A model generated the notes under the pieces. The model saw nothing but the letters and a program-made list of their open reading frames with translations, was not told where the DNA came from and searched no databases. Below, in pieces: positions 1 through 64,000 of a stretch of DNA of 64,000 nucleotides. Both the position numbers and the translations under genes were made by a program. Within the stretch, counting starts at the first letter, position 1; each line of letters starts with the position of its first letter. Source of the stretch: Luteimicrobium subarcticum (GTDB lineage: Bacteria; Actinomycetota; Actinomycetes; Actinomycetales; Cellulomonadaceae); NCBI RefSeq assembly GCF_002798015.1, contig NZ_PGTZ01000009.1:248001-312000 (forward strand), given 5' to 3'.

Positions 1-206
1 ACGTACAGCCCGAACTGGACGGGGAAGCCGGCGAGGGTCGCCGTCGCCATCTGCTCCGGGACGGCGATCGCCGTGAGGGTCAGCGCCGCGAACAGGTCCG
101 GTCGCAGCCAGTCACGCCGGTAGCCCTGCAGGGTGCGCAGGAGCGGCCAGCGCCTCGCCGTCGCGCGCCCGGCCGAGCGCCCCGCCGGGTCGGCGTCGTC
201 CTGCAC
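1..206 (-). CDS. SulP-family anion permease, N-terminal fragment (runs off the window)
   Basis: Only the first 68 codons are inside the window. Reading from a GTG at 204-206, preceded by a GAGGGG ribosome-binding site, the peptide shows a polar N-terminus, then GYRRDWLRPDLFAALTLTAI, VPEQMATATLAGFP and QFGLY. This matches the start of SulP (SLC26-type) permeases: a WLRPDL-like segment, then VPxxMAYAxLAGLPPxxGLY in the first transmembrane helix. The family moves sulfate, bicarbonate or dicarboxylates across the inner membrane; the substrate cannot be told from this fragment. The helix-1 signature reads MATATLAGFP rather than the usual MAYAxLAGLP, a modest deviation. It lies next to a minus-strand VOC gene but with a 106-base gap. 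Confidence 0.75.
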   Translation of the reverse strand, partial: MQDDADPAGRSAGRATARRWPLLRTLQGYRRDWLRPDLFAALTLTAIAVPEQMATATLAGFPVQFGLY

Positions 207-312
207 GATCGCTGCCCCTCGTCGGCCGACGGCGCCGGTCGGTCGCCCCTCCCATCGTGCCGGTCCGGCCGCGGGTCGGCGCGGCCGGTCGCGCGGAGGG
301 TCGTGTGGCGGG

Positions 313-678
313 TCAGGCGGGAGTCGGCTGCGTGAGGTTCACGGGGTTGCCGTCCGGGTCGAGGACGTGGGCGACCCGCTGACCCCACGGCATGTCCTGG
401 CCGCCGCGGCTCACGGTGCCGCCCAGCGCCTCGACGCGGGCGACGGTCCCGTCGACGTCGTCGACCTCGATGCTGAGGACGACCCGCGGTGCCGTGCCGA
501 CGTCCAGGTCGGGTCGGTGGACCAGCCCGAGGTCGGTGTCGCCGAGTCGCAGGCCGAGGTAGAAGGCGCGGCCGCGCGCCGGTCGCCGGAACGTCGGCAC
601 GGCGCCGACGAGCTGCGTGTAGAAGTCGAGCAGGACGGCGGGGTCGGGGCTCAGGACGACGGGCTGGACGGTGGACAT
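313..678 (-). CDS. VOC (glyoxalase/bleomycin-resistance) family protein
   Basis: A 121-residue single-domain protein that starts MSTVQPVVLSPDPAVLLDFYTQ and ends with VAHVLDPDGNPVNLTQ, the usual start and end of a vicinal-oxygen-chelate fold (beta-alpha-beta-beta-beta twice). The ATG at 676-678 is chosen because GAGGAG sits 6 bases upstream; a longer frame upstream of it has no supporting site. Members bind small molecules or act as lyases, isomerases or resistance proteins, and this one cannot be assigned a substrate. It is divergent from the RidA-like gene across a 142-base spacer holding a tandem repeat. Confidence 0.8.
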   Translation of the reverse strand: MSTVQPVVLSPDPAVLLDFYTQLVGAVPTFRRPARGRAFYLGLRLGDTDLGLVHRPDLDVGTAPRVVLSIEVDDVDGTVARVEALGGTVSRGGQDMPWGQRVAHVLDPDGNPVNLTQPTPA

Positions 679-720
679 GCGCGCTCCTCGTGGTCGGTGG
701 TGCTGCACGGCAGACCGGGC

Positions 721-762
721 GGCGACGCGCGTCTCATCGGCGGCGACGCGCGTCTCATCGGC
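721..762 (+). repeat. two perfect 21-bp tandem repeats in a divergent intergenic region
   Basis: The 21-base unit at 721-741 (core GCGCGTCTCATCGGC) is repeated exactly at 742-762, followed by a seven-base start of a third copy (GGCGACC). It lies between the divergent VOC gene (start at 678) and RidA-like gene (start at 821), about two helical turns per repeat, where an operator or promoter would be expected. Whether it binds a regulator is unknown. Confidence 0.7.
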
Positions 763-820
763 GGCGACCCGACACGGTAATCGCCTCGCGCACCAGGGCG
801 CGCCCGGTGAGGATGTCGCC

Positions 821-1228
821 ATGCCGAGCTCGATCCAGCTGATCCGTGCCTCCACGCTCTCCGACGTCGCCCAGTACGCGTACGCGGCCACCGCCCCGAA
901 GGAGGCTCGGCTCATCTTCCTGGCGGGTGCCTGCCCGCTCCTGGACGACGGGTCGACGGCCGCCGTGGGCGACTACGTGGGACAGGCGCTGCGATGCGTC
1001 GAGACGATGCGAGGCGCGCTCGCGGCGGCCGGGGTCACGATCGGCGACGTGATCAGCACGCGGGTGCTCGTCGCCTCGTCCGAGCGGTCGGACCTCGCCA
1101 CCGTCTGGGACGTCGTGCGCGACGCCTTCGGCGAGCACGACGTCCCGAGCACCCTGTTCGGCGTCACCGTGCTCGGGTACCCGGACCAGCTCGTCGAGAT
1201 CGAGGCCGTCGCGGCCGTCGTCGACTGA
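821..1228 (+). CDS. RidA/YjgF/UK114-family protein
   Basis: 135 residues with the family layout: an N-terminal strand region ending in LIFLAGACPLLDDG, then a central VGDYVGQALRCVETMRGALAAAGVTIGDVISTRVLV helix-strand, and a C-terminal LVEIEAVAAVVD. RidA proteins are trimeric cytosolic enzymes; archetypal members hydrolyse reactive 2-aminoacrylate-type enamines. The conserved PARS segment, whose arginine holds the substrate carboxylate in archetypal RidA, appears here as VPSTLFGV, so the key arginine seems absent and this is more likely a Rid subfamily with another role. Start at 821 is supported by GGTGAGGA. It converges with the DHFR-fold gene, leaving 7 bases between stops. Confidence 0.8.
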   Translation: MPSSIQLIRASTLSDVAQYAYAATAPKEARLIFLAGACPLLDDGSTAAVGDYVGQALRCVETMRGALAAAGVTIGDVISTRVLVASSERSDLATVWDVVRDAFGEHDVPSTLFGVTVLGYPDQLVEIEAVAAVVD

Positions 1229-1235
1229 CAGAGGG

Positions 1236-1895
1236 TCATGAGCTCGCGTCCGGCCGCGCGATGACGACGTGGGTCACGCCGCTCTCGGCGACCTCGGTGG
1301 TCACGGTGTGGCTGGTCAGGAGACCGCGGACGTCGTCCCACAGCGGGTCGCCGGAGCCGAGCACGACGGGCGCGACCAGCAGGTGCAGCTCGTCGACCAG
1401 TCCGGCGCGCAGGAAGGCGCGGGCGGTGCGGCCGCCGCCGCCGACACGGACGTCGCGCCCGGCGGCCGCTGCGGTGGCCTCGGCCAGCACGTCGTCGATC
1501 GCGCCGCTGCGGAAGTGGAACGTCGTCCCGCCCTCCATCGGGATCGGCGCGCGCGGCGCCGTGTGCGTGAGCACGTAGACGGGGGTGCCGAACGGCGGAC
1601 GATCGCCCCACCAGCCCTTCCAGTCGGGGTCGTCGGGAAAGGTGTGCAGGCCGAACATCGACGCGCCCATGATCTCGGCCCCCACGCCCTCGAAGAAGGC
1701 TGCGGCGTACCGGTCGTCGACGCCGGTGGTGCCGGTGCCGGAGGTGTCGCCGAAGACTCGCTCGTGGAACGTGCGCGTGGCCGTGTACGCGGCGGTGAGG
1801 CGCCCCCACCCGTCGCCCATCGGGTCCTTCTCGGTGGGGTTCGCGGGGGTGAGGCCGTCCAGCGAGACGAACAGGTCCATGCGCACGCGGGTCAT
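1236..1895 (-). CDS. dihydrofolate-reductase-fold (RibD C-terminal domain) protein
   Basis: 219 residues beginning MTRVRMDLFVSLDGL, the typical start of RibD_C/DHFR-like proteins, with GASMFGLHTF (helix-turn NADPH-side segment), VGGGGRTARAFLRAGLVDELHLLVAPVVLGSGDPLW near the C-terminus, the classic end of the fold. The family includes riboflavin-pathway reductases and many stand-alone NAD(P)H-dependent reductases of unknown substrate. Start at 1893-1895 follows AAGGAG by about 8 bases; a longer reading from 1949 lacks such a site. A second member of the same family lies at 5353-5925. Confidence 0.85.
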   Translation of the reverse strand: MTRVRMDLFVSLDGLTPANPTEKDPMGDGWGRLTAAYTATRTFHERVFGDTSGTGTTGVDDRYAAAFFEGVGAEIMGASMFGLHTFPDDPDWKGWWGDRPPFGTPVYVLTHTAPRAPIPMEGGTTFHFRSGAIDDVLAEATAAAAGRDVRVGGGGRTARAFLRAGLVDELHLLVAPVVLGSGDPLWDDVRGLLTSHTVTTEVAESGVTHVVIARPDASS

Positions 1896-2035
1896 GACGG
1901 GGCTCCTTCGGCGGGTGTCGAGCAGGACGTTAGTCCGCGGAGCCGACAACCGCCCGGCGCGCCGAACCCGGCGCTCCGGCGTAGCGTCCCGACCACCGGC
2001 GACGTCCGTCCGGCAGGAACGACGAGAGGCCTCAC

Positions 2036-2764
2036 GTGACCCGACCGACGATCGTCCTCGTGCACGGCGCCTGGGCAGACGGATCGAGCTGGAACCCCGT
2101 CTCCACGGAGCTGCAGAACCAGGGCTTCACCGTGCTCACCCCGCCGAACCTGCTGCGCGGCGTCGCCACGGACGCCGCCTACGTCTCGTCCTTCGTCCAG
2201 CAGCGCACCAGCGGCCCGGTCGTCCTCGTCGGGCACTCCTACGGCGGGTTCGTGATCTCGAACGTGCCCACGAGCAGCGGCGACATCCGGGCGCTCGTGT
2301 ACGTCGACGCGTTCGTCCCCGACGAGGGCGAGTTCGTCTTCCAGCTCCTCGGTGGGTCCGGGTCCGCCCTCGACGTGCCCGACCCCACCACGGTCCTCGA
2401 CCTGGTCGGCTACCCCGGGTCGCCCGAAGGCGACGTGGAGGCGTTCCTCAAGCCGTCCACGGTGCACGAGTCCTTCGCCCAGGACCTCCCCGAGGCGGAC
2501 CGCTGGCTGATCGCCGCGAGCCAGCGACCGATCACCCTCTCGGCGAACACCGCGCCGTCGGGTGCCCCGGCGTGGAAGGACGTCCCGAGCTGGGCGGTCG
2601 TCGGGACGGAGGACCGGGTCATCCCGCCGGCGACGCAGCGGCACATGGCTGAGCGTGCAGGCGCGACGATCACGGAGGTCGCCGGCTCGCACGTCTCGAT
2701 GGTGTCGCACCCGGACGTCACGCTCGACGCGATCCTCGCCGCCGCGGGGTCGTCCGCCGACTGA
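2036..2764 (+). CDS. alpha/beta hydrolase, salicylate-esterase-like
   Basis: 242 residues from a GTG start preceded by GAGAGG. VLVHGAWADGSSW (residues 8-19) supplies the oxyanion loop, GHSYGG (66-71) the nucleophile elbow with Ser68, and later GTEDRVIPP and AGSHVSMVSHPD the acid and histidine, so the triad appears complete. The short helical lid and these motifs are typical of the plant-MES-like/AB hydrolase 6 group common in actinobacteria. Substrate unknown. A paralogue at 18577-19293 has the same architecture but has lost the serine. It converges with the ABC-F gene, 15 bases away. Confidence 0.85.
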   Translation: MTRPTIVLVHGAWADGSSWNPVSTELQNQGFTVLTPPNLLRGVATDAAYVSSFVQQRTSGPVVLVGHSYGGFVISNVPTSSGDIRALVYVDAFVPDEGEFVFQLLGGSGSALDVPDPTTVLDLVGYPGSPEGDVEAFLKPSTVHESFAQDLPEADRWLIAASQRPITLSANTAPSGAPAWKDVPSWAVVGTEDRVIPPATQRHMAERAGATITEVAGSHVSMVSHPDVTLDAILAAAGSSAD

Positions 2765-2779
2765 TCCCCGGCCCGGGCG

Positions 2780-4399
2780 TCAGCGCGCGCGCTCGACCCG
2801 TCGCTCGTCCCAGACCGGCTCGCTGGTCTCCCGCACGACGCCGTCCGACCCGAACACGAGGAACCGGTCGAAGCTCTTCGCGAACCAGCGGTCGTGCGTC
2901 ACGGCGAGGACGGTCCCGTCGAACGCCTCGAGCCCCTGCTGCAGCGCCTCGGCGGACTCCAGGTCGAGGTTGTCGGTCGGCTCGTCGAGCAGCAGCGCGG
3001 TGCACCCGCTGAGCTGGAGGAGCAGGATCTGGAACCGCGCCTGCTGGCCCCCGGACAACTTGTCGAACGGCCGGTCCGCGGCAGAGATCAGCTCGTAGCT
3101 CGAGAGGACCGGCATCGCGCGCCGCTTCTCGTGCGCGTGGTCCTCCCAGAGGATCTCGAGCAGGGTGCGTCCGACGAGCTCCGGGTGCGCGTGCGTCTGC
3201 GCGAACGACCCCGCGACGACGCGTGCGCCGAGCTTCCACGTCCCGGTGTGGGCGACGTCGGCGCCGCCCAGCAGCCGCAGGAAGTGCGACTTGCCCGACC
3301 CGTTCGAGCCGAGCACGGCGACCCGCTCGCCGTAGAACACCTCGAGGTCGAACGGCTTCATGAGGCCGGTCAGCTCGAGCGACTCGCAGGTGACGGCCCG
3401 GACGCCCGTGCGCCCGCCCCGGAGGCGCATGGTGATGTCCTGGTCGCGCGGCGGCTCGGGCGGGGGACCGGCCTCCTCGAACTTGGCGAGGCGGGTCTGG
3501 GCGGCACGGTAGCGGGACGCCATCTCGTGGCTGCTCGCCGCCGCGTCGCGGAGGGTGCGCACGAGCTTGACGAGCTGCGCGTGCTTCTCGTCCCAGCGTC
3601 GACGCAGCTCGTCGAACCGTGCGAAGCGCTCCTTGCGCGCCTCGTGGAAGGTCGCGAACGAGCCACCGTGGACCCACGCCTCGGTGCCCGAGGGGCTCGG
3701 TTCGAGAGCGACGATCCGGTCGGCGGCCTGGACGAGGAGCTCCCGGTCGTGGCTGATGAACAGGACGGTCTTGCGGGTGGTGCGGATCGCGTCCTCGAGC
3801 CAGCGCTTGCCCGGCACGTCGAGGTAGTTGTCGGGCTCGTCGAGCAGGAGCACCTCTTCGGGGCCGCGGAGCAGCGCCTCCAGCACGAGCCGCTTCTGCT
3901 CGCCGCCCGACAGCGTGCGCACCTCGCGCCACTGCGCCTGGTCGTACGGGACGCCGAGCGCGGCCATCGTGCACTCGTCCCACATGGTCTCGGCCTCGTA
4001 GCCCCGGGCGTCCGCCCAGTCGGACAGCGCCTGCGCGTACGCCATCTGGGCGGGCTCGTCGTCGACGGTGAGCATCGCGTGCTCGGCGGCGTCGACCGCG
4101 CGGGCCGCGTCGCGGATCCGGTCGGGGGAGACGGAGACCAGCAGGTCGCGGACCGTCGTCTCGTCACGGACCGACCCGACGAACTGCGGCATGACCCCCA
4201 GGCCGCCGCTCCGGGAGATGGTGCCCGCGTCGGGCGTGAGCTCTCCCGACAGCATGCGCAGCAGCGTCGTCTTGCCGGCCCCGTTCGGGCCGACGAGCGC
4301 GGTGGCGGTGCCCTCGCCCACACGGAAGGAGACGTCGTCGAGCAGGACGCGTCCGTCCGGCAGCACGTAGTCCACGTGCGCGACCTCGAGGTGTCCCAC
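2780..4399 (-). CDS. ABC-F family ATPase (ribosome-associated)
   Basis: 539 residues with two ABC domains and no membrane segment. Domain 1 has Walker A GPNGAGKTT (37-45), signature LSGGEQKR (about 163-170), and Walker B LLLDEPD; domain 2 has GSNGSGKS near 364-371 and LSGGQQARF. The about 80-residue charged helical linker between them, rich in ERFARFDELRRRWDEKHAQ-type sequence, is the P-site tRNA interaction motif of ABC-F proteins, which act on ribosomes as translation factors or antibiotic-protection proteins. Which of these applies here is not decided by sequence. GTG start at 4397-4399 follows AAAGGGA. It is divergent from the methyltransferase gene with the parS palindrome in between. 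Confidence 0.9.
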   Translation of the reverse strand: MGHLEVAHVDYVLPDGRVLLDDVSFRVGEGTATALVGPNGAGKTTLLRMLSGELTPDAGTISRSGGLGVMPQFVGSVRDETTVRDLLVSVSPDRIRDAARAVDAAEHAMLTVDDEPAQMAYAQALSDWADARGYEAETMWDECTMAALGVPYDQAQWREVRTLSGGEQKRLVLEALLRGPEEVLLLDEPDNYLDVPGKRWLEDAIRTTRKTVLFISHDRELLVQAADRIVALEPSPSGTEAWVHGGSFATFHEARKERFARFDELRRRWDEKHAQLVKLVRTLRDAAASSHEMASRYRAAQTRLAKFEEAGPPPEPPRDQDITMRLRGGRTGVRAVTCESLELTGLMKPFDLEVFYGERVAVLGSNGSGKSHFLRLLGGADVAHTGTWKLGARVVAGSFAQTHAHPELVGRTLLEILWEDHAHEKRRAMPVLSSYELISAADRPFDKLSGGQQARFQILLLQLSGCTALLLDEPTDNLDLESAEALQQGLEAFDGTVLAVTHDRWFAKSFDRFLVFGSDGVVRETSEPVWDERRVERAR

Positions 4400-4433
4400 G
4401 GTGATTCCCTTTCGACGACGGCGAGGGATCAGG

Positions 4434-4447
4434 GTTTCACGTGAAAC
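4434..4447. other. parS centromere site (ParB-loading palindrome)
   Basis: GTTTCACGTGAAAC is a perfect 14-bp palindrome and equals the core of the bacterial parS consensus (TGTTTCACGTGAAACA in Bacillus and mycobacteria; the same 14-mer is used in Streptomyces); only the two outermost bases differ (G and G). It lies in the intergenic space between the divergent ABC-F and methyltransferase genes. ParB loads at such sites to segregate the origin region, so this stretch is probably in the origin-proximal part of the chromosome. Confidence 0.85.
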
Positions 4448-4509
4448 GCCGTCGAGGCGCCAGCATGGGCCGCCGCGCGGCCGGAGCCCGGCGGTGCCAC
4501 CGTGGAGGG

Positions 4510-5328
4510 ATGGCGCACCCCGACGGTCCGGCGGGTGTCTTCGACCGGGTCGCAGACACGTACGACGCCGTGGGCGTGCCCTGGTTCGGGCCGATCGCGG
4601 CCGGCCTGGTGGACGAGCTGGCCGTCCGCCCGGGGGAGCGCGTGCTCGACATCGGGTGCGGTCGCGGAGCCGCGCTGCGACCGCTCGCCCTCGCCACGGG
4701 CGCCGCCGGACGAGCGGTGGGCATCGACCTCGCGCCGCGCATGGTCGAGCTCGCCGCCCGCGACCTCGCGGACCTCCCGCAGGTCGACGTCCGCGTCGGC
4801 GACGCCCGCGCGCCCGACGTCCCGTACGCGTCGTTCGACGTCGTCTGCGCGTCGCTCGTCCTCTTCTTCATGCCCGACCCGGCGGACGCGCTCGCCCGGT
4901 GGGCCGCGCTGCTCGCCCCCGGTGGGCGGCTGGGCGTCTCGACCTTCGGCCCGCAGGACGAACGCTGGCGGCGCGTCGACGACCTGTTCCTGCCCTACCT
5001 GCCCCCGGCGATGCTCGATGCCCGGACGAGCGGGCGAGGCGGTCCGTTCGCGTCGGACGAGGGGGTCGAGCACCTCTTCGCCGGTGCCGGCCTCGACGAC
5101 GTCCGCACGGTCGGGCGGACCGTCGAGGCGGTGTTCCGGGACGCCGACCACCTCGTCGAGTTCTCGTGGTCGCACGGGCAGCGCGCCATGTGGGAGGCGG
5201 TCCCACCGGGCGAGCGCGACGACCTGCGCGCACGGATCGTCGACCTTGCGGCGTCGATCACGACCGCGTCGGGACGCCTCGCCCTGGGGCAGCAGGTCCG
5301 GTACACGCTGGGCGCCAGCCCTCGCTGA
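4510..5328 (+). CDS. class I SAM-dependent methyltransferase
   Basis: 272 residues. Motif I VLDIGCGRGAAL lies at 45-56, GIDLAPRMVELAARDL gives the acidic loop after strand 2, VRVGDARAPDVPYASFDVVCASLVLFFMPDP gives motifs II/III, and LLAPGGRLGVSTFGP the post-IV strand, the layout of UbiE/COQ5-like small-molecule methyltransferases. Substrate unknown. I chose the ATG at 4510 because homology starts at once (FDRVADTYD); its GGAGGG is unusually close to the start. A GTG at 4441 in the same frame lies inside the parS palindrome and adds only an Arg-rich tail, so it is less likely. Confidence 0.85.
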   Translation: MAHPDGPAGVFDRVADTYDAVGVPWFGPIAAGLVDELAVRPGERVLDIGCGRGAALRPLALATGAAGRAVGIDLAPRMVELAARDLADLPQVDVRVGDARAPDVPYASFDVVCASLVLFFMPDPADALARWAALLAPGGRLGVSTFGPQDERWRRVDDLFLPYLPPAMLDARTSGRGGPFASDEGVEHLFAGAGLDDVRTVGRTVEAVFRDADHLVEFSWSHGQRAMWEAVPPGERDDLRARIVDLAASITTASGRLALGQQVRYTLGASPR

Positions 5329-5352
5329 CCGCCCGGACCGGGCCGGTCGACG

Positions 5353-5925
5353 TCACCGGCGGACGTCGAACACCTGCTTCTGGATCCCGTTCGCGTACAC
5401 CTCGTGCTCGACGAGAGTCAGCCGCTGGGCGTCGCGGTCGGTGTCGCTGAACAGCCGCGTGCCCGCGCCGAGCAGCAGCGGGAAGACCAGCAGGTGGTAC
5501 CGGTCGATCAGCCCGGCGTCCGAGAGCCCGTGGTTCAGGGTGGCGCTGCCGTGCACGATCACCGGGCCGCCGTCCGACTCCTTGAGCGTGGCGACGTCGT
5601 CGAGGGACCGCAGGATCGTCGTCTCGCCCCACTCGGCGACGAGGTCGTCGTCCGTCAGGGTGGTCGAGACGACGTACTTCGGCATGGCCTTGTACCCCGC
5701 GAACTCTGGCATGGCGGGCCACACCGGGCTGAACGCCTCGTAGCTCCGGCGGCCCAGGAGCAGCGCGGCGGACTCCGCCTGCTCGCGACCCTTGAGCTCG
5801 TACGCGTCCGGGAGGAAGTCGACCCCCGTGACGGTCCAGCCGGCGTTGCGGTATCCGGGCTCGCCCCCGGGCGCCTCCATGACGCCGTCGAGCGAGACGA
5901 ACGCGGTGCTGATCACGGTGCGCAC
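5353..5925 (-). CDS. dihydrofolate-reductase-fold (RibD C-terminal domain) protein
   Basis: 190 residues from a GTG with AGGAGGT 5 bases upstream. Starts RTVISTAFVSLDGVMEAPGG, has LLLGRRSYEAFSPVW (cofactor-side helix), VVSTTLTDDD, GGPVIVHGSATLNHGLSDAGLIDRYHLLVFPLLLGAGTRLF, all hallmarks of the YwjB/YyaP-like DHFR-fold reductases. Probably an NADPH-dependent cytosolic reductase of unknown substrate. It is the second such gene within 5 kb but is only distantly similar to the first. It converges with the methyltransferase gene. Confidence 0.87.
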   Translation of the reverse strand: MRTVISTAFVSLDGVMEAPGGEPGYRNAGWTVTGVDFLPDAYELKGREQAESAALLLGRRSYEAFSPVWPAMPEFAGYKAMPKYVVSTTLTDDDLVAEWGETTILRSLDDVATLKESDGGPVIVHGSATLNHGLSDAGLIDRYHLLVFPLLLGAGTRLFSDTDRDAQRLTLVEHEVYANGIQKQVFDVRR

Positions 5926-6052
5926 GCGGACCTCCTGACGTCGTGACGTCCGGACGGGACGCTCGTTCACATCGTGCCGGTGCACGTGCTCCCGCGCATC
6001 TCTCGTCCGGCGCCGGAGAGCGCCGCACCCTCGTACCTGCCACGATCGGCGG

Positions 6053-6904
6053 ATGCGCACGTCCCCGCCGCCGCCCCCGACGCCGCCGCAACCGTCGGGC
6101 TGGACCGAGGACCACCTCGTCCTCGGCGGGCGCCGCGTCTTCTACCGCCGCAGCCCGGACGTCGCCGGCGCCACCCCGGTCGTCCACGTGCACGGGTTCG
6201 GCATCTCGGGCCGGTACCTCATGCCGACGGCGCGCCTGCTCGCGGAGCGCACCAGCAACGTCGTCCCCGACCTGCCGGGCTACGGCCGCAGCGACGACCC
6301 CGAGCACACGCTCGGCATCCCGGCGCTCGCGGACGCCCTGCTGCGCTTCCTCGACGGGCTGGGTCTCGAGCGGGTCGTCCTGCTCGGCAACTCGATGGGC
6401 TGCCCGATCAGCCTCGAGGTGGCGCACCGGGCGTCGGACCGGGTCGAGGGCGTCGTCCTCGTGTCGCCGGCGGGTGGGGCGAACAACCAGCCGCTGGCGA
6501 AGGCGCTGCAGCAGATGGTCGTCGACGCCGTGCGCGAGAGACCGGCGCTGGCGCGCGTGGCCGTGCCGGACTACGTGCGCTTCGGGCTGTTCAACAGCCT
6601 CAACCTGCTCAGCGAGCTGACACGGTTCCCGTCGCTCGAACGCCTCGTGACGGTTCCCGTGCCGGCGCTCGCGGTCGTCGGGTCGCGGGACCCGCTCATG
6701 CCGCGCCCGCCGCGCGTCCGCGAGATCAGCCGGCTCGCGCCGTCGCACGCCACGGTCGTCCTCATCGAGGGGGCGGCGCACGCCGTGAACTTCAGCCACC
6801 CGGGCGAGCTCGCTCACGTCGTCGGGTCGTGGCTCGACGGCGTCCCGATCACCGACGACCCCGACCAGCCCGGCCTCACCCGCGTGCTGCAGCTGCCGAG
6901 CTGA
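6053..6904 (+). CDS. alpha/beta hydrolase
   Basis: 283 residues. After a proline-rich start come VVHVHGFGISGRYL (oxyanion loop), VPDLPGYGRSDDP, GNSMGCPI with Ser114, VVGSRDPLMP (acid) and GAAHAVNFSHP (His), so the catalytic triad is complete. The order and the GNSMG elbow are those of the MhpC/epoxide-hydrolase-like branch. Substrate cannot be assigned. The gene stands alone, transcribed away from the DHFR-fold gene, with 127 bases upstream and a 63-base gap to the convergent esterase gene. Confidence 0.85.
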   Translation: MRTSPPPPPTPPQPSGWTEDHLVLGGRRVFYRRSPDVAGATPVVHVHGFGISGRYLMPTARLLAERTSNVVPDLPGYGRSDDPEHTLGIPALADALLRFLDGLGLERVVLLGNSMGCPISLEVAHRASDRVEGVVLVSPAGGANNQPLAKALQQMVVDAVRERPALARVAVPDYVRFGLFNSLNLLSELTRFPSLERLVTVPVPALAVVGSRDPLMPRPPRVREISRLAPSHATVVLIEGAAHAVNFSHPGELAHVVGSWLDGVPITDDPDQPGLTRVLQLPS

Positions 6905-6967
6905 CGCCTGGCCTGAGCGTCCCCTCCACGCCGCCCGGGCCGTCCGTCGCCGTCCGCCCGTGCCCGG

Positions 6968-7633
6968 TCAGCCGGCGAGCCGGGCCAGCAGGAGCGTGCG
7001 CAGGCGCGGGTCGGTCAGGGGCCGGAAGTGCCCGGGCGTCGCGAGCACGACGTCCTCGGCGCCCTCCAGGAAGCTGCCCGACGGGATCAGCGGGTCCCAG
7101 GACGGGTGCGCGGACGTGATGCGTCCGTTGACGTCGACCTCGGCGGCGAGCGCGAGGATCGTCGCGTCGGCCGGGTGGAACGCGCGCACCGACCGCAACG
7201 GAACCCACCGCGCGATCGCCGAGCCGGAGAACGGCGAGCTCACGGCGACCATCGACGCGATCCGTCCGTCGGGGTCGTGCTGCAGCATGGCGAGCTTGCC
7301 GATGAGCCCGCCCTTGCTGTGCGCGACGAGGACGACGTCGCGCAGGTCGCGCTCCACGAGCGAGTCGCCGAGGGTGCGCGCGGCCCGCTCGATCGGCCGG
7401 TGGTTGTAGCCGAGCTCCGGCAGGGTGTGCACCGACACGCCGTGCGCGTGCAGCAGCTCGGCGAGCGGCCGCAGGAACTGCCACGGCTCCCACACGCCCG
7501 GCACCAGGACGACGGTCCGTCCCGTCGGACGCGCCGGGTGCTCGTAGGCGTGCGAGCCGCCCGGCCACGACATCTGGCGGCGCAGCCCGAACGCGTAGTC
7601 CGGGATGCGCCACCACAGGTGCTGGGCGGACAC
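6968..7633 (-). CDS. alpha/beta hydrolase, lipase/esterase-like
   Basis: 221 residues from a GTG at 7631-7633 with GGGAGGGG upstream. VVLVPGVWEPWQFLRPLAELLHAHG and VLVAHSKGGLIGKLAML (Ser106) are typical of the small EstA/triacylglycerol-lipase-like hydrolases; the elbow is AHSKG rather than GHSxG, as in many of them. No signal peptide is evident, so the enzyme is probably cytosolic. The start follows the stop of the upstream MBL-fold gene by one base, so the two, with the DUF2231 gene before them, form an operon. A start further upstream would overlap the MBL gene without a site of its own. Confidence 0.8.
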   Translation of the reverse strand: MSAQHLWWRIPDYAFGLRRQMSWPGGSHAYEHPARPTGRTVVLVPGVWEPWQFLRPLAELLHAHGVSVHTLPELGYNHRPIERAARTLGDSLVERDLRDVVLVAHSKGGLIGKLAMLQHDPDGRIASMVAVSSPFSGSAIARWVPLRSVRAFHPADATILALAAEVDVNGRITSAHPSWDPLIPSGSFLEGAEDVVLATPGHFRPLTDPRLRTLLLARLAG

Positions 7634-7634
7634 G

Positions 7635-8456
7635 TCAGCCCCTCCCGACGACCCGGAGCAGGCGCGCGTGCTCGTACGCCATCCCCAGGTTCGCCTGCCG
7701 CGGGTCGTCGGAACGGCCACGGTGCAGGACGTCGTCGAGGTACCGACGGTCGGCGTCGAGCCGCGCGAGCGCATCGGTGCCGGGTGTCCCGTGCCCCGGC
7801 ACCACGACGTCGGCCGCTGCCGCGTACGGAGCGAGGCGGTCCAGGGCCGCGCGGTACGCGGAGAGGTCGTCGGGGTCGAACGGTAGGGGCAGCTCGACGT
7901 CGCTGAGCATGTCGCCCGCGAGCAGGACGCGCTGGTCGGGCAGCCAGACCGCGGTGTGCCCGGGTGCGTGCCCGTCGTGCACGACGAGCTCCGGCGCGAA
8001 GCCGGGCGGGACGCTCTCGGCCGGCAGCGCGGGCGGGTCGTCGGGCACTGCCCGGACCCGGCCCACGAGGTCGGCCAGGTGCGCCGGGAGGTCGTCGAGC
8101 GCGCGCAGCTCCGCGACCATCGCCTCGCGCCCGTCCTGCGCGAGCCGGGCCGTCGCGACGGACGCCCAGCGCGGTGCGTCGCCGAACCCGGGGTGCCACA
8201 GCAGGTGGTCGTGGTGCGCGTGCGTCGCGAGCCCGCCGACGACGCACAGCCCGCGCCCCCGGACGGCCGCGACGAGCCCGTCCAGCTCGTCCGGGTGCCA
8301 CGCCGGGTCCACGAGCAGCACGTCCGACCCGCCGGCGAGCAGGGTCGACGTCGTCGTCATGGTGCGGCTCGTGGCGACGAGCACGCCCGGCGCGACCTCG
8401 ACGAGCGAGCGGCACGCGGCGGGTGGGTGGCCGGAGGTCGGTGGACGAGTGGTCAC
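7635..8456 (-). CDS. MBL-fold metallo-hydrolase
   Basis: 273 residues with the metallo-beta-lactamase set of metal ligands: HAHHDH at 79-84, GHAPGHT with the third histidine, LLAGDML for the bridging aspartate, and PGHGTPG for the last histidine. The fold hydrolyses thioesters, lactones, phosphodiesters or reactive metabolites; a glyoxalase-II-like role is possible but not shown. GTG start; GGGAG lies about 8 bases upstream. The gene starts 3 bases after the DUF2231 stop and ends one base before the esterase start, so three genes are cotranscribed. Confidence 0.87.
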   Translation of the reverse strand: MTTRPPTSGHPPAACRSLVEVAPGVLVATSRTMTTTSTLLAGGSDVLLVDPAWHPDELDGLVAAVRGRGLCVVGGLATHAHHDHLLWHPGFGDAPRWASVATARLAQDGREAMVAELRALDDLPAHLADLVGRVRAVPDDPPALPAESVPPGFAPELVVHDGHAPGHTAVWLPDQRVLLAGDMLSDVELPLPFDPDDLSAYRAALDRLAPYAAAADVVVPGHGTPGTDALARLDADRRYLDDVLHRGRSDDPRQANLGMAYEHARLLRVVGRG

Positions 8457-8459
8457 ACC

Positions 8460-8978
8460 TCAGTCTCCCGCGGGCTCGCCCATCGCGAGCGTGAGGTGCC
8501 CGCCGAGGAGGCCGCCGACCGACGCCGCCGTCGCGCCGACGAGCCCGGTGAGCACCCCGAGCCCGTGCCGGCCGCGACCCCGCGCGAGCCAGGACAGGGC
8601 GTAGCAGGAGACCGCGACCTCGTTCGCGACGGCGTGCACCGCGCCGACCCGGCGTGCGGCCGTGCCGGTCCGCCGCCAGTCCGCGAACCCGGCGAGCGCG
8701 GTGGGGGCGGCGCTCAGCAGCCCGAGGCCGACGAGCAACCGGGCCGCGTGCCGCGAGCGCTCCCCGCCGACCAGGTCGAGCACGGTGGCCGACGTCCAGA
8801 AGCCGATGGGCAGGTCCGTCAGCGACGGGTGCAGGGCGTGCCCCAGGGGCTTGCCGCGCAGCAGGTCGTCGACGGCGCCGTGCGGGATCGTCGCGGCGAC
8901 GCGGTCGAAGAGCCGCGTCAGCGCGTCCAGCTGCTCGCTGTCCTCGAGCCGTGCGACGGCGTCGTCGAGCGTGGTCAT
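8460..8978 (-). CDS. DUF2231-family membrane protein
   Basis: 172 residues. The motif GHALHPSLTDLPIGFW (47-61) is the signature of DUF2231, followed by about four hydrophobic segments: GFWTSATVLDLVGG, AARLLVGLGLLSAAPTALAGF, AVHAVANEVAVSCYALSWLA and LGVLTGLVGATAASVGGLLGGHL. The family is an inner-membrane protein often found with Rieske or haem proteins, with unknown function; the conserved histidines could bind a metal or haem. First gene of the DUF2231-MBL-esterase operon; start supported by GGGAGGT. Confidence 0.8.
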   Translation of the reverse strand: MTTLDDAVARLEDSEQLDALTRLFDRVAATIPHGAVDDLLRGKPLGHALHPSLTDLPIGFWTSATVLDLVGGERSRHAARLLVGLGLLSAAPTALAGFADWRRTGTAARRVGAVHAVANEVAVSCYALSWLARGRGRHGLGVLTGLVGATAASVGGLLGGHLTLAMGEPAGD

Positions 8979-9123
8979 CGGGACCTCCCGGGGTGCGTCG
9001 GTGTGTCGGTCACTCCCAGTCGACGCCCGGGAGGGCTTCCACGCACCCGCTCAGTTCCTGTCGTGCCGCCGGTCCATGTGGTGAGGGCCGTCAACCAGCC
9101 AACCACCGAACAAGGAGCCGGCG

Positions 9124-9465
9124 ATGACGAAGTACCTGATCTCGTTCCCCAGCGGAGTCATGGATGCCACGGAGGAGGAGATGCCGGCGGTGTCGGACGA
9201 CTCGCACGCCGTCATCGAGGAGGCGAAGGCTGCTGGCGTGTACGTGTTCGGCGGCGGTGTCGACGAGTCGGTCGCCCCCGTGCTCGTCGCGGGCGACGGC
9301 ACCGTCAGCACGGACCTCTACCCGAGGACGCGGCAGCTGCAGGGGGGCTTCTGCGTCCTCGAGGTCCCGACACGCGCGGAGGCCGAGCAGTGGGCTGCGC
9401 GCATCGCCGCAGCGTGCCGGTGCCAGCAGGAGCTGCAGGCGTTCGGGTTCGACCCCGCGTCCTGA
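9124..9465 (+). CDS. YCII-related (DGPF) family protein
   Basis: 113 residues starting MTKYLISFPSGVM and containing a VIEEAKAAGVYVFGGGVDES segment and a GGFCVLEVPTRAEAEQWAARIAAACRC segment, typical of the ferredoxin-like-fold YCII proteins that often sit near ECF sigma factors. No biochemical function is assigned to most members. AAGGAG stands 7 bases before the ATG. No sigma factor gene is adjacent here. It converges with the large surface-protein gene, 10 bases between stops. Confidence 0.8.
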   Translation: MTKYLISFPSGVMDATEEEMPAVSDDSHAVIEEAKAAGVYVFGGGVDESVAPVLVAGDGTVSTDLYPRTRQLQGGFCVLEVPTRAEAEQWAARIAAACRCQQELQAFGFDPAS

Positions 9466-9475
9466 CCGGGGTCGG

Positions 9476-12400
9476 TCAGGTCCGGCGCCGCGCCACCAGC
9501 ACGAACGCTCCGCCGAGCACGAGCAGCGCCAGCACGGCCAGCAGGGGGCGCCGCACGTCGGCACCCGTGACGGCGAGGTCCGAAGGCGTCGTGCCGGTCG
9601 GCGACGGCACCGGTGCGGCCGTGGTCGGGCCGGTCGTGGTCGGGCTCGTCGTGGGGCTGACGGTCGGCGTCGCGGTCGACGGCGTCGGGGTGGGGGTCGG
9701 CGTGTCCGGCGTGAAGGTGTTCGTCACGGTGACCACCGGGACGGTGTCGTCGCCCGGGCCGAGCGTGACCGTGCCGGAGATGTCAGGGTCCTGCCAGGCG
9801 CCGTCGTCGACGACGGCCGGGGGGTCCTCGGTGACCGTGCAGGTCGCACCGACGGGCAGGTCGGACGCGACGGTCGTCGTGCCCCCGCCGGTGAGCTCCC
9901 ACGCGCCCGAGCCGACGACGGTCGACGCGTCCGGGTAGGTGCACTGCCACGTGCCGGTGTACGTGGTGCCGTCAGGCACGAGACCGCCGGAGTCCTCGAC
10001 GTCCTTGAGGATCTCGAACCCCGTCGACGCGACGCGCGTGTTCGTCACCGTGAAGCCGCCCTCGGGCGTCCCGTCGCTCACGAGCGTCCAGCCGTCCGGG
10101 TCGACCGTGGTGTCGAAGCTCGGGTCGGCGTCCTCGGTGACCCGCACCTGGGTGCCGGCCGGCCAGGTGTCGGGCGCGACCGGCGCGTCGGCGGTGTCGC
10201 CGTCGCCGAGCGTGAGCGTCGTGCTCGGCAGCGGGTCGCCGCGGAAGTCCCGGGCGTCGACCGTGATCGTGTACGTCGCGTCGGGGTCGACCCACAGGCC
10301 GGCGTCGTCCACCACCTTCGTGACGGTCGTGTCGACGTCCGCGACGAACCCGGCGTCGATCGTCGGGTCGTTCTCGCCCGGGTCGCCCGCGGTGTAGGGG
10401 ACCTCGCCCGTGGTCGGGTCGGCGTCCGAGTCGACCGAGTCGTTCGTCCCGGCGTCCTGCGCCGTGAACGACACGTCGGTCCACGGCACCGTCCCGAAGG
10501 TGGAGTCGTCGTCGAACGCGTCCCCGCTGGTCGGCTTCACGAACTGGACCGTGTAGTCGCCGCCGTCCGGGTCGAAGCCGTCGATGTCCGGGTCGTCCGT
10601 CGCGAAGTAGTACTGGCCGTTCGCGTCGGTCGTCGTCGTGGCGATCTGGTTGCCGTCCGCGTCGAGCAGGTTCACGGTCACGCCGGGCAGCGGCGGCTCG
10701 TCCGCGTCCTGGACGCCGTCCTGGTCGGCGTCGAACCACACCACGTTGCCGATCTGCAGCGGAGCGAGAGGCAGCAGCGTCGACACGTCCCCGAGGCCGC
10801 CGGCCTTCTGCAGCGCGCCCGCGAGGTCCTGGTCCTGCACCACTCGCGCTCGCTGCGACTCGCCCGTCGTCCCCGATCCGGCCGACGTGTCGAACCACGA
10901 GAACCCGTTCGTCCGGAAGTCGACCGCCGGGTCGAACGCCGTGCTGAGCAGCTCGTCGACGCCCGGCAGCCGGGTCAGTGCGCCTGTCGTGTTCTCGTGG
11001 TGGACCTGCTCCGCCGGGTCGGCGAACACGTTCGAGTCGTCGAGGAACTCTCCGCCGCCCGGCCCCTCCACGTTGCCCGGCGACGCACCCGTCACCCCGC
11101 CCGCCGCACCGTCCGACTCGAGCGTCAGCGTGCCGTCCGCCGCCTTCGCCGCGAGGAGCGTGTCGCCCTGGCTGTAGCCCTCGAACCCGTGCTCGGTGCT
11201 CGAGTTCGTGCCGTCCGGCCCGACGTCGTAGTTGCCGGCCTGCAGCGAGAACCGGTCCTGCATGCCGATCGCGACGTCGCCGTCCGCGGTGAGCTCGATC
11301 GAGCTCACCAGCGGTTGCGCCCAACCGATGCCGGCCGTGCCCGGGTCGCTGATGCCCATGAGGTTCGCACCGAACTGGTACGTCCCGTCGCCCTGGGCCT
11401 GCGTCCACGGGTGCCAGTGGCAGAACCGCAGCGTGCGCTGGTCGGCCTCGCCGGCCGTGCCGCACGCGACGCCCCACACCAGGCCGCGCTGGAAGTCGAG
11501 GGGGGTGTCCAGGACCTGGCTCGACGCGCTCCCGAGCGCGCCGAGGTCCGACTCCGGGGCCGACCGGACGACCGCGTGCGAATCCGAGACGAACCACTCG
11601 TCGTCGTCCACCGCGCCGTCCGCGGGCGGCGGCTGGTCGCCTGCCGACGCGTCCTGCACGTACCCGACGTAGACGGTGCCGTGCAGGACGGACACCGCCC
11701 ACGGCCGGTCGTCGGGGCCGAGGTTCAGGTCCTGCGACCCGATGTACTGCGGAACGACCCCCGACACGTCGACCAGCTCGAGCCGCTTCTGCGTGAGGTT
11801 CATGACGTAGAGGGTGTTGCCGTCCGAGGACAGGGCCATGCCGCCCAGGCCGATCGTGCCCGCGGTGTCGTACACGTCGCCGTCGGCGGCGGTGACGTTG
11901 AACGCCCCGAGCTCGCGGCCCGCCGTGCTCAGGTCGACGCCGTCGGGGTTGAGGTCGACGTCACCCTGCCCGTCGAGGTCGAAGTAGGGGCGCGCGGCGC
12001 CGGGCGTCCCGATCTCGCCGGTGCTCGGGTCCATGACGCGCGGGACGACGTAGATCCCGCCCAGCCCCAGGGGGCCGAGGTCGACCTGGCGCTTGAGCAC
12101 GGCGGACGCGAACACGTCGCCCGTCGACCGTTGCGTCGCGAGCCCCCAGACGCCGCCGACCTGGCTCACGGTCGCGAGCGTCGTGCGGCTCTCGGCGAGG
12201 TCCGAACCGTTGAACGCCGGTGCGCTGCCCGGCGACGTCGCACCCGTCTGCCACGGGTACGCGACGATCGCGGGCTGGTTCGCGACCTGCTGCTCGGTGC
12301 GGTCGCCCGAGTAGTGGATCGCGGTCACGACGGGCGTGTCGACGCCCGCGGACGAGTAGTCGTCCGGCGCGTTGATCCCGAAGTCCAGGCCGGTGTCGCC

Positions 12401-12808
12401 CACCTGCGCGAGCTGGACGTCGCTGCCGCTCTCACCAGCGCCCGCGCCGAGCACCGAGTAGGACGGCTCGTACCCGTCCGGCAGGTCGGAGAACTGGAGG
12501 CGGACGTCGGCGCTGTCGGCTCCGGTCACCGCCACGGAGTAGGTGCCGTCGGCCGCCGAGCGGGCTGTCCCGACCGTCGCGCCCTCGCGGTCGACGGCGG
12601 TCACGAGGACGCCCGCGACACCGCGGTCCACCGGGACGCCCGCGCCGCCCGCGGTGTCCAGCACGCCATTCGAGTCGAAGTCCTGGAACACGGTGCCCGA
12701 CACCGAGCCGTCGACGGCGAGAGCCGGCGTGCCCGACGTCGCGACGACCAGGGCGGTGACGAAGGCGCCGACGAGCGCGATCCCGCCGCGTGCTCCCCGC
12801 ACTCCCAT
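9476..12808 (-). CDS. large LAVTG-anchored surface protein with SdrD_B and DUF5979 domains
   Basis: 1110 residues. A signal peptide (1-31, ending ALA) leads to a first SdrD_B-type Cna-like domain ([21 protein letters not shown]), then a long beta-propeller-like region (about 130-640), a second SdrD_B domain from about 683 ([20 protein letters not shown]), two DUF5979-type domains (about 823-925 and 929-1030), a Thr/Pro/Ser linker, and a sorting signal: LAVTG (1078-1082), a hydrophobic helix and a RRRT tail. LAXTG is the motif of class E sortases of high-GC actinobacteria, so the protein is probably bound to the cell wall. Start at 12808 is fixed by AGGAG six bases away and by the signal peptide. 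Likely adhesion or structural role; ligand unknown. Confidence 0.88.
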
Positions 12809-12915
12809 GTCGCTCCTGTGACTCGCCTGCTGGGTCCCCCGGTCCGGACAGTATTCCCCCGGTGTGGTTCGTGCGCGCGGGGACGCGCAGCGGTCGTCCC
12901 GACGGGTTCTGGGGG

Positions 12916-14100
12916 TCAGTCCCGGAGGACCGAGCCGAGCCCGCGTCCGGGGGTGAAACCCGGCAGGACCAGGAACGACGCGGACGCCGTGGCACGCGTG
13001 AACGCCATGAGGGCGTCCTGCTCGTCGAGCCGCTGCTGGGTGCGGACGAACAGGTCGGTGTCGGCGCCGAACGCCATGAACAGCAGGCCTTCCGCGCCCG
13101 GGCCGTCGGCGTAGGAGTAGCTGCGGCGCAGCATGAGCCCGTCGAGGCCGGCGGGCAGCGGGTGCGCCCGGCGGACGTGCGCGTCCGCGGGCACGAGGTA
13201 CTGGCCGTCGTCCGTCTTGGCGTTCAGGTCGGGGCCGTCCGCCTGGGTTCCTCCGCTGAGGGGTGCGCCGGTCGCGCGCTCGCGCCCGATGGTGCGCTGC
13301 TGCGCGTCGACCGGCTGCGCGCCGAACCGGGCGACGTCGATCGGCATGCGCCGCACGACGAGGGTGGTCGCTCCCCGCGGCGTGCGGCTCCACACGGTCG
13401 CGGCGAGCTCGGCGTCGGTGCGCGGGATGCTCAGCCCGTCGTGGAAGCCGAGCAGGTTGCGCGCGGCGAGCCCCTCCGGCGGCCCGGCGAACCCCGTCGC
13501 GGTCCAGCGGACGTCCAGCCCGGTCTCGTCGCGCAGCGCCAGCACGGCACGGGCGGCGGCCGGCCCCACGTCGCAGCGCACGAGGAGCAGCACGTCCCCG
13601 CCCTCCGTGGCGGGGGAGAGGTCGTCGCGGGCGAACGCGGGCAGCGGCTGCGCGGCGGGGGCGTCGTCGCCGAGGAACGCCGCCGCGACCCGCGGCCCGA
13701 CGCCGACGGTGACGGTGAGTCGCGTGGGTGTCAGGCCGCCCAGCCCGGGGTCCGTGCCCACGACGAGCGTCGTGACGCGCTCGCCGACGCGGTCGAGCAG
13801 GTCCGCGACGTCGTCGCGGGACGGCAGGCGCGCGGGCAGGTCCAGCACCGCGAGCTCGACGTGTCGCTGCAGCGCCGCCGGACGGTCGACGCCGGCCTGG
13901 TGGTCGCCGTGGGGGTCGACGCCCGGGGTCCCGGCCGACGTGGTCGGGGTCGCCCGGCCCGTCGATCCGCCGTCGAGCGCCGCGACGCCGCCCGCGCCCA
14001 CGAGCACGCCGCCCGCCGCGCCCGTGACGGCGCCGAGCAGGAACCGCCGGCGGCTCGGCGCGTCGGGCGCCGCCGTCTCGTCCGCGTCGTGGCCGGTCAT
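12916..14100 (-). CDS. Tat-exported DyP-type peroxidase
   Basis: 394 residues. [16 protein letters not shown] (16-31) is a twin-arginine signal. The mature part has the DyP layout: [13 protein letters not shown] early, [10 protein letters not shown] in the middle, GFHDGLS (the GxxDG motif bearing the catalytic aspartate), a candidate proximal histidine in DAHVRRAHP, and [10 protein letters not shown] with the conserved arginine. DyP enzymes use haem and hydrogen peroxide to oxidise dyes, phenolics or lignin fragments, and EfeB members take part in iron uptake. No EfeO/EfeU genes are adjacent, so a phenolic-oxidising role is as likely. Confidence 0.88.
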
Positions 14101-14171
14101 GGGCCGAACACTACTGACCGGCCTGCGCCGACCCGCGCCGACCCGTTACCGCCCGGTCATAGACTGCGCGG

Positions 14172-15551
14172 ATGCTGCGCGCGAGCACCGCCCGCCGGAC
14201 CGTCCCGACGGTCGTCCGCACGCTGTCCGGTGCCGTGCTCGGCGCCGCGCTGCTGCTCGGGGCGCTCGCCGGGTGCACGTCGGGATCGTCGCCCGCTCCG
14301 ACCCCCGGCGCGTCGGGGACTGCGTCGACCGGGGGGACGGGCAGCACGCCCGGCACGATCCGCGTGCCGCAGGACGCCACCACCATCCAGGGCGCCCTCG
14401 ACCGGGCCGCGCCAGGGGACACCGTCCTCGTCTCCCCGGGGACGTACGAGGAGTCCGTCGCGGTCCGCACCCAGGACGTCGTGCTGCGGGGTACCGACCG
14501 TGGCGGGGTCGTCCTCGACGGCGGCGGCCTGCGGCCCAACGGCGTCGTCGTCACCGCACCGGGCGTGCAGGTCGAGAACCTCACCGTGCGGGACTACACG
14601 CTCAACGGCGTCCTCGTCACCGGGCTCACCCAGGACGGCGGCCTCGCCCGGGGCAGCGACGGGTACACGCGCCTCGACCCGGACAGGTACCCGCCGTTGC
14701 AGGGCTTCGCGGTCCGGTACGTCACCGCGTCGAACAACGGCCTGTACGGCGTGTACGCGTTCGACGCGCAGCACGGCGTGATCGAGCAGAGCTACGCGTC
14801 CGGGTCGGCCGACTCGGGGTTCTACGTCGGCCAGTGCCGGCACTGCGACATCGTGGTGCGCGACAACGTCGCCGAGCTCAACGCCGTCGGGTACGAGCAG
14901 ACGAACGCGAGCGACTCCGTGACCGTCGTCGGGAACCGCTTCACGTCGAACCGGGTGGGAGCCTCCCTGATGTCCGACTACCAGGAGGCGTTCGAGCCGC
15001 AGCACGGCACCGCCCTCGTCGGGAACGTCGTGTCCGACAACCACGCGGCGCAGACGCCCGCGCAGGCCGACGGCGCCTGGGGCGTCGGCGTCGCCGTCTC
15101 GGGCGGCCAGGACGACGAGATCCGGCGCAACCGTGTCACCGGCAACCCGTCCGTCGGCATCCAGATCGCCTCCGCCGAGGACATCCCGCCCGACGGCGTC
15201 CGCGTGGTCGGGAACCGGGCGACGGGCAACGGCACCGACGTCGCGTACCTCGCGTCGGCGCGCGCGCCCGGCGCCGGGCTGTGCGCGCAGGGGAACGTCC
15301 TGCGGACGACCCTGCCCGCAGGCCTGCTCGACGACTGGTCCTGTACCGGGGGCGGGAGCGCGCGCGCCGCCGGCGGGACGCTCGAACGGCCCGACGCGCC
15401 CCCCGGGATCTCGTTCCGCGACGTGCAGGCGCCGCCGACGCAGCCCTCGATGCCGGACGACGCGCCCACCGGCGCCCGCGCCCCGGACGTCGACGTGGAC
15501 GCCGTGCGCGTCCCCGCCGCGGACCTGCTCGCCGACAGGACGCACGGGTGA
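14172..15551 (+). CDS. lipoprotein with right-handed parallel beta-helix
   Basis: 459 residues. Signal peptide with lipobox LAGC (Cys35), then a Ser/Gly/Thr linker. From about 60, IRVPQDATTIQGALDRAAPGDTVLVSPGTYEESVAV opens a right-handed beta-helix of the PL6/NosD/periplasmic copper-binding type; repeated rungs such as VVVTAPGVQVENLTVRDYTLNG, VVRDNVAELNAVGYEQ, VTVVGNRFTSNRVGASL and IRRNRVTGNPSVGIQI follow. These folds bind or cleave polysaccharides; no catalytic residues can be assigned here. It ends with a Pro-rich region. The next lipoprotein gene overlaps it by GTGA, so the two are made together and probably act together at the outer face of the membrane. Confidence 0.8.
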   Translation: MLRASTARRTVPTVVRTLSGAVLGAALLLGALAGCTSGSSPAPTPGASGTASTGGTGSTPGTIRVPQDATTIQGALDRAAPGDTVLVSPGTYEESVAVRTQDVVLRGTDRGGVVLDGGGLRPNGVVVTAPGVQVENLTVRDYTLNGVLVTGLTQDGGLARGSDGYTRLDPDRYPPLQGFAVRYVTASNNGLYGVYAFDAQHGVIEQSYASGSADSGFYVGQCRHCDIVVRDNVAELNAVGYEQTNASDSVTVVGNRFTSNRVGASLMSDYQEAFEPQHGTALVGNVVSDNHAAQTPAQADGAWGVGVAVSGGQDDEIRRNRVTGNPSVGIQIASAEDIPPDGVRVVGNRATGNGTDVAYLASARAPGAGLCAQGNVLRTTLPAGLLDDWSCTGGGSARAAGGTLERPDAPPGISFRDVQAPPTQPSMPDDAPTGARAPDVDVDAVRVPAADLLADRTHG

Positions 15552-16339
15552 GCGCGGCGCGACCGGCGGGGATGCGCGTCGCCGGCACGGGTCTGGTCGT
15601 CGCGATCGCCGTGGCGCTCGCGGGCTGCACGGGTTCGGGTCCGAACGGCGGGGGTGCGGGCGGCGGTGGTGCGACGACGAGCGCGCCCGCGGCGTCCGCG
15701 CGCCCGGTCACGTCGGACGAGGCCGACCGGCTCGCCGTCGCACGGTTCGACGTGTGGGACCAGCAGTGGACGGACGTCGACCTGCGCGTGCCGGTCCAGG
15801 GCGACGTGCTCCACCTGACCGGGCGCGCGGACATGCGCGACCACGAGGCGTTCGCGCACGTCACCTCGCGCGAGGGCGACGCCCTCCTGCAGTGGACGCT
15901 CACCGGCAAGGCCGTCGTCCCGGCCACAGGGGACTCGCTCCTCCCCACGCCCGCACCGACGTCCGGCTGGCAGGCCGCCGCGATGGTGGCCGACGACCCG
16001 CTCGACGCCGCCCTCGTGCTCACCCTGAACCTCGCGTCCGACCGCCCCGAGAACCCCGTGCTGCTCCAGCAGAACGGCGCCCGCTGGGTGGGCACCGGGA
16101 CGGTCGACGGCACGGAGGTCGACCTGTTCACCGCGCCGGCGGGGGGTGCCGCGACCGACGGCCCCACCGGCGGCACCGCCGACGCGCGCGACAACCCCCT
16201 CGTCCGGTACGCGGTCGACGCGAAGGGGTACCTGCGCCAGGTGACGGCCGACACCGGAGCGAGCGAGCCGCTGGTCGTCACGCTCACCCCGTCGGACGAC
16301 AGCACGCCGATCGACCTCGTGCCCGCGCTGAAGAACTGA
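15548..16339 (+). CDS. lipoprotein of unknown function, coupled to the beta-helix protein
   Basis: 263 residues from a GTG whose last two bases begin the TGA of the previous gene (GTGA overlap). Signal peptide with lipobox LAGC (Cys27) and a Gly/Ala/Thr linker. The rest (ARFDVWDQQWTDVDLRVPVQGDVLHLTGRADMRDH...) is predicted beta-rich and resembles secreted lipoproteins of the LppX/LprG shape in having long antiparallel strands, but I do not recognise a specific family. It is too short in this frame without the GTG start: the next ATG is within the signal peptide. Function unknown. Confidence 0.72.
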   Translation: MSAARPAGMRVAGTGLVVAIAVALAGCTGSGPNGGGAGGGGATTSAPAASARPVTSDEADRLAVARFDVWDQQWTDVDLRVPVQGDVLHLTGRADMRDHEAFAHVTSREGDALLQWTLTGKAVVPATGDSLLPTPAPTSGWQAAAMVADDPLDAALVLTLNLASDRPENPVLLQQNGARWVGTGTVDGTEVDLFTAPAGGAATDGPTGGTADARDNPLVRYAVDAKGYLRQVTADTGASEPLVVTLTPSDDSTPIDLVPALKN

Positions 16340-16362
16340 GCGCACCGCGGCACGATGAGCGC

Positions 16363-17637
16363 ATGACCGCGCTGACGTCCGACGAGCTCACCGCCCTCTA
16401 CACCGACCTCCACGCGCACCCCGAGATCGCGTTCCAGGAGCACCGCACCGCCGGCATCGTCGCCGGCCGCCTGCGAGGCCTGGGGTACGACGTCCACGAG
16501 GGCATCGGCGGGACGGGGGTCGCCGCGGTCCTCGCGCGGGGCGACGGCCCGACCGTGCTGCTGCGCGCCGACATGGACGGCCTGCCCGTGACCGAGCGCA
16601 CCGGGCTGCCGTACGCGTCGACGGACACGGCCGTCACCCCTGAGGGGACCGAGTCGGGCACCATGCACGCGTGCGGGCACGACGTCCACACGACGTGCCT
16701 GCTCGGCGCGGCGGCGGCGCTCGCGGACGACGACGCCTGGTCGGGCACGCTCGTCCTCGTGTTCCAGCCGGCCGAGGAGGTCGGCGCGGGCGCGCGCGCG
16801 ATGGTCGACGACGGCCTGTACGACACGGTCCCGACGCCCGACGTGGTGCTGGGCCAGCACGTCATGCCGTTCCCCGTGGGCGTGGTGAACCTGACCGTCG
16901 GCACCGCGATGGCGGCGGCCGACTCGCTGCGGATCACCCTGCACGGCAAGGGCGGGCACGGGTCGATGCCGGAGTCCACGGTCGACCCGGTGCTCATGGC
17001 GGCGGCCACGGTGCAGCGGCTCCAGGGCATCGTGTCCCGCGAGGTGGGCGCCACGCAGGCGGCCGTCGTGACGGTCGGTGCGCTGCGCGCCGGGACGCAG
17101 GCCAACATCATCCCGGACCGCGCCGAGCTGCTCGTGAACGTCCGCACGTTCGACCAGGCCGTCCGGACGAAGGTCCTCGGGTCGATCCGCCGGATCGTCG
17201 AGGCGGAGGCCACGGCGTCGGGCGCCCCGGAGCCCCCGGAGTTGGAGGACATCGCCACGTTCAACCTCACCGTCAACGACCCGGACGCGTCGGCTCGCAC
17301 CACCGCGGCGCTGCAGCGGACGCTCGACGCGCAGCGTGCCGCGATCACGGCGGCGGGCGGTGCCCCCACGATCATCGACATCGGGCCGGCGGCCGGCTCG
17401 GAGGACGTGTGCGACCTCGCCACCGCGGCCGGCGTGCCGCTCGTGTACTGGAACCTCGGGGGCTTCTCGCCCGCGCTGTTCGCCGGGTTCGACCCGGCCG
17501 CCGCGCAGGGCGGCGGGTTCCGCCTGCCCGACGGCGTCGCCCCGAACCACTCGCCGTTCTTCGCACCCGTCGCGCAGCCGACGCTCGACCTGGGCGTCGC
17601 GCTGCTCGTCGACGCCGCGCGGGAGTGGCTGGGCTGA
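16363..17637 (+). CDS. M20-family amidohydrolase
   Basis: 424 residues. LHAHPEIAFQEHRTA opens the domain; LLRADMDGLPVTERTGLPYAS, MHACGHDVHTTCLLGAA (metal ligands), VFQPAEEVGAGARAM (general base and metal) and a dimerisation domain with KGGHGSMPESTVDPV follow. This is the M20D/HipO-IAA-amino-acid hydrolase group that cleaves N-acyl or N-aroyl amino acids. Length is a little above the usual 390-400. Start at 16363 lies 23 bases after the lipoprotein stop, so it may be cotranscribed. No export signal. Confidence 0.88.
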   Translation: MTALTSDELTALYTDLHAHPEIAFQEHRTAGIVAGRLRGLGYDVHEGIGGTGVAAVLARGDGPTVLLRADMDGLPVTERTGLPYASTDTAVTPEGTESGTMHACGHDVHTTCLLGAAAALADDDAWSGTLVLVFQPAEEVGAGARAMVDDGLYDTVPTPDVVLGQHVMPFPVGVVNLTVGTAMAAADSLRITLHGKGGHGSMPESTVDPVLMAAATVQRLQGIVSREVGATQAAVVTVGALRAGTQANIIPDRAELLVNVRTFDQAVRTKVLGSIRRIVEAEATASGAPEPPELEDIATFNLTVNDPDASARTTAALQRTLDAQRAAITAAGGAPTIIDIGPAAGSEDVCDLATAAGVPLVYWNLGGFSPALFAGFDPAAAQGGGFRLPDGVAPNHSPFFAPVAQPTLDLGVALLVDAAREWLG

Positions 17638-17642
17638 GCCGC

Positions 17643-17680
17643 CCGGCGCGCGCCCGTCCCGCGGGTCGGGCGCGCGCCGG
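17643..17680. terminator. bidirectional hairpin between convergent genes
   Basis: CCGGCGCGCGCCCG (17643-17656) pairs perfectly with CGGGCGCGCGCCGG (17667-17680) around a 10-base loop that is itself CCCGCGGG-like. It lies just after the amidohydrolase stop (17637) and before the stop of the convergent hydrolase (17698). There is no U tract, as is common for terminators in high-GC actinobacteria. Confidence 0.75.
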
Positions 17681-17697
17681 CACAGGTCATTCGGGGG

Positions 17698-18519
17698 TCA
17701 CTCGGCGAGGAACTCCAGGATGTCCTTGTCGAGCTGCTCCTGGTACGCCCCGACGATGCCGTGCGGGGCACCCGGGTAGACCTTGAGGGTGCCGAGCCGC
17801 ACGATGTCGATCGACCGGTACGCCGCCGCCTTGATGGGCACGATCTGGTCGTCGTCCCCGTGCGCGATGAGCACCGGGACGTCGAGCGCTCGCAGGTCCT
17901 CGGTGAAGTCCGTCTCCGAGAACGCCTTCACGCAGTCGTACGCCGACTGGAGGCCCACGAGCATCCCCTGCCGCCAGAAGTCGTCGCGCTGGCCCTGGGA
18001 GATCGTCGAGCCCTCGCGGTCCGCGCCGAAGAACGGGGTCGTGAGGTCCTGGTAGAACTGCGACCGGTCCGCCAGGACGCCCGCCCGGATCCCGTCCAGG
18101 GCCTCGAGCGGCGTGCCGTCCGGGTTCTCCTCCGTGACGATCATGTACGGGGGCACGGCACCCACCGTGACGACCTTGGAGACCCGCCCGGCGCCGTGGC
18201 GCGCCGCGTACCGGACGACCTCCCCGCCGCCCGTCGAGTGCCCGACGAGGCTCAGGTCCCGCAGGTCGAGGGCGTCGACGAGGGCAGCCAGGTCCGCTGC
18301 GTAGGTGTCCATGTCGTTCCCGGTGCGGCTGCGCGACGACCGGCCGTGACCGCGGCGGTCGTGGGCGATGACCCGGTACCCGTGGTCGGCGAAGAGCTTC
18401 AGCTCGCGCTCCCAGGCCTCCGAGCTCAGCGGCCAGCCGTGGCTGAACAGCACCGGACGTCCGGAGCCGAAGTCCTGGTAGAAGATCTCGACGCCGTCCG
18501 AGGTGGTGATGAAGGGCAT
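17698..18519 (-). CDS. alpha/beta hydrolase, cofactor-free haloperoxidase family
   Basis: 273 residues, the usual length. MPFITTSDGVEIFYQDFGSG start, FSHGWPLSSEAW (oxyanion loop), HDRRGHGRSSR, GHSTGGGEVVRYAARHG (Ser95), VTVGAVPPYM, HGDDDQIVPI (acid) and GAPHGIVGAYQEQLDKDILEFL (His) match non-haem chloroperoxidases/perhydrolases almost feature by feature. In vivo they are esterases or lactonases. Start is the ATG with AGGAG a few bases upstream. A separate alpha/beta hydrolase lies upstream in the same direction, 57 bases away. Confidence 0.88.
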   Translation of the reverse strand: MPFITTSDGVEIFYQDFGSGRPVLFSHGWPLSSEAWERELKLFADHGYRVIAHDRRGHGRSSRSRTGNDMDTYAADLAALVDALDLRDLSLVGHSTGGGEVVRYAARHGAGRVSKVVTVGAVPPYMIVTEENPDGTPLEALDGIRAGVLADRSQFYQDLTTPFFGADREGSTISQGQRDDFWRQGMLVGLQSAYDCVKAFSETDFTEDLRALDVPVLIAHGDDDQIVPIKAAAYRSIDIVRLGTLKVYPGAPHGIVGAYQEQLDKDILEFLAE

Positions 18520-18576
18520 GGTTCCTCCTGTGGTGGGTCGCCCGGGCCGGACGGCCGGGGCGGGGACCGGCTCGCG

Positions 18577-19293
18577 TCACACGAGCTCGGCCAGGGCGTG
18601 GACGACGACGTCGGCGACGTCGTCGGGGTGGGTGAGGACGACGAGGTGCGGTGCGTCGAGCTCGACGACCTTGCGGGCCCCGGCGCGGGCGAGGCCAGAC
18701 CGGACGAGGTCCGGCGGGACGAGGCGGTCGGCGGTCGGCACCACACCCCATGACGGCAGGCTCCGCCACGCCGCCGCCGGGGCGAGCTCGCCGAGGACGT
18801 TCGCCGCCAGCGGGCGCTGCGACAGGGCGAGCCCCTGGGTCACCTGGTCCGGCAGGCCCGCCGCGACGACGGCCCCGTAGGCGGCGGGCGACACGAACAG
18901 GTCCGTGCCGTCCTCCGCCGCCTCCACCGGGTAGCGGCGGTGCACGAGGAACGGGACGTCCGAGTCGTCGAAGCAGTCACCGACCGTGCTGAGGCTCTCG
19001 TCCTCGTCGAGGACGGGCGACGCGACGTAGACGAGCCCTACGACGCTCTCCGCCACCCCGGCGACGGTCGCGACAACGCCCCCGTAGCCGTGACCCGCCA
19101 GCAGCACCGGACCGCCCACCTGCTCGACGAACGAGCGGAGGTACTCGGCGTCCGTCACCAGGCCGCGGTTCGACAGACCCGGGACGACCACCGGGTGCCC
19201 GGCGGCGAGGAGCCGGTGCGCGACGGGGACCCAGCTGGCGGCGTCCACGAAGGCGCCGTGCACGAGGACGACGGTGGGGGACAGGCCGGACAC
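18577..19293 (-). CDS. alpha/beta hydrolase homologue lacking the nucleophile serine
   Basis: 238 residues from a GTG at 19291-19293 with GAGAGGA upstream. SPTVVLVHGAFVDAASW and the LAGHGYGG segment follow the same plan as the 2036-2764 hydrolase, but the nucleophile position (residue 69) is glycine: the codon reads GGC in CTGGCGGGTCACGGCTACGG. The acid (ADRLVPP) and histidine (DAPHLVVLTHPDDV) regions remain. So the protein is probably not a hydrolase; it could be a ligand-binding or regulatory relic. It is divergent from the large STAND-type regulator at 19430. Confidence 0.8.
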   Translation of the reverse strand: MSGLSPTVVLVHGAFVDAASWVPVAHRLLAAGHPVVVPGLSNRGLVTDAEYLRSFVEQVGGPVLLAGHGYGGVVATVAGVAESVVGLVYVASPVLDEDESLSTVGDCFDDSDVPFLVHRRYPVEAAEDGTDLFVSPAAYGAVVAAGLPDQVTQGLALSQRPLAANVLGELAPAAAWRSLPSWGVVPTADRLVPPDLVRSGLARAGARKVVELDAPHLVVLTHPDDVADVVVHALAELV

Positions 19294-19369
19294 GGTGGGT
19301 CCTCTCGTCGAAGGGGTTCGGCAGCACGTACCGTTCACCTCATTCGACCGCGGTCGGCGGGCTCGCGAC

Positions 19370-19390
19370 CAGGAAGAACACAGGAAGAAC
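19370..19390 (+). repeat. 10-bp direct repeat upstream of the STAND-type regulator
   Basis: CAGGAAGAAC occurs at 19370-19379 and again at 19381-19390, one helical turn apart (11-base period), 40 bases before the GTG of the NB-ARC regulator and within the 136-base divergent spacer. Direct repeats with this spacing are typical of binding sites for regulators that line up head to tail on one face of the helix. Possible operator; not tested. Confidence 0.5.
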
Positions 19391-19429
19391 TGGCGCGGGA
19401 CCGCGCCCCGACAACCCGGGAGACGCACG

Positions 19430-21700
19430 GTGACGACCTCGCTCGGCAGCCTCCTGCGCGGCTACCGGCTCGCCGCGGACATGACGCTCGAGGCCCTCGC
19501 GGCCGCGTCCGGGGTGAGCGACCGCGCGATCGGGGACATCGAGCGCGGCACCAGCCGTGGTCCTCAGCACCGCACGGTGTGCGCACTGGCCGACGCCCTC
19601 GGGCTCGCCGGCACCGATCGCGACGCCCTCGTCCTCGCGGCGCGCACCGGGCGGCGTCGTGACGCCCGTCCTCCCCTGCACACGCTGCCGCTGCCGCGGC
19701 CCGTCGGCGACTTCGTGGGCCGGGCCGCGGAGCGGGAGCAGGTCGGGGCCCTGCTCCGTGCCGCGGCGCCGGGCGCCGCGTCCCCCGTCGTCCTCGTGTC
19801 CGGGCCGCCCGGGTTCGGCAAGAGCACGCTCGCCGTGCAGGTCGCCGTCGACCTCGGGGGCGACTTCGACGACGTGCTGTTCCTCGACCTGCGCGGCCTG
19901 GACCGTGAACCGCTGGCACCCGCGACCGTCGTGCGGAGGGTCCTCGAGGCCGTCGGCCCGGACGGTGGGCCCACCGTCGGCCCGCGGGAGGCGCCGGCCG
20001 CGCTGCGGGCGGCGCTCGCGGGCCGACGCGTCCTCCTCGTGCTCGACAACGCCGCCTCCGAGGACCAGGTGCGGGCCGTGGTCCCGTCCGCGGGTCCTGC
20101 TGCGGTGCTCGTGACGAGCCGGCGCAGCCTCGGTGGTCTCGAAGACGTCCGGCGGTTCGCCCTCGAGCGTCTCGGCGTGGACGACGCCGTCGGGCTGCTC
20201 GGGGCGATGCTGCCCGACCGCGACGACGAGCGCGACGACCTCGTCCGGCTCGCGGAGCTGTGCGACGCCGTGCCGCTCGCGCTGCGCATCGCGGGGAACC
20301 GGCTCGCGACCCGCGCCGGCTGGCCCGTGTCGGGGCTGGTGGCCCGGCTCGCCGTCGAGGAGCGCCGCCTGGACACGCTCGTCGCGGGAGACCTCGGCGT
20401 CGCCGCCGCGTTCCGTTCGTCGTTCGAGCAGCTGGGCCCGGGTGCGCAGCAGCTCTTCCGGCGGCTCGCCGTGATCGAGGCGCCCACGGTCGGAGCCGCG
20501 CTCGCTGCCGTGCTCGTCGGAGGGTCGCGGTGGCGCGCGGAGGACCTCCTCGACGAGCTGGTGGACCTCAGCCTGCTCCAGCACGTCGCCGGCGACCGGT
20601 TCCAGCTGCACGACCTGCTGCGCCTGTTCGCCGACCACGAGCTGCGGGCCCAGGAGGACGCCGAGAGCGCCCGGGCCGTCGGCGTCGCGGCCGACCGCTG
20701 GCTGCTCGCGTCGGCGGTGCGCGCCGGCCGGTACTTCGAGCCGGAGCACCAGGACACCGTCGACCCCGGTGACGGGCTCCTCGACCTCGACGGGACCCCG
20801 GACGCGATGGCCTGGCTCAAGGCCGAGTCCGTGAGCTGGCTCGCTGCCCTGCGGCGCGCGGCCCGGAGCGGGGACCACCGGCGCGTCGTCGAGGTCGCCG
20901 ACTCGCTGCACTGGTTCTCGGACCTCTGGGCCGTGTGGGTGTCCTGGGCCGAGGTGTTCGAGCTGTCCGCGCAGTCGGCACGGCAGCTCGGCGACGACGC
21001 GCTCGTGGCCGTCCACGAGGGGTACCTGGCCTGGGCGCAGATGGAGTGTCTGGACGACTCCGACGCCGCCTTCGCGTCGGCGCTGCGGGCCGTGGAGGCG
21101 GCCGAGCGGGCCGCCGACGAGGCGAAGGCCGGGTGGGCGTCGGCCTACCTCGCGTGGATCGCGACCCGCCGCGACGACCTCGCGGTCGCCGAGGTGCACG
21201 CCGAGGCCGCGGTGCGGTGGCTGCGTGCCGCGGGCGACCGGGAGGGGTACCCGCAGGCGCTCGTCGCGCTGGGGAACGTGCGCGCCAAGCTCGGCCGCAT
21301 CGACGACGCCATCGCGCTGATGCGCCAGGTCATCGAGGTCGCGACGGACGAGCGCACGCGCCCGCGCGCGCAGGTCGCCCTGTTCACCGAGGCGTCCGGG
21401 TACGCGAACCTCGCGGGCTACCTGGGCCAGGCGGAACGGTGGGAGGAGATGCTCGAGGTGGCGACGACGGCGGTCGAGGTCAGCGAGCGGCTCGGCGCCG
21501 CCCGGATCCGGTCCAACGCCTACCTGAGCCGTGGGACGGCGCTGCGGATGCTCGGACGCAACGCCGAGGCCGTCGCGGTGCTCGCGGTGTCGCTCGAGAT
21601 CCGGCAAGGTGTTCCAGGTGACGCTGCCCGGGCCCGGGTCCAGCACGCCCTGGAGGACGCGACGGCCGGGCTCCCGTGCGACCCGGCGGGTCCGGCCTGA
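19430..21700 (+). CDS. XRE-HTH / NB-ARC / TPR regulator (STAND ATPase)
   Basis: 756 residues. N-terminal HTH (about 1-70: MTLEALAAASGVSDRAIGDIERG) of the XRE type; then an NB-ARC ATPase with P-loop GPPGFGKST (125-133), Walker B VLLVLDN and sensor region LVTSRRSL; then a winged-helix LLDELVDLSLLQHVAGDRFQLHDLLRLFADHEL; then TPR repeats to the C-terminus (about 470-740). This is the architecture of AfsR/DnrI-like STAND regulators, although the DNA-binding domain is XRE, not OmpR/BTAD. It probably oligomerises on a signal and ATP and binds DNA. GTG at 19430 with GGGAG is preferred; an upstream in-frame start would extend through the divergent promoter region. Confidence 0.85.
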   Translation: MTTSLGSLLRGYRLAADMTLEALAAASGVSDRAIGDIERGTSRGPQHRTVCALADALGLAGTDRDALVLAARTGRRRDARPPLHTLPLPRPVGDFVGRAAEREQVGALLRAAAPGAASPVVLVSGPPGFGKSTLAVQVAVDLGGDFDDVLFLDLRGLDREPLAPATVVRRVLEAVGPDGGPTVGPREAPAALRAALAGRRVLLVLDNAASEDQVRAVVPSAGPAAVLVTSRRSLGGLEDVRRFALERLGVDDAVGLLGAMLPDRDDERDDLVRLAELCDAVPLALRIAGNRLATRAGWPVSGLVARLAVEERRLDTLVAGDLGVAAAFRSSFEQLGPGAQQLFRRLAVIEAPTVGAALAAVLVGGSRWRAEDLLDELVDLSLLQHVAGDRFQLHDLLRLFADHELRAQEDAESARAVGVAADRWLLASAVRAGRYFEPEHQDTVDPGDGLLDLDGTPDAMAWLKAESVSWLAALRRAARSGDHRRVVEVADSLHWFSDLWAVWVSWAEVFELSAQSARQLGDDALVAVHEGYLAWAQMECLDDSDAAFASALRAVEAAERAADEAKAGWASAYLAWIATRRDDLAVAEVHAEAAVRWLRAAGDREGYPQALVALGNVRAKLGRIDDAIALMRQVIEVATDERTRPRAQVALFTEASGYANLAGYLGQAERWEEMLEVATTAVEVSERLGAARIRSNAYLSRGTALRMLGRNAEAVAVLAVSLEIRQGVPGDAARARVQHALEDATAGLPCDPAGPA

Positions 21701-21756
21701 GGCGCCCGGACACCGAGGATGACGTGGCACGACCGGACCGACCGAGGAGCGAGATC

Positions 21757-21828
21757 ATGAGGCACGCAGCGCAGGGCGCCGCAGGGCGCGGGCTCCAGGG
21801 CGTCGACGACGCGCGGGTGCGACGGTGA
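21757..21828 (+). CDS. 23-residue leader ORF translationally coupled to the GAP-family gene
   Basis: ATG at 21757 with GAGGAGCG six bases upstream reads 23 arginine/glycine/alanine-rich codons and stops at TGA 21826-21828, which overlaps the GTG start of the next gene (21825-21827). The downstream gene has no clear ribosome-binding site of its own, so ribosomes ending here would restart one base back. Small coding unit, possibly only a coupling device. Confidence 0.5.
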   Translation: MRHAAQGAAGRGLQGVDDARVRR

Positions 21829-22496
21829 ACGGCGCGATCGGGGCTTCGCTGCCCGTGGCGGTCGGCGTGATGATCAGCCCGTTGCCGATCGCGGCGGTCG
21901 TGCTGATGCTCAGCAGCGCGAAGGCGAAGGTCAACGCGTTCGCGTTCCTCGTCGGCTGGGTGCTCGCGGTGTTCGTCATCGCCCTGGTCGTCGCGATGCT
22001 CGCGGGGTCGTCGACCGACGACGACGGCGGGCCCGCCGCCTGGGTCAGCTGGACCAAGATCGTGCTCGGCGTGCTCGTGCTGTTCCTGTGCTTCACGCAG
22101 TGGCAGGGCAGGCCGCGGGAGGGTCAGCAGGCGAGCCCGCCGAAGTGGATGTCCGCGATCGACTCGTTCACGCCCGTGAAGGCGACCGGGCTCGCCGTCC
22201 TGCTCGGCGGGATCAACCCCAAGAACCTGCTGCTCGTGATCTCGGGCGGCGCGACGATCGCCGCCGCCGCACCCGACGACACGACCGCGCAGGTGGTCGC
22301 CTCGATCGTGTTCGCCGTCGTCGCGAGCCTCGGCGTGCTGCTGCCGATCGTCATCTACCTCGCGATGGGCGACCGGGCGCCGTCCGTGCTCGACGCCATG
22401 AAGAACTGGCTCGTGCAGCACAACAACATCGTGCTGGCCGTGCTCCTGCTCGTCATCGGCGTGAAGCTCCTCGGGGACGGCATCGCGGGTCTCTGA
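21825..22496 (+). CDS. GAP-family (SfLAP-like) inner-membrane protein
   Basis: 223 residues with about six transmembrane helices: 4-27 (GASLPVAVGVMISPLPIAAVVLML), 38-60, 72-91 (IVLGVLVLFLCFTQW), 117-143 (KATGLAVLLGGINPKNLLLVISGGATIAAAA), 150-175 and the C-terminal LAVLLLVIGVKLLGDGI. GINPKNL is the hallmark of the GAP/SfLAP family, related to LysE/cadmium exporters; mycobacterial members help move glycolipids. GTG start overlapped by the leader ORF stop. Confidence 0.8.
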   Translation: MNGAIGASLPVAVGVMISPLPIAAVVLMLSSAKAKVNAFAFLVGWVLAVFVIALVVAMLAGSSTDDDGGPAAWVSWTKIVLGVLVLFLCFTQWQGRPREGQQASPPKWMSAIDSFTPVKATGLAVLLGGINPKNLLLVISGGATIAAAAPDDTTAQVVASIVFAVVASLGVLLPIVIYLAMGDRAPSVLDAMKNWLVQHNNIVLAVLLLVIGVKLLGDGIAGL

Positions 22497-22539
22497 CGGG
22501 AGGGTCCGCGTCGTCGGGCCGGTGTGCCAGGATCGCGGG

Positions 22540-23556
22540 GTGACCACGAGACGCCGAGCATCGGTGAACGACGTCGCCCGCCGTGCGGGCGTCTCCGTCG
22601 GGACGGTCTCGAACGTCCTCAACAACCCCGACAAGGTCGCGACGGCGACGCGCGAGAGGGTGCTCGCGGCGATCGAGGAGCTCTCGTTCGTCCGCAACGT
22701 GTTCGCGCGCGGCCTGCGGGCGGGAGAGATCACGACGGTCGGCGCGATCCTGCTCGACATCCGCAACCCGTTCTTCACGGAGCTGGCCCGGGGGATCGAG
22801 TCCACGTTGACGCCGGTCGACTACACGCTGATGCTCGCCGACTCGGACGACGACCCGGACCGCGAGGCGAAGTACCGGGGACTCTTCGTCGAGCACGGCG
22901 TGGTGGGTCTGCTGGTGGTCCCGTCGGCGCCGGACCTCGAGCCGTACCGGGCCCTCCAGGCTCGCGGTGTGCGGGTCGTCCTGGTGGACGCCGACTCCGA
23001 CGACCCGGCCGTCTCGTCGGTCTCGGTCGACGACGAGCGCGGCGGCGCGCTCGCGGCGGCGCACCTCGTGGAGCGCGGGCACCGGTCGATCACGATGATC
23101 AACGGACCGCACACGGTTCGGCAGGCCGCGCGTCGGCGCACCGGCGTGGATCGGGCGCTGGTCGAGTCGGGGCTGGAGCCGGCAGCGGTGGTCGACGAGA
23201 TCACGCTCGTGTCGCTCGACGCCGCCGGTGGCGACGACGCGATGACGCGCCTGGTCGCCGACCGGGGTGTGCCGCCCGCCGTCTTCTGCGTCAACGACCT
23301 GGTCGCCATCGGGGTGCAGCGTGCGCTGCGCAGGATCGGCGGCAGCGGCCTGCTGGGGCAGGTCGACATCGTCGGGTACGACGACATCGAGGTGGCGCGC
23401 GAGCTCGCGGTGCCGCTGACGTCGGTGCGCCAGCCCGCGTACGAGATGGGCGCCCGGGCGGCGGAGCTGCTGCTGGACGCCGGTTCGGCGGCGCAGCACG
23501 TCGTCTTCGCGCCGGAGCTCGTGGTCCGCGCGTCGAGCACGTCCCGCACGGTCTGA
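22540..23556 (+). CDS. LacI-family regulator of the L-rhamnose operon
   Basis: 338 residues from a GTG. N-terminal HTH with ASVNDVARRAGVSVGTVSNVLNN, hinge FVRNVFARGLRAG, then a periplasmic-binding-like effector domain: VGAILLDIRNPFFTELARGIE, SVSVDDERGGALAAAHLVERGHRSI, CVNDLVAIGVQRAL and DIVGYDDIEVARELAVPLTSVRQPAYEMG. It lies 160 bases upstream of the rhamnose isomerase and in the same direction, with a palindromic LacI-type operator between, so it is very likely the repressor of that operon with rhamnose or rhamnulose as inducer (inference). A good ribosome-binding site is not visible. Confidence 0.88.
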   Translation: MTTRRRASVNDVARRAGVSVGTVSNVLNNPDKVATATRERVLAAIEELSFVRNVFARGLRAGEITTVGAILLDIRNPFFTELARGIESTLTPVDYTLMLADSDDDPDREAKYRGLFVEHGVVGLLVVPSAPDLEPYRALQARGVRVVLVDADSDDPAVSSVSVDDERGGALAAAHLVERGHRSITMINGPHTVRQAARRRTGVDRALVESGLEPAAVVDEITLVSLDAAGGDDAMTRLVADRGVPPAVFCVNDLVAIGVQRALRRIGGSGLLGQVDIVGYDDIEVARELAVPLTSVRQPAYEMGARAAELLLDAGSAAQHVVFAPELVVRASSTSRTV

Positions 23557-23591
23557 GCACAGCAGCCCGAGCGCGCCGGACCGAGCACTCT

Positions 23592-23642
23592 TTGACATCA
23601 CCAGGGTGGAGCCGTACCGTCACCTATATTGAATCCATTCAA
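23592..23642 (+). promoter_or_regulatory. rhamnose operon promoter and LacI-type operator
   Basis: TTGACA at 23592-23597 is followed after exactly 17 bases by TACCGT (23615-23620), a plausible -35/-10 pair; TATATT (23625-23630) is nearby but 27 bases from that -35. The palindrome TTGAAT-CC-ATTCAA (23629-23642) lies about where transcription would begin, the right position for a repressor. It is a LacI/GalR-style operator except that the central CG step is CC. The isomerase start follows 75 bases later. Confidence 0.65.
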
Positions 23643-23716
23643 CGCGAGTGGGTCCACGCCGACGCGCGGCACGAGCGGTCGCACGGACGCGCCCGTCACC
23701 CCGAGAGGAACCACCG

Positions 23717-24883
23717 ATGACGACGTTCGAGTCGATCGCCCCCCAGCTCGAGTCGCTCGCGATCGAGGTGCCGTCGTGGGCGTACGGGAACAGCGGCACG
23801 CGCTTCAAGGTCTTCGGGACGCCGGGCACCCCGCGGACCGTCGCGGAGAAGATCGCGGACGCCGCGCAGGTGCACCGGTACACGGGAGCCGCCCCGACGG
23901 TCGCACTCCACATCCCGTGGGACGTCAGCGACGACTACGCCGCGCTGCGCCGGTATGCCGAGGGCCTGGGCGTGGGGCTGGGCACCGTCAACTCCAACAC
24001 GTTCCAGGACGACGCCTACAAGTTCGGCTCGCTCACCGCAGCCGACCCCGCCGCCCGCCGGCAGGCGATCGACCACCACCTCCGGTGCATCGAGATCATG
24101 GACGCGACGGGCTCGCGCGACCTCAAGATCTGGCTCGCGGACGGCTCCAACTACCCCGGCCAGAACGACCTGCGCCAGCGCCAGGACACCCTCGCCGAGT
24201 CGCTCGCCGAGATCTACGCCCAGCTCGGCGACGAGCAGCGCCTCGTGCTCGAGTACAAGTTCTTCGAGCCGGCCTTCTACGCGACCGACGTCCCCGACTG
24301 GGGCACCTCGTACGCGCACGTCGCGGCGCTGGGGGACCGGGCGACGGTCTGCCTCGACACGGGCCACCACGCTCCGGGCACGAACATCGAGTTCATCGTC
24401 ATGCAGCTGCTGCGGCTCGGGAAGCTCGGCGCGTTCGACTTCAACAGCCGGTTCTACGCCGACGACGACCTCATCGTGGGTGCGGCGGACCCGTTCCAGC
24501 TCTTCCGCATCCTGTTCGAGGTCGTGCGTGGCGGCGGCCTCGACCCGGAGGCGGGCGTCGCGTTCATGCTCGACCAGTGCCACAACGTCGAGGACAAGAT
24601 CCCGGGTCAGATCCGGTCCGTCCTCAACGTCCAGGAGATGGCGACGCGCGCCCTGCTCGTCGACCGCGACGCGCTCGCCGCGGCCCAGGCCGCGAACGAC
24701 GTGCTCGGCGCGAACGCCGTCCTCATGGACGCCTTCTACACCGACGTCCGACCGAGCCTCGCGTCCTGGCGGGAGTCCCGCGGGCTGCCCGCGGACCCGA
24801 TGGCCGCTTTCGCGGCCTCGGGCTACCTGCAGCAGATCGCTGCCGACCGCGTCGGCGGCACGCAGGCCGGCTGGGGCGCCTGA
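23717..24883 (+). CDS. rhaI: L-rhamnose isomerase
   Basis: 388 residues, the length of the RhaI (Pseudomonas stutzeri/actinobacterial) family rather than the E. coli RhaA family. A TIM barrel is implied by strands such as TVALHIPWDVSDDY and LKIWLADGSNYPGQNDL; metal ligands are in VLEYKFFEPAFYATD (Glu), CLDTGHHAPGTN (Asp/His) and FDFNSRFYADDDL (Asp). It converts L-rhamnose to L-rhamnulose in the cytosol. First structural gene of the operon; GAGAGGA lies before the ATG. It is followed after 36 bases by the aldolase fusion. Confidence 0.92.
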   Translation: MTTFESIAPQLESLAIEVPSWAYGNSGTRFKVFGTPGTPRTVAEKIADAAQVHRYTGAAPTVALHIPWDVSDDYAALRRYAEGLGVGLGTVNSNTFQDDAYKFGSLTAADPAARRQAIDHHLRCIEIMDATGSRDLKIWLADGSNYPGQNDLRQRQDTLAESLAEIYAQLGDEQRLVLEYKFFEPAFYATDVPDWGTSYAHVAALGDRATVCLDTGHHAPGTNIEFIVMQLLRLGKLGAFDFNSRFYADDDLIVGAADPFQLFRILFEVVRGGGLDPEAGVAFMLDQCHNVEDKIPGQIRSVLNVQEMATRALLVDRDALAAAQAANDVLGANAVLMDAFYTDVRPSLASWRESRGLPADPMAAFAASGYLQQIAADRVGGTQAGWGA

Positions 24884-24919
24884 GCGCCGCCCGGAATCCT
24901 CACCGAACAGGACCTTGAG

Positions 24920-26956
24920 ATGACCCACCCCACCGTCACCGAGCTCGTCGCACGCAGCAACCGCCTGGGCGCCGACCCGAAGAACACCAACTACGCCGGC
25001 GGCAACACGTCCGCGAAGGGCTTCGACACCGACCCCGTCACCGGCGAGCCGGTCGAGCTGCTCTGGGTCAAGGGCTCGGGTGGCGACCTCGGCACCCTGC
25101 AGCCCGAGGGCCTCGCCGTCCTGCGCGTGGACCGTGTGCGCGCGCTGGTGGACGCCTACCCGGGCGTCGAGCGCGAGGACGAGATGGTCGCCGCGTTCGA
25201 CTACTGCCTGCACGGCAAGGGTGGCGCGGCACCGAGCATCGACACGGCCATGCACGGCCTCGTGGACGCCGCGCACGTCGACCACCTCCACCCGGACTCG
25301 GGTATCGCGATCGCGACGGCCGCCGACGGCGAGCAGCTCACCGCGACGATCTTCGGCGACAAGGTCGTGTGGGTGCCGTGGCGCCGCCCGGGCTTCCAGC
25401 TCGGCCTCGACATCGCCGAGATCAAGGCGAAGAACCCGCGGGCGATCGGCACGATCCTCGGCGGCCACGGCATCACGGCCTGGGGCGACACGTCCGAGGA
25501 GGCCGAGCGTGCGTCGCGGTGGATCATCCGCACCGCGGAGGCGTACCTCGCCGAGCACGGAGCACCCGACCCGTTCGGAGGCGTCCGGGCCGGGTTCGGG
25601 GCGCTCGAGGAGAGCGAGCGGCGTGCCCGCGCGGCCGCGCTCGCCCCGACGATCCGCGGTCTCGCGTCGCACGACAAGCCGATGGTCGGGCACTTCACCG
25701 ACACGGACGTCGTGCTCGACTTCCTCGCGTCCGAGAAGGCGCCCGCGCTCGCCGCGCTCGGCACGAGCTGCCCGGACCACTTCCTGCGCACCAAGGTCAA
25801 GCCGATGCTGCTCGACCTGCCGGCCACGGCGACCGCGGAGGAGCAGCTCGTGCGCCTGCGCGAGCTGCACGCCGAGTACCGGTCGGACTACCAGGCGTAC
25901 TACGACGCCCACGCGACCGCGGACAGCCCGGCCATCCGCGGGGCCGACCCGCTGATCGTGCTGGTGCCGGGAGTCGGCATGTTCAGCTTCGGCGCGAACA
26001 AGCAGACCGCCCGCGTCGCCGGCGAGTTCTACGTCAACGCGATCAACGTGATGCGGGGAGCGGAGTCCGTCTCGACGTACAGCCCCGTCTCGGACGCGGA
26101 GAAGTTCCGCATCGAGTACTGGTCCCTGGAGGAGGCCAAGCTCCAGCGGATGCCGAAGCCCCGCACGCACCAGGGCCGGATCGCCTTCGTGACGGGCGCG
26201 GCCTCCGGCATCGGCAAGGCGATCGCGACGCGGCTCGCGGCCGAGGGCGCGTGCGTCGTGGTCGCCGACCTCGACCTCGCGAAGGCGCAGGCCGTCGCGG
26301 CCGAGCTCGGGTCCACGGACGTCGCGATCGGTGTGGCCGCGAACGTCGCCGACGCCGCGGGCGTCCAGGCCGCGATCGACGCGACCGTGCTCGCGTTCGG
26401 CGGCATCGACCTCGTCGTGAACAACGCAGGGCTGTCGCTGTCCAAGCCGCTGCTCGAGACGACCGAGGCTGACTGGGACCTCCAGCACGACGTCATGGCG
26501 AAGGGGTCGTTCCTCGTCTCGAGGGCCGCGGCGTCCGCGCTGATCGCCCAGGGGATGGGGGGCGACGTCGTCTACATCTCGTCGAAGAACAGCGTGTTCG
26601 CAGGGCCGAACAACATCGCGTACTCCGCGACCAAGGCGGACCAGGCCCACCAGGTCCGGCTCCTTGCGGTCGAGCTCGGCGAGCACGGCGTGCGCGTCAA
26701 CGGCATCAACCCGGACGGCGTCGTGCGCGGCTCCGGCATCTTCGCGTCGGGCTGGGGCGCCAACCGCGCCGCGACGTACGGCGTCGACGAGCAGGACCTC
26801 GGGCAGTTCTACGCGAACCGCACCATCCTCAAGCGCGAGGTCGTCCCCGAGAACGTCGCCGACGCCGTGTACGTGCTCACGGGCCCCGAGCTGTCCCGCA
26901 CGACCGGTCTGCACGTCCCCGTCGACTCGGGCGTCGCCGCGGCGTTCCTGCGGTGA
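24920..26956 (+). CDS. rhaEW: bifunctional L-rhamnulose-1-phosphate aldolase / L-lactaldehyde dehydrogenase
   Basis: 678 residues, a fusion of two domains. Residues 1 to about 410 are a class II aldolase: NYAGGNTSAKG (phosphate-binding), DHLHPDSGI near residue 121 with the zinc histidines, and ILGGHGITAWGD with the third. From about 420 an SDR domain starts with FVTGAASGIGKAIA (Rossmann, about 424-431), NNAG, SSKNS and YSATKADQ (Ser-Tyr-Lys). The aldolase makes dihydroxyacetone phosphate and L-lactaldehyde and the SDR half oxidises the lactaldehyde to L-lactate with NAD. Such RhaEW fusions are known in Bacillus and Sinorhizobium. The next gene starts on its GTGA stop overlap. Confidence 0.92.
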   Translation: MTHPTVTELVARSNRLGADPKNTNYAGGNTSAKGFDTDPVTGEPVELLWVKGSGGDLGTLQPEGLAVLRVDRVRALVDAYPGVEREDEMVAAFDYCLHGKGGAAPSIDTAMHGLVDAAHVDHLHPDSGIAIATAADGEQLTATIFGDKVVWVPWRRPGFQLGLDIAEIKAKNPRAIGTILGGHGITAWGDTSEEAERASRWIIRTAEAYLAEHGAPDPFGGVRAGFGALEESERRARAAALAPTIRGLASHDKPMVGHFTDTDVVLDFLASEKAPALAALGTSCPDHFLRTKVKPMLLDLPATATAEEQLVRLRELHAEYRSDYQAYYDAHATADSPAIRGADPLIVLVPGVGMFSFGANKQTARVAGEFYVNAINVMRGAESVSTYSPVSDAEKFRIEYWSLEEAKLQRMPKPRTHQGRIAFVTGAASGIGKAIATRLAAEGACVVVADLDLAKAQAVAAELGSTDVAIGVAANVADAAGVQAAIDATVLAFGGIDLVVNNAGLSLSKPLLETTEADWDLQHDVMAKGSFLVSRAAASALIAQGMGGDVVYISSKNSVFAGPNNIAYSATKADQAHQVRLLAVELGEHGVRVNGINPDGVVRGSGIFASGWGANRAATYGVDEQDLGQFYANRTILKREVVPENVADAVYVLTGPELSRTTGLHVPVDSGVAAAFLR

Positions 26957-28401
26957 GCGTTCGCGCGACCGGCCGCCCTGCGGCGGCCGCCGGCGCCGTG
27001 GCCGCCGTCGACCTCGGCGCGACCAGCGGACGCGTCGTCGTCGGCCGCGTCAGCCCGGACGGCGTCGAGATCGAGGACGTCCACCGGTTCCCGAACCGGC
27101 CGGTGCGGACCCGCGACGGTCTCCACTGGGACGTCCTCGACCTCTACCGCAACGTGATCGAAGGGCTGCGCACGGCGTTCGCCGCCGAGCCGGGCATCGT
27201 CAGCATCGGGATCGACTCCTGGGCCGTGGACTACGCCCTGCTCCGGGGCGACCGGATGCTCGGGGTGCCGTTCCACTACCGCGACGAGCGCACCGCCCGA
27301 GGAGTCGCCGCGGTGGACGGCGCGGTGGACGCCGAGACCCTCCACGCGGCGAGCGGACTGCAGTTCCTGCCGTTCAACACGCTCTACCAGCTCGCAGCCG
27401 ACCGGGACGACGGAGTTCTCGACGTCGCGACGGGCATGCTGCTGATCCCGGACCTGATCGCGTTCTGGCTCACGGGCGAGCGGCGGGCCGAGCGGACCAA
27501 CGCGTCGACGACAGGGCTCCTCGACGTGACGACGGGCACCTGGCACGACGCGCTGATCGGTGCGCTCGGCTACCCGCGCGCGCTGTTCGCGCCCCTCGTC
27601 GAGCCGGGGGAGCGGATCGGTGTGCTCACGCCCGACGTGGCCGCGCGGATCGGTTGCAGGCCCGTCCCCGTCGTCGCCGTGGGCTCGCACGACACCGCGT
27701 CCGCGGTGGTCGCCGTGCCGATGACGACGCGCGACACCGCGTACATCTGCTCGGGCACGTGGTCGCTGATCGGGGTCGAGACCGACGAGCCCGTCCTGAC
27801 GCCCGAGGCGCGGGCCGCGAACTTCACCAACGAGGGCGGCGTCGACGGGCGCACCCGGTTCCTGCGCAACACGATGGGGATGTGGCTCGTCAACGAGTGC
27901 GTCGCCGCGTGGCGGGCCGCCGGCCGTGCCGCGAACCTCCCGACCCTGCTCGGCGACGCCGCGACCGTGCACGACGCCGTGCTGTTCGACGTCGAGGACC
28001 CCTCGCTCGTCCCGGCCGGTGACATGCCGTCCCGCATCGTGGCCCTCGCGCCCGGCCTGGCCGGTGCGTCGGACGCCACCGTGCTGCGCTCGATCGTCGA
28101 GAGCCTCGCCGTCCAGTACGCACGCACCCTCGACGACCTCGAACGCCTGACCGGCACGAGGGTCGCGACCGTCCACGTCGTCGGCGGGGCAAGCCTCAAC
28201 GAGCTCCTGTGCCGGCGGCTCGCCGCCGTCTCCGGAAGCACCGTGGTCGCCGGGCCCGTCGAGGCGACCGCCACCGGGAACGTCCTCGTCCAGGCCCGCG
28301 CGGCGGGTCTCGTCGACGGGAGGCTCGAGGACCTGCGCGCCCTCGTCGCCGCGAGCACCACACCGCGTACCTACACGCCCAGCCCCCGAGAGGATGCGTG
28401 A
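26953..28401 (+). CDS. rhaB: L-rhamnulokinase
   Basis: 482 residues from a GTG overlapping the previous stop by four bases (GTGA). FGGY sugar-kinase fold: [17 protein letters not shown] (phosphate-binding 1), [39 protein letters not shown] and [19 protein letters not shown] (adenosine motif). Rhamnulokinases share [17 protein letters not shown] and the DLGATSGR motif. It phosphorylates L-rhamnulose to the 1-phosphate that the fused aldolase cleaves. The next gene overlaps its stop again by GTGA, which fixes a tight polycistron. Confidence 0.92.
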
Positions 28402-29672
28402 CCCCGATGGTCCAGCGTCAGCTGCCGAAGCCGGCCGAGCTGTTCGAGCTCATGAAGTTCAAGAAGCCGCAGCTCGACGGGCGGCGTCGTCGGCTCGACG
28501 CGGCCCTGACGATCGACGACCTGCGCACGGTTGCGAAGCGTCGCACCCCGGCCGCGGCCTTCGACTACACGGACGGGGCGGCCGAGGGCGAGATCTCCCT
28601 CGCGCGCGCCCGGCAGGCCTTCCGGGACATCGAGTTCCACCCCGGGATCCTGCGGCCCGCGCCGGACGTCGACACGTCCGTCGAGATCCTCGGCGGGTCG
28701 TCCGCGCTGCCGTTCGGCATCGCGCCGACCGGGTTCACGCGCCTGATGCAGACCGAGGGCGAGATCGCGGGCGCGTCGGCGGCGGGCGCCGCCGGCATCC
28801 CGTTCACCCTCTCGACGCTGGGCACCACGTCCATCGAGGACGTCCGCGCGGCGAACCCGCACGGGCGCAACTGGTTCCAGCTCTACGTGATGCGCGACCG
28901 CGAGATCTCCTACGCGCTCGCGCGCCGCGCCGCCGCGGCGGGGTTCGACACGCTGATGTTCACCGTCGACACCCCGGTGGCGGGCGCCCGCCTGCGCGAC
29001 AAGCGCAACGGGTTCTCGATCCCGCCGCAGCTCTCGCTCAAGACGGTCGCGAACGCGATCCCGCGACCGTGGTGGTGGTGGGACTTTCTCACGACGCCGA
29101 CGCTCGAGTTCGCCTCGCTGTCGAGCACGGGAGGCACGGTCGGCGAGCTGCTCGACGCGGCCATGGACCCGACGATCAGCTACGACGACCTCGCGGTGAT
29201 CCGCGACCTGTGGCCCGGCAAGATCGTCGTCAAGGGCGTCCAGAACGTCGCCGACTCGGTGCGGCTCGTCGACCACGGCGTCGACGGGATCATCCTGTCC
29301 AACCACGGCGGCCGGCAGCTCGACCGCGCGCCCGTCCCGTTCCACCTGCTGCCCCAGGTGGTCCGCGAGGTCGGGGCCGACGCCACCGTCATGGTCGACA
29401 CGGGCATCATGAACGGCGCCGACATCGTCGCCGCCATGGCCCTCGGCGCGAAGTTCACGCTGATCGGGCGCGCGTACCTGTACGGGCTCATGGCTGGTGG
29501 ACGGCAGGGGGTCGACCGCACCATCGCGATCCTGCGCGACGAGATCGAGCGCACCATGAAGCTCCTCGGGGTGTCCACGATCGCGGAGCTCGAGCCCGGC
29601 CACGTCACGCAGCTCCGCCGGCTCGTCCCGTTGGCTGCCCCGGCACGACGTCCGGCACCGTCCCAGCCCTGA
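28398..29672 (+). CDS. lldD: FMN-dependent L-lactate dehydrogenase (alpha-hydroxy-acid oxidase family)
   Basis: 424 residues from a GTG overlapping the kinase stop (GTGA), preceded by [40 protein letters not shown] opens the FMN barrel; [82 protein letters not shown] and [14 protein letters not shown] with the catalytic His/Arg are classic for lactate dehydrogenases/mycofactocin-system relatives. In this operon it fits oxidation of L-lactate from RhaEW to pyruvate, passing electrons to quinones. An in-frame ATG three codons in is also possible. Confidence 0.88.
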
Positions 29673-29692
29673 CATCGTCTTCGCGGACAAGA

Positions 29693-29736
29693 GGACGCGG
29701 CCCACAGGTTCCTCGGGGAAACCGCGGGCCGCGTCC
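29693..29736. terminator. hairpin terminator between the rhamnose operon and the MFS gene
   Basis: GGACGCGGCCC (29693-29703) pairs perfectly with GGGCCGCGTCC (29726-29736), and the loop between can extend the stem (GGTT with AACC). It lies 20 bases after the lactate dehydrogenase stop and 20 before the stop of the convergent MFS gene, so it can end both transcripts. Confidence 0.8.
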
Positions 29737-29756
29737 GTCGTCCTGCGGGCCTGCCG

Positions 29757-30980
29757 TCACGCGTCGGCCGTGGGCACCTGCGTCGAGGAGGGAGTCCCCT
29801 GCCACCGGAGCAGCAGGGCGACGGCGAGGGCGAGCGCCCCGATCACGCCGACTGCCCCGGCCAGCCCGCCGACAGCCGCTGCGACGCCGGTCGCGACGAG
29901 CGGTGCGAGGAACTGCCCGCCGAAGAACGCAGAGTTCCATAGGCCGGAGACCCGACCGCGCTGCTCGAACGGTTGGCTCGCCACCACCCAGACCACCATG
30001 GTCGGGAGCAGGAGACCCGAGCCCACCGAGGCGACGATCGCCCCTGCGACGACCACGGGGAGGCCGGGGGCGAGCCACACGACCACCATGCCCACGGCCT
30101 GGAGGGCGAACGCCGCAGGCAGCAGCCGCGTCGGAGTGAATCGGGCGACACGCCGGAACGCGAGCCCGCCCGCGGCAGTCGCCAGAGAGGCCGCTGCGGC
30201 GACAGCACCGATCACGGCGGTGTTCTTCTCGTCGATCCCGGTGTCCACGACCACGTAGCTCAGCTCGACGACGAGCACCGAGAACGTCGTCCCGCCGAAC
30301 AGCGTGACGAGCAACGGGAGGCGGAGTGCCGACCAGGGCACGGCGGGCACGCGGGTCTGCTCGGACCTGAGGACCTCGTCGGGCTCGGGCTCCCACAGCG
30401 AGACAGCGACCGGGAGCGCGATCACGAGGCCGGCGGCGTAGACCCAGAACGGGGTGTGCCAGCTGTTGGCGCCGAGGGCGCCGCCCACCGCGACGAACAC
30501 CGTCGCGGCCAGCGTCGTCGTGACTGCCTGCAGGCCCAGATACTCGTTGCGGCGGCGCTCGTCGGGGAAGTAGTCGACGATGAGCGCCGTCGCGACCGTC
30601 ATGATCGCCGCCTCGCACAGGCCGACCAGCGCACGGCTGACCAGGATGAGGCGGAGGTCGTCCATCAGCGCTGGTGCGATGCCGACGACCGCGTAGACCA
30701 CGAGGGCGACCAGCAGGAGGCTCTTGCGGGCGAACCGATCGGCCACCTGGCCCGCGAAGGGCGCGAAGAGCGCGATCATCAGCGCTGGCAGCGCGACGAT
30801 CAGCGGGACGAGCACCGCCGACCCGGCGGTGTGCTCGAAGTGGTCGCTGATCTGTGGAAGGACGGGGGTGATGAGCACCGAGCCGAGGACCGGCATGGTG
30901 CTGGCGGCGAGCAGGGGCACGGCCTGCCACACTCCTGCCTGGCGTTCGGTCGAGGCTCTGCGCAGGGCAACGTTCGTCAT
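29757..30980 (-). CDS. MFS transporter, last gene of the aromatic operon
   Basis: 407 residues, about 12 transmembrane helices. Between helices 2 and 3 is APFAGQVADRFARKSLLLVAL (the DRxGRK-like loop), and SRALVGLCEAAIMTVATALIVDYFPDERRR resembles the helix-4/5 loop of proton-linked exporters and aromatic-acid permeases. The start has AAAGGAGATCAC, the best ribosome-binding site in the area, so it is translated strongly. It begins 91 bases after the thiolase stop and reads the same way, so it may import the operon's substrate or expel a product; direction is not shown by sequence. Confidence 0.85.
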   Translation of the reverse strand: MTNVALRRASTERQAGVWQAVPLLAASTMPVLGSVLITPVLPQISDHFEHTAGSAVLVPLIVALPALMIALFAPFAGQVADRFARKSLLLVALVVYAVVGIAPALMDDLRLILVSRALVGLCEAAIMTVATALIVDYFPDERRRNEYLGLQAVTTTLAATVFVAVGGALGANSWHTPFWVYAAGLVIALPVAVSLWEPEPDEVLRSEQTRVPAVPWSALRLPLLVTLFGGTTFSVLVVELSYVVVDTGIDEKNTAVIGAVAAAASLATAAGGLAFRRVARFTPTRLLPAAFALQAVGMVVVWLAPGLPVVVAGAIVASVGSGLLLPTMVVWVVASQPFEQRGRVSGLWNSAFFGGQFLAPLVATGVAAAVGGLAGAVGVIGALALAVALLLRWQGTPSSTQVPTADA

Positions 30981-31071
30981 GTGATCTCCTTTGATCGGTG
31001 ACAGGTCGAGCTGGTGATGGGTAGGACCTCGACCGGTGAGGCGGGCTCTGTCAGGTGCTGCGTGGGACGGC

Positions 31072-32265
31072 TCAGGCCTCGAGGAGGAGGGCGCTCCCCT
31101 GACCCCCGCCGCCGCAGAGGGCGACTACCGCGCGCCCTCCGGAGCGCGCGAGGGTGTGCGCCGCGTGGACCACAAGGCGTGCTCCGGACGCCGCGAGCGG
31201 GTGGCCGAGCGCGATCCCGCCGCCGTCGGCGTTGAGCCGCGGGTCGAGCGGGTCGAGCCCGAGCGCGTCGGCGGACGCGGCGACCACCACGGCGAACGCC
31301 TCGTTCAGCTCGATCGTCGAGAGGTCGTCGACGTGCCAGCCCTCGGCGGCGAGCGCGGCCTGCGCGGCCCGCGCAGGCTGGAGCAGGAGGGTGTTGTCCG
31401 GCCCGGCGACCTCCGCGTGCGCCTTCACGGTCGCGAGCACCGACCAACCCTCGTGCTCGGCACGCTCGCGTGTCGTCAGCACCGTCGCGGCGGCGCCGTC
31501 GGACAGCGGCGAGGCGTTGCCGGCGGTGATGGCCCCGTCGGGGTCGAACGCCGGCCGGAGCGCGGCGAGGGTCTCGACCGTCGCGTCCGGCCGGACGCCC
31601 TCGTCCTGCGCCACCTCGAGCGGACCGCCGCGTCGCGGCACCGGGACCGGGACGATCTCGCGGGCGAGCACGCCGTCGTGCTGGGCCCGAGCTGCTCGCT
31701 GGTGCGAGCGCGCGGCCACGGCGTCCTGCAGCGCCCGGGGGAACGTGCCGCGCGATGTGCTGCGGTCAGTGAGCTCACCCATCGCGACGGCGTCGAAGGC
31801 GTCGGTCAGGCCGTCACGTCCCGCGTGGTCGAGCAGCACCGCGTCGCCGTACGCGAACCCGGAGCGCGATCCGGCGAGCAGGTGCGGGGCGAGGGTCATC
31901 GACTCCATCCCCCCGGCGACGACGACGGACGCCTCACCGAGCCGCAGGCGCCGTGTCGCCTCGATCACGGCGCTCAGGCCGGACAGGCACACCGTGTTCA
32001 CGGTGACCGCGTGCGCACGCCAGCCGATCCCGGCGCGCCGTGCCGCCTGTCGTGCAGGGTTCTGGCCGGCCCCCGCTTGCAGGACGTGCCCCATCACCAC
32101 CGCGTCGACCGACGCCGGGTCGATCCCGGAGCGTCCGAGCGCACCCTCGACGGCGATCCCGCCGAGCTGGGTCGCGGGGACCGCGCCGAGCTGCCCGCGC
32201 AGACGCCCCTGAGGGGTGCGTGCTGCTCCGACGACCACGACGTCGACCGGGTCGCGGCGGGTCAT
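31072..32265 (-). CDS. acetyl-CoA acyltransferase (thiolase)
   Basis: 397 residues. N-terminal [18 protein letters not shown], nucleophile [12 protein letters not shown] (Cys93), [69 protein letters not shown] (catalytic His) and [16 protein letters not shown] (second Cys). All thiolase landmarks are present. It would split a 3-oxoacyl-CoA with CoA to acetyl-CoA plus a shorter acyl-CoA, taking the product of the adjacent CoA-transferase. The ATG overlaps the transferase B stop by ATGA. Could be a beta-ketoadipyl-CoA thiolase (PcaF-like), but the substrate depends on the ring-cleavage product. Confidence 0.88.
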
Positions 32266-32912
32266 GCGGCGGTCACCGCGGGGTCCAGGACGACGTGGGC
32301 TCCCGTCGCGGCGACGACGTCGGCCACCGTGACCGCCGGGGCGAGCTGGCGCAGGACCAGGCCGGTCCCGGTGACGTCGAGCACACCGAGGTCGGTGATG
32401 ACACGGTCGACGACCCTCTGCCCCGTCAGCGGGAGGGTGCAGCGGTCCACGAGCTTGGGCGAGCCGTCGCGGGCCACGTGGTCCATCAGGACCACGACCC
32501 GGCGGGCCCCGGCCACGAGGTCCATCGCGCCGCCCATGCCCTTGACCATCGAGCCGGGGACCTGCCAGTTGGCGAGGTCCCCGTGTGCCGACACCTGGAG
32601 GGCCCCGAGGATCGCGACGGCGATGTGTCCACCGCGGATCATCGCGAACGACGTCGCGGCATCGAAGCAGCTGGCACCCAGGTTGGCGGTGATCGTCTGC
32701 TTGCCGGCGTTGATGAGGTCGGGGTCCTCGTCGCCGTCCACGGGGAACGGCCCGATGCCGAGCAGCCCGTTCTCGCTCTGCAGGGTGACGTGCACGTCCG
32801 GGGGGACGTGCTCGGCGACCAGAGTCGGGATGCCGATCCCGAGGTTCACGTAGTCGCCGTCGCGCAGCTCGCTCGCGGCACGAGCAGCCATCTCGTCTCG
32901 GGTCCAGGGCAT
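32262..32912 (-). CDS. 3-oxoacid CoA-transferase, subunit B
   Basis: 216 residues. [35 protein letters not shown] carries the catalytic glutamate (Glu47) in the SENG motif; later [27 protein letters not shown] and [19 protein letters not shown] are family constants. With subunit A it moves CoA from succinyl-CoA or acetyl-CoA to a 3-oxoacid before thiolysis. The start ATG (32910-32912) shares one base with the stop of subunit A, TGATG, so the two are translated in fixed ratio. PcaJ/ScoB-like; the true acid is not known. Confidence 0.9.
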
Positions 32913-33658
32913 CAGGCACCTCCGTGGAGCACCGGCAGGGCCGAGCGCACCGGGGGGCGCTCGCGCACGGTGCGCTTCTCGATCGGACGGTCGTGCGTGG
33001 TGGGGACGAGCGCCGACACGAACACACCGGGCGTCATCACGTCGTCCGGGTCGAGGTAGCCGTCCACCGCCGGGTCAAGGTAGGTCGCGACGGAGGCCAC
33101 GGTGACCGGTGCCGCCATCGCGACGACCGGGTTGAAGTTGCGTGCCGTGCGCCGGTAGCGGAGGTTGCCCGCGGCGTCCCCGACGTGGGCGTGGACCAGC
33201 GCGAGGTCGGCGCGGATCGCACGCTCGAGCACATAGGTGCGGCCGTCGATCTCGGTGGTGGGCTTGCCCTCGGCGACTGTCGTCCCGACGCCGGTCGCCG
33301 TGTAGAAGGCAGGGATCCCTGCGCCACCGGCCCGGAGCCGTTCGGCGAGCGTGCCCTGGGGGACGAGCTCGACGTCCAGCTCGCCGTCGAGGTAGCGCTG
33401 GGCGAAGAGCTTGTTCTCGCCCACGTAGGACGCGAGGACCCGCGAGACCTGGTCGTTCTCGAGCAGCACACCGAGGCCGAGGCCGTCGACGCCCATGTTG
33501 TTCGAGACGACGGTGAGGTCGCGGACACCGGAGTCGCGGACGGCGTCGATGAGGTCGTACGGCACGCCGCACAGGCCGAAGCCGCCCACCGCGAGCGTCA
33601 TCCCGTCGTGCAGCCTGCCGGCGAGCGCGTCGTGCGCGTCGTGGTTCACGGCGGTCAT
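32912..33658 (-). CDS. 3-oxoacid CoA-transferase, subunit A
   Basis: 248 residues. [41 protein letters not shown] is the glycine-rich CoA-binding start, followed by [52 protein letters not shown] and a C-terminal domain [31 protein letters not shown]. Typical length for the PcaI/ScoA class. It is coupled upstream with the FAH gene by ATGA and downstream with subunit B by TGATG. Confidence 0.9.
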
Positions 33659-34680
33659 CGGCCCTCCACCGGGGTTGCGACGGACGTGCCGACCAGGCGG
33701 TGTCGGCGCCGTTCGCGGGACCGCGCCCGGGGGACGACGGGCAGGTCGGCCAGGTCGGGCCCCGGAACCACCCGGTTCTCGACCGTGCCGATGCCCTCGA
33801 CGTCCAGCCGGACGACGTCGCCGGGTGCCAGGGGCGGCGGCACCTGCGCTCCGGACCGCCCCCAGAGCTCGCCCAGGCAGCCGCCGTTGCCGCACGTCCC
33901 GGACGCGAGGACGTCACCCGGGCGGACCCAGGTCCCGCGCGAGGCGTACGCGATCATCTCCTCGAACGTCCACCCGGCGTTGGACAGCAGGTCGCGCCCG
34001 ACGGGGCGTCCGTCGATCGACGCGTCGAGCCCGAGCGCGAGGTAGCCCTCGTCGTCGCGGTGCTGCTCGAGCTCGTCGGCGGTGACGATCCACGGGCCGA
34101 GGGTCGACGCCGAGTCCTTGCCCTTGGCCGGTCCGAGGTTGACCTGCATCTCGCGGCCCTGGAGGTCACGGGCGGACCAGTCGTTGAAGATCGTGTACCC
34201 GAACACGTGGTCGCGCGCCGAGGCGGCCGAGAGGTTGCTCCCGGAGCCCGCCACGACGACCGCGACCTCGAGCTCGAAGTCGAGCACCCGGCAGCCGGGC
34301 GGCACGGGGACGTCGTCGTGCGCGCCGATCATCGAGTGGGGGTTGGTGAAGTAGAACGTCGGGGCGTCGTACCAGGCGTCCGGGACGCCGCCTCCGCCCG
34401 AGACGCTGCGGACGACGCCCTCGACGTGCTCCTCGAAGGTGACGAAGTCACGGACCGACGGCGGTTCCAGGGGAGGCAGGAGACGCACCGCGTCGAGCGG
34501 TACCGCCGGCGAGGTGCGCGTCGCCCAGGCCGCGGCCTCGGCCGCGGCGGCGAGCCCTGCCGTGGCGAGGTCGAGCACGGTGGTGCCGGCACGCAGGGCG
34601 TGGAGCCGTTCCTCGCCGGGCAGGCCCACGACGGCGGCGTCCTGGGCGACGCCGTGCAGCTCGTAGCGCGCGAGCCTCAT
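33655..34680 (-). CDS. FAH-family hydrolase/hydratase
   Basis: 341 residues; N-terminal half about 75 residues of unusual sequence, then the FAH fold: SVRDFVTFEEHVEG, DAPTFYFTNPHSMIG, DFELEVAVVVAGSGSNLS (acidic metal ligands), HVFGYTIFNDWSARDLQGREMQVNLGPAKGKDSASTLGPWIVT, DEMIA-like FEEMIAYASRGTWVRPGDVLASGTCGNG (the GxxxGTxxxG loop). Members include fumarylacetoacetase, hydratases and decarboxylases of ring-cleavage products. Expected to act on the product of the extradiol dioxygenase and hydrolase here. Coupled by ATGA to the monooxygenase upstream and to CoA-transferase A downstream. Confidence 0.85.
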   Translation of the reverse strand: MRLARYELHGVAQDAAVVGLPGEERLHALRAGTTVLDLATAGLAAAAEAAAWATRTSPAVPLDAVRLLPPLEPPSVRDFVTFEEHVEGVVRSVSGGGGVPDAWYDAPTFYFTNPHSMIGAHDDVPVPPGCRVLDFELEVAVVVAGSGSNLSAASARDHVFGYTIFNDWSARDLQGREMQVNLGPAKGKDSASTLGPWIVTADELEQHRDDEGYLALGLDASIDGRPVGRDLLSNAGWTFEEMIAYASRGTWVRPGDVLASGTCGNGGCLGELWGRSGAQVPPPLAPGDVVRLDVEGIGTVENRVVPGPDLADLPVVPRARSRERRRHRLVGTSVATPVEGR

Positions 34681-35816
34681 GCCGGGTCCGTCACGAGCAC
34701 GGAGATGCGGCGCATGAGCCCGGGCACGTCCGCCTCGGAGGGCGGCGTGCGCTCGAGCATCCACCGCGCGACCTGGACCGACGCCTCGACGACCGCGCCG
34801 GCGCGCGGGCGGCGTCGCGCCGCGTACGCGGTCAGGAGCGCCTCGTCGAACGAGTCCGCACCGATCAGGAGCTCGGCGAGCACGGCGGCGTCCTCGAATC
34901 CCTGAGCCGCGCCCTGGGCGATCGTGGGCGGGCACGAGTGCGCGGCGTCACCGACGAGGACCACCCTGCCCCGGTGCCAGTCACCCGGGACGACGTGCGA
35001 CTCGAACCGGGCGTAGTTGACGTACGTGTCGGGGTGCAGGCTCGCGCGCACGTCGTCCCACGGGCCGTGGTACGACGCGGCCAGGTCGCGGAACACCTCG
35101 ACCTGCTCGGCCGCTGTCAGCCCCGAGCGGTCCTGCACGTCCTCGACGAGGTACGCGTACATGCTGTCGGTGCCGGTGGGGCAGTAGCCCGCGATGTAGC
35201 ACCGCCCGCCGTAGGTGAGGTCGGTGCGCTCGACCTGTGCAGGCCGCGGCACGTGGACGCGCCAGATGCCCATGCCGGCGCTGACCGGCTCCGCGTCGAT
35301 GCCCAGCGCGTGGCGGGTCCACGAGTGGATGCCGTCGGCGCCGACGACCAGGTCGTAGCGACCGCTCGAGCCGTCGCCGAAGGCCACGTCGACGCCGTCG
35401 GCGTCCTGGTCGAGGCGTGTCGGGACGGTGCCGTAGCGCACCTTGACCCCGACCTCGGCCGAGCGCTCCAGGAGCAGCCGTGCCAGGTCCGGGCGTGGCA
35501 TCCCGAGCGTCGCGGGCAGGTCGGGCCCACCCGTGCGCACGTCGGGGATCTCGGCGACGAGCGTCCCGGACGGGTCGGGCAGCCGGATGCCGACGGAGTC
35601 GAAGGGGTAGCCCGCAGCGAGGACGTCCTCCCAGACGCCGAGCTCGCGCAGGATCCTCAGGGCATTGCCCTGCAGCGTGATGCCGGACCCCACGGATGGC
35701 ACCTCGGGGCGCTCCTCGACGAGGTCGACGGCGACGCCCTGGGGGGCGAGCAGGATGGCTGCGGCGGTACCGGCGGCGCCGCCGCCGACGATCAGGACGG
35801 AACGAACTGCGGGCAT
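34677..35816 (-). CDS. FAD-dependent aromatic monooxygenase
   Basis: 379 residues, group A flavoprotein hydroxylase. SVLIVGGGAAGTAAAILLAPQGVAVDLVEERPE is the GxGxxG dinucleotide fold, LVVGADGIHSWTRHALG the DG motif, and VVLVGDAAHSCPPTIAQGAAQGFEDAAVLAELL the GD motif for FAD ribityl and access. It would hydroxylate an aromatic ring before meta-cleavage, using NAD(P)H and oxygen. GTGAGGC lies before the ATG. In flavonoid degraders the corresponding enzyme (FdeE in Herbaspirillum seropedicae) puts an OH on ring A; here that is a hypothesis. It begins after the hairpin at 35851-35882. Confidence 0.85.
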   Translation of the reverse strand: MPAVRSVLIVGGGAAGTAAAILLAPQGVAVDLVEERPEVPSVGSGITLQGNALRILRELGVWEDVLAAGYPFDSVGIRLPDPSGTLVAEIPDVRTGGPDLPATLGMPRPDLARLLLERSAEVGVKVRYGTVPTRLDQDADGVDVAFGDGSSGRYDLVVGADGIHSWTRHALGIDAEPVSAGMGIWRVHVPRPAQVERTDLTYGGRCYIAGYCPTGTDSMYAYLVEDVQDRSGLTAAEQVEVFRDLAASYHGPWDDVRASLHPDTYVNYARFESHVVPGDWHRGRVVLVGDAAHSCPPTIAQGAAQGFEDAAVLAELLIGADSFDEALLTAYAARRRPRAGAVVEASVQVARWMLERTPPSEADVPGLMRRISVLVTDPA

Positions 35817-35850
35817 CGTTGCCTCACTTCCGGATGTGACGAGCGGGGGT

Positions 35851-35882
35851 CTCCCCGTCCGGCGACCGTGCCGGACGGGGAG
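35851..35882 (-). terminator. strong intra-operon hairpin (attenuator or terminator)
   Basis: CTCCCCGTCCGGC (35851-35863) and GCCGGACGGGGAG (35870-35882) form a perfect 13-bp stem with a six-base loop in the 85-base gap between the cyclase gene and the FAD monooxygenase gene, all on the same strand. No U tract. It could split the operon into two levels of expression. Confidence 0.7.
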
Positions 35883-35901
35883 GGTGACTCCTGGCGTGCG
35901 A

Positions 35902-36900
35902 CTACTTGAGGGCGACGGGGTTGATCGGCGACCCGACGGCTCCCGTGATCGGCAGCGGCGGCGCCGTGAGGAGGAACTCGTAGACGCCGTCGCGCGCGCA
36001 GTCGGCGCCGAGCTCCTCGAGCGCCCACATCTCCCCGAGGAACAGGCCGAGGTGCGGGATGACGACCTGGTGGAGCGGCTGGAACGCGGCGTCGAACTCG
36101 TTCGGCCGCACCTCGAAGCCCCAGGTGTCGGTCGCGACGGCGGCGACGTCGTGCTCGTGGATCCAGTCGACCGTCGTGAACGACAGGCCCGGTGCGGGGC
36201 CGCCGGCGTACTCGCCCCAGCCCTCGCGCCGGGTGCGTCCGTACTGGCCGGTCCGCACGACGAGGAAGTCCCCGGGGCCGACGTGGGACGTCGGGCCCTG
36301 GGCGGCGATCGTGGCGTCGAGGTGCTCGGGCAGGATCGCGAACCCGTCCGGCAGCTCCCCGTGGGCGGTGTCACCGAGGTGGCGCCCGACGTCGAGGAGC
36401 ACGCCGCGGCCCGTGAAGTCGGAGGCGACGGTCTCCATGCCCGTGACGAGGTCGCCGGCCGAGGTGACGACCTCGGCGGCACGACGACCGTTCCACGCCC
36501 GCCCGTGGTCGAAGATGTGGCCGAGGCCGTCCCACTGGGTCGAGCACTGCAGCGGCATGGAGACGACGTCGTCCGCGCCGCCGATGCCGTGGGGGAGGCC
36601 CTGGTCGCCGAGCTCGGCCTCGACCCCGGTGTCCAGCATGGTGTGCACCGGGTTGGTCCTGCGCCGCCAGCCCTTCTGGGGGCCGTCCATGTCGAACGGT
36701 TGCGCGAGCGAGAAGGGCTGCCCGCGGCGGACGAGCGTCGCGGCGTGGCGCCGGTGCTCGTCCGTCACGAGGTTGAGCGTGCCCTTGACGTCGTCGTCGC
36801 CCCACCGTCCCCAGTTGGAGCAGCGGGCGGCCGCTGCGGCCACGGCTCCCGCGGGGTCGGTGCGGTCGAGCGAGGTCCGGGTCGTCGTGGGGGTGCTCAT
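35902..36900 (-). CDS. cyclase-family (kynurenine-formamidase-like) hydrolase
   Basis: 332 residues. The family metal-binding segment appears as MPLQCSTQWDGLGHIFDHGRAWNG (the HxGTHxDxPxH motif replaced by STQWDGLGH, as in a distinct subfamily), followed by GRGVLLDVGRHLG, DFLVVRTGQYGRTRREGWG and DTWGFEVRPNEFDAAFQPLHQVVIPHLGLFLGEMWALEEL. Such proteins hydrolyse amides or open/close rings; in catabolic clusters they often act on ring-cleavage intermediates. The stop overlaps nothing downstream, but the ATG overlaps the stop of the alpha/beta hydrolase by ATGA. Substrate unknown. Confidence 0.82.
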   Translation of the reverse strand: MSTPTTTRTSLDRTDPAGAVAAAAARCSNWGRWGDDDVKGTLNLVTDEHRRHAATLVRRGQPFSLAQPFDMDGPQKGWRRRTNPVHTMLDTGVEAELGDQGLPHGIGGADDVVSMPLQCSTQWDGLGHIFDHGRAWNGRRAAEVVTSAGDLVTGMETVASDFTGRGVLLDVGRHLGDTAHGELPDGFAILPEHLDATIAAQGPTSHVGPGDFLVVRTGQYGRTRREGWGEYAGGPAPGLSFTTVDWIHEHDVAAVATDTWGFEVRPNEFDAAFQPLHQVVIPHLGLFLGEMWALEELGADCARDGVYEFLLTAPPLPITGAVGSPINPVALK

Positions 36901-38070
36901 GCGGTCCGCCCTCCGAGCCGTTCGGCGACCCAGTCGGAGATCACGTCGGTCGCGACGGAGCCGTTGTCCACGCTCGAGTGCGCCGTGCCGCCGGTGCGGT
37001 CCGTGAACACGACGAGCGCCGGGTCGGGCGACGACGTGAGCTGGTCGTACGTGCGGTGCGCGTACTCGAGCGGGATCTGCTTGTCGTGCTCACCGTGGGT
37101 GACGAGGAACGGCACCCTGATGCGGTCGAGGATCCCGTCGAGGTGGACGTGCTCCGCGATCTCGAAGAAGTCGTCGAGGTCCTTGGCGCCCCACACCCAC
37201 TGGACGTGCTCCCAGTAGTGGGGGACGGGACGTTCGCCCTCCCGGTCGCGGCGAGCCTTCTGCACGGCGCGCCAGTCGTGGTTCGCGCCCCACGCGACGC
37301 CGAGGGCGAACCGCGGCTCGAACGCGACGGCCCGGGGGGCGTAGTACCCGCCGAGGGAGACGCCGAGCAGACCGACCCGGTCGGCGTCGACGTCGTCTCT
37401 CGCCGCGAGGAACTCGTAGACGACCGAGGCCCACTTCTCCGCCTCGGGGACGGCGGGCAGGCCGTGGAGGCGCAGCGCCTCGCCGGTGCCCGGCTGGTCG
37501 ATGCACAGGCTGGAGACACCGCGCGCGGCGAGCTTCGCGCCCGGCCCGGTGCGGTAGAGCATCTCCTTGGTGCTGTCGAGGCCGTTGACCTGTACGAGGA
37601 CCGGCGACGGCCCCTCGTGCACGGTCCCGTCGGGGTCGAGCGCGCGCGTGAGCAGGCCGGACAGGACGGTGCCCTCGTAGGGGATCTCGACACGCTCGAC
37701 GTTCTCCTGGGCGAGGGTCACGCCCTGCTGGAAGGTCGCGAGGAACTTCTGGTAGAGCGCAGCCCGCGGGGCGTGGCCCGCTGCCTGCATGCGCTCTCCG
37801 GTGAGGAAGTAGGTCGCCGCGCGACCGAGCTTCTCCCCGGGCCGACAGGTCGTGACCGGCGGCCTGGTCCTCGTGCGCGAGCTCGACGAGGGTGTCGCCC
37901 TGGCGCTCCCAGCCGGCCATGAGGTCGACGGTGCCGGCGTCCTCACCGCGCGTGGCGGCGTCGAGGAGGGGTCGGCAGACCGCGTCGACCTCGCCGATCC
38001 GCCCGCCCATCTCCAGGGCGAGGTTCACCGAGAGGTTCCAGACATAGTTCCCGGGAAAGTACGCGAACAT
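36897..38070 (-). pseudogene. C-C-type alpha/beta hydrolase, interrupted by a +1 frameshift
   Basis: Two adjacent frames read as one protein of about 390 residues, the usual length of FrsA/2,6-dihydroxypseudooxynicotine-hydrolase-like enzymes. The N-terminal frame begins MFAYFPGNYVWNLSVNLALEMGG (start 38070, one base after the dioxygenase stop) and runs to HDLSAR; the C-terminal frame continues GEKLGRAATYFLTGERMQAAG, then LLGVSLGGYY (nucleophile), HGEHDKQIPLEY and a final histidine region GGTAHSSVDN. The join needs one base less in the CCCCGGG run at 37835-37841 (plus-strand). It is therefore either an early pseudogene or a base-calling error in a homopolymer. Downstream ATGA overlaps are intact, which argues for recent loss or error. 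Confidence 0.85.
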
Positions 38071-38071
38071 G

Positions 38072-39097
38072 TCAGCCCCGGCCCTCGCGCGCGTACGGGT
38101 TGACCAGCTCGTCCTCGGTGCCCGGGACGACCCCCTCCTCGGTGGCGGACGGCTTGCCGGCGTCCGGGGGGAAGCACTCGGTCATCGACATCGGCATGGC
38201 CGAGTTGCGGTAGATGCTGTTGGAGCCGAGGGCGGGCGTCCAGGTGTTCGCCTGCCAGTCCGGCACGTAGTTGCGGTAGCCGTGGGTGTTGAGCTCGATC
38301 CGCATGCCCCCGGGCTCACGGAAGTAGAGGAACGACTGCTCGCCGATGCCGTGGATGCTCGGGCCGTACTCGATGTGCGTGCCGTTCTCCATGAGGACGT
38401 CGGCGGCGACGAGCAGCTCCTGGATCGAGTCGGTCCAGAACGCGATGTGGTTGACGCGGCCACCGCGCGTCGAGGAGTCGAGCACCACCCCGAGGTCGTG
38501 GGACTTCTCGTTCGTGGTCAGGACGGAGAACACCGTGATGTCGGCGTGCTCGATGTCCGTGTACGCCATGATCCGGAACCCGAGGACCTCGCTGTACCAC
38601 GCGGCGAAGCCCTTGACGTCGGGCGAGGCGATGGTGACGTGGTCCAGGAAGCGGGGAGCGGCGGAGTGCGAGCTCCGCTTCTCGGGGCGGTCCGGGAAGA
38701 TCGAGGCGAGCTCGGCCGGCGCGGAGTGCTTCGGGACGTCCCAGTAGAGCTCCATGGTGTGGCCGTAGGGACCGGTGAACTGGAACGAGCGTCCGTGGCC
38801 CTGGCGCTTGTCGTACCAGGTGCCCTCGATCCCCTTGGCCTGCACGCGGGCGGCGGCCTCCTCGAGGGCGTCCGCGCTGCCCGTGCGCCATGCCATGTTG
38901 ACCAGGGCGGGCTCGTCGCCGGGCGTCACGATCAGGCTGTACGGGTAGTAGTCGCCCCAGCAGCGCAGGTAGGTGGTGCCGTCGTCGTCGCGGCTCACGG
39001 CACGCAGGCCGAAGTTCTTCTCGAAGAAGGCGACGGAGCCCTCCACGTCGGGGGAGGCGATCTCCAGGTGGGCCAGGTGGGCCAGCGTGTTCGTCAT
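38072..39097 (-). CDS. two-domain extradiol ring-cleavage dioxygenase (VOC superfamily)
   Basis: 341 residues, two VOC modules as in catechol 2,3-dioxygenase. The N-terminal module starts HLAHLEIASPDVEGSVAFFEKNFGL; the C-terminal module carries the Fe-ligand triad: LDHVTIASPD (His153), GGRVNHIAFWTDS (His217) and GGMRIELNTHGY (Glu268). It should cleave a catechol-type ring by meta cleavage. A conserved tail EYGPSIHGIGEQSFLYFREPGG also fits. Start at 39097 with GAGAGGA; the following hydrolase starts one base after its stop. The likely substrate is the product of the FAD monooxygenase; a FdeC-like flavonoid ring-A cleavage is the best analogy I know, not proven. Confidence 0.88.
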   Translation of the reverse strand: MTNTLAHLAHLEIASPDVEGSVAFFEKNFGLRAVSRDDDGTTYLRCWGDYYPYSLIVTPGDEPALVNMAWRTGSADALEEAAARVQAKGIEGTWYDKRQGHGRSFQFTGPYGHTMELYWDVPKHSAPAELASIFPDRPEKRSSHSAAPRFLDHVTIASPDVKGFAAWYSEVLGFRIMAYTDIEHADITVFSVLTTNEKSHDLGVVLDSSTRGGRVNHIAFWTDSIQELLVAADVLMENGTHIEYGPSIHGIGEQSFLYFREPGGMRIELNTHGYRNYVPDWQANTWTPALGSNSIYRNSAMPMSMTECFPPDAGKPSATEEGVVPGTEDELVNPYAREGRG

Positions 39098-39204
39098 CGA
39101 ACATCCTCTCGGGTCGGTCTTCACCGGTCCGCGGGCGCTGGTACGCCGGAGTGGAGTGCGCTGCGCCGCGCGGCCTGCGACCACCTTGCGCGTCAGTCGG
39201 CGCA

Positions 39205-40065
39205 TCAGGGAAGGCAGTGTCGCTGATGCGGCACATCCGTTTCATCGATGACAGCCGAGGGGATCGGGGACGGGTCGTCGGACGCGGCTGCCAGCCCGTC
39301 CGCGATCGACTTGACCCCGCCGTGCGCGGTCATGCCGCCGTCCACGGGGATCTCCGCTCCGCTCACGTACGACGAGCCGTCGCCGATCAGGAACGTGACG
39401 AGCGCCGCGACCTCGTCGACCGTGCCCGTGCGCCCGAGGGGCGTCTCGGTGACGTTCCCGTCGCGGAACGCCGGGGACGCCGACGCGGTCATCGGGGTCT
39501 CGATGTACCCGGGGTGGACGGCGTTGACCCGGATCCCGCGGGGACCGAGCTCGAGGCACGCGACCCTGGTGAGCCCCCGGAGCGCCCACTTGCTGGTCGT
39601 GTAGGCGACCGGCACGTGCCCGGTGAGGGCGGCGACGGAGCCGACGTTGACGATCGACGACCCGCGCGGCATCAGCGGAGCACAAGCCTGGATGGCGAGC
39701 ACCGGGCCCACGAGGTTCACAGCGTGGACCCGCTCGAGGTCCGCGACGTCGACGTCGAGGAGGCGTGCGCGCCACGTGATCCCGGCGTTGTTGACGAGGC
39801 CGTCGATGCGGCCGAACCGGTTCCTCATGTCGGTTGCCAGGCTCGCCCAGGCGGCGCGGTCCGTCACGTCGTGCCGCCGGTACTCGGTCGTGTCGCCGAG
39901 GGCCTCGGCTGGCGTGTCGGCGACGTCGAGCGCCACCACGTGCGCTCCCGCGGCGGCCAGGGAGCGGGCCTCGGCCGCGCCCTGGCCGCGAGCGGCCCCG
40001 GTGACGACGACGATCTTGCGGGGCAGGCCGGTCGGCGGGCCTGGCGCCTCGTTGCGCAGGGTCAT
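39205..40065 (-). CDS. SDR-family oxidoreductase, divergent from the LysR gene
   Basis: 286 residues. KIVVVTGAARGQGAAEARSLAAAG is the Rossmann TGxxxGxG motif, NNAG follows, SIVNVGSVAAL gives the serine, and VAYTTSKWALRG the Tyr-x3-Lys pair; VHPGYIETPM and GAEIPVDGGMTAHGG end the fold. It uses NAD(P) to oxidise or reduce an alcohol/ketone, possibly a dihydrodiol or side chain of the operon's substrate. It is the first gene on this strand, 107 bases upstream of the dioxygenase, and divergent from the LysR gene by 49 bases. A C-terminal extension of about 25 residues beyond the SDR core is unusual. Confidence 0.87.
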   Translation of the reverse strand: MTLRNEAPGPPTGLPRKIVVVTGAARGQGAAEARSLAAAGAHVVALDVADTPAEALGDTTEYRRHDVTDRAAWASLATDMRNRFGRIDGLVNNAGITWRARLLDVDVADLERVHAVNLVGPVLAIQACAPLMPRGSSIVNVGSVAALTGHVPVAYTTSKWALRGLTRVACLELGPRGIRVNAVHPGYIETPMTASASPAFRDGNVTETPLGRTGTVDEVAALVTFLIGDGSSYVSGAEIPVDGGMTAHGGVKSIADGLAAASDDPSPIPSAVIDETDVPHQRHCLP

Positions 40066-40080
40066 CCGTCGACCTTCGAG

Positions 40081-40094
40081 GGGGTGCGCGCCCC
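40081..40094. promoter_or_regulatory. GC-rich dyad between divergent SDR and LysR genes
   Basis: GGGGTGCGCGCCCC is a near-perfect dyad in the 49-base spacer between the SDR start (40065) and the LysR start (40115). LysR regulators usually bind such dyads between themselves and their target. Weak evidence: the site does not show the common T-N11-A half-sites clearly. Confidence 0.35.
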
Positions 40095-40114
40095 TGGCAA
40101 GGCATGATGTGTGG

Positions 40115-41089
40115 ATGCCGCCCATCAGCCGCGCCGATGCGGACCTGCCGGACCGTGCACAGCGCGTGCGCCGCGTCACCCAGCTCGCGAACCTCGACCT
40201 CAACCTGCTCGTCGCCCTCGACGCGCTGCTGCAGAACCAGGGCGTGACGAAGGCCGCGGTCCAGATGGGGTTGAGCCAGCCGGCCCTGTCGGCGTCGCTC
40301 GCGCGCCTCCGACGTCACTTCGACGACCCGCTGCTCAGCCGCCGGGGCAACGAGTACTTCCTGACGCCGTTGGCGCTGCAGCTCCGGGAGCGCACCCGGA
40401 CGGTCCTGGCCGGGGTCGAGCGGGTGTTCGCCGCAGAGCCCGTCTTCGACCCGGCGACGTCCAGCCGAGAGGTCTCGGTGGTCGCCAGCGACTACAGCGT
40501 GGCGATGCTGGGCGCCCGCGTGGCCGAGATCCTGCACCGGGAGGCGCCCGGCATGCGGCTGCGCTTCGCCGCCAACACGCCGAGCATCGTCGACGACGCG
40601 GCGCACGCCCTCCTCGGCACCGACCTGATCCTGCTGCCGCACGGCTTCATCACCGACATGCCGCACGCCGACCTGCACGAGGACCGGTGGACGTGCCTCG
40701 TCGCCGAGACGAGCACCGAGGTCGGCGACGAGCTCACGCACGAGCAGCTGCGGACGATGCCCTGGGTCATGACCTTCCACAGCCCGACCGCCTCGACGCC
40801 GGCGGCTCGCCGCCTCCGCATGGCGGGGTTCGAGCCACGCATCGAGGTCGTCACCGAGCACTTCCTGACGATCCCGGCCCTCGTCGCGGGGAGCAGCCGC
40901 GTCGGGCTGTTCCAGGAGCGGCTGGCGCGGGCGCTCCCGGCGGCCGCCGGGGTGCGCGCGGTGCGCGCCCCCGTGGACCTCGGCACGCTGGTCGAGGCCA
41001 TGTGGTGGCACCCGGCCAACGACCGGGACCCCGAGCACGAGTACGTCCGGGACGTCTTCCGGCGTGCTGCCCAGGAGTCGTCCGGCTAG
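40115..41089 (+). CDS. LysR-type transcriptional regulator of the aromatic operon
   Basis: 324 residues. NLDLNLLVALDALLQNQGVTKAAVQMGLSQPALSASLARLRRHFDDPLLSRRGNEYFLTP is a full LysR winged-helix (about 26-85); the rest is the periplasmic-binding-like effector domain with DLILLPHGFITDMPHADL and ALVAGSSRVGLFQERLA. The sequence resembles NodD/SyrM- and NagR-type members, which respond to flavonoids and aromatic acids respectively. It is divergent from the SDR gene, so it probably activates the minus-strand operon. A GTG at 40109 has a better AAGG site; ATG at 40115 is conservative. Its TAG shares CTAG with the IclR gene's stop. Confidence 0.87.
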   Translation: MPPISRADADLPDRAQRVRRVTQLANLDLNLLVALDALLQNQGVTKAAVQMGLSQPALSASLARLRRHFDDPLLSRRGNEYFLTPLALQLRERTRTVLAGVERVFAAEPVFDPATSSREVSVVASDYSVAMLGARVAEILHREAPGMRLRFAANTPSIVDDAAHALLGTDLILLPHGFITDMPHADLHEDRWTCLVAETSTEVGDELTHEQLRTMPWVMTFHSPTASTPAARRLRMAGFEPRIEVVTEHFLTIPALVAGSSRVGLFQERLARALPAAAGVRAVRAPVDLGTLVEAMWWHPANDRDPEHEYVRDVFRRAAQESSG

Positions 41090-41877
41090 CCGAGGTCCGC
41101 CTCGGCGAGGTCACGCTCGATCTGGAGACGCGCGTCGAGGAGCAGGGGCAGCAAGGTGCCGGGAAGGCGGTCGGCGAACCGGTCCGACCGGGTCGAGAGC
41201 GTCACCGCACCGACCGCGGTGCCCCAACGGTCGTGGACGACCGCGCCGACGGCCGCGACGCCGCGCTCGGTCTCCTCGATGTTGACGGCATAGCCGTGCG
41301 CCCGCGCTCCGTGGACGTCCGTGAGGAGGCGGTGGAGCTCGTCGGCCGTGAGGTCGCCGGGAGCACCGGCGCTGAAGACGGCCCGGACCTCGTCGTCGGT
41401 GAGCTCGGCGAGCAGCGCCTTGCCCCCCGAGGCCTCGTGCGCCGCCATGACGACGCCGTCCCGGTCGTGGGTCGCGTCGACGGTCCGGGCGCGCACCGTC
41501 ACGAGGAACCGGACGTTCTGGCCGACGCGGATCATGAGGTTCGCCGACTCCTTGCTGCGGCGCGAGAGAACTTCCAGGTGAGGCAGGCTCAGCCGCCGGA
41601 AGTCCCGGCTCCGCTCGAGACGGGCGGGTCCGGCGTCCATCGACGGTCCGGGCAGGTAGACGTGCGACTCGTCCTGCACGGCGAACCCGCGGTACAGGAG
41701 AGTCTGCAACAGGCGGTGCGCGCTGGACCGTGAGATGTCGAGGTGCGCCGACGCGTCGGCCACCCGGACGCTCCCGTAGTCGCGGAGCATCTGGACCAGG
41801 CGCAGCCCGCGGTCGAGGGACTCGACCGCGGCCGGGGGACGGTCGGGCAGAGGTGGGTGGCGCCGCGTGTTCCTCAT
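41086..41877 (-). CDS. IclR-family regulator of the gentisate operon
   Basis: 263 residues. RPPAAVESLDRGLRLVQMLRDYGSVRVADASAHLDISRSSAHRLLQTLLYRGF is the N-terminal winged helix, and the rest the GAF-like effector domain with ASGGKALLAELTDDEVRAVF, HGYAVNIEETERGVAAVGAVVHDRWGTAVGAVTLS, matching IclR. It is divergent from the FAD hydroxylase gene by 48 bases and so is the likely regulator of that operon. Its stop overlaps the LysR stop at the palindromic CTAG (41086-41089), a minimal convergent overlap. Confidence 0.87.
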   Translation of the reverse strand: MRNTRRHPPLPDRPPAAVESLDRGLRLVQMLRDYGSVRVADASAHLDISRSSAHRLLQTLLYRGFAVQDESHVYLPGPSMDAGPARLERSRDFRRLSLPHLEVLSRRSKESANLMIRVGQNVRFLVTVRARTVDATHDRDGVVMAAHEASGGKALLAELTDDEVRAVFSAGAPGDLTADELHRLLTDVHGARAHGYAVNIEETERGVAAVGAVVHDRWGTAVGAVTLSTRSDRFADRLPGTLLPLLLDARLQIERDLAEADLG

Positions 41878-41925
41878 AGCGGGACATCCTCGCGCGCTTC
41901 GCGGCACGCTGCCTAGGGTCCCGGC

Positions 41926-43170
41926 ATGGATCACGACGTGGTGTTCCCCACAGGGACGACAGCAGACAAGACCTTGATCGTCGGCGGCGGCATCTCCGGC
42001 CTCGCAGCAGCGCTCGCTCTGAGGCGCCAGGGCAAGGACGTGACGGTCGTCGAGCAGGCACCGGAGTTCGGCGAGATCGGTGCCGGCCTCCAGCTCGGCC
42101 CGAACGCGACCAGGATCCTCGACGGCTGGGGTCTCCTCGACCAGGTGCGAGACGTGGGTGTCGAGCCTGGCCGGCTGGTCCTTAAGGACGCGGTCACGGG
42201 CGACGAGCTGGCGGCCCTCGACCTGCGCGGCTCGTTCCGCGAGCGCTACGGCGCCCCGTACGTGGTCATCCACCGCACGGACCTCCACAGCATCCTGCTC
42301 GAGGCGTGCCGTGCCGCCGGCGTCGAGCTGGCGACGGCGACGCGCATCGCCCAGGTGTCCCAGGACGACGCCGGGACGGTCGCCCGTGCCGACGACGGCC
42401 GCGTGTTCGAGGCGGCGGTGACGCTCGGTGCTGACGGGCTACGTTCCGCCCTGCGGGACACGATCGTGGGCGACGAGGTCGTCCCGTCCGGGTTCGTCGC
42501 GTACCGGGGGACCGTCCCGACCCACGAGGTCCCGGAGGAGAGCGGGCTCGACGACGTGGTGTGCTGGGTCGCCCCTGACGCCCACGTGGTGCAGTACCGG
42601 CTGCGCGGCGGCAGCGTCCTGAACGTGGTGGCGACCTTCCGCTCGCCGGGGTTCGCCCGCGGCGAGGCCGACTACGGGACGCCGGACGAGCTGGAGGCGG
42701 TGTTCGCCGCCTGCCACCCCCGGGTCCGCGAGGCGGTGTCGCACGTCGGCCGGCAGCGGCGCTGGCCACTTTTCGACCGGGAGCCGGCGGCCCGCTGGAG
42801 CGACGGTCGGGTCGTGCTCGTCGGCGACGCCGCGCACCCGATGCTGCAGTACCTCGCGCAGGGCTGCTGCCAGGCACTCGAGGACGCCCAGGCGCTCGAG
42901 CTGCTCGTGGCGCAGCAGGACGGGCCTACCGACTGGTTGGCTGTCGTTCGGGAGCTCGTCGCGGCGCGCGCGGACCGGACCGCCCAGGTCCAGCAGCGCG
43001 CTCGCGTGTTCGGGGACGTGTGCCACGCCGGGGGTGCCGCGCGCCTGCTGCGCAACGCCCTCCTGGCGCACGCCGAGGACCTGACCGAGTACACCGACTG
43101 GCTCTACGCGGGGACGGTGGCCGAGCGCCTCGCCACCCCCGCTCCCGCCCCTGCCCTCTCGCGCGCCTGA
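41926..43170 (+). CDS. FAD-dependent 3-hydroxybenzoate 6-hydroxylase-like monooxygenase
   Basis: 414 residues, group A flavin hydroxylase. LIVGGGISGLAAALALRRQGKDVTVVEQAPEFGEIGAGLQLGPNATRIL is the FAD fold, LGADGLRSALRDTIVG the DG motif, and GDAAHPMLQYLAQGCCQALEDAQALELLV the GD motif with the AxPxxxQG-type loop of the salicylate/3-hydroxybenzoate hydroxylases. It lies immediately before fumarylpyruvate hydrolase and gentisate dioxygenase, so 3-hydroxybenzoate to gentisate is the natural role; salicylate 5-hydroxylation would need a multi-component enzyme, and salicylate 1-hydroxylase would not lead to gentisate. Confidence 0.85.
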   Translation: MDHDVVFPTGTTADKTLIVGGGISGLAAALALRRQGKDVTVVEQAPEFGEIGAGLQLGPNATRILDGWGLLDQVRDVGVEPGRLVLKDAVTGDELAALDLRGSFRERYGAPYVVIHRTDLHSILLEACRAAGVELATATRIAQVSQDDAGTVARADDGRVFEAAVTLGADGLRSALRDTIVGDEVVPSGFVAYRGTVPTHEVPEESGLDDVVCWVAPDAHVVQYRLRGGSVLNVVATFRSPGFARGEADYGTPDELEAVFAACHPRVREAVSHVGRQRRWPLFDREPAARWSDGRVVLVGDAAHPMLQYLAQGCCQALEDAQALELLVAQQDGPTDWLAVVRELVAARADRTAQVQQRARVFGDVCHAGGAARLLRNALLAHAEDLTEYTDWLYAGTVAERLATPAPAPALSRA

Positions 43171-43193
43171 GCGCCTGAACGACGGAGACCACC

Positions 43194-44075
43194 ATGAAGC
43201 TTGCAGTGCTGGACGGCCGCACACCGGTCGTCGTGACCGAGGACCGGGCCGTCGACGTGAGCGCCGTGATCGGCGTGACCGCCGGGTTCGCCGGGCCCTG
43301 GGGGGACTGGCTCGAGCGAGGCCACGACCCGGGGGAGCTGCGCGACCTCGACCTCGCCGGGCTGCCGACGGTCTCGCTCGACGAGGGGCGGCTCACCGCG
43401 CCGCTGGCCCGGCCCCGGAAGATCGTCGCCGCGCCGGTCAACTACCTGGACCACAAGATCGAGATGTCCGAGCAGAAGTCCGTCGCGGACTACGGCGTCT
43501 TCCTCAAGGCCGGCACGTCGGTCATCGGTCCCCGCGAGGTCGTCGAGCTGCCCTACGAGGACCTGCGCACCGACCAGGAGGGCGAGCTCGCCGTGGTGGT
43601 GGGGCGCACCGCGCGCCATGTGACGGCGGACGCCGCCCTCGACCACGTGCTCGGGTACACCTGCGGGCTCGACATCAGCCTGCGGTCCACCGAGGACCGT
43701 TCGACCCGCAAGTCGTTCGACACCTTCACGCCGCTCGGGCCGTGGATCGTGACGGCGGACGAGGTCCCGGACCCCGACGCGCTCGACCTGAGGTGCTGGG
43801 TCGCGGGGGAGCTGCGGCAGGAGACCAGTACCTCCGAGCTGTTGTTCTCGGTGCGTGAGCTGATAGCGTACGCGTCGTCGGTGATGACCCTCGAGCCGGG
43901 CGACGTCATCCTCACCGGGACGCCGGCAGGCGTGGGTCCGCTGCGCGACCGTGATGTCGTCCGCCTCGAGATCGGGTCGGTCGGGACGCTCGAGGTGACC
44001 GTCTCGGGGGCACCTGCCGTCCCGTACGCCTCGCGCCCCCGAGGCCGGGCCGCGCTGGCAGGCGGTGCCCGTTGA
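43194..44075 (+). CDS. fumarylpyruvate hydrolase (FAH family)
   Basis: 293 residues, typical two-part FAH: an N-terminal beta domain, then KIVAAPVNYLDHKIEMSEQ, DYGVFLKAGTSVIGP, EDLRTDQEGELAVVVGRTARHVT (metal ligands), DISLRSTEDRSTRKSFDTFTPLGPWIVTADE and EPGDVILTGTPAGVGPLRDRDVVRLEI. It splits fumarylpyruvate into fumarate and pyruvate at the end of the gentisate path. AGGAG-like CGGAGACC precedes the ATG, 23 bases after the hydroxylase stop. It is only a distant relative of the other FAH gene at 33655. Confidence 0.88.
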   Translation: MKLAVLDGRTPVVVTEDRAVDVSAVIGVTAGFAGPWGDWLERGHDPGELRDLDLAGLPTVSLDEGRLTAPLARPRKIVAAPVNYLDHKIEMSEQKSVADYGVFLKAGTSVIGPREVVELPYEDLRTDQEGELAVVVGRTARHVTADAALDHVLGYTCGLDISLRSTEDRSTRKSFDTFTPLGPWIVTADEVPDPDALDLRCWVAGELRQETSTSELLFSVRELIAYASSVMTLEPGDVILTGTPAGVGPLRDRDVVRLEIGSVGTLEVTVSGAPAVPYASRPRGRAALAGGAR

Positions 44076-45184
44076 GCGCGCAGCCGGGCGACCCCGGCCA
44101 GCCCGACCCGAGCCCCGAGCTCGACCGGCTGTACGCCGACTTCGAGCGCAACAGCATGGCACCGCTGTGGACGCAGACGAACGACCTCATGCCGCTCGCT
44201 CCGCGGCCTTCTGCCGTCCCCTTCGTCTGGCGGTGGTCCGAGCTCCTCGACATCGCCCGCCGCGCCGGCGACCTCGTGCCGGTCGGCCGGGGCGGCGAGC
44301 GACGCGCGATCGGGCTCGCGAACCCGGGTCTCGCCCCCACGGCCTATGCGACCCCGACCCTCTGGTGCGCCATCCAGTGGCTGGGGGCGTTCGAGACGGC
44401 ACCCGAGCACCGGCACGCGCAGAACGCGTTCCGGTTCGTCGTCGAGGGTGAGGGCGTGTGGACGGTCGTGAACGGCGACCCGGTCCGGATGAGCCGCGGG
44501 GACCTGCTGCTGACCCCCGGATGGAACTTCCACGGCCACCACAACGACACGGACCAGCCCATGGCGTGGATCGACGGACTGGACGTGCCGTTCGCCCACG
44601 ACATGGACCTCGGGTTCTTCGAGTTCGGCTCGGAGCGTGTGACGGACGAGGCGTCGCCGCACGTCTCGCGGTCCGAGCGCCTCTGGGCCCACCCGGGCCT
44701 GACCCCGTTGTCGTCGCAGGAGGCTCAGGTGGCGACGCCCCTCGGCGCCTACCGCTGGGAGCACACCGACGCGGCGCTGCGGGAGCAGCTCGCGCTCGAG
44801 GACGAAGGGCACCCGGCCACGGTCGAGCAGGGCCATGCGGCCATCAAGTACACGAACCCCACGACCGGCGGTGACGTGCTGCCGACCATGCGGTGCGAGT
44901 TCCACCGGTTGCGCGCGGGGACGCGGACCGCGACGCGACGCGAGGTCGGTTCGTCCGTGTGGCAGGTGTTCGCGGGAAGCGGCGCGGTCGTCATGGACGG
45001 GGAGCGCCGCGAGGTCGTCACGGGCGACCTGTTCGTCCTGCCGTCCTGGACGGCGTGGTCGCTCGAGGCCTCGGACGAGCTGGACCTCTTCCGGTTCTCG
45101 GACGCACCGATCGTCGAGCGTCTCCAGTTCCAGCGGACGTACCTGCCCGACACGGACAGGCTGTTCCCCGGAAGCCGGGGCTGA
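44072..45184 (+). CDS. gentisate 1,2-dioxygenase
   Basis: 370 residues of the bicupin gentisate dioxygenase type. The first cupin has PEHRHAQNAFRFVVEGEG (Fe ligands His113 and His115) and GWNFHGHHNDTDQPMAWIDGLD (His154 region); the second is at about 285-345. The start is TTG overlapping the hydrolase stop (TTGA at 44072-44075), a rare start codon that suggests deliberate damping of translation. It opens the gentisate ring between C1 and C2 to maleylpyruvate, using Fe(II) and oxygen. Confidence 0.9.
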   Translation: MSAQPGDPGQPDPSPELDRLYADFERNSMAPLWTQTNDLMPLAPRPSAVPFVWRWSELLDIARRAGDLVPVGRGGERRAIGLANPGLAPTAYATPTLWCAIQWLGAFETAPEHRHAQNAFRFVVEGEGVWTVVNGDPVRMSRGDLLLTPGWNFHGHHNDTDQPMAWIDGLDVPFAHDMDLGFFEFGSERVTDEASPHVSRSERLWAHPGLTPLSSQEAQVATPLGAYRWEHTDAALREQLALEDEGHPATVEQGHAAIKYTNPTTGGDVLPTMRCEFHRLRAGTRTATRREVGSSVWQVFAGSGAVVMDGERREVVTGDLFVLPSWTAWSLEASDELDLFRFSDAPIVERLQFQRTYLPDTDRLFPGSRG

Positions 45185-45187
45185 GTC

Positions 45188-45721
45188 GTGCCGGCCCGCC
45201 ACGACCTCGTGACGGATCCTGTGATCCGCGCGGACCTGCTGCTGGCGCGTCGGGGGACGGCGTTCTTCTCCCGACAGCTCGGCGCGCTCTCGGCAGCCGA
45301 CCTGCTCGAACCCTCGGCGGTGCCGGGATGGAGCCGCGCGCACGTCGTCGCGCACGTCGGGTACCACGCGCGGGCGCTGGCGCAGCTCCTCGAGGAGGTC
45401 AGGACAGGTCGGCCCGTCGCCGAGGAGGAGGCCGTGGCGGCACCGGCGGAGCGCGTCGCCTACGGGGCGACGCTCCCGCCGGCCGCGCTGCGGCACCTCC
45501 ACGCGCACGCCGCCGTGCACCTGAGTGTGGAGTGGCGCGACCTCCCGCCGGAGCGCTGGGTGGCGACCGGCTCCCTCGACGGCCGCGACACGAGGGTCGC
45601 CGACACCCCCTGGCGACGCGCTCGGGAGGTGTGGCTCGGCGCGGTGGACCTGGCCGCGGGGGCGACCGTCCGGGACGTGCCGGACGCAGTCACACGGCGT
45701 GAGCCCGTGCCGGCACGCTGA
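45188..45721 (+). CDS. shortened maleylpyruvate-isomerase (mycothiol-dependent, DinB-fold) homologue
   Basis: 177 residues from a GTG three bases after the dioxygenase stop. The MDMPI_N/DinB core is clear: LARRGTAFFSRQLGALSAADLLEPSAVPGWSRAHVVAHVGYHARAL (metal His56) and REVWLGAVDL. The usual second half, E-x3-H, is present only as Glu147 followed by Gly151 (REVWLGAVDL) where a histidine is expected, and the family's C-terminal domain is missing (mature members are about 240 residues). So it may not bind zinc or mycothiol normally. Context still says isomerisation of maleylpyruvate to fumarylpyruvate. It overlaps the convergent LacI gene by 32 bases. Confidence 0.8.
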   Translation: MPARHDLVTDPVIRADLLLARRGTAFFSRQLGALSAADLLEPSAVPGWSRAHVVAHVGYHARALAQLLEEVRTGRPVAEEEAVAAPAERVAYGATLPPAALRHLHAHAAVHLSVEWRDLPPERWVATGSLDGRDTRVADTPWRRAREVWLGAVDLAAGATVRDVPDAVTRREPVPAR

Positions 45722-46745
45722 CCGTGCTGGCACGGACCACGAGGGAGGGTTCGAGCACCACGGCACGGTGGTGGTGCTCGGGCCCACCGCGTGCTTCGTC
45801 GAGGACCAGCTCGGTCCCGACGCGCCCCATCTCCTCGCCGGGCTGCGCGACCGTCGTGATCGGCGTCGGGCTGTCCCAGGCGGCTTGGTTGTTGTCGTAG
45901 CCGACGACCCCCACGGCGCCGGGGACGTCGACGTCGGACATGGCGAACGCCTGCAGGATCCCGGCGGCCAGCAGGTCGGTCGCGGCCACGACGCCGTCCA
46001 CGCGGCCCGCGCGCACGTCGTCGACGAGCGCGCCACCCACCTCCCAGCCGTCGGCGCGGTTGACGCCGGTGGGCACGACCGTGCGGACGTGCTCGGCGCC
46101 GCGCTCGCGGACCGCGCGAGCGAAGCCGCGCGCTCGGTGCTGCACGGGCTCGAGCGCCTCGGGGCCCCCGACGAACACGAGCCGGCGGCGACCGGTGTCG
46201 ACGAGGTGGCTCGTCGCGAGCCAGCCCCCCCGCTCGTTGTCCACCGAGACGCTGCAGAAGCGCGTCGTGGGGACCGCGAGGTTGAGCATCACGGTGGGCG
46301 CCGAGCGGGGCGCCTCGTCGGCGATGGCGGCGAAGTGCTGCTCGTCGTTGAGGGTGAGCAGGAGCCCGGCGACCCGCGCCTGCCCGAACGTCCGCAGGTG
46401 ACGTGTCTCGCGCTCGAGCCGGGTGTCGCTGTTGGCGATCATCAGGGTGTGATCGGCTGCCTCGGCCGCGGTCTCGGCGCCTCGGGCCACGTCGACGAAC
46501 AGGGAGTTGCTCAGGTCGGGCAGGACGATCCCGACGGTCCGGCTGGACCCGGCGGCCAGGGACCGGGCGATGCCGTCCGGCACGTAGTCGAGCAGGGTCA
46601 TCGCGCGGACGACCTTCTCGGTGGTCGCGGGCGCGACGCGGGCGGGGTGGTTGAGGACGTTGGAGACGGTCCCGATCGAGACACCGGCCAGCCGCGCGAC
46701 GTCGGAGATGCCGGTCCGGGAGGGTCCGGGCCTCTTGCTGCTCAT
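45690..46745 (-). CDS. LacI-family regulator of the rhamnoside module
   Basis: 351 residues. ISDVARLAGVSIGTVSNVLNHPARVAPATTEKV is the HTH and hinge; VGIVLPDLSNSLFVDVARGAETAAEAADHTLMIANSD, SVSVDNERGGWLATSHLVDTGRRRLVFVGGPEALEPVQHRARGF and VVGYDNNQAAWDSPTPITTVAQPGEEMGRVG form the sugar-binding domain. It is divergent from the binding-protein gene across a 215-base spacer with two LacI-style palindromes. Start at 46745: AAGGAG lies about 11 bases away; the next upstream ATG extends into the operator region. Inducer unknown, probably a rhamnosyl sugar. Confidence 0.87.
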   Translation of the reverse strand: MSSKRPGPSRTGISDVARLAGVSIGTVSNVLNHPARVAPATTEKVVRAMTLLDYVPDGIARSLAAGSSRTVGIVLPDLSNSLFVDVARGAETAAEAADHTLMIANSDTRLERETRHLRTFGQARVAGLLLTLNDEQHFAAIADEAPRSAPTVMLNLAVPTTRFCSVSVDNERGGWLATSHLVDTGRRRLVFVGGPEALEPVQHRARGFARAVRERGAEHVRTVVPTGVNRADGWEVGGALVDDVRAGRVDGVVAATDLLAAGILQAFAMSDVDVPGAVGVVGYDNNQAAWDSPTPITTVAQPGEEMGRVGTELVLDEARGGPEHHHRAVVLEPSLVVRASTVSVPARAHAV

Positions 46746-46801
46746 CGGTACCGTGCGCTCCTTCGTGCGGCGTCCAAGGTCACGGAACGATATCAGTCGA
46801 A

Positions 46802-46813
46802 TGAAGCGCTCCA
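46802..46813. promoter_or_regulatory. LacI-type operator 1
   Basis: TGAAGCGCTCCA is a near-palindrome (10 of 12 positions) with the AGCGCT core of LacI/GalR operators. It lies 57 bases upstream of the LacI start and on the regulator side of the spacer, so it probably serves autoregulation. Confidence 0.55.
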
Positions 46814-46910
46814 ACCACGCAGGCATCAGTCCTGTCGATGTCCCGCATCGCCGGTTCGGAAGCCATCCCGTGCGGCTTGATCTCGCACGAGCGTGCCGCC
46901 TACCTTCGAT

Positions 46911-46928
46911 CCTTGAAACGCTTTAAGG
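46911..46928. promoter_or_regulatory. LacI-type operator 2 (transporter side)
   Basis: CCTTGAAACGCTTTAAGG matches its own reverse complement at 14 of 18 positions and has the AAACGCTTT core. It lies 33 bases before the binding-protein start, close to the expected transcription start, where LacI-type repressors act. With the site at 46802-46813 it could support looping across 100 bases. Confidence 0.6.
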
Positions 46929-46960
46929 CGTTCGACCCCGCCCTTCAAGGAGGAAGTGTG

Positions 46961-48268
46961 ATGTTTCAGCGAGGACGCAGGACGGCACGGCTCACCGCCG
47001 GCCTGAGCATCGTGGCGGCTGGCGCGCTGGCCCTGTCGGCCTGCTCCGGCTCGGACTCGAGCTCCGGCAGCGACGCGAAGTCCGGACCCTTCAAGTACCT
47101 CTCGTTCTCCGAGAACACGACGATCCAGGACACGCTCAAGACGCTCGCGTCCGGCCAGTGCGCGGATGCGAACTCGAAGGCGGAGCTCCAGGTCACCACG
47201 CAGCCCCAGGCGAGCTTCGATCAGCAGATCCAGCTGCTCGCCGGCCAGGGAGCGCTGCCGTCGATCTTCCCCGCCGGAAACTCGCCGTCGGTCGCGAAGG
47301 AGCTCGACCGCTCCAGCAGCCTCGTCGACACCGGTGCCGAGCTCGAAGCTCTCGGCGACTCCGACGACATCCTGCCCGCCGCCAAGTCCACGATCGAGAA
47401 GCTCTACGACGGGAAGGACTACGTCCTCCCGACCGAGCTCAACGTCGAGGGCATCTGGTACAACAAGAAGCTCTTCGCCGACAACGGCATCGAGGCCCCG
47501 GCGACCTGGGGCGACCTGACCGCCGACGCGGCGAAGCTCGAGGCCGCAGGCGTCCAGCCGTTCGCCGCGGACGGCAAGGACGGCTGGCCACTCACCCGGC
47601 TCATCGGCAACTACATCTACCGGTCCGTCGGCGCGGACGCCCTCCAGGCCGTGGCCGACGGCAAGGCCAAGCTGACGGACCAGGCCTACGTCGACGCCGC
47701 ACAGGCCGTCGCCGACCTCGGAGCCAAGGGCTACTTCGGCAAGTCGGTCGGCTCGATCGACTACACGACCGCGATGAACCAGTTCCTCACGGGCAAGGCC
47801 GGGATGTACTACATGGGCTCGTGGGCTCTCGCGAACTTCAACGACCCGAAGCAGAACCAGATCGGTGCCGACAACATCGGGTTCGTGCCGTTCCCGACCG
47901 TCAGCGGTGGCAAGGGCGGCTCCGAGCTCGCGGCGAACGTCGGCGTCCCGCTCGCGCTCTCCAAGAAGAGCTACGACTCCGGGTCGAAGGCGTGGCTCGA
48001 CTGCATCGCGAAGAACTATGGCGCGGCGGCCCTCAAGGGCAGCGGCACCATCACGGGCTTCAAGGTCAACGGTGACGCGGGCAAGGTGCCCGCGCTGACC
48101 AAGTCCGTCCAGGAGCAGATCGACTCGAGCACGGACACCGTCCTCTGGTTCGAGGCGCTGTTCGACCCGAAGGCGACGACGACCTCCCAGACCAACGCCG
48201 CACTCCTCGTGAACGGCAAGCTCTCGGCCGCGGACTTCATGTCGAAGATCCAGGCCGACCTCGGCTGA
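46961..48268 (+). CDS. extracellular sugar-binding lipoprotein (ABC importer, CUT1)
   Basis: 435 residues, AAGGAGGA 7 bases upstream. Signal peptide with lipobox LSAC (Cys28) and Ser/Gly linker; then a family 1 solute-binding fold: FKYLSFSENTTIQDTLKTLA, SFDQQIQLLAGQGALPSIFPAGN, YVLPTELNVEGIWYNKKLFADNGIEAPATWGDL, FLTGKAGMYYMGSWALANF and ANVGVPLALSKKSYDSG. It captures an oligosaccharide for the two permeases that follow. Given the GH78 gene in the same operon, rhamnose-containing oligosaccharides are likely. Confidence 0.9.
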   Translation: MFQRGRRTARLTAGLSIVAAGALALSACSGSDSSSGSDAKSGPFKYLSFSENTTIQDTLKTLASGQCADANSKAELQVTTQPQASFDQQIQLLAGQGALPSIFPAGNSPSVAKELDRSSSLVDTGAELEALGDSDDILPAAKSTIEKLYDGKDYVLPTELNVEGIWYNKKLFADNGIEAPATWGDLTADAAKLEAAGVQPFAADGKDGWPLTRLIGNYIYRSVGADALQAVADGKAKLTDQAYVDAAQAVADLGAKGYFGKSVGSIDYTTAMNQFLTGKAGMYYMGSWALANFNDPKQNQIGADNIGFVPFPTVSGGKGGSELAANVGVPLALSKKSYDSGSKAWLDCIAKNYGAAALKGSGTITGFKVNGDAGKVPALTKSVQEQIDSSTDTVLWFEALFDPKATTTSQTNAALLVNGKLSAADFMSKIQADLG

Positions 48269-48284
48269 CCAGCTCCCCGCTGAA

Positions 48285-48318
48285 GTGTCGCCGGGAGCCG
48301 CCCGGCTCCCGGCGACAC
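48285..48318 (+). terminator. 16-bp perfect hairpin after the binding-protein gene
   Basis: GTGTCGCCGGGAGCCG (48285-48300) pairs with CGGCTCCCGGCGACAC (48303-48318) around two bases, 16 bases after the stop of the binding-protein gene and 44 before the permease. No U tract. Such hairpins stabilise or partly terminate mRNA and give more binding protein than permease. Confidence 0.8.
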
Positions 48319-48362
48319 CCGCGAACCCGGCGCGCACGGCGCCCCCACACAAGGTGATCCCC

Positions 48363-49247
48363 ATGAAGTCTGTCTTCGGCGACCGTCGCGCCGTCATCCT
48401 GCTCCTGACACCAGCCCTGCTCGTCTACTCGCTGGTGATGCTCGTCCCCGTCGTCTGGTCGCTCGGATACACGTTCTTCGAGGGCAACGCGATCAACGGC
48501 TTCTCGTTCGCCGGCCTCGACAACTTCCGTGAGCTCCTCTCGGACCCCGACGCGCACGCAGCGCTCTGGTTCACGGTCCGCTTCGCGCTGGTGCTCACCG
48601 TGGTGCAGGTTGCTATGGGCTACCTGCTCTCCCTGCTGTACGTGTTCGTGCTGCGGCGCGCCTCGAGCCTCGTGCGTACCCTCGTCTTCTTCCCGGTGAT
48701 CCTGCCGACCGTCGCAGTCTCGCTGCTCTTCCAGCAGCTCTTCGAGTACGCGCCGCGCAACGGGCCGGTGAACTCGCTGCTCAACGTGTTCGGGATCCAC
48801 TCGGTGGACTGGTTCGGTTCGAGCGGGTCGGCCTTCTGGGTCCTGATCATCATGGAGACCTGGCGCTCGATGGGCTTCTACGCCGTCCTGCTCTACGCCG
48901 GCCTCGTGGACATCCCCGAGGAGATCCTCGAGTCCGCCCGTCTCGACGGTGCGTCGGGCGTCCGGCTCGTGCGGCACGTCGTCGTGCCGTTGTCGCTGCC
49001 GGTGCTCCTGTCGTCCGTCATCTTCTCGATCAACGGGACTCTGAAGATCTTCGACTCCGTGGTCGCACTGACGAACGGGGGCCCGGGCAGCTCGACCACA
49101 CCCCTGACCGTCTACATGTTCCAGACGTCGTTCTCGTACGGCGAGTACGGCTACGGCAGCACCATCGCTCTGCTGCTGACCATGCTCTGCCTCGTGGTCA
49201 CGCTCTTCATCTTCCGTACCTCCCGTCGCGACACCACCAAGGCCTGA
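48363..49247 (+). CDS. CUT1 sugar ABC permease, subunit 1
   Basis: 294 residues, six transmembrane helices (TM1 AVILLLTPALLVYSLVMLVPVVWSLGYTF). The EAA loop EEILESARLDGASGVRLVRHVVVPLSLP is the contact point for the ATPase. ATG at 48363 with AAGGTGAT upstream is preferred over an upstream in-frame ATG inside the hairpin. It forms the channel together with the next permease. No ATPase gene is in the operon, as in other actinobacterial CUT1 systems that share MsiK. Confidence 0.9.
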   Translation: MKSVFGDRRAVILLLTPALLVYSLVMLVPVVWSLGYTFFEGNAINGFSFAGLDNFRELLSDPDAHAALWFTVRFALVLTVVQVAMGYLLSLLYVFVLRRASSLVRTLVFFPVILPTVAVSLLFQQLFEYAPRNGPVNSLLNVFGIHSVDWFGSSGSAFWVLIIMETWRSMGFYAVLLYAGLVDIPEEILESARLDGASGVRLVRHVVVPLSLPVLLSSVIFSINGTLKIFDSVVALTNGGPGSSTTPLTVYMFQTSFSYGEYGYGSTIALLLTMLCLVVTLFIFRTSRRDTTKA

Positions 49248-49250
49248 CCG

Positions 49251-50168
49251 ATGACTGTGACCTCCACGCCGGCGCACGCCCGGCCCACCACGCGTCCCGC
49301 ACAGCCCGCACGTCGGTCCCGACTGCGGCGCCTCCGCCGCAACCCGCTCGGGACCGTGGCGACCTGGGCCGCGACCACGCTGCTCCTGCTCGTCATCCTG
49401 ATCCCTCTCGTCTGGCTCGTCCTCGGGTCCCTGAAGACGCAGAACGAGATCCTCAACAAGCCGGCGTTCTCGCTGCCCGACGACTGGTTCAACTTCCAGA
49501 ACTACGTCGACGCGGTGGTCGACGGAAATCTGGGCACCTACGCGCGCAACAGCATCGTCGCGGTCTTCCCGTCCCTCTTCATGACCATCCTGTTCGGGGT
49601 GGCGGCCGGGTTCGCCCTCGAGATCCTCGTGTGGAAGGGCAGGGGCGCGGTCCTCGTCAGCTTCCTGGCGGGGATCATGGTGCCGGGGCAGATGATCCTG
49701 CTCCCGCTGTTCACGATCTATTTCAACCTGCACCTCACCGGCACGCTGCTGCCGCTGGTCATCACCTACACGGCCATCGGGCTGCCGCTGACCGTGTTCA
49801 TGATGGCGACGTTCTTCCGCGGCGTGCCACGCGAGATCTTCGAGGCCGCCACGCTCGACGGCGCGAGCACGATCCGCCAGTTCTTCTCCGTGGGCCTTCC
49901 TCTCGTGCGGAACGCCATCTTCACGGTCGCTCTCGTCCAGTTCTTCTTCATCTGGAACGACCTGCTGATCGCGATGACGTTCACCAGCAGCGACGACCTC
50001 CGCACCATCCAGGTCGGTCTGCTCAACTTCCAGGGCCAGTTCGGCCAGGTCGAGTACGGGCCGACGCTTGCGGCAGTGTGCCTCAACGTGTTCGCGACGG
50101 GCGCCATCTACCTGTTCCTCAACCAGCGGGTCATGAAGGGCCTGACGGCCGGCTCGGTGAAGGGATGA
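49251..50168 (+). CDS. CUT1 sugar ABC permease, subunit 2
   Basis: 305 residues. An arginine-rich N-terminus (RRSRLRRLRRNPLG) precedes six helices; the EAA motif REIFEAATLDGASTIRQFFSVGLPLVRNAIFTVALVQFFFIWND is present. It starts three bases after the first permease stop and ends overlapping the rhamnosidase start by ATGA. Partner of the previous protein. Confidence 0.9.
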   Translation: MTVTSTPAHARPTTRPAQPARRSRLRRLRRNPLGTVATWAATTLLLLVILIPLVWLVLGSLKTQNEILNKPAFSLPDDWFNFQNYVDAVVDGNLGTYARNSIVAVFPSLFMTILFGVAAGFALEILVWKGRGAVLVSFLAGIMVPGQMILLPLFTIYFNLHLTGTLLPLVITYTAIGLPLTVFMMATFFRGVPREIFEAATLDGASTIRQFFSVGLPLVRNAIFTVALVQFFFIWNDLLIAMTFTSSDDLRTIQVGLLNFQGQFGQVEYGPTLAAVCLNVFATGAIYLFLNQRVMKGLTAGSVKG

Positions 50169-52816
50169 CGCCGCCGCGTGTCGTCGCGCTCCGGGCCGAG
50201 CACGTCGCCAGCGCCTTGGGGATCGACGAGCCCGCTCCTCGACTCAGCTGGCGTCTCGAGGGCGCCGGCAGTGCGACCGGTTACGAGATCGAGGTCTGCC
50301 GCGACCTCGAGACGGCCCCCGAGATCTGTGCGGTCGCCGCGGTAGGCGCACAGGCGCTCGTGCCGTGGCCCGCGCGGGGGCTCGCCCCGAGAGAGCGTGC
50401 CGTCGTCCGCGTGCGGACGACCAACGACCACCTGGTCGGAGACTGGTCAGACGAGCTGGTCGTCGAGCGCGGGCTCACCCGCGACGCCTGGTCGGCCCCC
50501 TGGGTCAGCCCATCAGTCGCCGCGTCGTCGGAGGGCCCGAGGCCCGCGTTCCTGCTGCGTGCGGAGTACGACCGTCCCGAAGGCGCGCGACGCGTGCGGC
50601 TCTACCTCGCCGCTCACGGCGTCTACCAGCTGGAGCACGACGGGATCCGCGTCGACGACACCGAGCTCGCACCCGGGTGGAGCAGCTTCGGGCACCGCCT
50701 CCGCTACCAGACCTTCGACCTCGACCAGGCATCGGCGGGGGTCCACGCACTCGGAGTGTGGCTCGCGGACGGCTGGTACCGAGGACGGCTCGGGTTCAAC
50801 GGCGGGCTCTGGGACGTCTACGGCCGCGACATCGCGCTGCGGGCCCAGCTCGAGGTCATGCATGAGGACGGATCGGTCGTCCAGGTCCCGTTGTCCTGGA
50901 CCTGGTCTCCCGCGCCGATCACCGCGACCGGTCTGTATGAGGGCGAGCGGCACGACGCCCGGCTCGAGCAGGACGGATGGTCTGCGCCCGGGTTCGACGG
51001 CGGCGCCTGGAATCACGCCGCGGTACTCGACGACGCCGCGTTCGGCGCGGCGCTGGAAGGCCCCGTCGGCCCCCCGGTGCGCTGCGTCGAGGAGATCCGA
51101 CCGGTCGCGGTCGACTGGCGGCCCGACGGCCGGGTCCGTCTCGACTTCGGGCAGAACGTGTCCGGACGGCTGCGGTTCACCGCGACCGCGAATCGTGGGC
51201 ACGTGGTTCGGCTCCACCACGCCGAGGTCCTGGAGGACGACGCGCTCGCCGTGCGGCCGCTGCGGACCGCGAGCTCGGTCGACGAGTACGTGTTCGCGGG
51301 CAGTGGCACGGAGAGCTGGGAACCACGGTTCACGATCCACGGCTTCCGGTATGCCGAGGTCGAGGGCTGGCCCGCGGACGCCCCCGTGTCGGTGGTTGCA
51401 CGGGTGATCCACTCCGACATGCAGCGCGCCGGCTGGTTCACCTCGTCGCACGCCCTGCTCAACCGCCTGCACGAGAACGTCGTGTGGAGCATGCGGGACA
51501 ACTTCGTCGACCTCCCGACGGACTGCCCTCAGCGCGACGAGCGGCTGGGCTGGACCGGAGACATCCAGGTCTTCGCTCCGGCGGCCGCGTTCCTGTTCGA
51601 CTGCACGGGCGTGCTGCGCAGCTGGCTGCGCGACGTCGCGGCCGAGCAGGCGGCTGACGGTACGATGCGCAACTTCCACCCGTGGCTGGAGTGCGGCTTC
51701 CCGTCTGCGCCCGCCGCCGCCTGGGGCGACGCCGCGGTGATCGTGCCGTGGACCCTCTACGAGCGGACGGGCGACGTCCAGGTCCTGAGGGACCAGGCGG
51801 GCAGCATGGCGGCGTGGGTGGATCAGGTCGACGCCCTCACTGGTGGCACGGGTCTCTGGGACGCGAGCTTCCAGCTCGGGGACTGGTTGGACCCGGCCGC
51901 CCCGCCGGACCGCCCGGGGGACTCGGGGACCGACCGTCACCTCGTCGCGACCGCGTATCACGCCCGGAGCGCCCGGCTGACGGCCCAGGCCTTCGACGTG
52001 CTCGGAGACCCCGAGCGGGCTGCCCGGTACGCGCAGGTCGCGGACCGTGCCCTGGCGGCCTTCCGTCGGGAATATGTGGCGCCCTCGGGTCGTATCGTCA
52101 GCGACACCGTGACGGCACTGTCGGTCGCGCTCGAGTTCGGCCTGCTCGCCGACGACGAGCAGCGTGCCATCGCCGGTCGCCGGCTCGTCGAGCTGGTCCG
52201 GGCGAACGACCATCGCATCGCCACCGGGTTCGTCGGTACGCCGCTGGTGTGTGACGCGCTGGTCCGCGTCGGGGCCGTCGACACGGCGTACCACCTCCTC
52301 CTCCAGACGGAGTGCCCGTCCTGGCTGTACCCCGTCACGATGGGGGCGACCACGGTCTGGGAACGCTGGGACAGCATGTTGCCCGACGGCAGCGTGAACC
52401 CCGGCGAGATGACCTCGTTCAACCACTACGCGCTCGGCGCGGTCGCGGACTTCCTTCACCGCGTCGTCGGCGGCCTCGCGCCGTCGGAGCCTGGCTACCG
52501 TCGCGTGCTGGTCGCCCCGCAGCCGGGCGGTGGCCTCACGAGCGGTGGCGCGCGTCATCTGTCGCCGTACGGCGAGATCGACGTCCACTGGGAGCGAACG
52601 GGCGCGACGGTGAGCGTGACCGCGACCCTCCCGGAGGGCGTCGAGGGGGAGATCGTGCTGCCCGGGGATGCGGCGCGCCATCGCATCGTCGCGGGCACCA
52701 CGACGCTCACCGGTAGCTTCCGTCCGGCGAGCGAGGACCCGTCCCGGCCCCGCCTGTGGAACGTCCACAGCCCCGAGGACCGGATCGAGATGGAGCGGGC
52801 GGGAGTGGTGGCATGA
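50165..52816 (+). CDS. intracellular GH78 alpha-L-rhamnosidase
   Basis: 883 residues, no signal peptide. N-terminal beta domains (LSWRLEGAGSATGYEIEV; VRLYLAAHGVYQLEHDGIRVDDTELAPGWSSFGHRLRYQTFDL), then the GH78 catalytic (alpha/alpha)6 barrel with DLPTDCPQRDERLGWTGD at about 448-465, holding the conserved catalytic acid; WLDPAAPPD-like LGDWLDP, SWLYPVTMGATTVWERWDSMLPDGS and FNHYALGAVADFL. It hydrolyses terminal alpha-L-rhamnosyl bonds of glycosides such as rutinosides and neohesperidosides. Cytosolic location implies import of the intact rhamnoside. ATG overlaps the permease stop (ATGA) and its own stop overlaps the next start. Confidence 0.92.
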   Translation: MTPPRVVALRAEHVASALGIDEPAPRLSWRLEGAGSATGYEIEVCRDLETAPEICAVAAVGAQALVPWPARGLAPRERAVVRVRTTNDHLVGDWSDELVVERGLTRDAWSAPWVSPSVAASSEGPRPAFLLRAEYDRPEGARRVRLYLAAHGVYQLEHDGIRVDDTELAPGWSSFGHRLRYQTFDLDQASAGVHALGVWLADGWYRGRLGFNGGLWDVYGRDIALRAQLEVMHEDGSVVQVPLSWTWSPAPITATGLYEGERHDARLEQDGWSAPGFDGGAWNHAAVLDDAAFGAALEGPVGPPVRCVEEIRPVAVDWRPDGRVRLDFGQNVSGRLRFTATANRGHVVRLHHAEVLEDDALAVRPLRTASSVDEYVFAGSGTESWEPRFTIHGFRYAEVEGWPADAPVSVVARVIHSDMQRAGWFTSSHALLNRLHENVVWSMRDNFVDLPTDCPQRDERLGWTGDIQVFAPAAAFLFDCTGVLRSWLRDVAAEQAADGTMRNFHPWLECGFPSAPAAAWGDAAVIVPWTLYERTGDVQVLRDQAGSMAAWVDQVDALTGGTGLWDASFQLGDWLDPAAPPDRPGDSGTDRHLVATAYHARSARLTAQAFDVLGDPERAARYAQVADRALAAFRREYVAPSGRIVSDTVTALSVALEFGLLADDEQRAIAGRRLVELVRANDHRIATGFVGTPLVCDALVRVGAVDTAYHLLLQTECPSWLYPVTMGATTVWERWDSMLPDGSVNPGEMTSFNHYALGAVADFLHRVVGGLAPSEPGYRRVLVAPQPGGGLTSGGARHLSPYGEIDVHWERTGATVSVTATLPEGVEGEIVLPGDAARHRIVAGTTTLTGSFRPASEDPSRPRLWNVHSPEDRIEMERAGVVA

Positions 52817-54981
52817 CCCCCGACCTCGACCAGTCGCTGGCTCTCGTGACGGGTGCGGACCTCATGCACACGCGTGCTGTCGGAGACGTGCCCGCGCTCA
52901 CCACGGCGGACGGTCCCAACGGGCTCGCGATGAACCTCCCCGACTTCTCAGGCAAGGTTCCTGGCACCTGCTTCCCGTCGCCGAGCGCCCTGGCTTCCAC
53001 GTGGGACGCCGGTCTGCTGGAGCGGGTCGGGGAGGCCGTCGCGTCGGAGGCCCGGGCCGCGGGGGCCGACGTCCTGCTCGCCCCGTCGGTGAACATCCGG
53101 CGCTCGCCGCTCGGCGGACGCAGCTTCGAGTACTACTCGGAGGACCCGACGGTGTCCGGTGTGCTGGGGGCCGCGTTCGTGCGCGGCGTCCAGGCGGCCG
53201 GCGTCGCGGCGTGCGTCAAGCACTTCGCGGTGAACAGCCAGGAGACCGACCGGATGCGCGTCAGCGCCGAGCTCTCGGCTTCGGCGCTGCGTGAGATCTA
53301 TCTCCCGGCGTTCGAACGGATCGTCAGGGAGGCGTCCCCGGCGTTCGTCATGGCCTCGTACAACAAGGTCGACGGCACGTACGTGAGCCAGCACCACGAG
53401 CTGCTCACGGGGATCCTGCGCGACGAGTGGGGTTTCGACGGAGCGGTCATGTCTGACTGGGGAGCTGTCGACGATCCTGTGGCGGCCGTGGTCGCCGGCC
53501 TCGACCTCGAGATGCCGGGCCCCGCGCTCGGATCCCAGGCGGCGCTGCGGGAGGCGTGCACGGAGGAGACGGTCCGCGCGGCGGTGCTTCGTGCCGGCGC
53601 GCGAGTCGCTCGCGCGGCGCGGAACTGGTCGGATCGACCGGGGCGCGCGGTCGACGTCCGGGCACATCACGACCTGGCGGTGGACGCCTCGGTGGCGTCG
53701 ATCACGCTGCTGCGCAACGACGGTGTGCTGCCGCTCGCGGGCACCGTGTCATCGGTCGCGCTGGTCGGCTCCCTCGCGGCTGAGCCGCACCGCCAGGGCG
53801 GCGGGAGCGCCGGGGTGAACCCGCTGCGGACCGACGACCTTGCGACGGAGCTGCGAGCCCGGACCCGCGCCGAGGTCAGGTGTGTCGCAGGCTGTGCAGC
53901 GGACGGTGGCTCGGACGCCGCGCTCGCGGACGAGGCCGTCGAGATCGTCGCACGGTCCGACGTGGCGGTCGTCGTCGTCGGGCCCCCGCCGGGCGCCGAC
54001 TCCGAAGGACGTGACCGGTCGACGCTCGAGGTGCCAACCGGTCAACGCGAGCTGGTCGGTCGGCTGTGCGCCACAGGGACGCCGACCGTGGTGGTGCTGA
54101 ACAGCGGGGGCACCCTGCTCACGGCCGGGTGGTCGGACGACGCGGCGGCGGTGCTGGCCTGGTGGCTACCGGGTGCAGGTGGGGGCGAGGCGCTCGCGCG
54201 GGTGCTCGTCGGGCACGACGAGCCGGGGGGCAGGCTGACCGAGACGATCCCCGTGCGGCTCGCCGACACGCCCACAGCGGGCTCCTTCCCGCAGCCAGGT
54301 CGTGCCCTGCACGCTGAGGGCGTGCTGGTCGGCTACCGCTCTTACGACCGGCTGGGTCGAGAGGTGGCGTTCCCCTTCGGTCACGGCATCGGCTACACGA
54401 CGTTCGCTTTCGGGTCGTTGTCAGCGACAGTCGACGGCGAGGAAGTCGCACTGGCCTTCGACGTCACGAACACCGGTGCGCGGGACGGCTCGACGGTCTG
54501 GCAGGTCTACGTCGCGGAGCCCGAGCCGTCGGCGTCCCGTCCTCTACGGAGCCTGGCCGCCTTCGGACGTGTGGCGCTCGCTCCCGGGGAGACGTCCACG
54601 GTCCGGACGGCGCTGCGTCCACGCGTGTTCGAGCGCTGGGACGACACGCTCTCGTGCTGGGTCACGGACGGGGGGGCGTACCGCGTCTCGGTCGGCGCGT
54701 CGTCCAGAGACCTGGCGGAGCATGCCGACGTCACCCGGGAGCGCCGGGTGCCCCACCCCGTGCTGGGTCCGTCGTCCACGTTGCGGGAGTGGCTGACGCA
54801 CCCGGTGCTGGGCCCTCGATTGCTGGAGGCCGCCCGTGGAGCGGACGACGACGGTGCGACGTACGGGTTCCTGTCGAACCCCGTCATCGTGCTGATGATC
54901 GGCGACCTGCCGATCCGACGGCTCTTCGGTGACCCGTCTCAGGGATTGAGCCAGGACCTCCTGGATCGCGCATCCTCCTGA
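52813..54981 (+). CDS. GH3 beta-glycosidase, probably beta-glucosidase
   Basis: 722 residues, no signal peptide; ATG overlaps the rhamnosidase stop (ATGA). Domain 1: TADGPNGLAMN, SVNIRRSPLGGRSFEYYSEDP, KHFAVNSQETDRM and VMSDWGAVDD (nucleophile Asp215). Domain 2: VPTGQRELVGRL, ETIPVRLADTPTAGSFP and FPFGHGIGYTTF; then a fibronectin-like module (about 540-610: AFDVTNTGARDGSTVWQVYV). GH3 enzymes remove beta-glucose or related sugars. After GH78 takes rhamnose from rutinose- or neohesperidose-type units, this enzyme would free the glucose; that order is inference. Confidence 0.88.
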   Translation: MTPDLDQSLALVTGADLMHTRAVGDVPALTTADGPNGLAMNLPDFSGKVPGTCFPSPSALASTWDAGLLERVGEAVASEARAAGADVLLAPSVNIRRSPLGGRSFEYYSEDPTVSGVLGAAFVRGVQAAGVAACVKHFAVNSQETDRMRVSAELSASALREIYLPAFERIVREASPAFVMASYNKVDGTYVSQHHELLTGILRDEWGFDGAVMSDWGAVDDPVAAVVAGLDLEMPGPALGSQAALREACTEETVRAAVLRAGARVARAARNWSDRPGRAVDVRAHHDLAVDASVASITLLRNDGVLPLAGTVSSVALVGSLAAEPHRQGGGSAGVNPLRTDDLATELRARTRAEVRCVAGCAADGGSDAALADEAVEIVARSDVAVVVVGPPPGADSEGRDRSTLEVPTGQRELVGRLCATGTPTVVVLNSGGTLLTAGWSDDAAAVLAWWLPGAGGGEALARVLVGHDEPGGRLTETIPVRLADTPTAGSFPQPGRALHAEGVLVGYRSYDRLGREVAFPFGHGIGYTTFAFGSLSATVDGEEVALAFDVTNTGARDGSTVWQVYVAEPEPSASRPLRSLAAFGRVALAPGETSTVRTALRPRVFERWDDTLSCWVTDGGAYRVSVGASSRDLAEHADVTRERRVPHPVLGPSSTLREWLTHPVLGPRLLEAARGADDDGATYGFLSNPVIVLMIGDLPIRRLFGDPSQGLSQDLLDRASS

Positions 54982-55065
54982 TCAAGGCGAATACCGCTCG
55001 TCGCCCTGGCATGCTGGGTGACGCTGCTGGCTGCCAGGGCCGGCCGAGGCGCGGAGGAGGAGGGT

Positions 55066-55752
55066 GTGACCACCGGACGCACCGAGTACACCGGCGAGGG
55101 CCTGGACGAGCGCGACCTCGCGCCCGCGCCGCTCGCCCAGGTCGAGAAGTGGCTCGCCGCGGCACACCACCGCCAGGCCGAGCGCGGCGACGTGCCGGAG
55201 CCGACGGCGCTGTCCGTCGCGACGGTCGACGCGGCCGGCATGCCGGACGTCCGGACCGTCCTGATGCGGTTCCTGGACGCCCGCGGCCCGGGCTTCGTGA
55301 CGGACCTCGGGTCGGCGAAGAGCACGCAGATCCGCGCGACGGGCGGCATCGCGGCGTCCCTGACGTGGCCTGCGATGTTCCGGGCGGTGCGGTTCCGCGG
55401 CCGCGCCGTGGAGATCGGCCGCGACGAGATCGCCGCGTACTTCGTGTCCCGGCCCTGGGGGTCGAGGATCAGCGCGTGGGCGTCCGACCAGTCGCGCCCC
55501 GTGGCCGACCGTGCGGCGCTCGTCGCTGCGTCTGCGCGCTACGCGGCCCTGTACCCGGACACGGGATCGCCCGACGACGTCCCCGTGCCGTCGAGCTGGG
55601 GCGGCTGGCGGGTGGCGTGCGACGAGGTCGAGCTGTGGGCGGGCCGCCGTGACCGGCTGCACGACCGGCTGGTGTACGTGCGGACCGCTGACCCGGCTGC
55701 CCCGGCGCTCGACGACCCGGGTGCGTGGGAGGTCGTCCGCCGCCAGCCGTAG
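55066..55752 (+). CDS. pdxH: pyridoxamine 5-phosphate oxidase-like protein
   Basis: 228 residues from a GTG with GAGGAGGAGGG before it; an upstream ATG at 55018 adds 16 residues. TALSVATVDAAGMPDVRTVLMRFLDARGPGFVTDLGSAKSTQI, GSRISAWASDQSRP and the C-terminal ELWAGRRDRLHDRLVYVR (PNPOx C-terminal domain) are PdxH landmarks. It oxidises pyridoxamine- or pyridoxine-phosphate to PLP using FMN. The very C-terminus ends AWEVVRRQP instead of the usual RLxP. Not linked to its neighbours by operon structure; it converges with the ADH gene. Confidence 0.85.
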   Translation: MTTGRTEYTGEGLDERDLAPAPLAQVEKWLAAAHHRQAERGDVPEPTALSVATVDAAGMPDVRTVLMRFLDARGPGFVTDLGSAKSTQIRATGGIAASLTWPAMFRAVRFRGRAVEIGRDEIAAYFVSRPWGSRISAWASDQSRPVADRAALVAASARYAALYPDTGSPDDVPVPSSWGGWRVACDEVELWAGRRDRLHDRLVYVRTADPAAPALDDPGAWEVVRRQP

Positions 55753-55775
55753 CTCGTGCAGTCCCGTGCTGGACG

Positions 55776-56792
55776 TCAGGGGACGAGCAGGGTCTTGATC
55801 GCCCGGCGCTCGTCCATCGCGGCGTAGCCCTCCGCCACCTCGGACAGCGGCAGCGTCAGGTCGAACACCCGGCCCGGGTCGATGCTGCGATCGAGGACCT
55901 TGCGGACGAGGTCGTCGAGGTAGGCCCGCACGGGCGCGGGTCCGCCGCGCAGCCCGACGTTGCGCCAGAACATGTGCTGCTGTGCGATCTCGCCGACGTG
56001 CGGCACGCCGACCCAGCCGACCGTGCCGCCGGGGCGGGCGGAACGCAGCGCCTGGTCGACGGAGTCCTCCGTGCCGACGCACTCGAGCACCGCGTCGGCG
56101 CCGATCCCTCCGGTCAGCTCAAGGACCTGCCCGACGCCGTCGTCGCCGCGCTCCGCCACGATGTCGGTGGCGCCGAAGGCGCGGGCCACGGCCTGCCGGT
56201 CGGCGTGGCGGCTCATCGCGACGATCCGTTCGGCACCGAGCTCGGCGGCGGCGAGGACGCCGCTGAGCCCGACCGCTCCGTCGCCGACGACGACCACGGT
56301 CGACCCGGGACGCACGCCGGCGCTCACGGCTGCGTGCCACCCGGTGCACATCACGTCGGACAGGGCGAGCAGCGACGGGACCTGGTCGTCGTCGGGGTGT
56401 CCCGGGGTCGCGACGAGCGTCCCGTCGGCGTTCTGCACGCGGATCAGCTCGGCCTGGCAGCCGTCGTACCCGGTGCCGTGCAGGCAGTGGGACTGCATGC
56501 CCGCACGGCACACCGCGCAGGTGTTGTCGGACGTGAGGAACCCGCCGACGACGAAGTCGCCGACATCGACGGTCTCGACGTCCGCGCCGACCGCCTCGAC
56601 CACACCGACGTACTCGTGCCCGATGGGCGTCGGCGTGGTGACCTGCTGGATGCCGCGGTATCGCCACAGGTCCGACCCGCAGACGCACGCGGCGACGGTC
56701 CGCACGACGGCGTCCGTGGGCTTCTCGATGGTGGGGTCGGGCCGCTCCTCGAAGCGGACGTCGCGGGTTCCGTGGATGACGGCGCCGTGCAT
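55776..56792 (-). CDS. zinc-dependent alcohol dehydrogenase (MDR)
   Basis: 338 residues. CVCGSDLWRYRG and GHEYVGVVEAVG give the catalytic zinc site, NTCAVCRAGMQSHC contains three of the structural zinc cysteines, and VVVVGDGAVGLSGVLAAAELGAERIVAMSRHADR the Rossmann fold; the N-terminus MHGAVIHGTRDVRFEERPDP is typical. The family oxidises alcohols or reduces aldehydes/ketones with NAD(P). Last gene of a redox cluster on the minus strand (AKR, CMD, SDR, DUF2255, ADH). Start at 56792. Confidence 0.87.
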   Translation of the reverse strand: MHGAVIHGTRDVRFEERPDPTIEKPTDAVVRTVAACVCGSDLWRYRGIQQVTTPTPIGHEYVGVVEAVGADVETVDVGDFVVGGFLTSDNTCAVCRAGMQSHCLHGTGYDGCQAELIRVQNADGTLVATPGHPDDDQVPSLLALSDVMCTGWHAAVSAGVRPGSTVVVVGDGAVGLSGVLAAAELGAERIVAMSRHADRQAVARAFGATDIVAERGDDGVGQVLELTGGIGADAVLECVGTEDSVDQALRSARPGGTVGWVGVPHVGEIAQQHMFWRNVGLRGGPAPVRAYLDDLVRKVLDRSIDPGRVFDLTLPLSEVAEGYAAMDERRAIKTLLVP

Positions 56793-56817
56793 GGTTCTCC
56801 TCAGGTCGGCGGACGGG

Positions 56818-57183
56818 TCAGCGCGGGTCGACGCGCAGAGTGGTGGCGCGGGCTACGGGGCTGGTGATGCTCTGCACCGCGGACCCGGTGCCGTACTTGG
56901 CCCGGTACGCGGCGTCGACGGCGTCGTCCCGGCTGTCGTCGGGCGTGAACGTGACCTCGGCGTGCACGCCGCCGGCGTCGATCGCGCCGGTGCCGGTGCG
57001 CTGCACGCCCCGGTACCAGGCGCCGTCCTGTCCGCGCACGGACCGGACGTAGAGCCGGTCGTCGACGACGACGTGCCACACGGTGCGCGGGGTGCGCAGC
57101 GTGCCGTCGGGCCGGTGGGCGGCGACCTCGAGCTCGCCGTCGCTGTCGATCGCGGTGAGGTCCGCGGCGTCCCAGGTGCTCAT
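56818..57183 (-). CDS. DUF2255-family protein
   Basis: 121 residues. STWDAADLTAIDSDGELEVAAHRPDGTLRTPRTVWHVVVDDRLYVRSVRGQDGAWYRGVQRTGTGAIDAGG is the DUF2255 core, a small pyridoxamine-oxidase-like/split-barrel fold that often lies in SDR/AKR clusters. AAGGAG 9 bases upstream of the ATG at 57181-57183; a longer frame has no site. Function unknown; may bind flavin or a substrate aldehyde. Confidence 0.82.
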   Translation of the reverse strand: MSTWDAADLTAIDSDGELEVAAHRPDGTLRTPRTVWHVVVDDRLYVRSVRGQDGAWYRGVQRTGTGAIDAGGVHAEVTFTPDDSRDDAVDAAYRAKYGTGSAVQSITSPVARATTLRVDPR

Positions 57184-57235
57184 GTGCGGGTTCTCCTTCG
57201 GGTGGGTGCGGGGTCGGAGCATGAGGCGGGCGACG

Positions 57236-58096
57236 TCAGAGGCCGGGCGGGTAGTCGGTGGACGCGGCGACGTCGCGCTGCGCCTCGAACCCGGCGACGC
57301 GCTGCTGCAGGGTTGCGACGGTCGAGTCCAGGGCCTGCGACCCGAGCACGAGCCGCAGGGGTGCGGGCTCCACGTCGACGGACTCGATGATCCGCGCGGC
57401 CATGCGGACCGGGTCGCCGGCGGCGAGGCCGTTCGCCGGGTCGAGCATGGCCTCGAACGACCGGGCGGGCGTCCCGGCGTACGCGGGGATCGCGCCCGCG
57501 ACCTGCGCGGACCCGTACCGGAACTCGGTGCGCGCCCCGCCGGGCTCGACGATCGTCAGGCCGATCCCGAAGCCCGCCACCTCGGCGGCGACGGACTCCG
57601 CGAACCCTTCGATGCCCCACTTGGTCGCGTGGTACAGCGAGTTGCCGGGGAACGCGACCTGCCCTCCGTACGACGAGATCTGCACGACGCGCCCGCCGCC
57701 CTGGGCCCGCAGGTGGGGGAGCGACGCCCGGATCAGCTGGATCGACCCGCGCAGGTTGGTCGCGATCATGCGGTCGACCTGGGCGTCGCTGAGCTCCTCG
57801 GCCGCGCCGAACAGCCCGTAGCCGGCGTTCGACACGACGACGTCGACGCGACCGTCGTCGCCGAACGGCTCGCCGGCGAACGCGCGGTCGACCGTGTCGC
57901 GGACCGCGGCCGCGTCCGTCACGTCGAGGAGCGGCGCACGGAACGTGTCGGGGTACCGCTCGAGGAGGTCGGCGACCTTCTCGGTGCCGCGGACGGTCCC
58001 GACGACGCGGTCGCCCACGGCGAGCAGCTGGGCGGTGATCTCGCGGCCGAAGCCTGACGTGACGCCGGTGATCAACCAGGTGCGGGTCCTGGTCAT
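57236..58096 (-). CDS. SDR-family oxidoreductase
   Basis: 286 residues. TWLITGVTSGFGREITAQLLAVGDRV (TGxxxGxG), DVVVSNAGYGLFG, VVQISSYGGQVAFPGNSLYHATKWGIEGF (Ser, Tyr, Lys) and IVEPGGARTEF. The Ser-Tyr-Lys catalytic set is present. It resembles the classical SDRs that reduce ketones and steroid-like compounds. Start at 58096 after GGAGGA; it ends 53 bases before the DUF2255 start and begins 5 bases after the CMD-family stop, so it is one transcription unit with them. Confidence 0.88.
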   Translation of the reverse strand: MTRTRTWLITGVTSGFGREITAQLLAVGDRVVGTVRGTEKVADLLERYPDTFRAPLLDVTDAAAVRDTVDRAFAGEPFGDDGRVDVVVSNAGYGLFGAAEELSDAQVDRMIATNLRGSIQLIRASLPHLRAQGGGRVVQISSYGGQVAFPGNSLYHATKWGIEGFAESVAAEVAGFGIGLTIVEPGGARTEFRYGSAQVAGAIPAYAGTPARSFEAMLDPANGLAAGDPVRMAARIIESVDVEPAPLRLVLGSQALDSTVATLQQRVAGFEAQRDVAASTDYPPGL

Positions 58097-58101
58097 GGTT
58101 C

Positions 58102-58890
58102 TCAGTCCTCCCTGGAGGTGGTGGGGGTGGTCGGCGCGGCCGGCGCGACGGAGTCGAGCGCGCGCAGCGCGTTGAGGGTGCGGGGGTACCCGACGTACGG
58201 GAGGAGCTGGGTGAGCACCGTGACCAGCGTCGCGCGATCGTTGCCGACCCGCAGGTTGGCGGCGACGTGCCCGGCCACCTGCGGGTCGGCACCGCCGAGC
58301 GCGACGCGCATCGCGAGGGTCAGCAGCTCGCGGGTCGGCACGTCGATGCCGCCACGCGTGTAGTGGTCGCCGAAGCAGTTCGCGGACAGGTACCGCTGGA
58401 CGTGCTGCTCGTCCGTGGGGGCGTTCGCGTACATCGTGTCGACGGTGTCGGCGCCCACGATCTGCTGCTGGACGGCGAGCCCGCGGGCGGCCCGGTCCGC
58501 GCGCGTCGTGGTCGACTGCCCGGGCAGCGGGAGCTCCACGCCGTGCTCGAACAGGACCTCGTTCGTCGCGTGGAGGTAGTCGAACACCCGGCCCATACCG
58601 ACGTAGGGCACGGCCTGGTAGACGACCTCCTTGAGCTCGACGGGCGTCACGCCGACCCGCAGCGCCGCCCGCGCGAGGACCCGGAACTCGCCGAGCGCCC
58701 CGCACGCGACGAGAGCCGCGAGCTGGACCAACGTCCGCGTCCGGGGCTCGAGCGGCGCGTCGCGCTGCACGTCCCCGAACGCCCACTCGTCGAAGTGCTC
58801 GACGAGCTCGGGGTCGGTCCGGGCGAGCGTCGACGTCTGGTCGCCGAACAGCTCGTCGTGGTGCTGCTGTGCCTCGACGCTGGGCGCCAT
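58102..58890 (-). CDS. tandem carboxymuconolactone-decarboxylase (CMD/AhpD-fold) protein
   Basis: 262 residues with two CMD modules. Module 1 (about 35-110): RTRTLVQLAALVACGALGEFRVLARAALRVGVTPVELKEVVYQAVPYVGMGRVFDYLHATNEVL. Module 2 (about 165-245): TRELLTLAMRVALGGADPQVAGHVAANLRVGNDRATLVTVLTQLLPYVGYPRTLNALRAL. No CxxC motif, so it is not a peroxidase; such tandem proteins are hydro-lyases or unknown. It belongs with the SDR and AKR genes. ATG at 58890. Confidence 0.85.
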   Translation of the reverse strand: MAPSVEAQQHHDELFGDQTSTLARTDPELVEHFDEWAFGDVQRDAPLEPRTRTLVQLAALVACGALGEFRVLARAALRVGVTPVELKEVVYQAVPYVGMGRVFDYLHATNEVLFEHGVELPLPGQSTTTRADRAARGLAVQQQIVGADTVDTMYANAPTDEQHVQRYLSANCFGDHYTRGGIDVPTRELLTLAMRVALGGADPQVAGHVAANLRVGNDRATLVTVLTQLLPYVGYPRTLNALRALDSVAPAAPTTPTTSRED

Positions 58891-58978
58891 GGTCGTCCTC
58901 CGGTCTCTCGTTCTCGCGTCCTCGAGTCGGCGCGCACGGGCGCGGGCCCGCCGCCGTACAGGAACGTGTCGCGCGTGC

Positions 58979-59881
58979 TCAGGCCTCGGGGATCTCGCGG
59001 GCGAAGAAGTCCGGACGCGGGACGTCCGGGTCGGGTCCGCCGCGCACGCCCGTCTCGAGCGCGTCGATCGCGGCCAGCTCGTCGTCGCTGAGGACGAAGT
59101 CCCCGACGGCGAGGTTCTCGGCGATGCGCGAGGGCGTCACGGACTTGGGGATCGCGGACCGCCCCTGCTGCAGGTGCCAGCGGAGCATGACCTGGGCGGC
59201 GGAGCGGTCGTGCGCGACAGCGATCGCCGCGATGGCCGGGTCGTCGAGCGTCGAGCGACGGTCGTCGCCACCCCAGCCCGGGTAGAACGTGATGCCGCCG
59301 ATGGGGGACCACGCCTGCGTCAGCACGCCGTGCCGCGCGTCGGCCTCCTGGACCGCGCGCTGCTGGAAGTACGGGTGCAGCTCGACCTGGTTGACCGCGG
59401 GCACCACGTCGGTGCGGGCGAGCAGGTCGTCGAGGTGGTGCGGCATGAAGTTGCTGACGCCGATGGCGCGGACCCCGCCGTCCGCGAGCAGCCGCTCGAG
59501 CGCCCGGTACGCGTCGACGGTCGCGTCGAAGCGGTCAGGCGCGGGCTGGTGCAGGATCAGCAGGTCGAGCGTGTCCAGCCCGAGCTTGCCGGTCGCCTTG
59601 TCGAACGCGTGCAGGGTCGCGTCGTACCCGTAGTCGGAGACCCAGACCTTGGTCTCGACGAACACGTCGGCCCGGTCGACGCCCGACGCGCGCAGCGCTC
59701 GCCCGACCTCGCGCTCGTTGCCGTAGGCGGCGGCGGTGTCGACGTGCCGGTAGCCGGCCGCGAGCGCGGTCTCGACGGAGGCGATCGTCTGCTCGGGCGG
59801 TGTCTGGAAGACGCCGTAGCCGATCGCGGGCATCGTCACGCCGTTGTTCAGGGTGAGGGTGGGGATGTCGGTGGTGGCCAT
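58979..59881 (-). CDS. aldo/keto reductase
   Basis: 300 residues. MPAIGYGVFQTPPEQTIASVETALAAGYRHVDTAAAYGNEREVGRAL carries the Asp and Tyr of the active site, VFVETKVWVSDYG the lysine, LDLLILHQPAPDRFDATVDAYRALERLL the histidine, and GVSNFMPHHLDDLL, QVELHPYFQQ and IPKSVTPSRIAEN the NADPH site. It reduces aldehydes and ketones, methylglyoxal included. First gene of the minus-strand redox cluster; the ferritin-like gene starts 99 bases away on the other strand. Confidence 0.9.
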   Translation of the reverse strand: MATTDIPTLTLNNGVTMPAIGYGVFQTPPEQTIASVETALAAGYRHVDTAAAYGNEREVGRALRASGVDRADVFVETKVWVSDYGYDATLHAFDKATGKLGLDTLDLLILHQPAPDRFDATVDAYRALERLLADGGVRAIGVSNFMPHHLDDLLARTDVVPAVNQVELHPYFQQRAVQEADARHGVLTQAWSPIGGITFYPGWGGDDRRSTLDDPAIAAIAVAHDRSAAQVMLRWHLQQGRSAIPKSVTPSRIAENLAVGDFVLSDDELAAIDALETGVRGGPDPDVPRPDFFAREIPEA

Positions 59882-59980
59882 GTCCTCCACGCTAGGAGCG
59901 CGTCGTGCGCGGGGGGAGGCCCTGTCGGTACCCCGCTCGCCGGGTCCCCTCTCCGGCGCCTCGGGGCTAGGTTCCTGGGT

Positions 59981-60799
59981 ATGAGCCCCGACGGAGCGAG
60001 CCGTGACAATCCTCGGACACCGACCTTCGCGATCTGGGTCGGGCACTTCCGCGACAACCTCGAGACTCAGGCGGCGATGGAGCGCGAGATTCCCTGGGGA
60101 GCACCGTGCACGCTCGCCGGACCGGACCGCGCGGCGTTCGTGAGGTCCTTCCAGCGGTTCGAGCTCGGCGAGGACGGCGACGGTGCGCGCCTGCTGGCGA
60201 AGGCCCGGCGAGCAGGCGATCCCGAGTACGTCGAGGCGCTGCAGATGCTCGTCGCGGAGGAGCAGAGGCACTCCGCCCTCTTCCGTCGCGGTCTCGACCA
60301 CCTGGGCGCTCCGACCCTGTCGGCGCACTGGTCCGACGCGGCCTTCACCCAGCTGCGGCGCGCCCTGGGTCTGCGCACCGAGCTCGCGTTGTTCCTCGTC
60401 GCCGAGTCTGTCGCGACGGACTACTTCACGGCTCTCGCGACCCGAGCACCCGACCCGGTGCTCCGTGGGATCGGCCGACGTGTCGCGTCCGACGAGGTCC
60501 ACCACCTGCGCTTCCAGGTGGACCGCCTCCACGTCGGCTTCGCCGACACGCCCCGGGTCGTCCGAGGGGGGTTCGGTGCGGTCTGGACGGTGGTCGCGGC
60601 CGGTGCGGCGACGGTCCTCGTGGTCGATCACGGTCGGGCCCTCCATGCCTGCGGGCTCCGCCGACGGCAGGTGTGGCTCGGGGGGATGAGGCGCTTCGTG
60701 GCCCAGGCGCGCGCCGCTCTCGCCGGCGACGCGCCGGGGATGCTCGGCCCGGCGCTGGCGGACGAGGTGGCAGCGGCGACCGGCGGAACCCGGCATTGA
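59981..60799 (+). CDS. ferritin-like (diiron) protein of unknown function
   Basis: 272 residues. Two helices carry diiron-style ligands: VAEEQRHSALFRRGL (ExxH), LFLVAESVATDYFTAL (Glu) and ASDEVHHLRFQVD (ExxH), so a ferritin-like four-helix bundle with a carboxylate-bridged diiron site is expected. A C-terminal hydrophobic stretch AVWTVVAAGAATVLVV could be a single membrane helix. Close to acyl-ACP desaturase/ferritin-like domain hydroxylases in this regard, but I cannot name the family. Start at 59981; no strong ribosome-binding site. Confidence 0.65.
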   Translation: MSPDGASRDNPRTPTFAIWVGHFRDNLETQAAMEREIPWGAPCTLAGPDRAAFVRSFQRFELGEDGDGARLLAKARRAGDPEYVEALQMLVAEEQRHSALFRRGLDHLGAPTLSAHWSDAAFTQLRRALGLRTELALFLVAESVATDYFTALATRAPDPVLRGIGRRVASDEVHHLRFQVDRLHVGFADTPRVVRGGFGAVWTVVAAGAATVLVVDHGRALHACGLRRRQVWLGGMRRFVAQARAALAGDAPGMLGPALADEVAAATGGTRH

Positions 60800-60857
60800 C
60801 GTGCCGGGTACCAGCAGGACCTCCCACCGCCCTGGTCACCGCCGTACCGTCGGAAGC

Positions 60858-61814
60858 ATGAGCGGAGCCACAGGGGACGGGATGGACCTCAAGACGGAGA
60901 CGCGGGAGTTCCTCGCGACGCGTCGGGCGCGCATCACCCCGGACAAGGCGGGCCTCCCCGCCTACGGCGGCAACCGCCGCGTGCCGGGGCTGCGTCGCGA
61001 GGAGGTCGCGATGCTCGCCGGCGTGAGCGTCGACTACTACACGCGCCTCGAGCGCGGGAGCCTCGGCGGCGTGTCCGAGGAGGTCCTGGAGGCGCTCGCG
61101 GGCGCGCTCCAGCTCGACGAGGCGGAGCGCGGGCACCTGTTCGACCTGGCCCGCGCGGCGAACGCGTCCGGCGCCGCCCGCTCCCGGGCGCGACGCGCCC
61201 CTGCGCCGACGCCGCGTCCCGTGGTGCAGCGGGTCCTCGACGCGATGGACGGCGTCCCCGCGTTCGTGCGCAACGGCCGGCTCGACGTCCTGGCGTCGAA
61301 CCTGCTGGGGCGGGCGCTGTACGCGCCGATGTACGACTCGCCCGAGCGGCTGCTCGACCAGCCCGTGAACACCGCCCGGTTCCACTTCCTCGAGCCGGAC
61401 GCCGCGCACGCGTTCTGGGGCGACCGGGCCGACCGGATGGCCCACGACGCCGTCGCGATCCTGCGGGCGTCCGCGGGCCAGAACCCGTACGACAAGGGCC
61501 TCACCGCGCTCGTCGGAGAGCTGTCGACGCGCAGCGAGGACTTCCGCCGCCTCTGGGCGTCGCACGACGTGCGCTACCACCGCAGCGGCACGAAGGTGTT
61601 CCACCACCCGGTCGTCGGGCGGCTCGAGCTCGACTACGAGGCGTTGCTGCTGCCGGCCGACCCGGGGCTCCAGCTCAACGTCTACACCCCGCAGCCGGGG
61701 TCGCCCGCAGAGGACGGCCTGAAGCTCTTGGCGTCCTGGGCGGCGACGACGCTCGCGCCCGCGAGGGTGCCCGCTGCCCAGCCGGCCGCCACCTCCACGA
61801 TCACGAAGGACTGA
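60858..61814 (+). CDS. XRE/MmyB-type transcriptional regulator
   Basis: 318 residues. TREFLATRRARITPDKAGLPAYGGNRRVPGLRREEVAMLAGVSVDYYTRLERGSLGGVSEEVLEALAGALQLDE is the N-terminal XRE helix-turn-helix (about 8-85), and the rest the MmyB-like ligand-binding domain (RRLDVLASNLLGRALYAPMY, FHFLEPDAAHAFWGDRADRMAHD, VRYHRSGTKVFHHPVVGRLELDYEALLLP), which in relatives binds fatty acids. Adjacent to redox genes, as is usual for this family. ATG at 60882 is a second plausible start with GGGACGGG before it. It reads into the cupin gene 7 bases on. Confidence 0.88.
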   Translation: MSGATGDGMDLKTETREFLATRRARITPDKAGLPAYGGNRRVPGLRREEVAMLAGVSVDYYTRLERGSLGGVSEEVLEALAGALQLDEAERGHLFDLARAANASGAARSRARRAPAPTPRPVVQRVLDAMDGVPAFVRNGRLDVLASNLLGRALYAPMYDSPERLLDQPVNTARFHFLEPDAAHAFWGDRADRMAHDAVAILRASAGQNPYDKGLTALVGELSTRSEDFRRLWASHDVRYHRSGTKVFHHPVVGRLELDYEALLLPADPGLQLNVYTPQPGSPAEDGLKLLASWAATTLAPARVPAAQPAATSTITKD

Positions 61815-61821
61815 CCCCAGC

Positions 61822-62223
61822 ATGAAGAAGCTCGACAGGACCGCGACCGTCAAGAACCCGCCCGAGCGCTTCACGGGCGACGTGTGGCTCGACATGGTGG
61901 TCACGCCCCAGGAGGGTGACCAGCGGGCGATCGTCGGCCGCGTGCGGTTCGCGCCGGGCGCGCGCACGGCCTGGCACCGGCACGCGCGCGGCCAGTTCCT
62001 GCACGTGCTGGCGGGCGTCGCGCTGATGGGGTCCCGCGACGGTTCGGTGCTCCGCGCCGTGCCGGGTGAGACGCTGTACTGCCCGCCGGGCGAGGACCAC
62101 TGGCACGGTGCGACGCCGGACGCCTTCATGGAGCACCTCGCGATCTCGGAGAACGCGGACGACCCGGCGGAGAGCACGGTGTGGTTCGAGCACGTCAGCG
62201 ACGCGGAGCACGCCGCGGGCTGA
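61822..62223 (+). CDS. cupin-domain protein
   Basis: 133 residues. RVRFAPGARTAWHRHARGQFLHVLAGVALMGSRDGSV holds the HxH of the first cupin motif and GETLYCPPGEDHWHGATPDAFMEHLAISE the second. Typical of the small carboxymuconolactone-associated cupins often placed beside AKR and CMD genes, with which it may share a pathway. GAAGGA precedes the start. It begins 7 bases after the MmyB-type regulator, so the two are cotranscribed. Confidence 0.85.
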   Translation: MKKLDRTATVKNPPERFTGDVWLDMVVTPQEGDQRAIVGRVRFAPGARTAWHRHARGQFLHVLAGVALMGSRDGSVLRAVPGETLYCPPGEDHWHGATPDAFMEHLAISENADDPAESTVWFEHVSDAEHAAG

Positions 62224-62375
62224 GGCTCCCGGGCCTTCGCGACCTCTTCGCAAACCCTGTCGTCGATCGTCGGAAAAGGGGCTGCGCGACGCCGGGTCGA
62301 AACGATACGATCTCTCCTGCCGACGGCACGCGGCGCAGCCCCCACCAGCACTCGACCAGGAGACGTCGCACCCCC

Positions 62376-63974
62376 ATGCCCCAGGCATCCCTCACCACCG
62401 GACGACCGTGGCGCGTCGTCCTGCTGTTCGCGGTCCCCCTGTTCGTCGGGAACGTCGTCCAGCAGCTCTACCAGGTCACCGACGCGTTCATCGTCGGGCG
62501 CGGGCTCGGCGTCGACGCCCTCGCCGCCGTCGGCTCGACCGGCAGCCTGCTGTTCCTGCTCATGGGGTTCTCCTGGGGCATGACGTCCGGGTTCGCGATC
62601 CCGACCGCCCAGGCGTTCGGGTCCGGGGACGCGGCCGCGGTGCGCCGTTCGGTCGCCGCCGGGACGCTGCTCACCGCGGGCGGCAGCGTCGTCATCACCG
62701 TCGGGTCGCTCCTCCTGGCCCGCCCCGCGCTCGAGCTGCTCCAGACGCCGCCCGAGCTCCTCGACGACGCGACCACCTTCGCGACCGTGACCTTCGCCGG
62801 CGCCGCCGCGACCATGGCCTTCAACTACCTCGCCGGGATCATCCGCGCCATCGGCGACTCGCGCACCCCGCTCGTCTTCCTCGCGGTGAGCTGCGTGATC
62901 AACGGCGCGCTCGTCGCCGTCCTCGTCGGGGTCGTCGGTACGGGCGTCGGGGGAGCGGCGCTCGCGACCGTCGTGTCGCAGGCCCTGTCCGTCGTGCTGT
63001 GCCTGGCGTACGTGCGCCGGCGGGTGCCGGCCCTGCACATCGGCCGCGCCGATCTGCGCGCCGCCGTCACCGCGTTCCCCGGCGACCTGCGCCACCACCT
63101 GCGGATCGGCCTGCCCATGGGGTTCCAGGCCTCGATCATCGCGATCGGCGCGCTCGTCGTGCAGGTCACGCTCAACGAGCTCGGCTCCGACGCCGTCGCC
63201 GCGTACACCGCCGCGAGCCGTGTCGACCAGCTCGCCGTCGCGCTCCTCGCGTCCCTCGGCCTCGCGGTCTCGACGTTCGTCGCGCAGAACCACGGCGCGC
63301 TGCGCCCCGACCGCATCCGCGCCGGCGTGCTCCAGGCCACCGCGATGTCCGTCGCCGGCGCGGTCGTCCTCGGTGCCGTGCTGATCGCGTGGGGCAGCGA
63401 CATCGTGCGGCTGTTCCTCGGCGGCGGTGAGGAGCAGGTCGTCGACATGGCGGCCTGGTACCTCACCGTGAACGGCGCGATGTACGCCGTCCTCGGCGTG
63501 CTGTTCGTGCTGCGCGGCGCACTCCAGGGCCTCGGCCGGACGCTCGTCCCGACGCTCTCGGGCGTGCTCGAGCTCGTCATGCGCATCGCAGCGGCCCTCA
63601 CGCTCGGCGCCGCGTTCGGCTACCGCGGTGTCGTGTGGAGCAACCCGCTCGCCTGGATCGGGTCGGTCCTGCTGCTCGTGCCCGCCTACGCCGTGTGCCA
63701 CCGCGCGCTCGGTCGCCGCAGCCTCGCGGACGACGTCCGGCTCGCCGCTGACGTGCCCGTCGACGAGCCGCTCGTGCTCGACGGTCCGGCCGAGGGCTCG
63801 CTCGTCGCCGAGGTGACGACGACCCTCGGACCCCGGTCGCGCGGACTCCGGCGCGTCGTCCGTGCGGGACGCCGCGAGGCCGTCGCGACGACGTGCCGTG
63901 TGCCGGCTCGTGGGAGCGGGTCAGGGACGTCCGCGCGACCGCTCGACGTCACCGGCGAGCAGCGCGACCGGTAG
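62376..63974 (+). CDS. MATE-family multidrug/metabolite exporter
   Basis: 532 residues, 12 transmembrane helices in two MatE halves. The start LLFAVPLFVGNVVQQLYQVTDAFIVGRGLGVDALAAVGSTGSLLFLLMGFSWGMTSGFAIPTAQAFG and the second half LRIGLPMGFQASIIAIGALVVQVTLNELGSDAVAAYTAASRVDQLAVALLASLGLAVSTFVAQNHGAL are hallmarks. After the last helix there is an about 85-residue cytoplasmic tail rich in Asp, Arg and Gly, longer than the family norm. It exports drugs or organic cations with Na+ or H+. AGGAGA precedes the ATG at 62376; the upstream stretch after the cupin gene (152 bases) holds its promoter. Confidence 0.88.
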   Translation: MPQASLTTGRPWRVVLLFAVPLFVGNVVQQLYQVTDAFIVGRGLGVDALAAVGSTGSLLFLLMGFSWGMTSGFAIPTAQAFGSGDAAAVRRSVAAGTLLTAGGSVVITVGSLLLARPALELLQTPPELLDDATTFATVTFAGAAATMAFNYLAGIIRAIGDSRTPLVFLAVSCVINGALVAVLVGVVGTGVGGAALATVVSQALSVVLCLAYVRRRVPALHIGRADLRAAVTAFPGDLRHHLRIGLPMGFQASIIAIGALVVQVTLNELGSDAVAAYTAASRVDQLAVALLASLGLAVSTFVAQNHGALRPDRIRAGVLQATAMSVAGAVVLGAVLIAWGSDIVRLFLGGGEEQVVDMAAWYLTVNGAMYAVLGVLFVLRGALQGLGRTLVPTLSGVLELVMRIAAALTLGAAFGYRGVVWSNPLAWIGSVLLLVPAYAVCHRALGRRSLADDVRLAADVPVDEPLVLDGPAEGSLVAEVTTTLGPRSRGLRRVVRAGRREAVATTCRVPARGSGSGTSARPLDVTGEQRDR

Positions 63975-64000
63975 CGTTCTGACCGGTCCCGAGGACCCGG

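Follow-up and report, generated by a model that had tools for sequence, protein, structure and literature searches.

The window analysed here, a stretch of 64,000 nucleotides from Luteimicrobium subarcticum, carries a gentisate operon in which a short gene at 45188–45721 directly follows the gene for gentisate 1,2-dioxygenase (GDO). The product of this short gene, called pseudo-NagL below, resembles the N-terminal domain of the mycothiol-dependent maleylpyruvate isomerase (MDMPI, NagL). The features of the region are as follows.

41086–42288, minus strand: IclR-family regulator; open reading frame as listed, the true start probably lying further in
41926–43170, plus strand: 3-hydroxybenzoate 6-hydroxylase-like FAD monooxygenase, from an NCBIfam profile and a solved relative
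43194–44075, plus strand: FAH-family hydrolase FAH-b, not of the NagK type; its nearest solved structure is the maleylpyruvate hydrolase 6jvw
44072–45184, plus strand: GDO of the NagI type, from solved relatives and NagI peptides
45188–45721, plus strand: pseudo-NagL, a short ligand-less MDMPI_N protein of 177 residues with a GTG start and a TGA stop
45353–45355, plus strand: codon of His56, retained equivalent of the zinc ligand His52 of the Corynebacterium glutamicum enzyme, from the alignment
45479–45562, plus strand: residues 98–125 of pseudo-NagL (helices 98–118 and 121–125 in the model), with ten positions invariant in 33 of 33 ligand-less relatives
45626–45640, plus strand: codons of Glu147-x3-Gly151, a degenerate E-x3-H motif, from the alignment
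45690–46826, minus strand: LacI-family regulator, tail to tail with pseudo-NagL

The best solved relatives of the dioxygenase are named gentisate 1,2-dioxygenase (E about 1e-177), and six Rhodococcus NagI peptides (PMC3937715) match it at 10 of 16 to 9 of 9 residues. Its NCBIfam gentisate score is 247 bits, below the cut-off of 442 bits. The monooxygenase also stays under its profile cut-off (NF006021, 388 bits against 459), and its best solved relative, 4bjy, is named probable salicylate monooxygenase. The gap between the GDO stop and the pseudo-NagL start is 3 nucleotides, in agreement with the coupling to GDO described in the initial annotation, and the final 32 bases of pseudo-NagL (45690–45721) are shared with the end of the LacI-family gene, which converges on it. 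A second aromatic gene cluster on the minus strand at 31072–40203 encodes a thiolase, a CoA transferase, another FAH hydrolase, an FAD monooxygenase, a PF04199 cyclase, an S9-type hydrolase, a VOC dioxygenase and an SDR; in the genomes G090, G021 and G081, some of this cluster is found again close to the GDO locus.

Pseudo-NagL matches the Pfam family of the MDMPI N-domain, PF11716, from profile position 2 to 140 of 140 (E 3.1e-21) and the NCBIfam domain TIGR03083 with 66.9 bits against a cut-off of 50; the Pfam match to DinB_2 is sub-threshold and MDMPI_C is not found by Pfam. Residues 13–170 align with C. glutamicum MDMPI (2nsf; phmmer, E 4.1e-34), in which the zinc ligands are His52, Glu144 and His148 (PMC4351081). 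In this alignment, which the initial annotation had proposed as a check, His52 corresponds to His56 and Glu144 to Glu147, both kept, and His148 is replaced by Gly151, confirming that the third zinc ligand is lost. The same column as His56 holds Ala in 2nsg, the H52A mutant. An AlphaFold2 model of pseudo-NagL, built on 38 aligned sequences, has a pLDDT of 94.0, and the nearest solved chains to it are 2nsg and 2nsf (VIA Z 23.2 and 21.1). As for membership of the MDMPI family, the N-domain and the DinB-type fold are present, and the His-Glu-His triad and the C domain are absent. In MDMPI, Arg222 of the C-terminal domain bridges to Asp151 (PMC8562490). A tblastn search (E ≤ 1) of the forward frames in the 600 bases downstream of ten short loci found no C-domain remnant in any of them, and both full-length controls matched. 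Therefore, a frameshift is unlikely, and together with the occurrence of the short form in eight other genomes this result led us to reject a frameshift or assembly error; the missing C-terminal domain and the length of 177 residues thus stand as first described.

Pseudo-NagL has the N-domain sequence, the fold and the gentisate operon in common with C. glutamicum MDMPI, but it differs from it in lacking the third zinc ligand and the C domain, in its altered pocket loops, and in its position directly behind GDO, whereas most triad-bearing loci of the same GTDB family have MDMPI behind NagK. The four-helix DinB fold is also common to the DinB and S-transferase-like bacillithiol and mycothiol transferases. 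Eight such transferases of Bacillus subtilis are metal-dependent and have three invariant His residues in common (PMC5815605), whereas the metal triad of pseudo-NagL is incomplete. The sequence comparison suggests that pseudo-NagL descends from the N-terminal domain of NagL. Because it has lost one zinc ligand, the C domain and most conserved residues of the pocket loops, it probably no longer isomerises maleylpyruvate, and the inactivity suspected in the initial annotation is to this extent probable.

A homologue of pseudo-NagL is present in 34 of 221 genomes of the GTDB family (E ≤ 1e-15). The alignment of 96 homologues comprises family matches, named genomes and an order-wide sample. Set aside in the analysis were L149, which runs to a contig end, L034, whose match is split over two frames, overlapping loci of one gene, and three order-sample matches without loci. 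Nine actinobacterial homologues are short (175–191 residues), all nine lack the third ligand, and their open reading frames are intact in every case. The residues at the three ligand positions are HEG in the window and in G192, QEA in Cellulosimicrobium terreum, HEA in G175, HVG in G210, HLA in G090, G021 and G081, and HER in G285. By comparison, H-E-H is found in all 84 long homologues and in all 89 rows of a comparison set, defined as all rows minus the nine short proteins, 25 alphaproteobacterial proteins, L007 (H-E-H) and the cut L149. In the eight short members of the family of the window, 2 to 4 nucleotides separate the GDO stop from the start of the short gene, and GDO is the immediate neighbour in eight of the nine actinobacterial ligand-less loci. 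The HER protein of G285 (locus L160, from another family of the order) lies in the gene order GDO–NagK–protein, with NagK kept. A protein of 198 residues from a Georgenia MAG (L007, 1723–2319) has H-E-H without the C domain, and of 21 positions subject to decay in the short forms, 5 are altered in it, so it looks like an intermediate stage. Its locus consists of GDO, the 198-residue protein and an FAH-b-type hydrolase whose start overlaps the preceding stop. Another protein, L157, with 199 residues and H-E-H, seems to retain the C-terminal end.

Plasmid searches returned 36 records with the short protein as query and 62 with GDO as query, and 25 alphaproteobacterial loci from Agrobacterium, Rhizobium, Sinorhizobium, Ochrobactrum, Shinella, Nitratireductor, Phaeobacter, Sulfitobacter, Pseudosulfitobacter, Celeribacter and Paracoccus were sampled. 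Outside the sample are 20 of the 36 short-protein records (16 further Pseudosulfitobacter and four others) and, from the 62 GDO records, among others further Pseudosulfitobacter, Phaeobacter gallaeciensis, Streptomyces, Nonomuraea, R. antarcticus, Agrobacterium H42 and H66, Rhizobium H65, Arthrobacter H40 and two unlisted ones. A pseudo-NagL homologue lies behind GDO in all 25 loci, at a spacing of –8 to +23 nucleotides in 23 of them by annotation or script; the values for L171 and L179 hinge on the choice of start codon, and that for L167 is –4 by script and +17 by annotation. None of the 25 homologues has a complete H-E-H triad, and 20 different triads occur among 24 of them, L192 being left out. 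The glutathione-dependent isomerase gene maiA lies in the same stretch in 23 of the 25 loci (19 annotated, 4 by tblastn); it was not found in L191, nor in L179, whose stretch ends early. Two of the homologues, L191 and L184, fall under the PF11716 cut-off and were recognised by alignment, helix and position, and seven other scanned proteins, one of them actinobacterial, exceed it. In L192, on a plasmid of Paracoccus albus (5544–5843), the GDO partner is shortened to 99 residues; maiA was matched there in two pieces, and IS elements lie nearby. Some homologues, such as L167 and L171–L173, carry a C-domain-like tail, which Pfam does not confirm for L171. In L182 (5529–7031, plasmid pTiCFBP4996), a fusion protein of 500 residues joins a ligand-less MDMPI_N domain with an FAH hydrolase, and maiA is next to it. 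Mycothiol has been described as unique to Actinobacteria (PMC4935862). No gene of the pseudo-NagL type adjoins the betaproteobacterial GDO of Acidovorax (L193, 60% identity).

These relatives bear on how the initial annotation had read the gene, which was right on the anatomy and partly right, hence partly supported, on the interpretation. It had suggested that the protein might use another ligand; this is not supported, as no substitute zinc ligand is common to the ligand-less proteins: the third position is G, A or R in actinobacteria, the alphaproteobacterial triads are as varied as described above, and the other ligands are lost too. Its suggestion of a binding chaperone for a different isomerase fits poorly with the neighbourhoods, in which the constant neighbour is GDO, accompanied by a separate isomerase in alphaproteobacteria and by none evident in the group of the window. 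It had named two findings that would count against it. One holds, as this length is the usual one within a clade, and the other does not, as the metal ligand has not moved to another place.

The losses are unevenly distributed along the protein. Taking as reference the 66 positions at which 66 or more of the 69 long homologues agree, all 11 conserved positions of residues 98–125 are kept in all nine short forms, and none of the 23 in loops 66–93 and 126–143 is (Fisher p 2e-5 for 98–125 compared with all other positions, a value that treats related sequences as independent). Across nine actinobacterial and 24 alphaproteobacterial ligand-less proteins, the 99-residue L192 being left out, the same thirteen residues are present in all 33: A61, R62 and P97, and ten within 98–125, namely A100, R102, L104, H107, H111, L112, V114, R117, D118 and W124. 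The residue of the long type is kept at N60 in 0, at Y80 in 1 and at M143 in 0 of the 33, and the zinc-ligand residues are kept at H56 in 12, at E147 in 11 and at H151 in 5. In C. glutamicum MDMPI, whose isomerase activity has been characterised (PMC4360819), positions 111 and 118 are Arg and Glu instead of the His111 and Asp118 of the ligand-less proteins, indicating that isomerisation does not need all thirteen invariant residues. A Rhodococcus opacus homologue with H-E-H also departs at both positions. The dN/dS ratio (NG86) is 0.22–0.50 in 13 of 13 short-form pairs, a rough estimate because the synonymous distances are large and NG86 is the sole method for most pairs, and 0.13–0.37 in ten pairs of triad-bearing homologues. 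With dN/dS below 1 and all nine actinobacterial frames open, the short genes do not have the marks of pseudogenes.

The alphaproteobacterial partners group together in one clade (98/91), whose sister group consists of actinobacterial H-E-H proteins including that of Rhodococcus p52, and the actinobacterial short forms branch elsewhere on the tree, at two or three positions. That all ligand-less forms had one origin is disfavoured, with a p-AU of 0.02 when all 30 ligand-less rows are forced together on a tree that excludes L179, L185, L189 and L192. A single loss among the actinobacterial short forms alone is not rejected on the MPI tree (p-AU 0.066); on the GDO tree the value for a single origin is 7e-13 for the nine alone and 0.23 with Georgenia L007 added. 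Thus the trees favour several independent losses of the ligands. In the GDO tree, a quick one without bootstrap, the alphaproteobacterial GDOs form one group (SH-aLRT 98) with those of Rhodococcus p52, G226 and G234, a grouping that fits transfer of both genes together.

A possible reason why isomerisation became unnecessary lies in the hydrolases. The best solved match of FAH-b is 6jvw (E 1.5e-57 over residues 1–270). In the hydrolase tree, 14 FAH-b proteins and 6jvw form one clade (100/99; 6jvw was flagged for a long branch), and 11 NagK-type proteins and 6j57 form a separate one (100/99). All four Rhodococcus NagK peptides fit the NagK-type hydrolase (FAH-a) better than FAH-b. Maleylpyruvate hydrolase is represented by the structures 6jvw and 6jvv and by the HbzF route of P. 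alcaligenes, which needs no isomerase (PMC5658364, PMC11603403). FAH-b lies within the GDO operon in the window, G176, G192, G175 and G210; in G192 and G175 a further gene separates the two. Because this operon hydrolase groups with 6jvw, FAH-b in the group of the window probably cleaves maleylpyruvate directly to maleate and pyruvate, so that isomerisation would be bypassed.

The distribution of the hydrolases partly follows that of the short forms. A NagK-type match of 49–100% identity (E 1e-61 or better) is present in all 26 triad-bearing family genomes, and the best NagK match in all eight short-form family genomes has 41–48% identity (E 1.5e-50 or weaker); the gap is narrow, since the weakest triad genome, G234, stands at 49% and the strongest short-type genome at 48%. 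In G234 the NagK-like gene next to MDMPI is split into two pieces (52 and 54%), and in G219, which has a full-length MDMPI, NagK is absent between MDMPI and GDO and the best NagK-like match (56%) is on another contig. The genus-mates G001 and G002 have a NagK match at the same 41–48% level, and no homologue of pseudo-NagL was found in them. The NagK-type fumarylpyruvate hydrolase gene is missing in eight of the nine genomes with the short form, so that a strict coupling of ligand loss to NagK loss holds for the eight family genomes and is broken by G285. As G285 keeps NagK and FAH-b was not found within the 20-kb stretch around its locus, the bypass does not explain this case. At E ≤ 1e-75, FAH-b is present in 29 of 221 family genomes, eight with the short form and 21 of the 26 with an intact triad, and in the seven triad genomes for which coordinates were compared (G015, G028, G034, G070, G093, G095 and G186) it is 5–14 kb from the MDMPI gene. 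In G090, G021 and G081 some 12 kb separate it from the short gene, an arrangement like that of relatives with full MDMPI, and a further FAH-type gene, in the opposite direction and far from both FAH-b and NagK on the tree, adjoins GDO (L126, L127 and L128); the bypass is therefore weaker there.

Other sources of isomerase activity were considered. Among 14 actinobacterial genomes, no zeta-class GST isomerase of the MaiA type was found (the family matched 3 of 14 control genomes, above cut-off in one), and maiA was rejected as the isomerase source in actinobacteria. Loss of mycothiol was likewise rejected, since MshC is above cut-off in 13 of 14 genomes, including all eight short-type family genomes, in which mycothiol is probably made; in G001 it matches in pieces. 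A search for maleate isomerase (Amdase) gave 0 of 36 matches, and no positive control matched in it.

Repeated decay of the pocket, with the helix and the position after GDO retained, in loci that have either another isomerase or a hydrolase that may make one unnecessary, is best accounted for by an accessory role. We give a rough probability of 0.57 to the reading that pseudo-NagL is a metal-free pseudo-isomerase that persists because of a function connected with GDO, such as docking, stability or activation. The homology, the losses, the retained positions and the adjacency to GDO, found by computation together with trees favouring repeated loss, are its basis; proteins of the proposed class are immediate neighbours of GDO in 25 of 25 alphaproteobacterial and eight of nine actinobacterial loci. 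According to this reading, the NagL lineage would have had a second function tied to GDO, carried by the helical stretch 98–125 and the conserved core, and the protein may dock on GDO and stabilise, activate or re-activate it. Where isomerisation became unnecessary, the pocket would decay and the second function would stay. The isomerase would be dispensable in the group of the window probably because the FAH hydrolase cleaves maleylpyruvate, and in alphaproteobacteria because the glutathione-dependent MaiA may have taken over. Pseudoenzymes are kept as partners of active enzymes in other systems, with catalytic residues lost and the fold and some surface retained, and pseudo-NagL shows the same combination. 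In the open-access literature searched, no description of a pseudoenzyme partner or GDO accessory was found for this family.

There are three alternatives. It is unlikely that pseudo-NagL is a decaying relic, a gene on its way out after the isomerase became redundant, with no function left. In favour of a relic are the scattered ligand sets (HEG, QEA, HEA, HVG, HLA and HER in the nine actinobacterial proteins, 20 kinds among 24 alphaproteobacterial ones), the lost pocket residues, the dN/dS values above most of those of the ten active-type pairs, and the L192 plasmid copy reduced to 99 residues. But a full-length N-domain remains in 33 of 34 ligand-less proteins, the thirteen positions are invariant across two phyla, dN/dS is below 1 in every short pair, and the losses in separate lineages leave identical residues. 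Quite unlikely is a supply of isomerase in trans from another MDMPI-family protein, with FAH-b acting on fumarylpyruvate and the short protein left with a small or regulatory part to play, such as the binding of maleylpyruvate. The genome does encode a paralogue (G000, C8, 20789–21427; L073, L161) that has H and E-x3-H and ends like MDMPI at its C-terminus. But this paralogue has an 84% identical counterpart in G002, a genus-mate in which the search gave no homologue of pseudo-NagL, and was not found at 1e-10 in G210, G090, G021 and G081. Moreover, FAH-b groups with the maleylpyruvate hydrolase and not with 6j57 and NagK, and the ligand-binding pocket is the part that decays.

Continued isomerisation of maleylpyruvate by the short protein, through a metal-free or different-thiol mechanism, is very unlikely, since His, Glu, His and the pocket loops are all lost in some members without a common replacement, and maiA is also present in 23 of 25 alphaproteobacterial loci. 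On its side stand the persistence of the protein in gentisate loci, the mycothiol that MshC suggests for all eight short-type family genomes, and G285, where NagK is present and no other isomerase was recognised in the 20-kb stretch.

The accessory reading has its own difficulties: the helix 98–125 may be kept partly for folding, the adjacency to GDO is partly inherited, and G285, the distance of FAH-b in G090, G021 and G081, and the possible trans-acting MDMPI paralogue remain as points against a tidy story. Also to be counted against it are the presence of FAH-b in most triad-bearing family genomes, the search for maleate isomerase that gave no match, the single actinobacterial loss that the MPI tree does not reject, and the GDO score under the gentisate cut-off. 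A more specific version, to which we give slightly less than even odds, is that NagL is bifunctional, being both an isomerase and a subunit that docks on or activates GDO through 98–125, and that it decayed several times independently into a metal-free GDO accessory wherever direct hydrolysis or MaiA replaced the isomerase. If the accessory reading is true, it would reveal a partner for gentisate dioxygenase, a central ring-cleaving enzyme. The family would then offer a natural repeated experiment, in which catalysis was apparently lost several times and the same residues were kept. Proteins annotated as maleylpyruvate isomerase that are encoded behind GDO and lack the zinc triad are probably not isomerases, and an isomerase-free version of the actinobacterial gentisate route, using a maleylpyruvate hydrolase, becomes directly testable.
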